From assembly GCA_914767715.1 (NCBI GenBank), contig OU612072.1, forward strand, positions 22,070,001 through 22,134,000: a stretch of 64,000 bases of DNA, in the 5' to 3' direction. Below the pieces are notes generated by a model, which saw only the letters and a list, made by a program, of their open reading frames with translations, had not been told where the DNA came from and did not search any database. Positions 1 to 64,000 of this stretch are shown in pieces. Positions within the stretch are counted from its first letter, which is position 1, and every line of letters begins with the position of its first letter. Made by a program: the position numbers and the translations under genes. Source of the DNA: Membranipora membranacea (taxonomy: Eukaryota; Bryozoa; Gymnolaemata; Cheilostomatida; Membraniporidae).

Positions 1-3000
1 TTGATGAAGTATTTCTCTCTGATTGCCTGATCGTCTGGTTTGAGTATTACATTCCTACACCACCATGACATCTTATTAAAGTGCTCCGTAAACTGTACCA
101 GATTGGGGCACCTGTAGAGAGCAAGAAAACAGAACTTTACTGATGACTGATACTCCTTACACAGCTGACTGAGTGTAGGTAACTTGTACTGGCCATATTT
201 TTTGAATCGTAGTCAGATAATTGATCTACTGTTAGCCTGCCTGCTTGAAAAGATTCTATGAAAGCCATCTCAAAATGGACAGACAACCATGATTTGATAT
301 CACCTGGGGTATCTGCCTATTGCTGCCTGCTGATGGCACTACATTGACGGTTGATGGTGGGGTGGGGGTGGGAAAGTCAACAATGCCCTGTTTAAAACGC
401 TTAAAACCGCTTCTATCTTGATGAAATTTGGCCTCACTGAACTACATAAAGCTCAGAGAAGACACCTCGATATATGAACTGTCAACTAATGGGCATATTA
501 TTTTTAGATAAAGATAGTTGAAATCAGAATTCGGAATCAAGGAACTTAGTAATGACAGGAGTATGACCTACCATTCTGAGAGTGAAGTCTCAATTAGTAT
601 TAATATTTTAGATAAACAAAACTCAATGAGCACAAATTTAACTGACTAGCAGCAGCACCTGTGACTTGCGAATATAATCTACACCTTACTGTACAATCTA
701 TCATATCGAGTCCACCTGTACCACAGGCTAGGTCAAATGGAGCACTGCTCGGGTCTTGTAATCAGACGGTGTAACTGATCAAAACCTCCTCAGTTACCAT
801 CAGAAGCTCACCAAAGATGGGTTCATCAAATATATCTATGCTTAGTATTTATACCCCATAAGAAATGTCCAAGTGTCCTAGTAGAGTGTTGTATATATAT
901 ATATAGGTTTTTTTCCCGAAAACAACGTGGCATCAGAAGGATCGGAGGGTATACCACCCCGCCCAGTAGCTTTGTTGCTCATTGGTCCTTAGTCTAATAT
1001 AAGTGAGTGTATAACTTACTTTTCTTCGTTCTGTTCTCTAGACCAGGTGAGAAGCTCAGGTAATTCTAACCTCTGATAGAAGTCTGTCTCTATAAGTGTG
1101 AGATGCTCGGCAATCTCATGTGACTTGAAATCCACCAGCGTTAAAACTCGCCTGGGAAATACAAACAGAACATGTGTTATAGTGCTTGTGAGAGAATCAG
1201 ATCTTTGGGAGCATGCTGAGTTCTTAGACTAATATTTGTAATAGTGCTCTAGGCTCATAAACAGCCTGCGGCTCAGTTTCTACATTATATTGAGCTAGTT
1301 TTTCTGCAGGTAATTATGTGTCTGGCACTTCGGATATGGGCTTAGAGTATATATTATTTGAGAGAAAATGAACTGCAGAAAAAAACATACTGATCTTTGA
1401 TCCGGTAGCATTAGCCTTGTTCACGGCGGCCACGGGTTTGGTTTTTGTGGTGTCCTGCGTGAACAAGGTTAGCTAGCATCAATTGCTTATTACAAGATCA
1501 ATTCCGGGAGTGATTAAAATCACATGAATCGTTGACAATTTGCGCCCAGTCATGTGCTATCAAGCATTGACTGAATATTTGACCACAGCACGATTACGAA
1601 TTTCCTAGAGGGGTAAAGAATTCGCGAGAGAAAAGGTTCTTCATTACCAAGAAGTTTGAAGTAGCATAATTCAAGGCTGGCTAAAACTCTATATATTAAA
1701 AAGAGTGAGTAAAACTCCAGCCTAAATTAGCCAGAACCTAGTGCCTTTACATTAAGTCGGCATAGGTAGAATGAAAGGGGCTGACTTAATTCAGCTCCTT
1801 TCATTCTACCTAGTCAGCTAAACCTGAAGCTGAACTTAACTCAGCTGATATTTACTCCTCATGCGTATATCAGTCTACTTTTACTTACGATGGAGATTTG
1901 GGGCCGGACGAGGGAGCTACAATCTGCAGTTCCTGAACAGGCCTCTGATTTGGGTCACATTTCTCAAGCACTTGACGTCTCATGATCTTAGCGAGCGTCA
2001 GTTCTCCCTCCCTTACCAACTCTGTGACTAGCTTCAATAATCTCAGGCTAATAGCCTCTTTTAGTTCGCTGGATCTGTATAATGGTAGATGACATAATTA
2101 GCGTTGTGTGAAATTAGCATTGAAGTTATTTCCGATCTTTGTTTTTCAGAGAAATCTTGCCCAGGTTGGTGTCAAATGATCTGGGATGCTGACCCAAATG
2201 GTCCCAGAAAGAGTATGTCTTTTGTTTACATTGCAAAACTGATCCCAGATAGTCCCAGATCATCCCAATGTTGTATTCACATAGTACCAAGATGAGAAAT
2301 GCGTCTGTGTCATTAACGGGAAAGTTCCTAAGCGTCAAACTTTTCCGTTGCTGACCCAGACTCATTTCGATCGTGTCTTATTTATATTCACATAGTCTGG
2401 GTTGGCTGCAATGGACAATGTGAACTAGGCTTAACAGCCTGCTCAACTACAGGCAAATGCTACTTTAACTCCGGTTTTAAGCACCGCAATGACTAAATAA
2501 GGAATCAACGTTCTAATCAACTTTTATGAGAGAAGAGAATAACGAAATAATGAGACTTACGTCAGCTCATCCAGAACTCTGACAAGGAGGGAGAAGGCTT
2601 TTCTGGACAATCTCTTCTTAGAGACATCTTTAGAGTGAGCAAACTTGTTATATCTGTATAGCAGTTTATCTATGAGATCTTCTGGTGTGATGAATGTCCT
2701 GTAGGTCGTCAGAAAAGCCTCCTGATACATGAAATCTAAATTAGAGACAGCAGGTAAAATATATATCGGGGCAACTATATTGTCATTACCTGCTTGGCTG
2801 GTTTTATTTTAGGTCTAATTATGCAGTAATTTTGGGCATATGGACTTGAAGGTAAGGTCAATATTATGTTAGCATGTATTGTAGTTCTGTTCAGCCCAAA
2901 TCAGTAACCAACAGGTCCTCAGTTTCAAGAGTTAAATTCAAAATCTAAAAATGGAGCAAATTGTGTCATATATGGAACAAATTGTGGTAAATGCCGATAA

Positions 3001-6000
3001 AAGCAATTTTCCTCTACAAATTTGTGGCTTTCTAAGATATAAGTAAAAAGAATCATTTCTATATAGGTCAAGTCTTAAATAATGGCTAGCCTATGTTTGG
3101 AGACCGAAATAGTGTAAGCAAAGATTGTAAAATTGAACTCCCAAGCCTCCTCAAAGATACCAGTGAAGTCCTTACATAAATATTCTATTTGTGATCATAA
3201 GTTTACCCATAAGCGCAATGAAAAGAAGAAACCTAATGTATATCTACGAAGCCCAGTGGGGTGTAAAGCCAAACCAGACAATTATTGCTGCCCATATAGT
3301 AATCAATTCATACTTTTGCAGCTTATTGTTCCAACTTAGAAAGACAGGATCTATGATTTTCAATAAGATTAGTCCTAATAGATTAGTACTAATAGAGTAG
3401 ATGATCCAAAAAAGATTTGTATTGAAAGTCTGCTTTGTAAATTAATCGCAAATAGTAAGGCTTTTTCCTGTTCAACAATCAATTAAATGTCCTATAAAGT
3501 TGGGAACACGTAAATAAAACGGGTAAAATACATAAGTAAGAGGATCTGAGTTGACCCAGAACTAAATAAAGACATAAATATACAAGCAGCGCTGACGCAT
3601 TAAACATAAGCTGAGCAGAGCCAGATCACCATGCCTCAGACAGATCACCATGCCTCGGACAAATATCAGCTAACCTCGCAGGAAACCAAGAGAAATACTA
3701 CCTAACTTGATCATGGTGAAGTGAGATGGATCAGATTTTATACTGAAATGCAATATTTGAGCTTTCCCCTCCCTCTCTCTCACCAAATGTGAACCCAATT
3801 AAATAAGGAGGCTTTATTCCGAAGCTGACCTGTTTGATAACTTTAGAGTCAAGGAAAATCTCAGAATCCCGCATGAGAACAGGAAGGTTTTTGATGGATA
3901 TTTTTGCATTCGGATTGCTCAAGCGCCATCTTAACATTTCTAATCAGTTGGCATATCCAGTTATCATAGCCTGGTCACGCTGCTACTTTTTGGGTTTAGG
4001 GAAACCAAAAATGTAGCGGGCTTGTAGCGGCTTTAGTTATTTTACAAGTGGTTATAAGTGAGGTTTGTATTATTTACTCTAAATCAACAAATCAACTCAA
4101 CTGTAGTGAAATGGAAGGTCAGATTACAATGGCTGTCAAAACAAGCTGTGCAGCATGTTATTGAAGAGAGGCTATTCCAGCAATATTCCCATAATGCAAT
4201 TCATCACATTCTGGGCCTATCGACAACTACTCGCCTCTGCTGAGCATGCAAAAGGAGACTCACTGCAAATTAACATGCCAGAGCTAAACGGACTGAACTG
4301 ATGCTCAAGGACAGATTCTAAGCAGAAATGTTTGCAAGATGAGCAGCACATTGGTGCACAACCATAACGTCAATCAGCAGAGCAGAGATAAATAATATGA
4401 GGGATTAACGTAGCACTGCATTCGTAAGTGAGAAAATTGCAAAGTTTCACATTCAGTGATGGGATAGCTGCTAGGAGTCATAAGGATACCGAAATGAATA
4501 TATAAAATTCTTCATTATAATATCTGGGCTGGTTTGTCTTGTGAAGCTTGTTCTGGTGAAATAATTTGTGAAAAACAAAAATTTAATAGGATAGACTAAA
4601 CAAGGTAAAGCCTTGGACCACATAAAAGTAGTTTCACTACATGTGCCGCCTCAGCTCCGTTCAAACAACAAGTTTAGGTGAAACCTCTCAAACTACAAAT
4701 TCTATAGACCTCACCCTATGGGCGTTCAACGCCAAGAAAAATAACATTTAAGTGCAAGTGATCCAAGATTTGCCCTCTAAATTCAGCCACATCATAGAAA
4801 AGAAACCCTGTTATAAGTAATACCAATATCCCACTATATATGTGAATGTGTTAGACTTTTGCCTGAGTGCCCTGTCTGCTTTAATAAGGGATTGATTGAG
4901 ATCACTTGGGCACACAGGCTAGTTAGATATAGAAACATGATCTAAATGGCGTAAAATGCGTAATTGAGTCCAACACACTGCTTTTCTCAGGGATGGTAGA
5001 ATTCACAATGATAAAAGAGAAGAAGGCTGGATCTCGGCTGAAAGGAGGGCAGAATGTAGAATTACCTGAATCTGCGTCGACGTTTACCAGTGACATAAAA
5101 CTGTCGGCTGGCCCTAAATCTGCACACAAAACACAGCTAAAGTTAGAGGATGAATTATACACAAAGTAAGCTTTCATGTTTATACCCCTCTAAATCTAAT
5201 ACCCACACATTTAGTATTTACTGAGGCATGGACTCGGACCTGGTACATTTTAATGGTGAACTTCTATGGTACATTTATGGTTCTATAACCGGCAGCACAG
5301 TAGCGTGAAAAGCTAGTTATTGGCGACAGCGGACGGTGTATGATGCTCATGACATATGAGTTTATACATGGATGAATGGTCTGTCTGTCTACAGAGAAGG
5401 CTTTTCGACTCTAAAACTAAGTCTGAGAACCGCCCATTCATAGAACATCCCTATGTAAACTCACATATGCCTACTGCACGAAATTTGAGCGGCCGTTTCA
5501 AGCAGCGAGTTGGCTGGTAGCAGAAAATAATATTAACAGTACTATCAGCAAAAAAAACGCTGAAATCTAGCAGCGGGTCTATCATTATAGCAACTTAAAC
5601 TGCAATGCGATGACATAAAGTTACATTTGCCACCAGCTCAAATGCCAATTAAATGAGATGAGATATAATTGTTTATCATACCGTGTTTTCCTACGTGTGT
5701 AGTGTACACTCCGAGGGCGTCTACACTACCACCCTTCAGCCCTGACATGATCTTTGACGAGCCACCCTAAAAGCAAAACATTGGTAAGTGAATGAAATAT
5801 ACAGGCATTGATACGAGCATCGGCAACTTACATCCAAATATTACATTAGAGGAGTTATGTATTTGCATGAGGAGAAGCTAGCCATTTCCTATACTATCAA
5901 ACTACCTGACATTCAACCTTAGCTAACATTTACTCACCTGCTTTGCTCCATATAGACTCCCACCTCAGGCAGCAAAAATATAGTGCAAGCTAACATTAAG

Positions 6001-9000
6001 TAACCCCTAAACCAGCTAAATTAAACTTTTCCTAACATTACTGATCTAGGGTCATTGTAAATTCAGCAATACAAACAGTTGCATAAGGGAAGGCAACTCC
6101 CATCCATCAAATTAACAAAAATTAAGAAGCTAACATCCTATTGTATACATGAGGATAACAGTTTGTAATACAAGGACTCCGATTCGCACATATTATTACA
6201 AGATTACCTATTATCTACGTAGGAGAATAAATGTCAGCTAGATTCCAGTTTAGACTGTTTAGGGGTGACTTAATGTTAGCTACTGCCAATTAAGGCTAGC
6301 TAAAGTGGATGTGTAAATGTTAGCTAGCAATAATATTCACTATTCAAAGCATAAAAGCGAGTTTTTTCCTCCCTCAAATACCTTACTCATAGCATCTAGC
6401 ATCTTGCGCCCCTAATTGTAGTACTGACCTTACGATGATGGTGATTGGTTGTTTTAGCAGTGCTGGAGGAGGCGGTACTCACCTTACGGTGATGGTGATT
6501 GGATGGTTTAGCAGCGCTGGAGGAGGCGGTACTTACCTTACGATGATGATGATTGGTTGGTTTAGCAGTGCTGGAGGAGGTGGTAGTATTAGATGAGATA
6601 CTACCGACAGCACTGTCACTGGATGTGCTACTACCTTCACTTTCTCTGACTAAAATAGAGATATTAGGTAAAGGTCAATGTTTACTGATAACTAACTATA
6701 CTGCTATTATTCACAGGTGCTACGTTATTCACAGCCACTATATGCTACCTTATTCACAGGAGAATGAGGTGGCTCAGTTGGTTGGAGCACCGGTCCTTTA
6801 GCATACAAATGTTGGGGTTTGGTTGCACCAAGGTGATCTCCGATCTGCCTGCAAAGAGAGACCAACCCGGCGCGGATATTACGCCTCAGCCTCCTTTTTT
6901 AATCAAGTCACTATATTACAGACTTAGTATAGATCTAAAGTGATCTATGACTAAAATGGAGAGATCAATTCATGGTTTCTGTTTACTGAGAACCAAGTTT
7001 ACAGCTATTATATATGATATTTTACTATAATATTGTCTTAATTGAAGTAGGATACATCTCTGAAGGGCCATCATACACATTAAAAATGTACTGCTTGATA
7101 GACTGACTAGCTACATAAAACGCTAATATATATACATATATAAATAGATTCAAATCTGTGCTTTTAAGTGTCATCTGTGTGTATTTGGCCCCAACTAAGT
7201 GTCACTCAAAAATAAGGAGTCATTTTATATGACCCACAAAAAAATCATGTCTTAAATCCTCTTAAATAATCATGTTGGGCATCCTTAACCCAATAGTAAT
7301 TAATGGTAGATAAAGGAGCCTGACATGGTCAGACAACTCCAATGCAATGATTTGCCCTACTGAGTCATTCATATATATGAATCACTCATTGTCCAGGGTT
7401 TTTATTGCACAAATGTGTGTATATATATATCGCTGAAGCCACATAATTGTCAGACTTTGAGCATGTTTGGGATTATGAGACTGATAGTCTGCAGTAACGC
7501 CTGAGATTGGTATCTTATGAATCCTCCTGTCAGGAGTAGTTCTATGTGTCAGGCAACAACCTTCCTCTGTCCCGCCCGATGGTTGGCCCTGTTGTGCCAG
7601 GCTGCAGTCGGACAAGCGCCAGGAAATGGGCCACATCACATATAGTGACGCAAAAGTTGATTGTAATAAGGAGACACCAAACTCCCCCCCCCCCAACATA
7701 AGACAAGACACCGGAGGGGCACTTACTGAGAAGTTCTCTCACATCCACCATATCCAGAGGATTCAGCTCGGCGTACTCAGGGTCCTCAGGCTCGGTGTCT
7801 GAGAGAGCTAGTGATGATCTCTGTAAGGACGGGCTGTACGACTCATCACCCTCACTCACCTACAGCATATTATAAGAAACTAGGTTATAGTGAACAGAAG
7901 GGTTACTGATGGCAAAAGAATCTTCCATCCTGTGTATGGGGTTTTTTATTGATTATTAAATATCAATTTTCTCTCCACAGCACATGTCGGCTTTTGCCTA
8001 TTATCTAATTTGTTGAATTTGAATAAATTTTTATTTATCATGAACCGATGTGACATCTTCTCTTTCTCAAGTAGTTGGTTTGACAGTGCCAGTAAAATAT
8101 TTTATGTTTTCAAATCCAGATTCTGACCTCAGTGAGATTTTTTGCTGCCGCTCCCTCAGTCCCCTCCATACCATCATGGAGCATCATAGCATGCCTGTGT
8201 TCTGGACACTGATGTTGCGGGTGGTACATGTAGCCCCCGGCTCCGCCATTGTGCATCAGCATAGCCTGTCAACGAACACAATTCATCACAGTTCCAATTA
8301 TCATTAGAAGTTCACTATACATTCATAAAAAACACAGACAAATTGGCTTATATCCAAAGAAAGCTATCACATAATTGGAAGCCTGTAATTCATATAGACC
8401 ACTTTATATTCATAATGATATAGTCTACCATATGAGGGGAACTTAATCATATTAACCAGTAGTCTTAGCCCCCAAGAATCTTGCCCCCCCTCGTCCGACG
8501 GGGGCAAAGTCTGAGAACTATGTAGGAGTTTGCCCCCCCTCGTCCGACGGCGGCAAAGTCTGAGAACTATGTAGGAGTTTGCTAAAATTGTCTGCTCGTG
8601 TAAAATACAAGTACTTAAGAGAGAGATCTTCTAAATCTGCTGCAATATCTTTTGGGTTTTACTCCTTCCTGAAGAAAGATGATATTCTGTGGGCCAACAT
8701 TGAAATGTGTGCATCTTTTGTATACCATCTACAACTCTAAATATCCCCAGAAGAAGCTAAGGGACAAACGCCAATGTAGTCTGGGCCCTCCAGACCTTTG
8801 CCCCCGCCCGATGGCCCCGGTGAGGGAGTCGCCACTGTCTTTATTTAGTAACCTCGTCACGCGGCTCCTTTTTTTGGTTAGGGGAAAGTAGCTGGGTGAC
8901 AAGGCTATCTATTTAGTATTAAGTATGTTTGCCGTAGCCTGTAATTTGGACATGATGACCTAATGACTGGATTATGGATAACATCTGCAGACAGTGAGAT

Positions 9001-12000
9001 CCAGTCAAATATATCACTCTGACCTGAGCTGACTTGATATATGGGGGTAAAGTCTTATAAGGCTTCCTGCACTACAAACTAGCCTAGTGCCATATTATAA
9101 TGCACAACTAAATGTTCTAAATGTTTGCTATGTCGAGTATTTAGATTTTTAGTGTGTGGTTATATGGTGTTTTTAAGTGAGAGCGCAGTGTCAAAAGTTA
9201 ATCCATTTTTGGTAAGCAAGGCTGCCACATTTTCTGAAATGGCAGGTTCAAATCAGAGACAGCAACAGAAGTTCAGGGGCGTGTCTGGGGTGACTGTCCA
9301 GCAGGGGTCGAGAGTCTAGGGGCTCAGACTACAGATGACATATAGTCAAGTCAAAAATAGATGATATTCTTTGGATTAAGCAAGCCTCAGGCGTTTATGT
9401 AAAACAATGTGCTCAAAAACTGTCATGTGGACCCTACACAGCCAATGACCGACTAAATAATGCACATTTGGAAGTCTCTGTACTTTGTGACCTCTTGTTT
9501 GGATAACGAGATTTACTCACATGATGCTGGAAGAGTTCCCGCTGATGTTGCTCTTGCATGTGGAGGTAAAATTGACGTGATGTAAAACTGTCGACAGGAT
9601 TGAACTCCGATAGTTGTGTTTCAGTGCCGAACACATGCATGTATGACTCAACTGTGAAAATATGAGAAAATAGTGATGGTTAAAACAAAGTATAGTATTC
9701 GGAATAATGTTAACTTAACCTATCCAAGTTCCTTATCATGTGTAGTCAATATATCATCTCCCCCCCACCCCTACAGGTAGAGGGCGGGGTAAGATAGCGG
9801 ATTGTCGCTAACTAACTACTGTATGGAGCCTGTGAACAGAAACTAACAAATCACTCTTAGATAATGTCAATCAGGTACGCCTTGATCAAAGTTGCAAACC
9901 AAAATACCCTGAGCCACAATAGATTGACAATAAAAAAGCATACACATAAAATAGCATAAAAATTTATTTTTGTAGATAATTTACTAAAGTTATACCAAGT
10001 TAAGAGATAGCTGGTTTCTTTTTGTGCGCCATGTCGCATCTGCTCACAAGTTTATGACCAGTGCAACCTAGCGCACTTTGTTACATCTCCAAACTCAAAG
10101 TGTCAAGAATACAACGCGAACAATACATTATTATCTTAATACCAGGACAATTACAAGTGATATTATTCGACCTAACCAATCATGACTTGTGTAACAAACT
10201 CTGAAATAATCAGAACTCAGTTCAAAATGCTCAAAACAATACATTGTGGTGGGGAAACTATCCAAATATTCTATTGCCATTATCTAACCGGGATAGATCA
10301 ATTAGAATATCCCAAAACAAAGAACAACCAATCAGTGATCTTGATTACAGAAATAAACCTAGAATAAAATATCAGCCAGTTGATTGTAACCTTGTCTCCC
10401 AGCACATAACCAACATGCACAACATGAATAATTGATGCCTATGAGCTCTTGGTCCTCCCCGTGACTGTATACCTTTATACACGTTGACACAGACCCCACA
10501 ATATGAGCATTCAGCACCCAACCTGGTGATACTACACGCCCTCTCTCAAACAATCTTTGCTCAAATACGTCCCTGACACCTAATTTTTGGATTTTTCAAG
10601 TCTTTTACATCTGGAGGACCAAGTTGCAAATCACTGTGACCAACATTTGAGGAATAATGATCTGAAGTAGAAGTGCTGGCTCAATTGGTAAGAAAACTTT
10701 TTATTCAGAAACCTTAACTCAGCAAGACGCTACAGTCGAGCTAACATTACCGCAATTACTGTACTAAGCCGATCATTGAGTGTGTCTGTTGTTGTTTTCT
10801 CCTTATGAAACACTTTTATTGCGTCTTGTAACTCCCTCCCTATTCAATTTGAAGGACATTAACAGGGGGAGGGAGGTGTTGAGTATTTCATAAGGAGAAA
10901 ACAACAGCAGACACACTCAATTTCCAGCTTAAAATATAGTCAATGTCATAATGGTAGCTCCGCCATTACGTAATCCTGAAATTGGGATCCCCGAAGAGCA
11001 AAGTTTTTCAACCAACAAGTCAGCACTTCTGTTTCAGGACATTACTTCTCTCAAAATAATCAGAGATTTGAAACTGGGACCTATAAATGCAAAAAGACAT
11101 AGATAAACAATATATATTAGGTTAGAGCACCCTCTATAATACCCACATCATTGAAGTGTCTCCTGTATTGGTTGATATTTAAAGGATATATTTTTACTCA
11201 AGTGGCAGCAGGTGAGATTTTGTACAATTCTGTTTGATCAACAAATCCAAGACGTTTTATGTATACTTGTGATCTTATAACTTGTAGATCCCTAATGATA
11301 TAGTCATCTTGTCTTGTAGATCTAAGAATATTATTAATATTATTCTTAGATCCACAAGACAAGATGATTATATCATCAGAGATCTACTGTTAGGGTTACC
11401 AAATGCTCAGATTATCTTTGTCACTTTATTAGCCCTTCTATATTAAACCACTGCTGACACGGCTGGGCTTTGCCCAACAGAGCCATAATAATTTGAGCAC
11501 AGCAGGCTAACTTACTGTCTACAGCTCGCCCTCATAGATTTCCACTGGACTGTATCTTACTAGACAGCGAGTCTTCTACCAGAACATCAGACCAAATATT
11601 CCTTCTCTTTCTGATCTGAGTCACAGCTAATAACGTCAGGATAATAATAACAGTTGAAGTAACGATTTATACATTTAGTGTTGAATCTAAATTAAAGAGA
11701 TTACTCTGGTTTTACATCTCAGACATATCATGATGTCATTTATAGCGGAAGACAGCAAAAGACTGGCTGTTTTTAACAAAACATATTAAATAAACAAGAT
11801 TCAATTAGCCCCACTTTGGAGTTGCTTCCCCTTTACTCGATTGACTACAAGAAGGAAGCATGTGATACAAATTCAGACACACTGGATACGAGTGAGCTTT
11901 GCGTGCATTTCTCATTGTACCAATGTAGTGTTTGATACCAATGTTCGTTAAACATACCGCCATCTTCTAGCAGCTTGAACTTTAGAAGTCGAAACCAATT

Positions 12001-13502
12001 AAGACTACGTTCAGCTGAATCAAAAATTTAGAAGCAAGACTTATAAGGTTACTAGAGAGATATTTAGACTATACACATACTATACCTGCATGCTGCCGCC
12101 TGTGAGTAGATGATGATGCCGAGCCGCTTATTTGGAGTTTTCTCTTCTTACCGCTAATATAACCTCTGTCACCACTCAGCTCCGAGTCTGCATCATCTGA
12201 GTCGTGTCCTCCTAACCTGGGAGTCTCTCTGAATGTGTGAGCTCGTGAACATGGCTCTGAAATAGCGCAACAGATTGAGTAAAGTGGTGAGAAACAATTC
12301 AGGGCCTTATATGCTTGACTTTCTATACTTGACTCCTTTTATAACTCCAGAATTTACCTTTTAATTATTGAGGTTCAATCATAACTTTCTAAATGGTACC
12401 AACGAAGTTGTAAATTGAATCAGCACCAGCCAATATGATGAATGATATATCAATTATGACAACCGAAAAAGCCTGGCTTTGGATAGCACTGGTAGAGATA
12501 AGATAAGATATTAATAAACGGTAGCTATCACAAGAGTCAAGGCTTTTTTAAAACAATTTAACCTAACAGTATTTTTGGTATGATATTGAAAAGCCAGCGA
12601 TGAGTTGGCTGAAAGCGCAACATCAGCGGCTCGTATATCAGCAAGCCAACACACTAAACTGTGTCAAAACAACACTGCTTCGTACTCAGATTACATTCCC
12701 ATAAACCTGGTAATAGGATGGTTGCTTACAATTGGTCTGTCTCAGGTTAGACAACTGATGCCTCTTTGGGAAATATGTGCGCAATGGATTCTGTATCGCT
12801 CAAAGATAGCAAATCGAGGCCTTAATCCCAAAATTGTCACCGAACAGGCCCATAATTTGCACAATCTGATTGCCAACAGTATGGAATCAAAACACTCCCT
12901 GTTATTGACACTAAACTTCTGCAAATAATTTGCCCATCAGGTGACAATCCTGAGAATGAAGCTTCTATTAGTCATCGATACAGAATTCAATGAGTGAACA
13001 TTTCCCTGACTGGCAGCAGTAGGTTAAACTTAAATGTGACCTGATGACATCATAAGCACACGCTGATGACCGAATCTTACCCACACTGGTCACATGATAT
13101 ACTATTGCATGTATATCTCTGATCGATAGAGAGTGAATTAATTCATTTAGTAAGAATACCATCACAAGGAATTTGGTGTGACCACCCAACTCTTTGGACC
13201 ACCCATGTTCAATGTTATCAACTAGGGGTGGGTACATGTTAGGTACTCATATTAAATTGACTCTAACGATCAGAGATACACATGATAATAGCGTAGTCTC
13301 AATGTCAGTGTGAATCTTATCTTCCCTTATACTAACCTTGAGGTGCTCTGTAGCTCATAGCCGGATTATTCGGCCGAGGTAACGGATCTGGAGCGACGTA
13401 AGAACTCTTAGCACTGCCGCCATCATCACTAGCTTTGATCTGTCCGACTTCCTCGTCACCAGAATCAGTGATCTCTCCTTCCTCTACTTCTCCGTCCTCC
13501 AT
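1..13502 (-). CDS. RAPGEF1: RAPGEF1 (C3G)-like Rap/Ras exchange factor, left copy, 3' end outside window
   Basis: This is the left copy of the minus-strand gene at 21,816-39,905. Its exons read 13,502-13,337; 12,256-12,152; 12,099-12,086; 11,615-11,516; 9,651-9,521; 8,265-8,128; 7,859-7,727; 6,649-6,537; 5,766-5,682; 5,119-5,066; 2,735-2,561; 2,074-1,889; 1,151-1,020; and 111 to the window edge. All have GT/AG borders and matching phases. The REM motif FLTTYRTFITPEDL and the start of the RasGEF domain (HEIAEHLTLIE, NLVQFTEHFNKMS) are intact; the rest of the catalytic domain should lie left of base 1. Exon 4 carries an in-frame TGA at 11,532-11,534 where the right copy has CGA, so full-length translation from the first ATG is blocked. 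Initiation further downstream would still give the REM and GEF part. Exon 6 is 138 bases here, which keeps the frame. Family identity is firm; whether this copy is functional is uncertain. Confidence 0.8.
6425..6595. repeat. Minisatellite, ~3 units, spanning an exon end and splice donor (left copy)
   Basis: Three copies of a unit of about 54-57 bases containing GGCGGTACTTACC, GATGATGGTGATTGG and AGCAGTGCTGGAGGA. On the gene strand the unit holds the Ser/Ala/Pro/Asn/His-coding end of exon 8 together with the GTAAGT donor. The real exon uses the last unit (donor at 6,536). The right copy has about twice as many units. Confidence 0.85.
6762..6905 (+). mobile_element. tRNA-derived SINE-like element (left copy)
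   Basis: GGTGGCTCAGTTGGTTGGAG resembles a tRNA D-arm/A box, and GGGGTTTGGTTGCACC about 50 bases later resembles a degenerate B box. A short unique body ends in a T run (CCTCCTTTTTTAA). It lies in an intron of the RAPGEF1-like gene; the right-copy homologue is at about 32,805-32,945. Not a functional tRNA: the stem bases do not pair as required. Confidence 0.45.
8482..8580. repeat. 49-base tandem repeat, two units, left copy only
   Basis: The unit TGCCCCCCCTCGTCCGACGG followed by GGCAAAGTCTGAGAACTATG and TAGGAGTT occurs twice in the left copy and once in the right copy (near 34,275-34,325). A copy-specific tandem expansion inside a RAPGEF1-like intron. Confidence 0.8.
10775..10921. mobile_element. 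Fold-back element (MITE-like), left copy
   Basis: Terminal inverted repeats of about 35-40 bases: ATTGAGTGTGTCTGTTGTTG at one end and its near-complement CAACAGCAGACACACTCAAT at the other, extending through TTTTCTCC/GGAGAAAA. A short C-rich/G-rich centre also pairs (CTCCCTCCC with GGGAGGGAG). No coding capacity. Right-copy homologue at 36,542-36,686. Confidence 0.7.
11285..11389. repeat. Near-perfect palindrome, left copy
   Basis: Arms of about 50 bases around a TATTATTAATATTA centre; outer arm AGATCCCTAATGATATAGTC pairs with the far end, inner arm TCTTGTCTTGTAGATC with GATCCACAAGACAAGA. Intronic; likely a small fold-back transposon. Right-copy homologue at 37,054-37,153. Confidence 0.75.
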
Positions 13503-15620
13503 TGGTTATATGTAAGGGGATCATTGCAAGCAACTCTCCTAAAACAATATTATCACAATGTTGGCTATCAGGTATTGCGTTTTACGTTTAGGCCTACGCT
13601 ATGCTTTGACATTTTATGGTCCTATCTTCTTATGGTAGACAAGTTATAACAGTAGACATGATTGAAACTCCCAGCTACAGAGAGGATGTTCAGAACAGAA
13701 TATATTTTCATTGCAGAATCAGCCAAGTTCGTCGTCTGCAACTCTTCCCTCCTAGATGGCCCTAGATCTTTAACATGATTCTTTCTATTTTAAAATAGTC
13801 TATTAAAATTATGAATGAAGCATGAATTGAATAAGCCTAGAACATGGACCCAAGAAACAACAACTGCAAAAGATTGCTATTAAAAATAAGCTTCTTAATG
13901 CCTACTGTGGATCTATATAAGTGATCACTGCTTGCTTAGATAATCATTGTTTGTTTTGTAAAATCTGCTACATACAACAAATTCACAGAGTCAGAAGTTG
14001 TCCTCCTCCAGCTAGGCTAGTAGGAAAAGCTACTTACCAGATCAGATCCACCACAGTGTCAACCATAACTGAGCCACACATATAAATATTTCACTACAAT
14101 CACCTCACCTCAAGACTGCACATATGTAGATAGCTCAATTTGGCTTGTTCTGCAGACAGTGCATGTATTTTTTCTTCACTCCTCACTTATCATTATCCAG
14201 CTTCAACTTTTCTTTTTCAATTGCAACACTTTTGGAATAGGAGATAAAAAATAACCCTCACTTTTTGTAACACATGATTTGATTGGCTGCATTATGATAT
14301 GGAGTATTGGTATAAGTATTCTTGGAGAGAAAAAGTTTGTAGGGCACTCACTCAGGATTACTTTATTATCACATCATTTGTGGTGTCTTTGACATTTGGA
14401 ATCTACTGCTTTAAAGATGGTATGTGCTAGCAATAGCAATTTAATATAGCCCAATATAGAACCAGGCCTATGGAATTAATGCCTGATAGCCATGAGAATG
14501 AAATGGTCATGAACTGAAGAAATGTATGAAGCAGTTTTTTTTATTTTTACTTGCTAACTAATAACATCTTAATTAATTTATAAATAGATTTTCTCCCTGC
14601 AAATTTGTATAATAATCTTGTAGGGCAGTATGTATGGTTATTTGTATAATTCTGCCCTACCCATGTTAGGGTACTTGTAGTCATGGTGTCACTCAGCAGG
14701 TAGCCACACAATCGAATCACTGATTTAACTGTACTGTCACCTGTCACCAAACTTTACCTAAGCTAAGCGCTGATTAACTGACTTGAGTGAGTAGCATGAT
14801 CACAGACAGTAACCCTACTCTCAGTACAGACTAGCTAAATAATAGCTCTCAATATTGATTGGCTCCTGTGAGCTTGTAAGCATTTATATTCTATTGTCAA
14901 AGCGTCTTGCATCAATCATAGTACGCTTTGCGCATGAGCACCCAATCAATTTAGGGCGGTAATCTTTGCACCTTAGCACTTGGATTTATCCAAATGTGAG
15001 TTCTCAGACTGAAGAGTTGCCCTGTTCGCGCTGGTTAAACATCAACTTAATGTGCAAAATGTAAATGTAATAGGTCAATTGGGCCAGTTTGTGACACTGC
15101 CGCTGCGATGCAGAGTGACTCGTATCGTAAATTCGCTGCAGTGCATAGAAGCTTATATAGCCTCAGAGAGTATGCAGGCAAATTAACTGTCAGTACATCC
15201 TGGGCTGTGGTTGATGCAGGTTTTCTTGGTACATCATTGCCATTTATTAGGGTAGTTTTTTTTCAGGTCAATCAGTTCAACATTACACACTGTCATTTCA
15301 GATTGATTTAGTATATGGATATGGTTTCCTTTTTGTTCATGACAGTGTTCTGGTCAATATGAGACTGATTGTCAAAAAATCACTCACGTTTCATCATAAC
15401 TTGTCTGTACCATGAAAGTATGAAGTCATTGAGAATTATAGGGTAGTTTAGTTCACCTGCATTCCTTTACCAGATCATGTCATCAACAAAACAATTCTTA
15501 TTTATGTCAGGTCTTCCTCACTTATAGCTTTAGTCATTCCTAAAATACACTATGCTATCTAGGCTTATTTCATCCTTGCATGGCTGACATTAATGTCACT
15601 GATTATGCTTGCTGTTTCAG
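13503..15620. other. Intergenic region between divergent RAPGEF1-like and AP2S1-like copies (left)
   Basis: Upstream of both divergently oriented genes; the AP2S1 start codon exon should be here but could not be placed (in related genes ATG is followed directly by the intron). No TATA or other promoter motif that I can defend. No transposon with clear ends. The right-copy equivalent is 39,906-42,233, with two extra hairpins. Confidence 0.4.
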
Positions 15621-18049
15621 ATTAGGTTTATTCTGATACAGAACCGAGCTGGTAAGACACGTCTTGCTAAGTGGTATATGCACTTCGGCGATGAGGAGAA
15701 ACAAAAACTGATTGAAGAAGTTCACTCTGTTGTCACTGTGAGAGACGCCAAACACACGAACTTTGTAGAGGTAACTAACTCAGGTTCCTATTTAAACCTT
15801 CCATATATTATCATTGGGTTTTATTCAAGAAGTTTGCACGGAACATATCCGGTTTCAGTTTCTCACTTTCCTAAGTTTGTTTGAGTTACAGGAGCTCTAC
15901 AATATTTTTTTAATCTTACCTCAGTTGGCCACCAGACAAACATTTCAAGATCTATATGATATATGAATTCAGCTAAATTGGAATCAATCAGTCATCACAC
16001 CGGTTATAAATAAGTGTCTGCACTCCAGTCCCCAGTTGATAATTGCTCACAATTAACTCTGTTCTCACTTTCTCTCAAACTCTGAAACAATCCTACCAAC
16101 ACAGAAAGGCATGTTCATATTAAAGTAAGAATCAGGTTTGAATCATTCTAGAGTTCTCAGTGTTGTTTAAACCACTCTGTAAGGTCTATGAACTGTGGCC
16201 TATTTGCAACCTATTTTCACTCACTCAAAGTTGAGATGAGAAAGTACTGAAAGGTGCTTTCTTAACGATAAAATATACAATATAGTACCTTTTTAGTACC
16301 TTCTCATCTCATTTTTGTCTGAAAATGAGGTGAAAATGGGCCACAGGTTAAGAGCTTTATAGAAGGTTTTTAAATTAGACTGAGAACTTGAGAATCATAT
16401 AAAAAATATGTTACATTCACAGTCACTTTAACTAAGCATAGTCTGATCCATCGTCATACTTATAATTTTATCCATACCAAACTACTAGCTCACTCTTTAT
16501 CATGTTACTCATGTCATGTTTTGTAGTTCAGGAGATTTAAGATAGTATACTGACGATACGCCGGATTATTCTTCTGTGTATGCGTGGATACCGCTGACAA
16601 CAGCTCTTAGCTTATCTAGAAGCCATACATAACTTTGTCAAGGTGCTCAACGAATATTTTGACAATGTCTGCGAACTAGATCTAGTCTTCAACTTTTATA
16701 AGGTAAGTCTTTTACTGGGAGAGGAGTATAGTTTTCGAAGGAGGAAAAGTTTCACACAGGCTTGAAATAGTTACAATTATGGCTAGCTAACATTTAACCC
16801 AAATTGGTTTCTTTATGATATTATCTACCGCCAACTCCGTGCCCAGACCAAAGCTAGCAAGAATCGGTGCTAGTTAACATGAAGACACTCCCGTCTAATC
16901 GAAGCCAAATTAAACTTTAGCTCATATTCATTCCTCTGGGTATCATGTAACCATTGCCGTTGCCAAATTGTTTGAAGTCAGGAAAACTGAAAAACATTGT
17001 CGCTGTAATTTTAGAGAAAAAAATGAGTTGCACCCCCTGATCCAATCCTATATATATTCACCTCATCATGATAATATGAGATGGACCCAAAGCTTTGAAC
17101 ATTAGGTGTAATAAAAAATGACAATCAAAGACCATAACAAAAGAACATCCCTGCCTAACTATAGCATATCCTCCAATAAACCTGAAACTATATGACAAAA
17201 TAACCCACACTCCCTCCTGAATTTTTTGGTTTTCTCTGACACATTTTGAACGACTTTGTTTCTTTTGCCCAGTTCAACAGTTTGGTGGCCTAGTTACTAT
17301 AATTCAGATTGTCTTGAGAGTTGTGGGTTATCTTTGGTTGCACAAGACTTGTTATGCTTGCCTCTGGGCCAAATTGTATAAACAGACAAGGTGTAAGCTC
17401 ACTTAGCCCGGTACTGGCATGTGAATCTTTAGACTGACCTCTCCCTTACATGATAAACTGGCAGCTAAGTAGATAAAATTTACTGTTTAATTGTAGCCTA
17501 GATTCAATCATGTAGATCCGCTTACTCTGACTCTAGCGTTGTATATTTTTGAGGAAAGACATCCGCTTTCATTGCCGTATTTTTTCAATGTGTAGTATCA
17601 GACCACACAGAACTTATTTAGGCATATTTATAGCGAAAGCGTAGAATTTGGTATATTTACCTTTACGGCACTATCAAATTGGAGTTGTCCACTCAAAAAC
17701 AGTGGTTCAAGGAGTGGACAACTCCTGAATGATGCTAAATTGCCTCTATAATTCCACATTTTGTTTCGTAATCATGCTGATGATACTCGTTTGACCAACC
17801 TTAGACTTCTTAGTGAAATTCAGTATCAATTTTTTCCATTATATCATTACATAAGGAATTACACCCCCTCCCCCCGCCAAATTTAAGGAGAAAGCTGCTG
17901 TCACTCACTTTTCATGTTACATTTAACTTTTTGTCCTTTTACTGTAGGTGTACAGCGTGGTGGGTGAGATGTTTTTAGCAGGAGAAATTAGGGAGACGAG
18001 TCAAACCAAAGTACTAAAACAGCTCCTTATGCTCGGATCACTGGAATAA
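15621..18049 (+). pseudogene. AP2S1: AP2S1-like (AP-2 adaptor sigma subunit), left copy, disrupted
   Basis: Three plus-strand exons match the 142-residue AP-2 sigma subunit, which helps AP-2 bind dileucine cargo in clathrin-coated pits. Exon 15,621-15,770 gives [20 protein letters not shown] through TNFVE. Exon 16,527-16,702 covers the middle. Exon 17,948-18,049 gives VYSVVGEMFLAGEIRETSQT to LGSLE and a TAA stop. Borders are canonical and introns are retained, so this is not a processed copy. The middle exon has a TGA at 16,551-16,553 where the family has Arg, and 5 bases instead of 3 before LAYLEA, a +2 frameshift (176 bases instead of 174). In most metazoan genes the initiator Met sits alone in an upstream exon; I could not place it. 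A live AP2S1 is presumably elsewhere in the genome. Confidence 0.88.
16140..16398. mobile_element. Fold-back element with long inverted repeats, left copy
   Basis: Outer arms GAATCATTCTAGAGTTCTCAG and GACTGAGAACTTGAGAATC; inner arms GTGGCCTATTTGCAACC…TTTTCAC and GTGAAAATGGGCCAC; core TTGAGATGAGAAAGTACTG against TAGTACCTTCTCATCTCA. About 260 bases, non-coding, in the AP2S1-like first intron. Related cores occur at 24,200-24,300 and 27,060-27,110. The right-copy homologue is 42,750-43,007. Confidence 0.65.
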
Positions 18050-18747
18050 GTCTACTATACATCATCACTTATCTATAATACGTAACGCAATCGTAATCTG
18101 GATATATAACTGTACCAGCAGGCAAACCTGGAGAATTCATCTTCTACTTATTCATTTGGTCCTTAGTTTTACTAGTTTGGAAGCAGTTTGTAATATAATG
18201 ACCAGATTATATATACATGGCTCCCGATATAAAGGAGATTAACATTTCCGTACCATAACTGTTGTTGAGTAATTCAGAGCATTAGAATGTGATCGATTTG
18301 AGCTTTAGTTATGAAGATTACGTTACATTATTATACATCATATATCCCGAAGACCAAACATTACATGGTGATGATGAAGCTGCATTTTTCTAAGAGAGAG
18401 TCTTGCCCAAGTCAATAAGTTTTCTGAAATAAAAAATGACTTTACTGGTTGAAGTCATGTCTTACTACTCATGTAGCTGAAAGTGGTTTTATGGCATCAA
18501 AACTTCTTTCATCTTCATGTGTACTATGACTAGCGATGTTTGGTTATTGATTCAAGTAGATTTAATGGTGGTATTTTTCCTCACTGGTCCCTGTAATACC
18601 ATTCCATGGTGTAGCTGTTGGAAAAGTTGACAATTCTAAATACCATTGAGCTGTTTACTTATTTTTGTTAAGTGTTACGATTTTTTGTAATATATCATTG
18701 TCTATATTTTGTATCAGTTATTACTTACTTTATTTTATCAATGTTGC

Positions 18748-21700
18748 AGCAAAATAGAAAAAAAATATGAAAAAGACTTAGAAAAGCAAAGTTTGATGAT
18801 TTCGCCGCGAAAGTTTCAAGAAAGGCGGAAGAAAACTTAGGTTAGTGTTCACTTAACCTTTTAGTAGAGCTCTCATCATCATAAGTCAACTATTTAAATC
18901 TTTGTGCCAGTTTTATAGAACATGTCAGAGCGTATGTCATAACGTAACTCGCCGGTATTCTGAGGGTATCGGGCCAAGGCTAGATATCAGAATTTGGCAG
19001 GACCGCTCTTGGAATTCCAGGCCGCATTGACGGAATTATTCTAACATGTTCTATTAATTTTGACACCCCAATTGATATCATTGTTTGATGTCATGATTGA
19101 CAAAATAGTCTTCCAGTTTTCAATTTTGACATCAAACATCTACTGCCAGCCTGATAATAATTGGGAGAGTGTGCCGCTTTGAAGCACGCTCAAAAAAAAG
19201 CTGGAAGTTGGGCCAAAATATTCATAATATGTTGACTTATGATGTTGACGTCTCACATTTTGATCAGTCGTCAGTTCACAATAGAGCAGTTCTTGCCCTC
19301 CCTTTGCGTTTGTTCATTAATGTTCGTTTGAGCCAATATATAGAGTTGACTGACTTCCTAAACTTTAGATTAGATATCTGACTGTTCTCACTGGATGTTG
19401 CTGACAGGCAGATTTGTCTGGGCGTTAGCCACACTCACTGTATATAGATTACAGTAGTCACTCCCATCATCTCATCCCAAAAACTTCTTGTGCCAAAGAC
19501 TTCCTGTGTCAATGAGACCTTCCAACCTCACCTCTCGTCTTTTTGTGGTATAAAACTAGTACTGACTTCTGTCCACCATGGATGATTAGGCTGAGAGGCT
19601 AGATGCCAGACTTAATCTGATGTATTCATGAGAGGACAACTCTGATTTTAATGAGTTTTAACACCAACATTTTCTCCAAAACAGGGTATGTGAGATTGCA
19701 AGTAATACTTGAGAGTTTTGACTGAGTATGATTTTATTTATCATGTACATGGAGAATTCGGTGTTTGCCAAATGAATATCTGAAGTTATAGAAATGAATA
19801 TCTGAAGACATCAATTCACCACCGTCCCCAAAATAGCTAGACTTAATTCTAGCTAATAATATTTACTCCTCATTGGTATATGAAAGCGTACATATGTAAA
19901 AGGTCTTACTAATTCTATTCTGTAGCAGAGTATAGCAGTAGGGTTCTTTACAGAGATTGAATTGACGGCGAGCCTGGTGTTGTTGTGCACTGGTGATAAA
20001 CGACTAATTTAGGGGATATATCTGCGACCTTCCCTCTCTGACTACATTCCTGAAGTGGCGCGATCAGTCTGTATATAGGACCTGAATATCGAGGGTTTGG
20101 GAAATTATGAACAGGAAAAAGATAAAAAACAATTTAATGGAATACAAGCACACAAATTCCCTACTCAATCATCCATTTGATCTCCACAATTGTCAATTCC
20201 CGCTCTCAGTGAATTTACCCTGGCTTTGGATTCAGCATCCAGAGATAGCTCAAGGCAAATGTTGATCAAGCGTAATATTTAATTGGTGATAAAAACTTAT
20301 ACTGCCAACAGGATTTTCCCCAACCTTTATATCTTATCGAGGAAGTATTCAGAAAGTTCTATCATAAAATTAATGATCTGTGTAAGTTTAATAATTATGT
20401 TAACCAATTATGCTAACCGAAGAATAGTAGTGTCATCGTAGGCGCCCGATGAGTCTGTGTTTTATCAAGCATGATAAAAAATCAATATATAAAAGTCAAT
20501 ACTACACTGGGTCTAGTTGCCTGTATTCGGGTTTGCTCTCCTTCTGCTGACAAGCCTTTGCTGGTTAGCAGGAGAGAGGAGGGTGGGGGGGGGGATATTC
20601 CGAACGCAAGAGAACTGGATCTAACATGATCTAATGCTATAGAGACTCCACCATGCTCACCTAATTTTAATACGTTAGCTATTGGAGGTAAAGGATTGAA
20701 TGGCAACAGATGATATCTGACACAGCACTAGACTGAATAGAGCGGAATAGTCTTCAATTATCTCCACTCACTTTTCCTCATAATTATTAAATATTTGAGC
20801 GCAGATAAATATAATCAAAATTTTATTTGGCAGTGTTTTGCTATGATCAAAGCTAATGTGCAAGTCATAATTGTTGTGTCTAAATTAAATTGAGTTTTAA
20901 GAAAATTAATGAGAAGAGAAAGGCTGATTGTTATTGGGTATGTACATCGTGGTCTACATAAATGTTGCACAGTCACTATAGAGGTATATGAAAATGAGTT
21001 AAATGGAAATAAGGATGAAAAATTGAACAGTTAATATGGTTGAAAACTGGTCATATGGATAAGATTCGGTCCGTGGGTAGAAAAAAATTCATTTGCTCGT
21101 TAATTATCAAATATGTCTCACAAAAAAAGTAGATGCCAAAAAGATAAAAAACACCTGCCGTCTGTTTTGTCGACTCAACAGCAGCATCAATCATTACAAA
21201 AATGCATGATTATATGAAAATAGAATGGAGGCGAGTCAGTGCTGATTGGATTGAAGTCCGATGCCACAAAATGCCGAGTAGACTGATTCTGAATTGTCAG
21301 TATTGAGTCTGATCAAGCGTTCATGGAGAACAAAACGAGTATGATTCAACCTATACATAAAAAATCGCACTTTGAAATCGCAGATTTAGCCAAAAACACT
21401 AAATGGAACCATAATTGCAGGCCAAGGGAGTCAGCCAAGTATCAACTGTAATGTAAAGAAAATTTTAATTGAAGCGCAGAGCCTCATTGTCTTCAGTAAG
21501 TCATAAATATATAACATGTATGTACAGAGGATACAGAGGAAACATATCAGGTTTGTAAAATACCAATTGGAGATACAGAATAAGAGCATAAATAATAAGA
21601 GCTCTATATATACACCAGGATTTCAATCCATAATAACTTATCGTAGCTCAGAATAGAGTTTGTTTATAATCTGACATTACCCGATCTGACATTGTCAGAT

Positions 21701-21815
21701 TAGCGAGTGCTGATCAGGTTTACCAAATCAGCGATAACCTGTTCAGCGATTACCCAATCAGCGGTTATCCGATCAGGATTACCCGATCAGCGGTTACCCG
21801 ATCAGGATTACCCGT
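18748..21815. other. Gene-free stretch after the left duplication boundary
   Basis: No supported gene. A TTGCAG acceptor at the boundary is followed by a short Lys/Glu-rich open frame (IEKKYEKDLEKQSLM) that ends in TAG at about 18,840, possibly a remnant exon. The rest is AT-rich, with short chance ORFs only. It precedes the 3' end of the right RAPGEF1-like gene, so its right part should hold that gene's untranslated region. Confidence 0.4.
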
Positions 21816-21836
21816 TCAGCGGTTACCCGATGGTTT
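21690..21836. repeat. Short-unit minisatellite overlapping the RAPGEF1-like stop codon
   Basis: Imperfect repeats of about 11 bases, alternately CGATCAGCGGTTACC and CGATCAGGATTACC, run into the last codons of the right RAPGEF1-like gene. The final residues GNR and the TGA (21,818-21,816) lie inside the first unit. The array forms the start of the 3' untranslated region. Confidence 0.75.
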
Positions 21837-24800
21837 AATCTCTTTGGATCTTTCCCACATTTCATCATCGCTGGAGTTGTGATCACTAAAGTTATCCAAA
21901 AACTGCAGAATCTTCGGATCTTTCTTGAACGGATAAACTCTACAACATACAGCGATATAAGCAAGTGAGAAATAGATATTTCTAATGATAGAAACAAATT
22001 ACTCATTTACAGAGAAAACGGCTCATGAGAATAATTCAGTCTTTTGCAGTATTATTTTAGATATTTTGTCTTCCTCCCATGATGTCTATAAGCTCCCTGA
22101 CACAAACTGGGAGGCTGCAATATAACATGCATATTTGATGCTTTTGATGTACAGTGCCTTTTCCCCGCACAGTTTTTGCAGCAAACGAGGGAATCTGCAT
22201 GTTTACTGCAATGATGTGGCTGGAATTTTCTCTCATGATACACTGCTGTGCAGTCATTAACACAAATAAGGGAAGGGGTGGTGAAATTGGAATATTATTG
22301 GAAATGGTCTATCTCGACAAACTTTGTACGTTGGAATGAGGGGAGGGGACAAGCCTTGCCAATATTCCTTTGAACTGTCAAGTGGTGATTTGGCACCCCC
22401 TCCCCCCTATTTAGCCGTTATGGTGATTCTAAGATCATATTACGTTAGTGTTACCACAACTGTGACTAAATTTTGCAACTTTTGAAAGTAATTGTAAGTA
22501 AAAGTTTGTTTCACCCTCGAGGTGTCCCTCCATTTTCGGAGGGGGAAAACTCGATTCTTAATATTCCAAAGCAAATGACGACTAGTTGTGTCTCCCAAAA
22601 CAAAGCTGATCAAGAAAGGCTAAATCTGGACATCCTTCACTTATATCAGTACCTGCTGATGTGTTTGAAGAATTTTATATTTATATGTAAATTTGCACAT
22701 CATATAAGTAGCCTACACTTATAATATAAGTACACCAATATGTATATATATATATAAGAACACATATTATATATAGGTACAGATCCAGTTCTATAAGATA
22801 TCTACTTACGGTTTACGGAATCTCCTCAGACATTCGAGTACATTGAACAGATGCCACCTCATCTGAAAGTCTATATTCCCGTCAGCGAGAGTAGACGTGT
22901 TACCCACACGTATAATAGTCATATCATTCAATATCAGACCACTGTAAGAAAAAATGTTCTAATGTTAATAATAATGATAATGGGTTATTTATATACCACT
23001 TGATGTAAGCCACAATGGGTAGCTGTTTACTGAACGGTCACTGGGTCCAAGCACTCCATAGCCATCCCTGACTAATGAGAACCTACATCGCATAAAACGT
23101 TGGTACTCCTTGTTATTATTAAACCACAAAATAAATGCAAATGTGACTGACTACTGTATGAGCAACACATCCAGGACCAACTACATTAGAATCAGACTAG
23201 CACAGGCCGAGCAAGCTTTGAGAAACGGCAGAGTACAAGTGGCTCATAAATTATCAGAAGCCTGGAGAGTTGTGAGCCATTTTCTGAGACGGGTATATTT
23301 ATAATGTAAAGGTTTGTTTCACAAAATTAAACCCTTCTCATAGAATGGGAATATTGGCATAACCCTATCCAATTAAAACGCTCAACACAGGGGCTGATCT
23401 GACAATGATCTCATTGGCTGTCCCTACTAGCTTGCAGAACGTAGCCTGGGAAATTATCTTGTTTACAAAACTGCCGACAGTGAGAAAGCATTCTGCGCAT
23501 GCTCAGCTCTGGGCATGAGCTGATCTCTGCAAAATTGAGTCTCGGAATTCCAAAGCCATCTGATTGGCTACCTGCTCTGGTGACATACTCCCCAAAGAGT
23601 GCGGATTTCTTATTAATAGTTATCCTCTCTTGTCATTATTAGCTGATTTTGATTGACAGTTTATGCAGGGGATATCCCATTTCCCCTTTCCAAAGTTGCA
23701 ATCAGAACCCAAACTTAACTCATTGTTCTTGCACATGCGCAAATTCAAGTCGCGCATGATGCATACTTAGCCTTACGACACCCGCTTTGTGGTAATGATA
23801 GCCTAGTTTATCAGTGATCTACATGCCCAGTCAGATCACGAGAGTCAGTATGGTGAGAAAGTGCCTTCAGCGTTAATGATTTTGGGCTTTTCTAGAAATT
23901 CTACTAGGGTCTGGCTATTCTTGCAAGCACTTTGTTTGGTAAAAGAAAGCTAATTATGCAATTCCAGATATGGATTTCGGAAGTTTGTTTCCTTACTTTT
24001 ACCTCACCAAATTATAAGCCACCCGACACTTAATTTTAAGTGATTGTCACACAGCTTCTTACATTAACTATTGTTGTTACCCGAGTATGCTTCTAGTGGT
24101 GCACAACAATAATAGATTGATTGTGAGAGGAACAACAGGTTTCTTGGTGTAATTCTGAAGTTCTCCGCCTTGTTTAGAATACTGCTCAAGGTGGCCCAGT
24201 TTTCAAATTTGAGATAATAATGTACTCAAAAGGTACTCTTTTTTCCAAATATTGAAATTAGAACCATTTTAGGACCTTCTCATTACAACTATGATAGAGA
24301 ATCAGTTGAAACTGGGCCAGAGGCTGTTTATGAGCTAAGGCTAGTATTCTGAGATAGACTGAGAACTCTAGAAAGATACAAAAACACCTGTTTCTCTCAC
24401 GATTGGGCTTTTATTGTTGTGCGTCACTATAAGCATACTAACAAAACATGGTGGACACTTCTGCTGAAGAATGCATTTTCTTCACATTTTTTAAAGGTTT
24501 GATCAGATTAATTCGACAAGGCTGTACGGAGTTGCGTCCTTTCAGGTTCACACTTCTACTAGGGACATATAACTTACATATAAGGTATACAGGGAGGTTC
24601 TGCTTCACTGAGCGCTGTACGGTATGATTTAAAGCTGCTTGTACAATCTATCAGATGGAAGTACTCTGATATCATATCCTTCTCCTGTCTCGGCCAGTCG
24701 AGTCGACTAACCGGAGCCGAGTCCAGAGCGCTCAGTAATGCCAGCAGTGAGTTAAAGTTGTTGTGTTTCCGTAAATGCTGAATAAGATTAAAATTTAATT

Positions 24801-27800
24801 ACGCAAGGCACAGTCACTTGATTTAAGTTGGATACTTGGACATAACAGGCAATTATTACAAAGAGAATTGGCTAAGCAAAAAACGTTAGTGAGTCTATGC
24901 AAACATGGTTGTTATCATTTTACAACCGTGATCTTGTTCAAATTTTGAAAGAGTAGATACTGAGCGTATTTGCCAGCCACACAATGGTTTTTCATCTAAT
25001 GCAACCAAAGATTAAAAAAAATAGTAGTCGTTGATGCAACTGTTTCGCTTTGAAGGTTTGCTTCGTAATAATCCCCAGTGTGTTTCTACCTTTTGTCACA
25101 GAGATCACTAAATGTGACACTCTCATAAAAACATAATGGGCAGGCGTATCTCACTACATGATGAGCACTCTATTGGAGCATCTTGTTTTTGAATCACCCT
25201 ACCCTAGAGGAAAAGTTCGCGTTTAGCAATAGCTCTGATAGCTAACCCTAAATCTAGCTAACATTGACTCACCCTCTTTACTTTATATCGAATCCCACCT
25301 CAAGTAGCCAAAATTATTGCTAGCCAAAATTAAGTCACTCTAAATCCAGCTAAACTAAACTCTAGCTGCCATTCCCCCCCTCCCTCCCTCCATTTGTTGA
25401 TTCTCTACACATGCTCCAAGCTCACAACCTGCTGTGTTTAACTGTTCCATATTTTAAGGCTAATGGACAAGGGATGGACTGAGAGACTATTGGATTCCAG
25501 ATTTTGAATCTCCATGCCTCATTACTTTACTGTGCTGCTATCCAGTGTTGAGATATAGGTAGCGATGCCTGGTGCATGTAAAAACGCAATGTAATGAAGC
25601 GTAGAGATTCTACATCTGGCATCCATGAGTCTCTCAACCCATTCCTTGTCCATTAGCCTTGGTCATTTAAGCCATAAAAAATAGAATATATAATTGATTC
25701 CTATTCGCAAATCTACGCTGATAAAATGATAAAATCTCTCCCTACACACTCACCTTGAGTATATGTACAAATTTGATGAAGTATTTCTCTCTGATTGCCT
25801 GATCGTCTGGTTTGAGTATTACATTCCTACACCACCATGACATCTTATTAAAGTGCTCCGTAAACTGTACCAGATTGGGGCACCTGTAGAGAGCAAGTAA
25901 ACAAAACATTACTGATGACTGATACTCGTTATACAGCTGACTGAGTGTAGGTCACTTTGTACAGGCCATATTTTTTGAATCGTAGTCAGATGATTGATCT
26001 ACTGCTAGCCTGCCTGCTTGAAAAGATTCTATGAAAGCCATCTCCAAATGGACAGACAATCATGATTTGATATCACCTGGAGTCTCTGCCTATTGCTGCC
26101 TGTTTATGGCAGTACATTGACGGTTGATGGTGGGGTGGGGGTGGAAAAGTCAACGATGCCCTGTTTGAAACGCATAAAACCGCTTCCATCTCAATGGAAT
26201 CTGGCCTCACTGAACTACATAAAGCTCAGAGATGACACCTCGATATATGAACTGTCAACTAATGGGCATATTATTTTCAGATTAAGATAGTTGAAATCAG
26301 AATTCGGAATCAAGGAACTTAGTAATGACCGGAGTATGACCTACCATTCTGAGAGTGAAGTCTCAATTAGTATTAATATTTTAGATAAACAGAACTCAAT
26401 GAGCACAAATTTAACTGACTAGCAGCAGCACCTGTGACTTGCGAATATAATCTACACCTTACTGTACAATCTATCATATTGAGTCCACCTGTACCACAGG
26501 CTAGGTCAAATGGAGCACTGCTCAGGTCTTGTAATCAGACGGTGTAACTGATCAAAACCTCCTCAGTTACCATCAGAAGCTCACCAAAGATGGGTTCATT
26601 AAATATATCTATGCTTAGTATTTATATCCCATAAGATATGTCAAAGCGTCCTAGTAGAGTGTTGTATATATATATAGGTTTCTTTCCCGTAATCAACGTG
26701 GCACCAGAAGGATCGGAGGGTAGACCACCCCGCCCAGAGGCTTTGTTGCTCATTGGTCCTTAGTCTAATATAAGTGAGTGTATAACTTACTTTTCTTCGT
26801 TCTGTTCTCTAGACCAGGTGAGAAGCTCAGGTAATTCTAACCTCTGATAGAAGTCTGTCTCTATAAGTGTGAGATGCTCGGCAATCTCATGTGACTTGAA
26901 ATCCACCAGCGTTAAAACTCGCCTGGGAAATACAAACAGAACATGTGTTATAGTGCTTGTGAGAGAATCAGATCTTTGGTAGCATGCTGAGTTCTTAGAC
27001 TAATATTTGTAATAGTGCTGTAGGCTCATAAACAGCCTGCAGCTCAGTTTCTAGTGATTTTCACAGTTGAGATGTGAAGGTACTAAAAAGGTACTACAGA
27101 GAAACACTTTTCATGATAGCATTTACAGTAGTATTATTTATTCACAATCACGCTAGGTCATGATGGTGAATGCCGAAACCTTTGCGGATGGATCAGATGC
27201 AAATCGATATTCTCGGGAGCTCATTATATTGAGCTAGTTTTTATGCAGGTAATTGTGTATCTGGCACTTCGGATAGGGGCTTAGAGTATATATTAATTTG
27301 AGAGAAAATGAACTAGAGAAAAAAACATACTGATCTTTGATCCAGTAGCATTAGCCTTATTCACGCGGCCACGGGTTTGGTTTTTTTGTGGTGTTCCCGT
27401 GAACAATGCTAGGTAGCATCAATTGCTTATTACAAGATCGATTCAGGGAGTGATTAAATTCACATGAATCTTTGACAATTTGTGCCAGTCATATGCTATC
27501 AAGCATTGACTGAATATTTGAGCACAGCACGATTATGAATTTGCAAGAGAAAAGGTTCTTCATTATCAAAAAGCTTGAAGTAGCATAATTCAGCTCCTTT
27601 CATTCTACCTAGTCAGCTAAACCTGAAGCTGAACTTAACTCAGCTGATATTTACTCCTCAAGCGTATATCAGTCTACTTTTACTTACGATGGAGATTTGG
27701 GGCCGGACGAGGGAGCTACAATCTGCAGTTCCTGAACAGGCCTCTGATTTGGGTCACATTTCTCAAGCACTTTACGTCTCATGATCTTAGCGAGCGTCAG

Positions 27801-30800
27801 TTCTCCCTCCCTTACCAACTCTGTGACTAGCTTCAATAATCTCAGGCTAATAGCCTCCTTTAGTTCGCTGGATCTGTATAATGGTAGAGGACATAAATAG
27901 CGTTGTGTGAAATTAGCATTGTAGCCACGTGACAAGCTACCACCAATCCTTCATTGTCATCTATGTCTGATTCTGCAGCCAATTTATGCCTCTTGTAAAT
28001 CCATTGTGGTGTCTCAAATTTACTAAGTACATATCGAGACTAAAGACTGGTTCACATTGTCCCAGATAGCGTTGGGATGGCATCTGGGATGCTGATCCCA
28101 AATGGTCCCAGAAAGAGTATGTCTTTTGTTAACATTGCAAAACTGATCCCAGATAGTCCCAGATCATCCCAATGTTGTATTCACATAGTACCAAAATGAG
28201 AAATGCGTCTGTGTCATTAACGGGAAAGTTCCTAAGCGTCAAACTTTTCCGTTGCTGACCCAGACTCATTTCGATCGTGTCGTATTTATATTCACAATGT
28301 CTGGGTTGGCTGCAATGGACAATGTGAACTAGGCTTAACAGCCTGCTCAACTACAGGCAAATGCTACTTTAACTCCGGTTTTAAGCACCGCAATGACTAA
28401 ATAAGGAATCAACGTTCTAATCAACTTTTATGAGAGAAGAGAATAACGAAATAATGAGACTTACGTCAGCTCATCCAGAACTCTGACGAGGAGGGAGAAG
28501 GCGTTTCTGGACAATCTCTTCTTAGAGACATCTTTAGAGTGAGCAAACTTGTTATATCTGTATAGCAGTTTATCTATGAGATCTTCTGGTGTGATGAATG
28601 TCCTGTAGGTCGTCAGAAAAGCCTCCTGATACACAAAATCTAAAATAGAGACAGCAGGTAAAATATATATCAGGGCAACTATATTGTCATTACCTGCTTG
28701 GCTGGTTTTATTTTAGGTCTAATTATGCAGTAATTTTGGGCATATGGACTTGAAGGTAAGGTCAATATTATGTTAGCATGTATTGTAGTTCTGTTCAGCC
28801 CAAATCAGTAACCAACAGGTCCTCAGTTTCAAGAGTTAAATTCAAAATCTAAAAAAGGCGCAAATTGAGTCATATATGCAACAAATTGTGGTAAATGCCA
28901 ATAAAAGCAATTTTCCTCTACAAATTTGTGGCTTTCTATGATATAAGTAAAAAGAATCATTTCTATATAGGTCAAGTCTTAAATAAAGGCTAGCCTATGT
29001 TTGGAGACTGAAATAGTGTAAGCAAAGATTGTAACATTGAACTCCCAAGCCTCCTCAAAGATACCAGTGAAGTCCTTACATAAATATTCTATTTGTGATC
29101 ATAAGTTTACCCATAAGCGCAATGAAAAGAAGAAACCTAATGTATATCTACGAAGCCCAGTGGGGTGTAAAACCAAACCAGACAATCGTTGCTGCCCATA
29201 TAGTAATCAATTCATACTTTGGCAGCTTATTGTTCCAACTTAGAAAGACAGGATCTATGATTTTCAATAAGATTAGTCCTAATAGATTAGATGATTAAAA
29301 AAATATTTGTATTGAAAGTCTGCTTTGTAAATTAATCGCAAATAGTAAGGCTTTTTCCAACAATCAATTAAATTTCCCACAAAGTTAGCTTTGCAAATAA
29401 ATTTGCTTCTTGGGAACACGTAAATAAAACGGGTAAAATACAAAAGTAAGAGGATCTGAGTTAACCCAGAACTAATAAAGACATAAATATACAAGCAGCG
29501 CTGACGCATTAAAGATAAGCTGAGCAGAGCCAAATCACCATGCCTCAGACAGATCACCATGCCTCGGACAAATATCAGCTAACCTCGCAGGAAACCAAGA
29601 GAAATACTACCTAGCTTGATCATGGTGAAGTGAGATTGATCAGATTTTATACTGAAATGCAATATTTGAGCTTTCCCCTCCCTCTCTCTCACCAAATGTG
29701 AACCCAATTAAATAAGGAGGCTTCATTCCAAAGCTGAACTGTTTGATAACTTTAGAGTCAAGGACAATCTCAGAATCCCGCATGAGAACGGGAAGGTGTT
29801 TGATGGATATTTTTGCATTCGGATTGCTCAAGCGCCATCTTATCATTTCTAATCAGTTGGCATATCCAGTTATCATAGCCTGGTCACGCTGCTACTTTTT
29901 GGGTTTAGGGAAACCAAAACTGTAGCGGCTTGTAGGGGCTTTAGTTATTTTACAAGTGGTTATAAGTGAAGTGTGTATTATCACTTCTAAATCAACAAAT
30001 CAACTCAACTGTAGTGAAATGGAAGGTCAGATTTCAATGGCTGTCAAAACATCTAGAAAGCTGTGCAGCATGTTATTGAAGAGAGGCTATTCGAGCAATA
30101 TTCCCATAATGCAATTCATCACATTCTGGGCCTACCGACAACTACTCGCCTCTGCTAAGCATGCCAAAGGAGACTCACTGCAAATTAACATGCCAGAGCT
30201 AAACGGACTGAACCGATGCTCAAGGACAGATTCTGAGCAGAAATGTTTGCAAGATGAGCAGCACATTGGTGCGCAACCAAAACGTCAATCAGCAGAGATA
30301 AATCATATGAGGGATCAACGTAGCACTGCATTCGTAAGTGAGAAAATTGCAAAATTTCACATTCAGTGATGGGATAGCTGCTAGGAGTTATTATATTAGG
30401 ATACCGAAACGAATATATAAAATTCTTCATATTAATATCTGGGCTGGTTTGTCTTGTGAAGCTTGTTCTGGTGAAATAATTTGTAAAAAACAAAAATTTA
30501 ATAGGATAGACTAAACAAGGTAAAGCCTTGGACCACATAAAAGTAGTTTCACTACATGTGCCGCCTCAGCTCCCATCAAACAACAAGTTTAGGTGAAACC
30601 TCTCAAAATACAAATTCTAAAGAACTCACCCTATGGGCGTTCAACGCCAGGAAAAATAACATTTAAGTGCAACTGATCCAAGATTTGCCCTCTAAATTCA
30701 GCCACATCATAGAAAAGAAACCCTGTTATAAGTAATACCAATATCCCACTATATATGTAAATGTGTTAGATTTTTGCCTGAGTGCCCTGTCTGCTTCAAT

Positions 30801-33800
30801 AAGGGATTGATTGAAATCACTTGGGCACACAGGCTAGTTAGATATAGAAACATGATCTAAATGGCGTAAAATGCGTAATTGAGGCCAACACACTCTGCTT
30901 TTCTCAGGGATGGTAGAATTCACAATGATAAAAAAGAAGAAGGCTGGATCTCGGCTGAAAGGAGGGCAGAATGTAGAATTACCTGAATCTGCGTCGACGT
31001 TTACCAGTGACATTAAACTGTCGGCTGGCCCTAAATCTGCACACAAAACACAGCTAAAGTTAGAGGATGAATTATACACAAAGTAAGCTTTCATGTTTAT
31101 ACCACTCTAAATCTAATACCCACACATTTAGTATTTACTAAGACATGGACTTGGACCTGGTACATTTATGGTTCTATAACCGGAAACACAGTAGCGTGAT
31201 AAGCTAGTTATTGGCGGCAGCGGACGGTGTATGATGCTCATGACATATGAGTTTATACATGGATGAATGGTCTGTCTGTCTACAGAAAGGCTTTTCGACT
31301 AAAAAAAAATTTGAAAAACGCCCATTCATAGAACATCCCTATGTAAACTCACATATGCCTACCGCAGGAAAATTGAGCGGCCGTTTTAAGCAGCGAGTTG
31401 GCTGGTAGCAGAAAATAATATTAACAGTACTATCAGCAAAAAAAATGCTGAAATCTAGCAGCAGGTCTATCATTATAGCAACTTAAACTGCAATGCGATG
31501 ACATAAAGTTACATTTGCCACCAGCTCAAATGCCAATTAAATGAGATGAGATATAATTGTTTATCATACCGTGTTTTCCTACGTGTGTAGTGTACACTCC
31601 GAGGGCGTCTACACTACCACCCTTCAGCCCTGACATGATCTTTGACGAGCCACCCTAAAAGCAAAACATTGGTAAGTGAATGAAATATACAGGCATCGAT
31701 ACGAGCATCGGCAACTTACATCCAAATATTACATTAGAGGAGTTATGTATTTGCATGAGGAGAAGCTAGCCATTTCATATACTATCAAACTACCTGACAT
31801 TCAACCTTAGCTAACATTTACTCACCCACTTGGCTTCATATAGACTCCCACCTCAGGCAGCAAAAATATAGTGCAAGCTAACATTAAGTAACCCCTAAAG
31901 CAGCTAAATTAAACTCTTGCTAACATTACTCATCTAGGGTCATTGTAAATTCAGCAATACAAACAGTTGCATAAGGGAAGGCAACTCCCATCCATCAAAT
32001 TAACAAAAATTAAGAAGCTAACATCCTATTGTGTACATGAGGACAACAGTTTGTAATACAAGGACGCCGCTTCGCACATAATATTACAAGATTACCTAAT
32101 ATCTACCCTAGGAGAATAAATATCAGCTAGATTCCAGTTTAGACTGTTTAGGGGTGACTTCATGTTAGCTACTGCCAATTAAGGCTAGCTAAAGTGGATG
32201 TGTAAATGTTAGCTAGCAATAATATTCACTATTCAAAGAATAAAAGCGAGTTTTTTTCCTCCCTCAAATACCTTACTTATAGCATCTACCATCTTGCGCC
32301 CCTAATTGTAGTTCTGACCTTAAGGTGATGGTGATTGGCTGTTTTAGCAGTGCTGGAGGAGGCGGTACTTACCTTACAATGATGGTGATTGGTTGGTTCA
32401 GCGCTGGAGGAGGCGGTACTTACCATACGATGATGGTGATGGGTTGGTTTAGCAGCGCTGGAGGAGGCGGTACTTGCCTGATGATGATGGTGATTGGTTG
32501 GTTCAGCGCAAGAGGAGGTGGTACTTGCCTGACGATGATGGTGATTGGTTGGTTCAGCGCTGGAGGAGGCAGTACTTACCTTACGATGATGGTGATTGGT
32601 TGGTTTAGCAGCGCTGGAGGGGGTGGTAGTATTAGATGAGATACTACCGACAGCACTGTCACTGGATGTGCTACTACCTTCACTTTCTCTGACTAAAATA
32701 GAGATATTAGGTAAAGGTCATTGTTTACTGATAACTAACTATACTGCTATTATTCACAGGTGCTACCCTATTCACAGTCACTATATGCTACCTTATTCAC
32801 AGGAGAATGAGGTGGCTCACTTGGTTGGAGCACCGGTCCTTTAGCATACAAATGTTGGGGTTTGGTTGCACCAAGGTGTGCTCCGATCTGCCTGTAAAGA
32901 GAGACCAACCTGGCGCGGATATTACGCCTCAGCCCCCTTTTTTAAACAAGTCACTATATTACAAACTTAGTATAGATCTAAAGTGATCTATGACTAAAAT
33001 GGAGAGATCAATTCATGGTTTCTGTTTACTGAGAACCAAGTTTACAGCTAGCATGTATGATATTTTACTATAATATTGTCTTAATTGAATACTAGGATAC
33101 ATCTCTGAAGGGCCATCATACACATTAAAAATGTACTGCTTGATAGACTGACTAGCTATATAGAACGCTAATATATATATATACATATATACATATATAC
33201 ATCGTATATATATATATATACATATATACATTGTATATATATATATATAAACATATAAACATATATATATATATACATGTATCGCTGAAGTCACATAATG
33301 GACAGACTTTGAGCATGTTTGGGATTATGAGACTGATAGCCTGCAGTAACGCCCGAGATTGGTATCTTATGAATCCTCCTGTCAGGAGTAGTTCTATGTG
33401 ACAAGCGCCAGGAAATGGGCCACATCACATATAGTGACGCAAAAGTTTATTGTAATAAGGAGACACCAACCCCCCCCCCCCCCCCAACATAAGACAAGAC
33501 ACCGGTTGAGCACTTACTGAGAAGTTCTCTCACATCCTCCATATCCAGAGGATTCAGCTCGGCGTACTCAGGGTCCTCAGGCTTGGTGTCTGAGAGAGCT
33601 AGTGATGATCTCTGTGAGGACGGGCCGTATGACTCATCACCCTCACTCACCTACAGCATTATTATAAGAAACTAGGCTATAGTGAACAGAAGGGTTACTG
33701 ATGGCAAAAGAATCTTCCATCCTGCCTATGGGATTTGTTATTGATTATTAATAATCTATTTTCTCTCCACAGCACATGTCGGCTTTTGCCTATCATCTAA

Positions 33801-36800
33801 TTTGTTGAATTTGAATGAATTTTTATTGATCATTGACTGATGTGACATCTTCACTTTCTCAAGTAGTCAGTTTGACAGCGCCAGCAAAATATTTTATGTT
33901 TTCAAATCCAGATTCTGACCTCAGTGAGATTTTTGCTGCCGCTCCCTCAGTCCCCTCCATCCCATCATGGAGCATCATAGCATACCTGTGTTCTGGACAC
34001 TGATGTTGCGGGTGGTACATGTAGCCCCCGGCTCCGCCATTGTGCATCAGCATAGCCTGTCAACGAACACAATTCATTACAGTTTCAATTACCATTCAAA
34101 GTTCACTATACATTCATAAAAAACACAGACAAATTGGCTTATATCCAAAGAAAGCTATCACATAATTATAAGCCTGTAATTCATATAGATCACTTTATAT
34201 TCATAATGATATAGTCTACCATATGAGGGGAACTTAATCTTATTAACCAGTAGACTTAGCCCCCAAGAATCTTACCCCCCCCTCCTCCGACGGGGGCCAA
34301 GTCTGAGAACTATGTAGGAGTTTGCTAAAATTGTCTGCTCCTGTAAAATACAAGTACTAAAGACATCTTCTAGAACTGCAATATCTTTTGAGTTTTACTC
34401 CTTCCTGAAGAAAGATGTTATTCTGTGGGCCGTCATTGAAATGTGTGCATCTTTTGTTTACCATCTACAACTCTAAATATCCCCAGAAGAAGCTAAGGGA
34501 CAAACGCCAATGTAGTCTGGGCCCTCCAGACCTTTGCCCCCGCCTGATGGCCCCCGGCGAGGGAGTCGCCAATGTCTTTATTTAGTAACCTCGTTACGCG
34601 GCTCCTTTTTTTGGTTAGGGGAAAGTAGCTGGGTGACAAGGCTATCTATTTAGTATTAAGTATGTTTGCCGTAGCCTGTAATTTGGACATGATGATGACC
34701 TAATGACTGGATTATGGATAACATCTGCAGACAGTGAGATCCAGTCAAATATATCACTCTGACCTGAGCTGACTTGATATATGGGGGTAGCGTCTTATAA
34801 GGCTTCCTGCACTACAAACTAGCCTAGTGCCATATTATAATGCACAATCAAATGTTCTTAATGTTTGCTATGTCCAGTACTTAGATTTTTAGTGTGTGGT
34901 TATAGGGTGTTTTTAAGTGAGAGCGCATGTGGGCCTACTCAGTGTCAAAAGTTAATCCATTTTGGTAAGCAAGGCTGCCACATTTTCTGTGATGGCAGGT
35001 TCAAATCAGAGACAGCAACAGAAGTTCAGGGGCGTGTCTGGGGGGACTGTCCAGCGGGGGTCGAGAGTCTAGGGGCTCAGACTACAGACGACATATAGTC
35101 AAGTCAAAAATAGATGATATTCTTTGGATAAAGCAAGCCTTAGGCGTTTATGTAAAACAATGTGCTCAAACATTGTCATGTGGACCCTTCACAGCCAATG
35201 ACCGACTAAATAATGCACATTTGGAAGTCTCTGTACTTTGTGACCTCCTGTGTGGATAACGAGATTTACTCACATGATGCTGGAAGAGTTCCCGTTGATG
35301 TTGCTCTTGCATGTGGAGGTAAAATTGACGTGATGTAAAACTGTCGACGAGATTGAACTCCGATAGTTGTGTCTCGGTGCGAAACACATGCATGTATGAC
35401 TCAACTGTGAAAATATGAGAAATTAGTGATGGTTAAAACAAAGTATAGTATTCGGAATAATGTTAACTTAACCTATCCAAGTTCCTAATCATGTGTAGTC
35501 AATATATCATCTCCCCCCCCCCCCCCACCCCTACAGGTAGAGGGCGGGGTAAGATAGCGGATTGTCGCTAACTAACTACTGTATGGAGCCTGTGAACAGA
35601 AACTAACAAATCACTTTAGATAATGTCGATCAGGTACGCCTTGATCAAAGTTGCAAACCAAAATACCCTGAGCCACAATAGATTGACAATAAAAAGCATA
35701 CACATAAAATAGCATAAAAACTTATTTTTGTAGATAATTTACTAAAGTTATACCAAGTTTAGAGATAGTTGGTTTCTTTTTGTGCGCCATGTCGCATCTG
35801 CTCACAAGTTTATGACTTCTGGCGTCTAGAGACAATCCTAGTGCACTTTTTTACATCTCCAAACTCAAAGTGTCAAGAATACAACGCGAACAATACTTTA
35901 TTATCTTAATACCAGGACAATTACAAGTGATATTATCCGACCTAACCAATCATGACTTGTGTAACAAACTCTGAACCAATCAGAATTCAGTTCAAAATGC
36001 TCAAACAATACATTGTGGTGGGGAAACTATCCAACTATTCTATTGCCTTTATCTAACTGGGATAAATCAATTAGAATATCCCAAAACAAAAAACAACCAA
36101 CCAGTGATCTTGATTACAGAAATAAACCTAGAATAAAATATCAGCCAGTTGATTGTAACCTTGTCTCCCAGCACATAACCAACATACACGACATGAATAA
36201 TTGATGCCTATGAGCTCTTGGTCATCCCCGTGACTGTATACCTTTATAGACGTTGACACAGACCCCACAATATGAGCATTCAGCACCCCACCTGGTGATA
36301 CTACACGCCCTCTCTCAAACAATCTCTGCTCAAATACGTCCCTAACACCTAATTTTTGGATTTTTTAAGTCTTTTACATCTGGAGGACCAAGTTTCAAAT
36401 CACTGTTACCAACATTTGAGGAATAATGATCTGAAGTAGAAGTGCTGGCTCAATTTGTAAGAAAATTTTATTCAGAAACCTTAACTCAGCGAGACACTAC
36501 ACTCGAGCTAACATTACCGCAATTACTGTACTAAGCCGATCATTGAGTGTGTCTGTTGTTGTTTTCTCCTCATGGAACACTTTTATTGCGTCTTGAAACT
36601 CCCTCCCTATTCAATTGAAGGACATTAACAGGGGGAGGGAGGTGATGAGTATTTCATAAGGAGAAAACAACAGCAGACACACTCAATTTCCAGCTTAAAA
36701 TATAGTCAATGTCATAATGTTAGCTCCGCAATTACGTAATCCTGAAATTGGGATCCCCGAAGAGCAAAGCTTTTCAACCAACAAGTCAGCACTTCTGTTT

Positions 36801-39800
36801 CAGGACATTACTTCTCTCAAACTCATCACAGAGATTTGAAACTGGGACCTATAAATGTAAAAAGACATAGATAAACAATATATATTAGGTTAGAGCACCC
36901 TCTATAATACCCACATCATTGTAGTGTCTCCTGTATTGGTTGATATCTAAAGGATATAGTTTTACTCAAGTGGCAGCAGGTGAGAATTTGTACAATTCTG
37001 TTTGATCAACAAATCCAAGACGTTTTATGTATACTTGTGATCTTATAACTTGTAGATCCCTAATGATATAATCATCTTGTCTTGTGGATCTAAGAATATT
37101 ATTAATATTATTCTTAGATCCACAAGACAAGATGATTATATCATTAGAGATCTACTGTTAGGGTTACCAAGTGCTCAGATTATCTTTGTCACTTTATTAG
37201 CCCTTCTATATTAAACCACTGCTGACACGGCTGGGCTTTGCCCAGCAGAGCCACCAGTCAAAAATTTAAATAGAGAGTTGTGGCATCAAAACATCTAGCC
37301 AGTAGCTTTGAGTGGAGTTATATGAGCGCTCATAATGTAGGGAGTATTTTCTTCCAAAGCCATCCACCATTAGAAATGACAAATTTTGTTGTTGACAAAT
37401 CAGGCGGTTTTAAAATCTAGCTGAGATCCAACACTAATAAAAATGTTGGATCTCAGCTAGATTTCAAAAGCACCTGATTAGTAAACAACATGCCCAGTTG
37501 TGGCAGCAGTGGTTTAAGATAATAAGAACTAACGCACTGGTGATCAACACCTGACTGCCAACATCAAAAATTCTAATAAGATTGAAATTTCAATTGTCCA
37601 ACACATTTAGATAGCGGTCTGATTTTTAAACTTGTTATTGAAAATATTTATAATTTCTCTTCCTGCTAGTAGCTTTTGCTTGGAATATTTTGAGCACAGC
37701 AGGCTGACTTACTGTCTATAGCTCGCCCTCGTAGATTTCCACTGGACTGTATCTTACTAGACAGCGAGTCTTCTACCAGAACATCAGACCAAATATTCCT
37801 TCTCTTTCTGACCTGAGTCACTGCTAATAACGTCAGGATAATAATAACAGTTGAAGTAACGATTTAAACATTTAGTATTGAATCTAATTTAAAGAGATTA
37901 CTCAGGTTTTACATCTCGGACATATCATGATGTCATTTAGAGCGGAGGACAGCAAAAGACTGGCTGTTTTTAACAAAACATCATATTAAATAAAAAAGAT
38001 TCAATTAGCCCCACTTTGGAGTTGCTTCCCCTCTACTCGATTGACTACAAGAAGGAAGCATGTGATACATATTCAGACACACTGGTCGGATACGAGTGAG
38101 TTTTGCGTGCATTTCTCATTGTACAAATGTAGTGTTTGATACCAATGTTCGTTAAACATACCGCCATCTTCTAGCAGCTTGAACTTTAAAAGTGGAAACC
38201 AATCAAGACTACGTTCAGCTGAATCAAAAATTTAGAAGCAAAACTTATAAGGTTACTAGAGAGATATTTAGACTATACACATACTATACCTGCATGCTGC
38301 CGCCTGTGAGTAGATAATGATGCCGTTTAGTTGGAGTTTTATCTTCTTACCGCTAATATAACCTCTGTCATCACTCAGCTCCGAGTCTGCATCATCTGAG
38401 TCGTCTCCTCCTAACCTGGGACTCTCTCTGAATGTGTGAGCTCGTGAACATGGCTCTGAAATAGCGCAACAGATTGAGTAAAGTGGTGAGAAACAATTCA
38501 GGGACTTATATGCTTGACTTTCTATACTTGACTCATTTTATAACTCCAGAATTTACCTTTTAATTATTGAGGTTCAATCATAACTTTCTAAATGGTACCA
38601 ACGAAGTTGTAAATTGAATCAGCACCAGCCAATATGATGAATGATATATTAATTATGACAACTGAAAAAGCCTGGCTTTTGATAGCACTGGTAGAGATAA
38701 GATAAGATATTAATAAACGGTAGCTATCATAAGAGTCAAGGCTTTTGAAAACAATATAACGTAACAGTATTTTTGGTATGATATTGAAAAGCCAGCGTTG
38801 AGTTGGCTGAAAGCGCAACATCAGCAGCTCGTATATCAGCAAGCCGACACACTAAACTGTGTCAAGCCGACACACTAAACTGTGTCAAAACAACACTGCT
38901 TCGTACTCAGATTACTCAGATTCTCATAAACCTTATAATAGGGTGGTTGCTTACAATTCCTCTCCACTCCTAATATAATCTTTAGAATGCTTCAACATTA
39001 CAAGTCAAACCAGAAGTCTATTTATGGTCTAGGACAAATAATATGACACGCTTGTGATAGCTTGGTAGGGAGGGCTAGTTAAGCACACATACAGGCATAC
39101 CATCACAATATGGGCTAACTTAATCATCATCAGATTAGTCTGTCTCAGGTTAGACAACTGATGTCGCTCTGGGAAATATGTGCTCAATGGATTCTGTATC
39201 GCTCAAAGATAGCAAATCGAGGCCTTAATCTCAAAATTGTCACCGAACAGGCCCATAATTTGCACAATCTGATTGCCAACAGTATGGAATCAAAACACTC
39301 CCTGTTATTGACACTAAACTTCTGCAAATAATTTGCCCATCAGGTGACAATCCTGAGAATGAAGCTTCCATTAGTCATTGATACAGAATTCAATGAGTGA
39401 ACATTTCCCTGAATGGCAGCAGTAGGTTAAACTTTAATGTGACCTGATGATATCATAAGCACACGCTGATGACCAAATCTTACCCACACTGGTCACATGA
39501 TATACTATTGCATGTATATATCTGATCGATAGAGAGTGAATTAATTCATTTAGCAAGAATACCATCACAAGGAATTTGGTGTGACCACCCAACTCTTTGG
39601 ACCACCCATGTTCACTTTTATTAACTAGGGGTGAGTACATGTTAGTTACTCGTATTAAATTGACTCTAACAATCAGAGATACACATGATAATAGCGTAGT
39701 CTCAATGTCAGTGTGAATCTTATCTTCCCTTATACTAACCTTGAGGTGCTCTGGAGCTCATAGCAGGGTTATTCGGCCGAGGTAACGGATCTGGAGCGAC

Positions 39801-39905
39801 GTAAGAGCTCTTAGAACTGCCGCCATAATCACTAGCTTTGATCTGTCCGACTTCCTCGTCACCAGAATCAGTGATCTCTCCTTCCTCTACTTCTCCGTCC
39901 TCCAT
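21816..39905 (-). CDS. RAPGEF1: RAPGEF1 (C3G)-like guanine nucleotide exchange factor, right copy, complete
   Basis: The 17 exons on the minus strand are 39,905-39,740; 38,455-38,351; 38,303-38,290; 37,812-37,713; 35,404-35,274; 34,056-33,920; 33,650-33,518; 32,692-32,580; 31,654-31,570; 31,036-30,983; 28,639-28,465; 27,873-27,688; 26,922-26,791; 25,883-25,754; 24,777-24,578; 22,941-22,810; and 21,939-21,816 with a TGA stop. This gives about 705 residues, shorter than vertebrate C3G (over 1,000). Residues 1-130 are acidic and PHAX-like. The REM domain lies at about 345-450 (FLTTYRTFITPEDLIDKLLY). RasGEF lies at about 467-700, with HEIAEHLTLIE, EHFNKMSWW, LRKHNNFNSLLALLSALDSA, EPPCIPY and NFSDH. 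C3G activates Rap1 at the membrane downstream of Crk adaptors. I saw no PxxPxK-type Crk sites. Exon 6 is 137 bases, one T short of the left copy, which breaks the frame unless exon 7 starts at a second AG (33,645). The N-terminal assignment is less certain than the catalytic half. Confidence 0.88.
24086..24437. mobile_element. 352-base fold-back element between RAPGEF1-like exons 15 and 16
   Basis: Begins TATGCTTCTAGTGGTGCAC AACAAT and ends ATTGTTGTGCGTCACTATAA GCATA. The arms stay complementary for about 150 bases through TGTGAGAGGAAC/TTTCTCTCAC, GAAGTTCTCC/GAGAACTC and GGTGGCCCAGTTTTC/GAAACTGGGCC. The core around AGGTACT/AGGACCT is shared with the element at 16,140. No coding capacity. Confidence 0.7.
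25456..25660. mobile_element. Fold-back element, ~70-base inverted repeats
   Basis: AAGGCTAATGGACAAGGGAT at the left end pairs with CATTCCTTGTCCATTAGCCT at the right, continuing through GAGAGACT/AGTCTCTC, CCAGAT/ATCTGG and GAATCTC/GAGATTC. Lies about 90 bases below exon 14 of the right RAPGEF1-like gene. Confidence 0.7.
27053..27222. mobile_element. Copy-specific insertion with fold-back core
   Basis: About 170 bases present in the right copy and absent at about 1,283 in the left copy. It contains TTTTCACAGTTGAGATGTGA AGGTACTAAAAAGGTAC, the core of the elements at 16,140 and 24,086, without a clear second arm. Likely a truncated relative. Confidence 0.5.
27688..28639 (-). other. REM (RasGEF N-terminal) domain exons, right copy
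   Basis: Exons 11 and 12 encode the REM domain. It contains the diagnostic FLTTYRTFITPEDLIDKLLY, then RYNKFAHSKD, a basic KKRLSRNAFSLLVRVLDEL helix, and LLKLVTELVREGELTLAKIM. In C3G the equivalent helices brace the catalytic CDC25 domain. The match to C3G extends over the whole domain, not only the short TYRTF signature, which separates it from SOS, RasGRP and RalGDS relatives. The left copy is at 1,889-2,735. Confidence 0.9.
32322..32640. repeat. Minisatellite, ~6 units, spanning an exon end and splice donor (right copy)
   Basis: Expanded version of the array at 6,425-6,595. Each unit carries exon 8 end-like sequence plus a donor-like site; some donors have decayed (ACTTGCC in place of ACTTACC). 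Read on the minus strand the array stays open across units, so read-through of a donor would add about 18 residues per unit. The long plus-strand open frame here is only a by-product of the repeat. Confidence 0.85.
32805..32945 (+). mobile_element. tRNA-derived SINE-like element (right copy)
   Basis: Homologue of the element at 6,762-6,905, inherited through the segmental duplication. It has the same GGTGGCTCA…TTGGTTGGAG head and degenerate B box, ending in a T run. Confidence 0.45.
33165..33275. repeat. Expanded TA-rich microsatellite, right copy
   Basis: Runs of (TA)n mixed with ACATATATACAT over about 110 bases. The left copy has only a short version near 7,130. Intronic. Confidence 0.85.
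36542..36686. mobile_element. Fold-back element (MITE-like), right copy
   Basis: Homologue of the element at 10,775-10,921 with the same terminal inverted repeats. The insertion therefore predates the duplication. Confidence 0.7.
37054..37153. repeat. Near-perfect palindrome, right copy
   Basis: Same palindrome as at 11,285-11,389, with arms that match slightly better (TCTTGTGGATC with GATCCACAAGA). Confidence 0.75.
37211..37517. mobile_element. MITE with terminal inverted repeats, right copy; internally deleted in left copy
   Basis: Begins TTAAACCACTGCTGACACGG CTGGGC and ends GCCCAGTTGTGGCAGCAGTG GTTTAA, a pair of imperfect 26-base inverted repeats. An inner pair GATCCAACACTAATAAAAAT / TTGGATCTCAGCTAGATTT adds a second hairpin. 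The left copy retains only the first ~45 bases (near 11,442-11,486), followed directly by downstream sequence, so it has lost about 430 bases relative to the right copy. Confidence 0.6.
37713..39905 (-). other. PHAX-like N-terminal exons of the right RAPGEF1-like gene
   Basis: The first four exons encode an acidic leader starting MEDGEVEEGEITDSGDEE, then a DDSDDADSELSDD stretch, then a basic block running into RKRRNIWSDVLVEDSLS. PHAX, the phosphorylated adaptor for U snRNA export, has the same order: an MEDG acidic start, Ser/Asp runs, and a basic block leading to N-[IV]-W-x-x-V-L-x-E. No trace of the PHAX RNA-binding domain was found in the window. Splice phases run without a break from these exons into the C3G exons. 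Resemblance to PHAX is my reading by eye. A lineage-specific C3G N-terminus is the alternative. Confidence 0.45.
38290..38303 (-). other. 14-base micro-exon (exon 3 of RAPGEF1-like gene)
   Basis: A 14-base segment between a CTCACAG acceptor and a GTATAG donor converts phase 1 (end of exon 2) to phase 0 (start of exon 4) and adds residues GGSMQ. Without it, exon 2 cannot join exon 4 in frame. The left copy has the identical segment at 12,086-12,099. Called from phase arithmetic and splice borders only. Confidence 0.55.
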
Positions 39906-41493
39906 TGGTTATATGTAAGGGGATCATTGCAAGCAACTCTCCTAAAACAATATTATCACAATGTTGGCTATCAGGTATTGCGTTTTACGTTTAGGCCTAC
40001 GCTATGCGTTGACATTTTATGGTCTAAATCTTCTTATGGTAGACAAGTTATAACAGTAGACATGATTGAAACTCCCAGCTACAGAGAGGATGTTCAGAAC
40101 AGAATATATTTTCATTGCAGAATCAGCCAAGTTCGTCGTCTACAACTCCTCCCTCCTAGATGGCCCTAGATCTTTAACATGATTCTTTCTATTTTAAAAT
40201 AGTCTATTAATTAAAATTATGAATGAAGCATGAATTAAATAGCCTAAGCCTAGAACATGGCCCCAAGAAACAACAATTGCAAATGATTGCTATTAAAAGT
40301 AAGCTTCTTAATGCCTACTGTGGATCTATATAAGTGATCACTGCTTGCTTAGATAATCATTGTTTGTTTTGTAAAATCTGCTACATCCAACAAATTCACA
40401 GAAATCCTCCAGCTAGGCTAGTAGGGAAAGCTACTTATCTCAGATCCACCACAATGTCAACCGTAACTGTGCCACACATATAAATATTTCACTACAATCA
40501 CCTCACCTCAAGACTGCACATATGTAGATAGCTCAATTTGGCTTGTTCTGCAGACAGTGCATGTATTTTTTCTTCACTCCTCACTTATCATTGTCCAGCT
40601 TTGTCTTTTCTTTTTCAATTGCAACACTCTTAGAATAGGAGATAAAAAAAAACCCTCACTTTTTAAAACACATGATTTGATTGGCTGCATTATGATATGG
40701 AGTATTGGTATAAGTATTCTTGGAGAGAAAAAGTTAGTAGGGCACTCAGGATTACTTCATTATCACATCATTTGTGGTGACTTTGACATTTGGAATCTAC
40801 TGCTTTAAAGATGGTATGTGCTAGCAATTGCAATTTGATATAGCCCAATATAGAACCAGGACTATGGAATTAATGCCTGATAGTCATGAGAATGAAATGA
40901 TCATGAAGAAAGAAATGTATGAATGAACCAGTTTTTATTATTTTTACTTGCTAACTAATAACATCTTAATTAATTTATAAATAGATTTGCTGCCTGCAAT
41001 TTTGTATAATAATCTTCAACTTATAGTGCAGTATGAATGGTAATTTGTATAATTCTGCCCTACCCGTCCCATGTTAGGGTACTTGTAGTCATGGTGTCAC
41101 TCAGCACTGTCAGCAGGTAGCCACACATTGACTGATTTAACTGTGTGCATGATTTTTTATTCAACCACACTTTACCTAAGCTAAGCGCTGACTAACTGAC
41201 TTGAGTGAGTAGTAGTATGATCACAGAAAGTAACCCTACTCTCAGTACAGACTAGCTAAATAATAGCTCTCAATATTGTTTGGCTCCTGTGAGCCTGAGC
41301 ATTTATATTGTCGAGGCGTCTTGCATCAATCATACACTTTGCGCATGAGCACCCAATCAATTCAGGGCGGTAATCTTTGCACCTTAGCATTTGGATTTAT
41401 CCAAATGTGAGTTCTCAGACTGAAGAGTTGCCCTGTTCGCACTGGTCAAACATTAAATTTATGTGCAAAATGTAAATGTAATAGGTCATTTGC

Positions 41494-41632
41494 ATGGGCC
41501 CCTGGGACTTACATGTCTTTACTTTGCCAATGTCCACTATCAACAACCCAAAAAACACCAAACTTTGGTGTTTTTTGGGTGGTTAATAGTGGATATTGGC
41601 AAAGTAAAGACATGTAAGTCCCAGGGGCCCAT
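41494..41632. mobile_element. Long perfect hairpin insertion, right copy only
   Basis: ATGGGCCCCTGGGACTTACA at one end and its exact complement at the other; arms of about 65 bases meet at ACCAAACTTTGGT. The left copy has an empty site (ATAGGTCAATTGG near 15,073). GGTCA occurs on both sides of the insert and may be a 5-base target duplication. The near-identity of the arms points to a young insertion. Confidence 0.75.
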
Positions 41633-41725
41633 GGTCAATTGGTCCAGTTTGTGACACTGTCGCTGCGATGCAGAGTGACTCGTATCGTAGAGTCGCTGCA
41701 GTGCATAGAAGCTTATATAGCCTCA

Positions 41726-41769
41726 GGGCAATGAACTTCCTGGAACAAGATGGAGTTCATTGCTCAGGG
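41726..41769. repeat. Small hairpin insertion, right copy only
   Basis: GGGCAATGAACTTCCTGGAA CAAGATGGAGTTCATTGCTC forms a short stem-loop absent from the left copy, which reads CCTCAGAGAGTATGCAGG at the homologous place. Confidence 0.5.
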
Positions 41770-42233
41770 AGTATGCAGGCAAATTAACTGTCAGTACATC
41801 TGTGGTTGATGCAGGTTTTCTTGGTACATCATTGCCATTTATTAGGGTAGTTTTTTTCAGGTCAATCAGTTCAACATTACACACTGTCATTTCAGATTGA
41901 TTTAGTATATGGATATGGTTTTCTTTTTGTTCATGACAGTGTTCTGGTCAATATGAGACTGATTAGTCAAAAAATCACTCACGTTTCATCATAACTTGCC
42001 TGTACCATGAAAGTATGAAGTCATTGAGAATTATAGGGTAGTTTAGTACACCTGCATTCCTTTACCAGATCATATCATCAACAAAACAATTCTTATTTAT
42101 GTCAGGTCTTCCTCACTTATAGCTTTAGTCATTCCTAAAATACACTATGCTATCTAGGCTTATAATTTGGACTGACCCTATTTCATCCTTGTATGGCTGA
42201 CATTAATATCACTGATTATGCTTGCTGTTTCAG

Positions 42234-43312
42234 ATTAGGTTTATTCTGATACAGAACCGAGCTGGTAAGACACGTCTTGCTAAGTGGTATATGCACTTCG
42301 ACGATGAGGAAAAACAAAAACTGATTGAAGAAGTCCACTCTGTTGTCACTGTGAGAGACGCCAAAAACACAAACTTTGTAGAGGTAACTAACTCAGGTTC
42401 CTATTTAAACCTTCCATATATTATTATTGGGTTTTATTCAAGAAGTTTTTACGGAACATACCCAGTTTCAGTTTCTCACTGCCCTAAGTTTGTTTGAGTT
42501 ACAGGAGCTCTACAATATTTTTTTAATCTTCCCTCAGTTGGCCACCAGACAAACATTTCAAGATCTATATGATATATGATTTCAGCTAATTTGGAATCAA
42601 TCAGTCATCAGACCTGTTATAAATAAGTGCCTGCACTCCAGTCCCCAGTTAATTGCTCACAATTAACACTGTTCTCACTTTCTCTCAAACTCTGAAACAA
42701 TCCTACCAACACAAAAAAGCATGTTCATATTAAAGTAAGAATCAGGTTTGAATCATTCTAGAGTTCTCAGTGTTGTTTAAACCACTCTGTAAGGTCTATG
42801 AACTGTGGCCTATTTGCAACCTATTTTCACTCACTCAAAGTTGAGATGAGAAGGTACTGAAAGGTGCTTTCTTAAGGATAAAATATACAATATAGTACCT
42901 TTTTAGTACCTTCTCATCTCAATTTTGTCTGAAAATCAGGTGAAAATGGGCCACAGGTAATGAGCTTTATAGTAGGTTTCTAAATTAGACTGAGAACTCT
43001 AGAATCATATAAAAAATATGTTACATTCACAGTCACTTTAACTAAGCCTAGTCTGATCCATCGTCATACTTATAATTTTATCCATGCCAAACTACTAGCT
43101 CACTCTTTATCATGTTACTCATGTCATGTTTTGTAGTTCAGGAGTTTTAAGATAGTATACTGACGATACGCCGGATTATTCTTCTGTGTATGTGTGGATA
43201 CCGCCGACAACAGCTCTTAGCTTATCTTGAAGCCATACATAACTTTGTCGAGGTGCTCAACGAATAATTCTACAATGTCTTCGAACTAGATCTAGTCTTC
43301 AACTTTTATAAG
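42234..43312 (+). pseudogene. AP2S1: AP2S1-like, right copy, disrupted and lacking its last exon
   Basis: This is the copy of the left AP2S1-like pseudogene. Exon 42,234-42,383 is intact ([20 protein letters not shown] onward, with family-typical FDDEEKQ where the left copy has FGDEE). Exon 43,137-43,312 shares the TGA (43,161-43,163) and the +2 frameshift of the left copy, and adds a TAA at 43,265-43,267 within the NEY motif. The final exon is absent: relative to the left copy about 227 bases (17,820-18,046) are deleted at about 44,434. Shared lesions show that inactivation came before the duplication; private lesions show continued decay. Confidence 0.87.
42750..43007. mobile_element. Fold-back element with long inverted repeats, right copy
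   Basis: Homologue of 16,140-16,398. Its outer arms pair better here (ATTCTAGAGTTCTCAGT with ACTGAGAACTCTAGAAT). Confidence 0.65.
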
Positions 43313-45144
43313 GTAAGTCTTTTATTGGGAGAGGAGTAAAGTATTCGAAGGAGGAAAAGTTTCACACAGGCTTGAAATAGTCAAAAATATGGCTAGCTAA
43401 CATTTAACTCAAATTGGTTTCTTTATGATATTATCTACCGCCATCTCCGTGCCCAGACCAAAGCTAGCAAGAATCGGTGCTAGTTAACATGAAGACACTC
43501 CCGTCTAATCGAAGCCAAATTAAACTTTAGCTCATATTCATTCCTCTGGGTATCATGTAACCATTGCCGTTGCCAAATTGTTTGAAATCAGGAAAACTGA
43601 AAAACATTGTTGCTGTAATTTTAGAAAAAAAAAATGAACTGCACCCCCTGATCCAATCCTATATATATTTACCTCACCATGATAATATGAGATGGACCCA
43701 AAGCTTTGAACATTAGGTGTAATAAAAAATGACATTCAAAGACCATAAAAAAAGAACATCCCTGCCTAACTATAGCATATCCTCCAATAAACCTGAAACT
43801 ATATGACAAAATAACCCACACTCCCTCCTGATTTTTTTGGTTTTCTCGGACACATTTTGAACGACAATGTTTCTTTGGCCCATTTCAACAATTTGGTGGC
43901 CTAGTTACTATAAATCGGTTTGTCTTGAGAGTTGTGGGTTATCTTTGGTTGCACAAGACTTGATATTCTGATTGCCTCTGGGCTAAATTGTTTAAACAGA
44001 CAAGGTGTAAGCTCACTTAGCCCGCTACTGGCATGTGAATCTTTAGACTGACCTCTCACCTTACATGATAAACTGGCTGCTAAGTAGATAAAATTTACTG
44101 TTTAATTGTAGCATAGATTCAACCATGTAGATCTGCTTAATCTGACTCTATAGTTGTATATATTTTTGAGGAAAGACATCCACTTTCATTGCCGTATTTT
44201 TTCGATGTGTAGTATCAGACCACACAGAACTTATTTAGGCACGTTTATAGCGAAAGCTTAGAGTTTGGTATATTTACCTTTACGCACTATCAAATTGGAG
44301 TTGTCCACTCAAAAACAGTGGTTCAAGGAGTGGACAACTCCTGAATGATGCTAAATTGCCTTTGAAATTCCACATTTTGTTTCTTAATCATGCTGATGAT
44401 ACTCGTTTGACCAACCTTAGACTTCTTAGTGAAATAAGTCTACTATACATCATCACTTATCTATAATACGTAACGCAATCGTAATCTGGATATATAACTG
44501 TACCAGCAGGCAAACCTGGAGAATTCATCTTCTACTTATTCATTTGGTCCTTAGTTTTACTAGTTTGGAAGCAGTCTGTAATATAATGACCAGTTTATAT
44601 ATACATGGCTCCCGATATAAAGGAGATTAACATTTCCGTACCATAACTGTTGTTGAGTAATTCAGAGCGTTAGAATGTGATCGATTTGAGCTTTAGTTAT
44701 GATGATTACGTTACGTTATAATACATCATATATCCCGAAGACCAAACATTACATGGTGATGATGAAACTGCATTTTTCTAAGAGAAAGTCTTGCCCAAGT
44801 CAATAAGTTTTCTGAAATAAAAAATGACTTTACTGGTTGAAGTCATGTCTTACTACTCATGTAGCTGAAAGTGGTACTATGAAATCAAAACTTCTTTCAT
44901 CTTCATGTGTACTATGACTAGCGATGTTTGGTTATTCATTCGTGTAGATTTAATGGTGGTTTTTTTTCCTCACTGGTCCCTGTAATACCTTTCCATGGTG
45001 TAGCTGTTGGAAAAGCTGACAATTCTAAATACCATTGAACCGTTTACTTATTTTTGTAAAGTGTTACGATTTTGTGTAATACATCATCGTCTATATTTTG
45101 TATCAGTTATTACTTACTTTATTTTATCAATGTTGCTACTGTAG
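43313..45144. other. Former AP2S1-like intron and 3' flank, right copy
   Basis: Collinear with 16,703-18,747 except for the deletion near 44,434 that removed the last AP2S1 exon. Contains a small hairpin (GGAGTTGTCCACTC…GAGTGGACAACTCC near 44,300, also at 17,680). The duplication ends at about 45,134. Confidence 0.6.
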
Positions 45145-46318
45145 CTCTGGAGAAGATATTCGGACTTATCACTCGAATCACTGGTCTTATTCCTAATGAG
45201 GATCCCAGGTAAGTGAGGAACGGAGGCCCTAGGGGGCTTCAACACAGAATGGCAACCCTAGGGTACCTCAACATGGTAGAGTATCAACCGTAGTTTGGTT
45301 CTGTGCAGCTAAAGCTTCGACAGTGAATTCAATGAAGAGTCAGATCATCTAGATGTGCAGCGCGGATAATGGAGCTGCTTATTTCACAATTTATCAAATA
45401 CTGATCTCAATTTAAAAAAAACCCGGTCAGGGAGGATTGCAGGCGTCTCTATCATTCACTGGTTAACAATGTCACTTTGCACCCTGAAACTCTGTCAAAC
45501 CCTCTACCTCGCCGCCCCCCACAATCAGCCTCCCAGCAGTTAACTTTGTTTAGGTCACAATTAGAGCTGTTGTTGGTGGTTGGTAGTTGCCATAACTAAA
45601 CCAGCAACCAGGAATAGACTAGACAAGATAACTTTGTTACAGGAGGAGTTGTGCGATTACCTCCACCTAGGAGTTAGAGTTAGGAGTTGTCTCTAACTCC
45701 TTGCCTCCACCACTCCAAACATTGATAAATAAATATATGTTGTGTGTTTGGCAATTTACATATTGGCATGTCTAGTATAAGCTCTGCTATATTCTCTTGT
45801 TGCTATTTTGGTAGCGCTGAGCTGACTTATTACCTACAGCAGACATATAATGCTCTGGCTGAGCTCATAGAGTGGGCTGACGCCGTCATGCTCATAGATA
45901 TAGAAACCCAACTAGATGTCAACAATGCAAAGTGAGTCAGGGTTCTGTAGATGAGGAAACTTTTGCTTTTTTTGTAACTTGTAAGCAATGCAATAACGAT
46001 TTGAGAATTGATATCGTTGATATACAAAGGTCCCTTAAGATAATTATTAGTCCTTAGTAGTTCCTTACTTTGGCTCTTGTTTTTGAAAGTCACAAATTAA
46101 TATAACTGTATTATATCATCAGTTCGAAATGTTTGCTTTGCATTCCTTAGCTACTAGTTATCCCAGGCGCCAATCATTCCAACACATTGGATAAATTATA
46201 TATTACACTGGTTGAAACTTCTAATTGATTTCTACAATTACTTCCTTATGACAGGAGAGTGATACGAGGTATCGAGACATCAGTAGATGACCTCACAGAG
46301 TTTACATGTGAAGTGGTA
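45145..46318 (+). pseudogene. Exons resembling the N-terminal helical region of C3G/RAPGEF1
   Basis: Three plus-strand exons with compatible phases are visible: 45,145-45,208 (LEKIFGLITRITGLIPNEDP), 45,776-45,931 (…LAELIEWADAVMLIDIE…), and 46,255 to about 46,318 (RVIRGIETSVDDLTEFTC). The order LE-I...L-x-N-[E]DP, then SSA..SC, then LA-LI-W-[SA]-D-x-VML, then a VI-x-[GA]-helix matches the segment near residues 120-190 of vertebrate C3G by eye. The reading meets TAA right after VV at 46,319. Upstream exons that should precede it are cut off at the duplication breakpoint (about 45,134). The fragment runs opposite to the RAPGEF1-like catalytic gene. Whether it is transcribed is unknown, and the family call needs a profile search. 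Confidence 0.5.
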
Positions 46319-46326
46319 TAATGTAG

Positions 46327-46860
46327 TTATGGGACCAGATGGTAAAACCTACCTACAAGCACCACTGGCTCAGAGCGAGGATTTGTCCCCCATACAACCG
46401 ATTTTCAGACCTGCTGTAGCTGCTACCGGTACTGGATATATGTAAGTTATTCTTTGTGTGTATACTGATGTCATTTTATTCTGTTGGCCACGAGGAATAG
46501 CAGTCATTATCATTGACATAGTTTGTGTGGTATATTTAGTTTGTTTATGGCTTGTTCGCACTTGCTCTAGCTAAGTTAATTTCATCATTATTTGCATAAC
46601 TATTTATGTATACATTCAACTTATTGATTTGCTACACAAAACCACCAAAAATTGTGCCCTCTTTGACATTAAGGGGGCATCTCCAACATGAAGCTACAAT
46701 GCATGCGTTTTTATCCTTCTGTTCATAGAGGAGCACCTGTCGATCTGAATGATTTCACAAACAGAATAGACCAGTTAACGTTGTATTCATAGCTAACTCT
46801 GCTACAGGACAGAAGGGGAGAGCCCCCAATTTATCTCATCCACCCTCAACCTCTGAGAGA
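46327..46860 (+). pseudogene. Unrecognised two-exon fragment, copy 1
   Basis: Exon 46,327-46,441 reads MGPDGKTYLQAPLAQSEDLS then PIQPIFRPAVAATGTGY, ending AT before a GTAAGT donor. An exon starting at 46,739 after a CATAG acceptor continues in phase with GAPVDLNDFTNRIDQLT before losing the frame shown by its paralogue at 51,384. Proline- and alanine-rich; no family recognised. It follows the C3G N-terminal-like exons directly and may be the linker region of the same ancestral gene. A frame break after RIDQLT makes it probably non-functional. Confidence 0.4.
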
Positions 46861-49800
46861 AAACACAGATCAAGAATAGGCTCTGGTTATGATAACGTCA
46901 GCAATAATTGTAAGGATAATCGATAACTTTGCACCAGGACAAGGCTAAATTGAGGAGCCTAGTCACTTAATTTTCTCTAATATAATTGTCCATTTACTCT
47001 GTTAAACTTTGCCAGAGCTGCTTGTAGTTATATTCCATTATGGACTGGTGATGAATGATGATGGAATGCCCCTACCAGCAAACTAGGATAAACCACATCA
47101 CTCAGGAACTATCTATGTGTCAGTACTGTGAGCTAAGAAACCTCATTGCAGGTCAAACTGTCCCTGAGCAAATCACTAGAAAAAAGCACATCGCTTTCTG
47201 TTATAAAACATTATTCATTTCGTTTTCTTTTTATGAGCAGCCTCGTATGACAGTAACACCAAGTCACCTGCTGTTACACCGATGATGGCTGCCTCTGATT
47301 CTTGAACCACCAGTAGGGACAGAAATCTGATGAACAGAAGCTTTGCTGGCCTGCCGTCTGTCAACCAATGGCACCAACAACATATGAGAGAAAAGAACGG
47401 GGTATGTCTGGCCTTTCAATAAGATTTTTGTTACCTCCAGGATTTTTTCAGAAGGGTCATATTTAGAGGCCAGTACTAAACATATAGAGGAAATCCGAAG
47501 TCCCAAGTTGATACTTTCAGTCAATTTTATCTTTCAGTTTGATGGGAAAGTTCAAAATACCCTCCCAGTATTAATTTATAGTGATTCGAAAAATTTACCA
47601 AATCTAGGGTTTGCTAATTGGTTATAAACAGTCCACTCCCGAGACTCAGATCGAGACATACCCAGAGTGTATCATAGCATTAGTGGAGAAATCATTCACT
47701 TCCCAGTATCCTTGTTTAAGTAATATCACATAGCCCTCTGTATATATATATATATATAGCCTGCTGGTACATTGTCCTATATCATTAGGGCGTACCAGTC
47801 CAAGGCATTGAGCTGAAGGTAGGACTACTCATATCGTATGAATTGAGCATTCCTGGTGGTGACTTTATGATCCATATACCCACGCTCTATTGTTATCAAC
47901 CAGCTAAATCTTAATTCCCTACAGCCGAGCAGGAAAATGAAATGCCTATCATGTTATGAGGTATGAGAGTCGCAAACCTTTCCTGTTATAACACAATGTC
48001 TGCTGCCTATGTGTGAGCCAGTGGTGGATCTAAAGGGCACAGGCTCCCCCCCCCCATATCTTAACGATAAATCTTCAAGAACAGAAGAAAATCATCTCAA
48101 CCTGCTGTTGTCCCAGTTGATAAATGTGAAATCACCACCAACTGATACTTGTATAGTGGTGATAGCTGAACAACGTCACACATTACAACCGTTTGGCCCT
48201 ACAGACCTCCTCCAGCCAAAACTCTAGATCCGCCACTTATTATGCTTATAAATGATTGAGGATGATGATGATGATAAATGATAAATTCATAAATTCAAGT
48301 TACAGATTTTTGATCGTGTATACTTTTGGGCCTTGCTCAAATCATGTTCTATGATTGGTTGGAGCCTTTCAATGATTATAGGTTTTTGATATTATTTCCC
48401 CACCACCGCCAATGTTACATATTCTCGTCTGGAAGTGGATCTTGTTGAATCGAGCCGCCTAAATGCTGGCAACATTTGGTAATCAAGTTCCTTTATTTTG
48501 GTTTGATTGGTTTGGGATACTCTGTGGAGCAATTTGAATACTACCTCATGGCGATCAGTACGCATTGGCCTCCATATCTTTGCTAACCATTGATAGCAGG
48601 ATTGTACCTTTGATGACGTACCACGTTGCACCTTGACCTTGATAGTCTTATAGTCTGTGTTGTTATTTATACCCAGCATGATATGCCATGTATGGTCACC
48701 GGTATGGTTGTAATATTTATCTGACCATTCCGGTGAACATCTGCGGCAAACTGGTTCAGCAGCCCAGCAAAGCTCATAGGCTGTGATATTGGTCTAATTT
48801 TGACGCTGGCCTTTGTCCAGTTTCAATAGATCACCAGTAATGCTCATAGTTTGTTTAGTACTCTTGGTCACAACTATACAGCTTATTTTATTGGATCAGG
48901 TTGAGAGCTGAACCGAACCGACCAAAGCTTGTCATGACAGGCTAGTGTTAGCCCAACCTCATGTACCCTGCCTGACATGATATATCATCATGTGATATAC
49001 TATCAGGTGATATACCAAATATGGTCACTGATCTGATTGTTATAAATATATGAATATTTGTGTGCGGATAAATTACCCAGAAAAGTCAAGCAACACTGCT
49101 AACCAGAATTCTGCTTCTCATCTTCGTTCTTAGTAACAGGAGTTGCCCTCTTTTGAAAATTATTTTCTTTTTACCAGTGAAGCCAACACAGCACTGCATA
49201 CTCATAGGCTGATTATATAAATGTGCAGCCTTAACGGAAGGCATGTTATCCGAATGATTCAATTCAGATTAATTGAAGATGATTTGTTTGTTTTTTCAGT
49301 ATTTTGTCAAGATCCAGTAAAGCTTGGAATTATTTATGATACTGTATTACCAATATCACCTCACCAATTTATGTGATGAACTAGACAAGTTCAGATCGAA
49401 AATAAATTATCATAGTCAAGCCTGCTATATCAAGCTTCATGTAGGGTAATTTGATGACAACCAGCTCTGAAGGCTACAACCCAAAGCGAAATATATTCAT
49501 AAATATGGTCGGATGGTTTTTAGTATCTTGGTTGAAACATGCATGTGCCTAGATCAACAACAGAAAACTCTCTGCCTCAAGCTTTTTAGCTATCGGAGGT
49601 GATCAGGGAGGAATTTTGGAGAATTCCCATAATAATGAGTTTAGACACTTTGGCAGAGCTACAACAAATCCAACATTTTGAAAAAATTATTTGTGGATAA
49701 GTGAGAATTTAGGAGATCAATTTATTTGTTTCTATTGCTGACTGCGTCAAGTCCTGCAAGACTGGTGATTTTAATTGAGGATTTTGAAAGTTAAAGTGAG

Positions 49801-50677
49801 ATTTAAAAAAATTACTTCAAAGTTTGAGAAGACAAAGTCATCTACAGTTTGCTTGTAGGGATTTAACAAGTAGGGATTCAGACCCTCTCCCCATCTCTGT
49901 CTATTGACACTTTCGCATCAAACTCACCGAGCAGACATAAACCTCTAATGGCAAGGGATGGAGAATGTATAAGATTTTTTCATGTATGAGCAGGGGAGAT
50001 AACTAATTGTAATAAAAATAACGTTTTGTCTATAACAGTCTCTCTAGTGAGCTGGTGTTGATCTGCTGCCCAGTTGTATGCAGGTAATCAGTCCCAAACT
50101 GAGCTGATCAGAGCTTCCTGTAAATTTTATTGCAGTATGTCAAGGCAAAGACTCTACGCCCGTAGCTTGGCCCTGTGACCCAAATCACTTCAAACATCTT
50201 GTCTGAAAGCATGGCAAATCACTTTTCTTGTTTGCCTTCTACATTCTTTTCTTCTGAGTGGAAAATTTGATTTTCAAGTTGTCAATGCATTGTCTTTGTC
50301 TTTTATTTTTTCTTTGACAGCGCTAAATGTAACACTATAGCCAAAAATTCCGCTAACATCAATTGAAATAGAATACTGAGAGAAACAAGGCTCTGAGCAT
50401 TTGACAATCAGCTAGCCGTGTAGTCAAGCTCCGCTATATACCTCACCAAGTCAGCGACCTCTCCCTAACCCTATCTACAGCCAGACTTCAGTCTGAGTTG
50501 AGTACTAAGGGTTGTTACACTGGCAGTCAGATGCCTACTCTAATTATTGGATGTCATAAAAGACTTTTGTCATTTCACTATGTCGGCCAGCAACATCGAT
50601 GTTTCTTAATCAGCAAGTATATTTCTAATTACATTGTGGACATGATAATTAAAATCACAACAATGTATATATTTCAG
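46861..50677. other. Gene-free stretch
   Basis: Holds the first copy of a diverged duplication and a CAGTGGTGGATC-ended transposon; otherwise AT-rich sequence with short chance ORFs and a TA microsatellite near 47,740. No exon that I can support. Confidence 0.4.
48016..48237. mobile_element. Non-autonomous DNA transposon with CAGTGGTGGATCTA ends
   Basis: Left end CAGTGGTGGATCTAAAGGG followed by a C run; right end CTCTAGATCCGCCACTTA, the near-complement. About 220 bases with no transposase. CAGTGGCGGATC-type ends recur in non-autonomous animal DNA transposons; I do not assign a superfamily. It lies in the gene-free stretch after the C3G-like N-terminal fragment and only in the first of the two diverged repeats there. 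Confidence 0.55.
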
Positions 50678-50843
50678 GTCACACTCTTCTTCGATGGAGA
50701 CTCTACCAATTCCGCATGTAGAACAGTCTGTGGAGCGCCCTTCTACTGGCACTGGGACAAGTATTAGCATCAGCCTAGCTAAAAGCTCTGACATCAAATC
50801 CCTACCTAAATCCGCTGTTTTATCTGGACCTGATCGGATCTGA
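50678..50843 (+). other. Possible Ser/Pro-rich exon
   Basis: After a TATATTTCAG acceptor, one frame stays open for about 55 codons and reads METLPIPHVEQSVERPSTG followed by a Ser-rich stretch, ending in TGA at 50,841-50,843. Composition is less AT-rich than its flanks, and it lies just upstream of the second copy of the unrecognised exon pair, on the same strand. No homologue recognised and no donor found before the stop. It may be a terminal or decayed exon of the same gene. Confidence 0.25.
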
Positions 50844-50996
50844 TTTGACCAAGCCATGATCGCTCAGGTGGCTCAAGTTTGGGTGCGTCTTAGGATGGCC
50901 CTATGATCTCTGCTACCGGTAAACAATCAAATATGATCTCTAACTCATAACATACGAGTACAGGCTGTGGTTCTCAGACTATGAGGTATAATTTAG

Positions 50997-51540
50997 TTAT
51001 GGGACCAGACTGTAAAATTTACTTACAGGCACCGCTGACTCATAGTGAGGATTCATACCCCATTCAAATGATTCTCCGACCTGCTGGAGCAGCTACTATT
51101 ACTGGGTATATGAAAGTTATTCTTCGTCTATAAACTAATGCCATTTTATTCTCTTAAGCATTAGGAATACCAGTATTTATCATATTTTTTGTGGTTTATC
51201 TAGCGGGATTCTTTAATCCTTGTCCAGACTTGGTCTAATTAATCATAATACCTTCATCATTTTTGCATACATTCTGCTAGTATATATTCACACAAAACAT
51301 CAAAAGTTGTGCCCTCTTTGGCATACGAGGAGCAACTCCAACATTTATCTACACGGCACGAATTTTCGACATTCTATTTATAGGGGTGCACCTGTCGATT
51401 TGAATAATCTCACGAGCAGAATAGACCAGTCAACGATGGGCTTCATAGCTCACTCTGCAACAGGAAAGAACGGGGCGGCTCCTAATTTATCTCATCCACC
51501 CTCTTTATGGATTTTTTCACAGGGATATTTAAAAGTTAGC
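50997..51540 (+). pseudogene. Unrecognised two-exon fragment, copy 2
   Basis: Diverged duplicate of 46,327-46,860. Exon 50,997-51,111 encodes MGPDCKIYLQAPLTHSEDSY and the following residues, but its donor is GAAAGT instead of GTAAGT, so normal splicing is lost. The next exon, from 51,384, keeps the better frame: GAPVDLNNLTSRIDQSTMG then FIAHSATGKNGAAPNLSHPP. Non-coding similarity between the copies continues to about 51,825 and reappears at 52,110-52,235. Each copy is damaged in a different exon. Confidence 0.4.
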
Positions 51541-54500
51541 ACTATAATATAAAGTAAATCAGATGTCTTGAACTGATACATTCAGTCACATTGCCCGCTT
51601 TGTCCAAATACTCTCCCAGCATAAAATAATTACAGTGATATGGATAAGTGGCAATATCTAGGGTTTGCTTATTTGTCAAAAACCCTTTCCATTAACCTAA
51701 CAGACCCATTGACATAAATTCTCTGTCAGGATCATCCATTTCACGGTATATCATGTTATAGCTATGTCAAATAACCCTCTGTATATATACAGCCGAATGG
51801 TATTGAGTCCCATATCAAAAGGAGATACAAGTTGGAGGAATTTAGCTGTTGGTTACATTACTCATATTGACTGATTTTAGCATAAATGGCGTCTTAGTTG
51901 CTTTAATAGAGAATTGAATGTGAAGATTTCTGTGAAGCTTCATAAACCCAGACTAAGCTTTGCAACACTCCCAGATCTTCAAAATGATCAAGTACTTTTT
52001 TTGGTATAATATTCTAAATTAGTGATTATCTTAAGATTGTTTTAAGCATTTATTATTTTACAGCTATTGTGAGAAGGTCAACTACTCATGAATTCTGCCA
52101 GCACAACATGAAATAAAATATGCCATGTATGGTCACTGGTCTGGTTGTAAGTATTTTCTGACCATTTTGGTGCACATCTACAGCAATCCAATGAAAAACT
52201 TGATCAACAGCAATGCTCATAGGCTTATTTACTGCCCTCAGTTAGGAGGTGGCCTTCGGCTAGTTTTATGGTATTTTATGGTAGGCTACAGGTGTATATG
52301 AGGAGAACAGGCTTCCTTCTCCAATTTTAAAGGTAGATTTTTGTTGACAAATCAATCATCACTTGCTTTTGCGACATTTAGACAGCAGGGAGGGATGGTA
52401 AAGTACTGCTGTCGCCATCGTGTGACAATAGCTGCTAATGGTATTGGAGGTAAGTAGACATCTGTTAGTTTTGTTGATAGTGCGTCACTCATGACTGTCA
52501 TTGGCTTTATGGATGCTGTTATACTCTCATCGCAACATTCTAGGATGCGATTGAATCTGGACTACAATTAACAGCAAGATGAACTTGTCACCGACACTAT
52601 TACCTGGATTGTGCTTGGCCTATATACCTTGGAGTTGTAATGCCGTGCTTATTTAACAGATTCTTTCTATGTACAAAGCAATTTCACATTTGAGGGATCT
52701 TCCAAATTATACTGCTCATCAATTATGCATTAACATCTTTGTGACCTCATATTTTCCTATCATTTTCTTGGGTTTATGTAATACATTCTCAACTAATGAG
52801 TAGGCCCCATCGGTTAGTGTACAAGATACATAATGCAGATGAGTTATAAATGGTCAGGGTTCTTCTCCACCAATACTCCCAGGTGTGCCTGATTATGCTT
52901 AATGCTCAAAATACTGCTATTCCCATTGAATTTTGTATACCTTAATGTTAACAGAAGGCTTAATCTTGTAGCCTGAATAATAGGGAAATTATGAGCAGAC
53001 AGTTGCTCTCAAAATCCGGAAGTGAAATAATTGTTATGATGACATCATTTTTTTCAAACTAGAAATACCGTCAAGGCGTCACTCTTTCACATAGTCCATT
53101 AATTCCAAACCCTGATTCTGACAACCAGATTAAGCCAACTAGTTGGCCATGAGATAAAAATTCTGAAACAAAGCATATTTTCATGTTAACTTTTTGTCCA
53201 CTGGTGATAAAATCATAATTGTTTCAGATTTTGGGACATTCTCATCACATCTTAGTAGAAACAGGAGTGCACAAATCATGAATTAGCTTGAACTGGCCCT
53301 ATGACAAGTTTCAAATGGCTAAGATTATGGATCTGATAAATCACTCTCTATATTGTGTTAGACGAAAAAAACCCTAAATAGGATATGGAGTTTTGAAAGG
53401 CTAAAATATTTGTGTCTTGTTAATTATTTTTCTTATGACTTGATAGCTATAAGAGCAATCAGAAGCACATCTTGTGATAAGGGTCAATAGTATTAAAATT
53501 CCTCCCCCAGAAAATATGGTATTGAACACATTCTCAAAAGGACTTTTTCATAACTTCACTCTTTCCATGTCCGACATACCCAAGAGGTCAAAGTCTGTGC
53601 TTTGTATAAATACTCATATTTGAATTGATTCTAGGAGATAATCAGAACAGTTTGAGATAGAATTTTGATTCTAACATCATTTCTTTGACAGCTAACCAGA
53701 ATTATCTTTTTTTTCTCTTCTATTGTTTATGCTAAAAGTTAAGTTCAATCAAATAAAATAATTTGGCATAATAGTATATGAAATAAATAAAGAAGAGCAA
53801 AGGCTCAGCCAGATAGTGTGGAGACTAGAGTGACAGCTGTCCCGGTGGTCACCCATGAAAAACACCAACACAAGCTGATATGTCGGATCACGAGTCAGCA
53901 CAACTCCCGACTGTCGAGCCTAGACCCAAAGGCGCATAGCAAGACCAAAAATGGGATTGCTTCTTGATGCTGTCCAATCTTACAAAAGGTACTGGTTTTT
54001 CAGTTTTACACCTGTGTACAACAAGGACCTCCCCTCCCCTCCCCTCTGCTTTTGCCACCTTGAATGGTTTTTAGGGCTTCTGATCTTGTATCTTGTTCTG
54101 GCAAAGCTTTTAAAATTTCTTCGATTGTATGTCTTTTCAAAAGCAATCTTATTGAGCTATATTCGAAAAGAATTTTTAAAGAAATTATTTTGAAATTTTC
54201 CAAAATATAGATATGAGATAAAGCCAGATAAAAATTCTCAAGATTTTGTTTCGATGGCTCCCTGCAGGCCGCATGACTTGCCAAAAGAGTACCGGCAGCA
54301 AAAGCTATACTGTTCAGATACGCCTACAGAAGAAGAAGAGATAAATTATTATATGAGGACTGATGTGTCCCTTACGCTCGTATTAATATCAAAGTCTGAT
54401 CATACCATCTGCCTCGTGATATCCAATGAAACAACAAATACTATCAATGAAAATAGATACAAATGGGAATTGATTGAAACAAGTGTCCAAGCCTAAAAAT

Positions 54501-55817
54501 CAACCGAATATACTGACAAGTCACATTAAGGGTTTGGTAACGAGACTGATAACTAAATAAAGACTGGTGCATCTCCGAATAATAAAATAAGTTTTTTGCT
54601 TGAAAACAGCATGATATAATCCTGCGTATAATTGAAGTTCCAATTGTTGCAAATTTTCCTCTATATAGCTAGTCTACTGACTAATCCCTCTTGTTTTTAC
54701 AAGATGATAGAACACAGATCCTTTTTGCATTAACCCAAAGTCAAAGAGATGCAATATATAGTATAAGTATATGGAAATATGAAGCTTATTGAGTGGCCAC
54801 TTCAATCTAGCTTTGAGCAATTTTGTTAACAGTAACTTATACCAGGGTTCTTATTCTTCTTAATAGAGCAGTTAAGAATAGTTTTTAGCAAGTTTCAAAA
54901 TTTTCCGCAATAGTTCAATTCAATCCAAAACATCGTGCATCATTATGGGTGTTGTGATATTTCTGAATGATCATCTGATACTGTTTTACAGCTACCAACT
55001 CTATGGCCCTGACTGACACTGTGTGATAGCAGTGAGAGATAATGTCTCATCAAAATTACTAATATCTTCATAACATTACTTAGGTGAATATTGACACAAC
55101 AAACTATTTTTTTGTGTATTTCTCATCACTAAAGTTTTTAAAATGAAAATTATCAAACGATATTTACATTGAAGTAGAGAGGCTGAGAATTATATATGAT
55201 TTTACTATAAAATTATGAAGGGACATTTATTATTATTTCCCACAGTTTTAAATACTTGAATTGGTATAAGACAATGAGGGCTTAGAATACTACCAAAATA
55301 TTGGAAATAGTACACATCACTATCAGCTCCAGGTGCAGAGCAGTCTGCATCCACTGTCGCAATCATGCGCAGGATGGAGGCAAAAAAATAAAGAATAGAT
55401 ATATATGATATAAAATGATGATGCTTAGTAGTAATTAATATCAATCTAGAAACATTACAGATCACATGAAAATATTAGGTGTTCTTAAGTATAATGTATA
55501 CCTCTATGGATAGTTAGCTTACAAATATGCCATATTTTGGAGGATTTAGTCAGCTGCTCTTATTTGTACATACAGATAACGAAACAGGTTGACGATAGTT
55601 CTTGTATAAGAAAGAAAATCCTGATGTTACACTTAATAGGGGAATATCTAAAAAGCTAAGTATATTGCGAGTCTTGCAGTTTTTCATGAAAGGGAAGGCA
55701 TCATGTACAAGCATGTTTAGTCAAACCTGCTTCTGAGAAGGAGTATCTGTCTTCGTTCTGCCCTTTTGACAGATAATATTATATGGATGTTATGGTAGTG
55801 TTTTGTTATTTGGTTGT
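51541..55817. other. Gene-free stretch downstream of the ROCO-caspase gene
   Basis: End of the second diverged repeat (to 52,235), a weak 5S-like fragment at 53,805-53,950, and AT-rich unique sequence. An AATAAA on the minus strand near 55,226 could end the ROCO-caspase transcript about 590 bases after its stop. Short ORFs at 53,951-54,496 look like chance. Confidence 0.4.
53805..53950 (-). ncRNA. 5S rRNA-like fragment (weak)
   Basis: Minus strand reads GCTTGTGTTGGTG then a TTTTTC stretch and ATGGGTGACCACCGGGACAG, recalling the 3' part of 5S rRNA (TTGGATGGGTGACC…CGGGAA). The 5' domain is not recognisable. More GC-rich than its flanks. Could be a 5S-derived SINE fragment; the opposite strand has a short open frame (THEKHQHKLICRITS), which keeps an exon possible. 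Confidence 0.2.
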
Positions 55818-58800
55818 TCAGTTCGGAGAATCCTGTTTTGGTGTATTTAGACCTGGAGGTAGTACTGGTTCAGTGAGCTCTTTAGGATGTTCTGTTCTCA
55901 TATTAACTCCTGGTGATAGGTAGAGCTTCCTGTCGTTAGTGAAAGTGCAGGTTGTTACAGGAATCTGACGATCCCCTTTATCCTCATCTTTGAATGGTGG
56001 AGTCTCCCTCACAATCGACTGAATCTAGAATATTACAACATATTTAAATCAGGTTTTCGATCATAAAACTTGTGGAGGCTGAACAAAATATGCCAATCAG
56101 GCATTCACGTATTTGAGTAGTTCCATCAATCTACCATTTGGACATAACCTCAAAATAAAACTTCACCTCTACATCGGTATGTTTCATAGCAAGCATCATT
56201 TGGTGTATAACCTGTATAACAGTTTATTGGTGGTATTTTCACCTGACCTGTACCTGATGTGTCGTTCTCTTTCTCAAAAGTTACATATCAGTAGTCACAT
56301 TTTTTAGTTTTCCTTAATTTTTTGATGCGGAGCCCACTATTTTCAAATATCATCACTAATTTGTCAGATAAATTATTGTGAGCATTAATGTTGAACAACT
56401 GACAAAGCATGTTGTAATAGAAGGTTTGTAAGCTGGTTAGAGGACCTGACCTGTAAAACACAAGGTGTTTTGAATCCCGCTGCAGTCTATGCGCCGGGTT
56501 CGGCGGGTGCCGCCTTAAGAATCATATCCAACATTAAAATAACATAGAGAGAAAACTTACCAGTTTACTCAGTTGTTCTACATGCTTCTTTCCCGCCTGC
56601 TTGTAGAATGTTGTAACAAGAGCTTTAATAAAGACTGACCCTGTTTCATCCCTGTTTGCAACATAATCTATAAAAATGATGAATAGCAATGAAAATATGG
56701 TAATGGATGTTTTTGCATTGTGGTTTTCAACAGTCAACGCTCTATGAATCAGGTAATTCCACTCACCAGTTCAATATCAAAATGTCATAATATTATAACC
56801 TTTGATGTCAAGGCCATCACAACTCAGAAAATTCTGAAACACTCACAGTTCTAAGCATTTTTTGCATCATTTTCAGGGAAACCAGATTTGCAGTGCAGAA
56901 TTTGATTTGCATTTCCTTTGGTTGATATATGTTTGATTGTATGCGAAAAATTGTAATGGAGTCTGCATGGCTACAATTACAGTCTTTCTGTCAGCATATG
57001 CGACTTTGTGTGCGAGAATAGAGACACACTGTGTTTCTGCATCCCATTGTTGATGGTATTGATGATATATCAGCTTTAATGTCAAAATTAAGTGCGCATA
57101 TAAATGGGAGAGTACTTTTGATAACATTATGTCTTTACTACTGTAGCTAAATTATTACCAGGAAAGCTAGGCTTGAAGATTATTAGATCATCCATACACA
57201 GATGACTGTCATCTGGAAAGTCCTCTGTATACTTGGTTTGGTCTCTTCTGGTGCTATCAGGTTTGTGTGAATGTTGATCTACCATGAGTAAAAAAAGTGA
57301 TTATCAACAAGCAACTTAAGCCAGTCTCCACCTATAATCATCATAATCTAATACATATTACAGTGTAAGTCACTTAATTCAAACTCTGGGGACCCAAGAA
57401 ATTAGTTCTAATTATGAGTTAATTTAATAACAATAATGCCAGCTCGCGGGGATTTTCAATGAATGTGGGGCGTATTTCAGGGGTTTGACAAACATCAACT
57501 TTTTATTTTTTGTATTGTGCAATGCAAGTGATAATGGAAATAAAACACTGATGACTAGTGAACAGTAGGAACCACTGAATTGGATATGCGGAGTTGGCAG
57601 CTTTGTTTAAGAGTGTTAAGTCCAGATATTGATCACTTCCTTTGTCTGCATTGCCAAAAACAAACATCTGAACAAGGAGTTACAATATTCCTTGGTTAGT
57701 AAAGACAACTTCGAATCATAAACCCTCTGAATATATTGAGTTATTTTCTTCCTAGGTAGGGGAGGACAATTTCGAATTACAGTTACATTTTCGAATTAAA
57801 CGAGTCTAAAAACCATTGGCTGAGCTGGGACCACACTCAGTTGTCTGAATGAACAGGAATTTCGAATTATCAAGATTCGAACTAACCAGCTTACACTGTA
57901 TATTATATATGATATAATATATAGATTGTGTTGGTTTTGTATGTGATGTTTTTGTATGTGATGAACTTGTCTGCATATGAATACATCAAACTTTGATTCG
58001 ACTTAGTTACTACAATGAAGAGCTTTTACAATTGTCTCTCCTTGAGGCACTACGGAGCAATTTCAACTTAATTACTTAAAAATAGCATCATTACAGTTAC
58101 CTGCGACAAGTGAATCGGCCAGTGCAGGGCACACTATAAAGGCACACAAAATTTTCATTTAATGTTAAGTGAGTTAGAGATATCTTTGAATGACTTCAGA
58201 CCCCCTGCAAGAGTTGATTTTCTTTTCAGCAATGGGACTAACATGAATACATCAGATCTTTTAATTTAGATTGACAGTTATAATAGTGAAGAAGCATGAC
58301 AGGTACCTGTGGTTTTCCTTTTCTTTTGAGCAGGACCTGGTGTAGGTTCTTGTGTTCGCTTTTTGTACTGTCCATCTGATGTTGAAGGCATATCTCCGTC
58401 TGACAATGTTGTGGCAGATATTGACTGGATATCTTGGTTCTCTAAAATAGATTTCATCATTCATGATTTGCAAATAATAAGGGCACAATTATATACTTTG
58501 ATATTAATTTCACATACTCAAGCATTTTGATCAAACTGATATTTTATCCTAGGGTGATGGACAACGTTTAAAATTGTTAATAATTAAGTCTGATTAGTGA
58601 GAACATGTATTATTCTGACACTGCAATGGGAAAAAAATCTTTTTTAATTAATCGACATTTTTTTTATATTTCATAAGCTTCATCAATGTCCAAATTCTTA
58701 TAAATACACAGTCTCAACACAATTAAATACTTTTACTACTACTGCAATTTTCTGCAAGAAAGTATAAACATAATACAAAGCGCTCACTCACATATAAGTC

Positions 58801-61800
58801 ATCACATGAGCTGATCAGATAGCATGCACAGGATTCTACTTACCAGTCAGAGTATATGTACCTGCTGATCTTGTGGGTACCCGCTCTAGCTTCATCTCCT
58901 CTTCTGAAATGTAAAGCAGTCTTTAGTTTCAAGTACCCTGCAAAACGTGGTCCTAAATCTAGCATTTTGAACCTGCATTTTGAAAATATATTACCGCTCC
59001 ATAAGTGTGAATATACCCTGCTGATATGTCTAGTAACACTAGGTGTTAGTATTTTGATGACTCACACCTTCCTGTGTTTCATATGCAAAGTAATCTTAGT
59101 AAAGAAAGCAGTGTTGCTGGAATGACCTTTTTTACTTAACACCACAGCCTCAAAAAAAGTAGGCGAAGCCATGTGAACATTCCTGATAAGTAAACTAAGT
59201 TCACCTATGTTTAATAGCCTTCTTAAAATCTTCAAACACATGCATCACAGTTACACAATTTGATGATTCATGTACAATGAATAATGAATAAGAGCATTTA
59301 TTTAGCAAACCTCACCTCCCGAGCAGGCTTGTAGTATAATCATCTTTGGCTTTCCCCTCATGGCAGGAAATTTATCTGGTGCCAGAAGTCTGTATATATC
59401 TTCGAGATACATGTCCTTTGTTTTAGTCTTCATACATCCATATCCACCATGACCCATCAGCACCAGTGCAAACATTCCAAGATTAGCATGAACTGACGTT
59501 CCTGTGTCCTTGTCTACATACTTGGTCTCATATGCAATCGCTTCATACAGTTCCTGTGGGCAATTCAAAATGACCATTAAATGCGATCAAACATCAAAGT
59601 CATGAAATTAATTATCGCAGAGCTCATTCATAGCAACAATCAATATGACTAATTTCAGAGCTTATCTTTGGCTCTAACCAGATACACTTTGTGAGGAAAA
59701 ATTCTAGTCATAGAGAAGTCATTCAATTATATTTATCCTAGCTACGTACCTATAATGGCACACAAATCGTACCTGATGGCTCCAATCCTTGTTCATACTC
59801 TGTTCACTGATGATAAATCCAAAATTTTTGAACATTATTATGAGATTTTGATAGTCATACTGGGAACCTTTTCTCTCTCCTGTTATGCTGTAATTTAGGA
59901 TAAGGGCTCTACCCCGAGTGGCTGTCATTCTGTAAACCTTAAAAGATTCAAGTGTTTATTGTATACGATGATACGAGAATGTTAAAGGATAAATATTCGA
60001 TTGGTTCGATGGAAACATCTATTCAATAGAATCTTATGTATAGCAATAATGATCAACGAGGCTTTGAATGCTGGGACCTCAAAATTATTGTAAACTGCAG
60101 ACGCATTCCAGGAATGGAATTATTTATGTTATTCAGTCATGAAATTCTGAACCTAAGATTAGCATGCCTACTACCTTTTCAGTATAAGGTGTGCCATACA
60201 ATGACGTCTGATACTCAGGCACCATGTCTATAATTCCTTTCTGTGCTTCAACCAGTCGCTTTAATTCTGCTTTCACATTGAGTCCTTTCCTCAGGATATA
60301 ATCTTTCAAATCATTGTATTCTTCGAGGAAACCTAAATCAAAAACGAAAAGAGGATTTAGATTTGGAGTGTGCGATGGGCGCCAGGTAAAATTTTTTGAG
60401 TTTAGTTAAAACCACAAAAATAGATGGTCCCTGGTAACAATACTGAAATATTTTATTTATGAATTTATTTGTTGATTGCAAAGCAAGGGAATGGTAGTTT
60501 AACTTGTAAGTTATCATACATGTGGTTCCCAATGATATTGAGCTTGGTCTGTCTGGTAGTTCCTTGCCATCATCCTCTAACAAACTAAGCATAACAGATT
60601 ATTAAACCTACGTTGTCCTAAAAGTGCAGATGGTATTCCAGTTTCACCACTACATGAACCTGTTCTCTCCGCTGGTTGTCTGGTTGTAGGTGGGTAGTCC
60701 ATCAGTGCTGGATTGGATTTCTCATTCATGCAACAATGTGGGCAGGGAATTTCATATGCTATCTCTGTTGCAGGCCAGGCATCCTTTGCTGCAGATGACA
60801 GTTTTCTGAGAAGCAAATAGAATTTCTGCCAACATTCCTTAATCACAGAAACAGACCCATCTACTTTGATTATCAATCTCTGTGCTTCTTTCTCAGCAAC
60901 TAAGTGAACATCAACATCCAGTTGATCAGATCTTTGACCGTGTACTTTTGCGGATGCTCCATTACCATACGGGTAAATTTGATAACTTTCCTGCATAAGC
61001 TCAAGGAATGTCACTGTCAGCTGGTGAAATGCATAGTCAGGCACTTTCAATCCAACAAAACTCAGAGATGCATATAGCTGAAACTCAGCTCTATGATGAG
61101 AAAATGAATGTTCAGGCATGAAGTATGGCATCAGATAGCATTCATCCTGATTATTGATTACAGTTGGGCCAAACAGAAGTTTGAACTTTACCAAAAGCGC
61201 AATAGCAATATCAGACGGTATCTTAGAGGAGAGGGTAGAAATGCGGGAATGAAGGTCAGCTTTGCTCATAATTCCATTTCTCTGATAGCTGCTGGGTCCT
61301 GAAGTAACTATTCCATCTGCTGATTGCTGCATGACGATATCAGGAATCATAGTGTGACTATACAATGATTCTATGAGCTCTGTTAAAACTGGTATTTTGT
61401 GGAACACAGTATTTGCGAGCCTAGGGTTAGAGGAATCTGGGTACCACAATATCTGACCAGATCGCTTCATGAAGTCAAAAACAGTCTGAGGGTGCTTCAG
61501 AGAAGGAGAAATAAGGTCATATTTGAGATAGCTGTCATTATTCTTGGTGAAGGGAAAAAGCCAATCCCTGGGAATAGAGCATTTTGAACCCTCTACTCTG
61601 TTGTAGAGGTGTCTCTCTAGCCTCTGGAATACTGATGAATAGACTTCATCTTGAGAAAAGCCTACTGAGAACACATTTTCCTGGCTGAACACAGATGAAA
61701 CATGATCCCCGTCAGAATGAACAGCAAGCCTTTCTATTTGACTGTTTTCATTTAGAAGGTCATCAGTCAAATCTTGTAGAGTGCGAGTGAAGTCACCAGC

Positions 61801-62521
61801 TAGTTTTTCATACAGGTCTAACTTAGTTCTATATTCATCATGGTGGGTGAGAACTATGAGGGGCTCTTGGATCTTTTGAACTGCTGTCCCGAGGTGTGCG
61901 ACCCAATTGAAAGCGACTTCCCTTGTGGCTTCACGTGGTCCTCGCTTTTTGGCTATTTCTTCGAATTCTGACATATTCACCACGACTATTGGTATGCAGT
62001 CTCCACGCATTGTCAGGTGGTATCCGTGATGGTAAATTTCGTCACCTCCAAAGTCAATAACCTCGACATCACTTTTCTCTGAATCAGGGCCTTGAATCTG
62101 TACCTTCTCAAAACCAAAAACCTTTGTTTTTTCAACCCTTGCATCATGTGGACTTCGAGCTTTGAACTTATGCTTCATGACACTTAGAAGAGAAGACTTC
62201 CCTGCCTCTTTTCTACCAATGAGGACAATAGGTGATAGAGAGATTACTTCTTTTCCACTTTCCATGTCTGTGTAGTAGTGTTTTATGTCGCTCCAACCTC
62301 CTTGACACACAGCAAAGGGTGGCTCTATTAGCTTGTTGCACTCCTTACAGCTGAATTTGGAGAGATTCAGCGAACTAATACTGGAATGTAATCGGATGAG
62401 ATCAGAGTTTTTATCAAGGTTCAGATAAGTTAGAGAGACTAGTTCACCGATCCATTCAGGTAACTGTTTGATGTTATTATCGCTCAACGTCAGCTTTTTC
62501 AGTCTCCTCATGGTTCTTATA
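55818..62521 (-). CDS. LRR–Roc–COR–caspase fusion protein (ROCO caspase)
   Basis: Nine minus-strand exons, all with GT/AG borders and consistent phases: 62,521-60,612; 60,332-60,175; 59,937-59,773; 59,553-59,316; 58,903-58,862; 58,441-58,307; 57,278-57,159; 56,667-56,561; 56,024-55,818 (TGA). From the ATG at 62,511 the protein is 1,023 residues. Residues 1-50 are leucine-rich repeats. Roc GTPase has P-loop GRKEAGKSS at 99-107, DFGGD at 153-157 and THHDE at 222-226. COR follows to about 560. A caspase p20 at about 690-834 has RGRALILNY, His776 in LVLMGHGG and Cys818 in QACSG. An Asp-containing linker with KKRK leads to p10 (MDDLIIFKPSFPG, NRDETGS with Arg925, LYLSPG). The family implies a GTP-regulated sensor carrying its own protease, probably cytosolic. 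The in-frame bases before ATG look like a continuing LRR behind an acceptor, so more LRRs probably lie upstream. Confidence 0.9.
56426..56520 (+). mobile_element. tRNA-Thr-like SINE head
   Basis: TAAGCTGGTTAGAGGACCTG, ACCTGTAAAACACAAGG and GTTTTGAATCCCGCTGC line up with the D-arm, anticodon arm (TGT) and T-arm of a tRNA-Thr-like sequence, but the acceptor stem and D-stem are not intact. The following CGCCGGGTTCGGCGGGTGCCG is a short GC hairpin. It lies in the intron between exons 8 and 9 of the ROCO-caspase gene. Confidence 0.5.
57361..57898. mobile_element. pogo/Tigger-like MITE with TA target duplication
   Basis: Starts CAGTGTAAGTCACTTAATTC and ends GAACTAACCAGCTTACACTG, complementary termini flanked on both sides by TA. 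Internal TTCGAATTA motifs and the TA target site are typical of mariner/pogo-type elements. 538 bases, no transposase. It sits in the intron between exons 6 and 7 (caspase linker) of the ROCO-caspase gene. Confidence 0.7.
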
Positions 62522-64000
62522 CTGAATAAGATGAGATATATTTATGTGTATATCATACTTATCAGATTAATATGATTATTTATCTTATTTTGATTTCATT
62601 TTGGTCAAATTTGTTGCTCGCCAAATACCGAGATCAGTTCAGTTATTTGTTCAACAGTATATGTGGCATCCAATGAATTTATCTGCAGCTGGGAGCCAAT
62701 ATATTTGAGCATTCCACAGCATAAATGTTGATCAATGTACCACTAGGGTAAGTCGTCGATGTTAAAATAAACTGATAATCTGAAGGGGATTATTGTTAGG
62801 CAATTATGAGTGAAACCGGATTGTATTTTCATCTTTTTCAGAGTTGTCTTAAATGAGAGTGATGTTGCAAACGCGTTCCCATCAGTCACATTCATAAAAA
62901 TGTCAAAATAAAATTAAATTTGAATCGCCTGTAGGCTCACTTGTTGTAGTTAATTGGTGCATCATCTGTGATTTTGACACAAATAAAATACCACAATAAT
63001 ATATACAATATATTTCTCATCATAACCAATGCCTTTATTTTCTGAAGCTATGTCTATCGGCCGCAATGAAGGTGTTGTTGGGGAGATTGGGACAAAAATA
63101 ATGGCACCTCAAAGTTTATTTCACCTGATGAGAAATCAAATCGGCCAAAACGAGAAGACAATATCATCAAATAGCCGGCGGAAATTTACCAACCTACTTC
63201 ACCCCGATCACTGGGAACTACCTTTACCAGAAAAAAAATAGGCACAATAGTGTTCAATATTTAAAAACTATAACTGAACCCAACGGGCAAATCACCTTGA
63301 ATTATCCTCCAAAAAAATATGGCGCCCGTATAAATCACAATCACTGTGGAAGTGAACAATTCGATTGAGAACTGTATGGCCGCATTGAAGGTGAATATAA
63401 GAAATCAGAGGGCTCTCTTGAGGCAGCAGTTAACGGGACTTATATATCCCGGAGAAATTCGGGGATAGACCAGCTGACTGCTTTATGTTTTTCATAATCA
63501 TTATAAAAATGTCATTATTACTTTTCCTCTTCTGAGATCTAGTAAAGACTACAATTCTGTGAGTCTGCTCTCTGTTACCGACAGCATCCACATTCCACAC
63601 AAATATGTTACACTGTTTACTAGTACACTGTTAGCATTGTACACAATATCATGTGACCTGGATTTTCCATTACAATGATAGGGGTTCTCCCATTTCTTAT
63701 GATAGTTTTCTCCTAATGTAATATTTTTTGCCCCCTAAAAACGGCCCCAGCTCTCTATTGTGTACACTGAGAAAGGTAAATTTTGCGGTTTTGAACATTC
63801 CTAAGCTTTCTCATGAACTGTAAACATTAAAATTGAAGCCCCAAAGAGATATCATGAAACTGAAAGCTAGCTATTAGTTGCTTTCGTCGGACTACCTATT
63901 GTTATGTTGCATTTATGGTTGCTACAGGTCTACTATGAAATAATTTATCCCTATTCGGATTAACGGGATGACTGTAATCATGACCACCCATCATGCACAG
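62522..64000. other. Intron or 5' flank of the ROCO-caspase gene
   Basis: No LRR-coding exon recognised on the minus strand and no other gene. The acceptor at 62,522 implies at least one more upstream exon, either here and missed or beyond the window. A plus-strand ORF at 63,029-63,241 has no supporting feature. Confidence 0.4.

Follow-up and report, generated by a model that had tools for sequence, protein, structure and literature searches.

The minus strand of a 64,000-nucleotide stretch of the genome of the bryozoan Membranipora membranacea (contig OU612072.1, positions 22,070,001 to 22,134,000; the whole stretch is called the window here, and its first letter is position 1) contains an animal gene that is predicted to encode an LRR, a Roc GTPase, a COR region, and a caspase in one chain. 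We give a probability of roughly 0.6 to the reading that this chain is a self-contained sensor, switch, and protease. If the fusion is expressed, the control that Roc-COR exerts over an effector would become readable by a caspase assay within one protein, in a family whose GTPase function is still debated according to a review of ROCO proteins (PMC6337361). The expressed fusion would also provide an animal parallel to bacterial defense proteins with the same order of domains, and would thereby bear on the origin of animal inflammasome-like systems.

Rebuilt from the sequence, the gene model runs from 62521 to 55818 on the minus strand and comprises nine exons, which join in phase across eight introns of 279, 237, 219, 412, 420, 1,028, 491, and 536 bp, all of them GT-AG. 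The model yields 1,023 residues from the first Met, with a frame that stays open, free of in-frame stops, up to a TGA. This bears out the first-pass annotation, which had claimed nine exons in unbroken phase with no stop or frameshift. The exons are the following.

62521-60612, minus strand: exon 1, the large exon, with the LRR end, the Roc GTPase (P-loop GRKEAGKSS, DFGGDE, THHD), the putative COR region, and a CPHC motif
60332-60175, minus strand: exon 2, the linker between COR and p20, with an open, coding-like frame in the phase that the ROCO exon sets
59937-59773, minus strand: exon 3, start of the caspase p20, with the presumed S1-pocket residue Arg708
59553-59316, minus strand: exon 4, core of the caspase p20, with His776 (MGHGG) and Cys818 (QACSG)
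58903-58862, minus strand: exon 5, short, following p20, with an alternative in-frame donor at 58844
58441-58307, minus strand: exon 6, the p20-p10 linker, with a basic stretch and two candidate sites of cleavage, TLSD/G and STSD/G
57278-57159, minus strand: exon 7, start of the caspase p10
56667-56561, minus strand: exon 8, caspase p10, with the presumed S1-pocket residue Arg925 (VANR where SWR is expected)
56024-55818, minus strand: exon 9, the last exon, with the end of p10 and the TGA stop

The two in-frame donors at the end of exon 5 (58862 and 58844) lie 18 bp apart and would allow an alternative splice in the p20-p10 linker. Downstream of the stop, neither AATAAA nor ATTAAA occurs in the 518 bp from 55817 to 55300. 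A frameshift or a dead caspase was ruled out, given that the frame is continuous and the catalytic residues are present. A close paralogue within the window was likewise ruled out: a tblastn search with the model (E values up to 10) returned, its own exons aside, a single match with an E value of 0.33 at 20088-19984.

In the caspase part, Pfam Peptidase_C14 is matched with an E value of 1.4e-23 over residues 694 to 985 (profile positions 1 to 230 of 233), covering both p20 and p10. Since this match spans six exon junctions, the caspase exons belong together. Among the best 60 of 180 matches to the PDB, the structures found are caspases, with a best E value of 4e-9 and with an engineered caspase-2, a reconstructed ancestral effector caspase, and caspase-1 in the lead. 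The catalytic pair His776 and Cys818 and the p10, all named in the first-pass annotation, are present, and its residue numbers were exact. By alignment, Arg708, Gln816, and Arg925 fill the positions to which we assign the S1-pocket roles, and with these three residues in place, cleavage after Asp is expected of the caspase part. The motifs TLSD/G and STSD/G in the p20-p10 linker are candidates for self-cleavage. The active-site pentapeptide is QACSG, which departs at one noncatalytic residue from QAC(R/Q/G)G; the usual caspase motif is described as QACXG, where X is R, Q, or G (PMC2575513).

Searches with the p20-core exon retrieved 25 relatives (P0007 to P0031; 55 to 98% identity, ORFs of 80 to 140 amino acids), showing that the caspase part belongs to a sizeable family. 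The source contigs of these relatives, taking the longest for each, measure 504 to 10,091 bp, and the relative with 98% identity is P0007, from a JGI source. The catalytic Cys and the Ser that follows it are conserved in 25/25 relatives, and the His and the Gln two residues before the Cys in 24/25 each. All 25 carry CSGG at the active site, and P0021 has a Gln in the place of the catalytic His. When the whole caspase part was searched against 5.8 billion proteins, no matches were obtained at 1e-3.

The LRR and Roc matches lie around the Pfam cut-off of 27 bits. For a longer stretch, LRR_8 reaches 28.9 bits (9.9e-7) and Roc 27.4 bits (4.2e-6), and with the 1,023-amino-acid model the values are 25.8 and 26.6 bits, respectively; the LRR match covers only the end of the LRR, which is the part inside the window. 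The Roc P-loop is located at residue 99, and the model contains the motifs GxxxxGKS (G1), DFGG (G3), and THxD (G4). G1 is kept, in its GKS or GKT form, in 5/5 sequences that cover this region (P0004 does not cover it), and G3 and G4 are kept in 6/6 aligned sequences. A profile built from six sequences, the ROCO exon and five relatives, matched the solved structures of LRRK2 (6.9e-11), LRRK1 (5.8e-10), and 6hlu (1.1e-8), the last of which we take to be CtRoco. Among the best 60 of 188 matches, these alignments extend over LRR-Roc only, and none of the 60 covers the COR region.

For COR itself, the Pfam COR-B match has an E value of 0.005 to 0.009 and stays under the cut-off. The region is aligned by five homologues, and among the relatives COR-A is matched in P0003 (3.7e-5) and P0005 (3.8e-8), both under the cut-off, with COR-A listed for P0005 in the precomputed annotation of the database. 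P0001 and P0002, the other two of the four Roc-COR homologues scanned, have no COR-A or COR-B match at 0.1. Position, conservation, and the sub-cut-off matches in relatives thus hint at a COR identity. Of the LRR, Roc P-loop, and COR claimed in the first-pass annotation, the first two hold, at the cut-off and with the P-loop at residue 99, and COR-B falls under the cut-off; a domain search of the kind suggested there likewise recovers Peptidase C14 and Roc and leaves COR below it.

A protein search with the whole model, in which only the 7,999 candidates with the largest numbers of shared words were scored, yielded five relatives of the Roc-COR exon, at 33 to 46% identity. In P0006, a protein of 868 amino acids, LRR, Roc, and C14 were found, together with COR-B at an E value of 0.076; the whole model matches P0006 with an E value of 1.1e-7, and the alignment covers 18% of the query at 29% identity. 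Because of its long uninterrupted ORF, P0006 is probably bacterial. When the 5 Roc-COR relatives were compared with the 25 p20 relatives by the length of their longest contigs, no two lengths agreed, and hence no second case of linkage between the two parts came to light. The Roc-COR and p20 alignments gave 74 and 27 pattern matches in viral contigs and 107 and 16 in genome contigs, respectively, none of them confirmed, and records of the animal's own genome may be absent from the genome contigs. PADLOC assigned 0 families to 2 proteins.

We predict with high confidence that splicing joins the ROCO exon to the caspase exons, counting in the case, discussed below, that the locus also makes a second product. 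The intron at 60333-60611 (279 bp) has the donor AAC/GTAGGT, and the phases of its flanking exons agree. Of 267 YAG sites within 8.3 kb, its acceptor has the tract with the most pyrimidines (15 among 18 positions). The donor at 60612 scores highest of 9 GT dinucleotides in 60700-60560 and falls within the top 7% of 3,575 GT, and its 1.29 bits are nevertheless mediocre, with 2/8 donors of the model scoring lower; these scores come from an approximate matrix. The linker exon has 35 codons ahead of its first Met, and these are free of stops and resemble coding sequence when read in the phase that the ROCO exon sets. With the ROCO exon as training set, their codon score is matched by none of 2,259 open windows among 22,985 null windows, which overlap and are not independent; this run used a separate background, and an earlier run, whose background was partly shared with the null, had the same outcome (0 of 838 open windows among 5,701). 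In the Roc-COR relatives, homology ends approximately at donor 60612, and their ORFs then continue for unequal lengths up to stops or contig ends, which fits read-through into an intron and not a common stop.

The joining intron also contains two AATAAA motifs (60469 and 60457), and the frame of the large exon meets a stop soon after the donor (ORF 60577-62541). These features, together with the mediocre donor, would suit a locus with two products, namely the spliced fusion and a caspase-free LRR-Roc-COR protein that arises by intron retention or early polyadenylation and might act as regulator or decoy. Given that AATAAA is common in A+T-rich DNA, we regard this second product as unlikely. 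The same stop, motifs, and donor could also mark the boundary between two adjacent genes, of which one would encode an LRR-Roc-COR protein ending after COR and the other a caspase with a short prodomain, for which the Met of the linker exon (MVPEYQ...) would be a plausible start and whose promoter would lie within the 279 bp. Against this arrangement speak the linker exon, with the pyrimidine-richest acceptor of the 267 and its coding-like codons ahead of the Met, and the Roc-COR homologues, whose ORFs have no common stop position after COR. Moreover, a terminator, a promoter, and a 5' UTR would have to share only 279 bp, so that two separate genes appear improbable to us. The first-pass annotation had placed all domains in one polypeptide; their content, their order, and the catalytic residues are supported, and a single chain is likely, as a prediction.

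The predicted chain is probably incomplete at its N terminus. The large exon follows a splice acceptor and begins partway through an LRR, and a search with one LRR pattern gave no match on the minus strand between 62541 and the window end (1.5 kb), which probably places the 5' part of the gene outside the window. The large exon is thus probably not the first exon, additional LRR exons are likely located beyond 64000, and the complete protein probably exceeds 1,023 residues. In the alignment, the ORF of P0002 begins with more LRR than the large exon of the window. No death-fold prodomain (CARD/DED/PYD) was found in the 1,023 amino acids of the window among 11 Pfam families up to an E value of 1. 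The first-pass annotation regarded an adaptor domain as unnecessary; this is an inference, given that the gene's 5' end lies outside the window and may encode an N-terminal adaptor.

The LRR-Roc-COR-caspase architecture has precedent in bacteria, and LRR-caspase hybrids exist in amphioxus. Bacterial LRR-AP-GTPase(Roc)-COR proteins are described with C-terminal effectors of at least 24 domains, caspase included, and a counter-invader role has been predicted for them (PMC8195603). The predicted bryozoan protein has an identical order of LRR, Roc, putative COR, and protease, and P0006 resembles such a bacterial protein. Differences are the introns and the animal-type p20/p10 caspase of the bryozoan gene, and the similarity to P0006 is weak. 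In amphioxus, LRRs-caspase and TNFR-caspase hybrids were reported and proposed to be a shortcut (PMC2575513). They share with the predicted protein the combination of a sensor-type domain and a caspase in one animal protein, but Roc, GTPase, and Miro have no mentions in the main text of that article, and X in QACXG is R, Q, or G there and S here.

Other eukaryotic ROCO proteins agree with the prediction in part. Sea anemones possess novel genes for LRR-Roc(Ras/Miro)-COR-TIR_2 proteins (PMC5094078), in which an animal LRR-Roc-COR is likewise combined with an immune effector and COR is likewise seen at a low threshold, whereas the effector is TIR_2 and not a caspase. In brown algae, group 3 of the ROCO proteins carries a C-terminal peptidase of entry IPR009003 (PMC11378527). 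These are also eukaryotic LRR-ROCO proteins with a peptidase at the C terminus, but the peptidase entry is a different one, and the word "caspase" is absent from the main text of that source. A review divides ROCO proteins into groups 1 to 3, represented by MFHAS1, LRRK1/2, and DAPK1, with kinase, death, and other domains added (PMC6337361); the terms caspase, protease, and peptidase do not appear in this review. The predicted protein shares the Roc domain and, putatively, the COR of this core with MFHAS1, LRRK1/2, and DAPK1, and the LRR-Roc-COR order with group 1 in particular, but unlike group 1, described there with nothing beyond LRR-Roc-COR, it has a C14 caspase following COR. For the sponge Dysidea avara, CASc and COR both appear in the legend of an NLR figure in a study from 2026, not necessarily in one protein (PMC12909245). 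Among the literature matches listed, mainly the main text of nonsubscription articles, none describes an animal LRR-Roc-COR-caspase.

If the chain functions as predicted, the LRR would sense a ligand or damage, and the nucleotide state of Roc would rearrange the COR dimer such that two caspase domains are paired into a productive dimer. Alternatively, the caspase domains might be restrained by the LRR-Roc-COR body and be freed from it once GTP opens that body. In either case, self-cleavage at the Asp sites of the p20-p10 linker would fix the active enzyme, which could then start cell death or a similar defense response. The direct fusion would stand in for the CARD/DED/PYD contact that usually connects animal platforms to caspases. 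The first-pass annotation had proposed an oligomerization switch driven by GTP, which is unsupported, as the bacterial ROCO protein CtRoco is reported to be a dimer without nucleotide and to become a monomer upon GTP binding (PMC11052575). By analogy with CtRoco, activation of the bryozoan protein need not proceed through GTP-driven oligomerization.

Beyond the single chain, we tentatively consider that an animal lineage may have rebuilt a death machine of the bacterial one-chain style from a ROCO protein and an animal caspase. The nucleotide state alone would then suffice for activation with no adaptor, and the gene would belong to an expanded, unreported family of QACSG immune receptors; this possibility is less probable than the single chain itself. 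A real fusion in which the caspase is nonlethal, with a role in signaling or processing like some animal caspases, and in which the ROCO part provides a scaffold, seems very unlikely to us: the Ser of QACSG, shared by 25/25 relatives, may mean an altered specificity, but the S1 pocket for Asp (Arg708, Gln816, and Arg925) is intact by alignment, although such a pocket is a poor separator of lethal and nonlethal caspases.

Elsewhere in the window, a stretch of ∼19 kb occurs twice in tandem (1-18747 and 25773-45136), with collinear pieces that are 92.7 to 98.2% identical and one piece at 87.1%. This pair reflects a duplication of recent date or else two haplotypes that the assembly placed one after the other. 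In the first copy, one exon encodes RasGEF_N and another a clathrin adaptor small chain, and near-identical ORFs are found in the second copy. These two exons and the introns agree with a eukaryotic origin of the window, and the animal-type caspase indicates an animal. When 10 selected ORFs from outside the gene were scanned with Pfam, 2/10 matched a family. Finally, the segment 32311-32628 is similar to itself at offsets of ∼105 bp and others, and it is overlapped by a minus-strand ORF (32289-32717) that encodes a repeat rich in His, Ser, and Thr.
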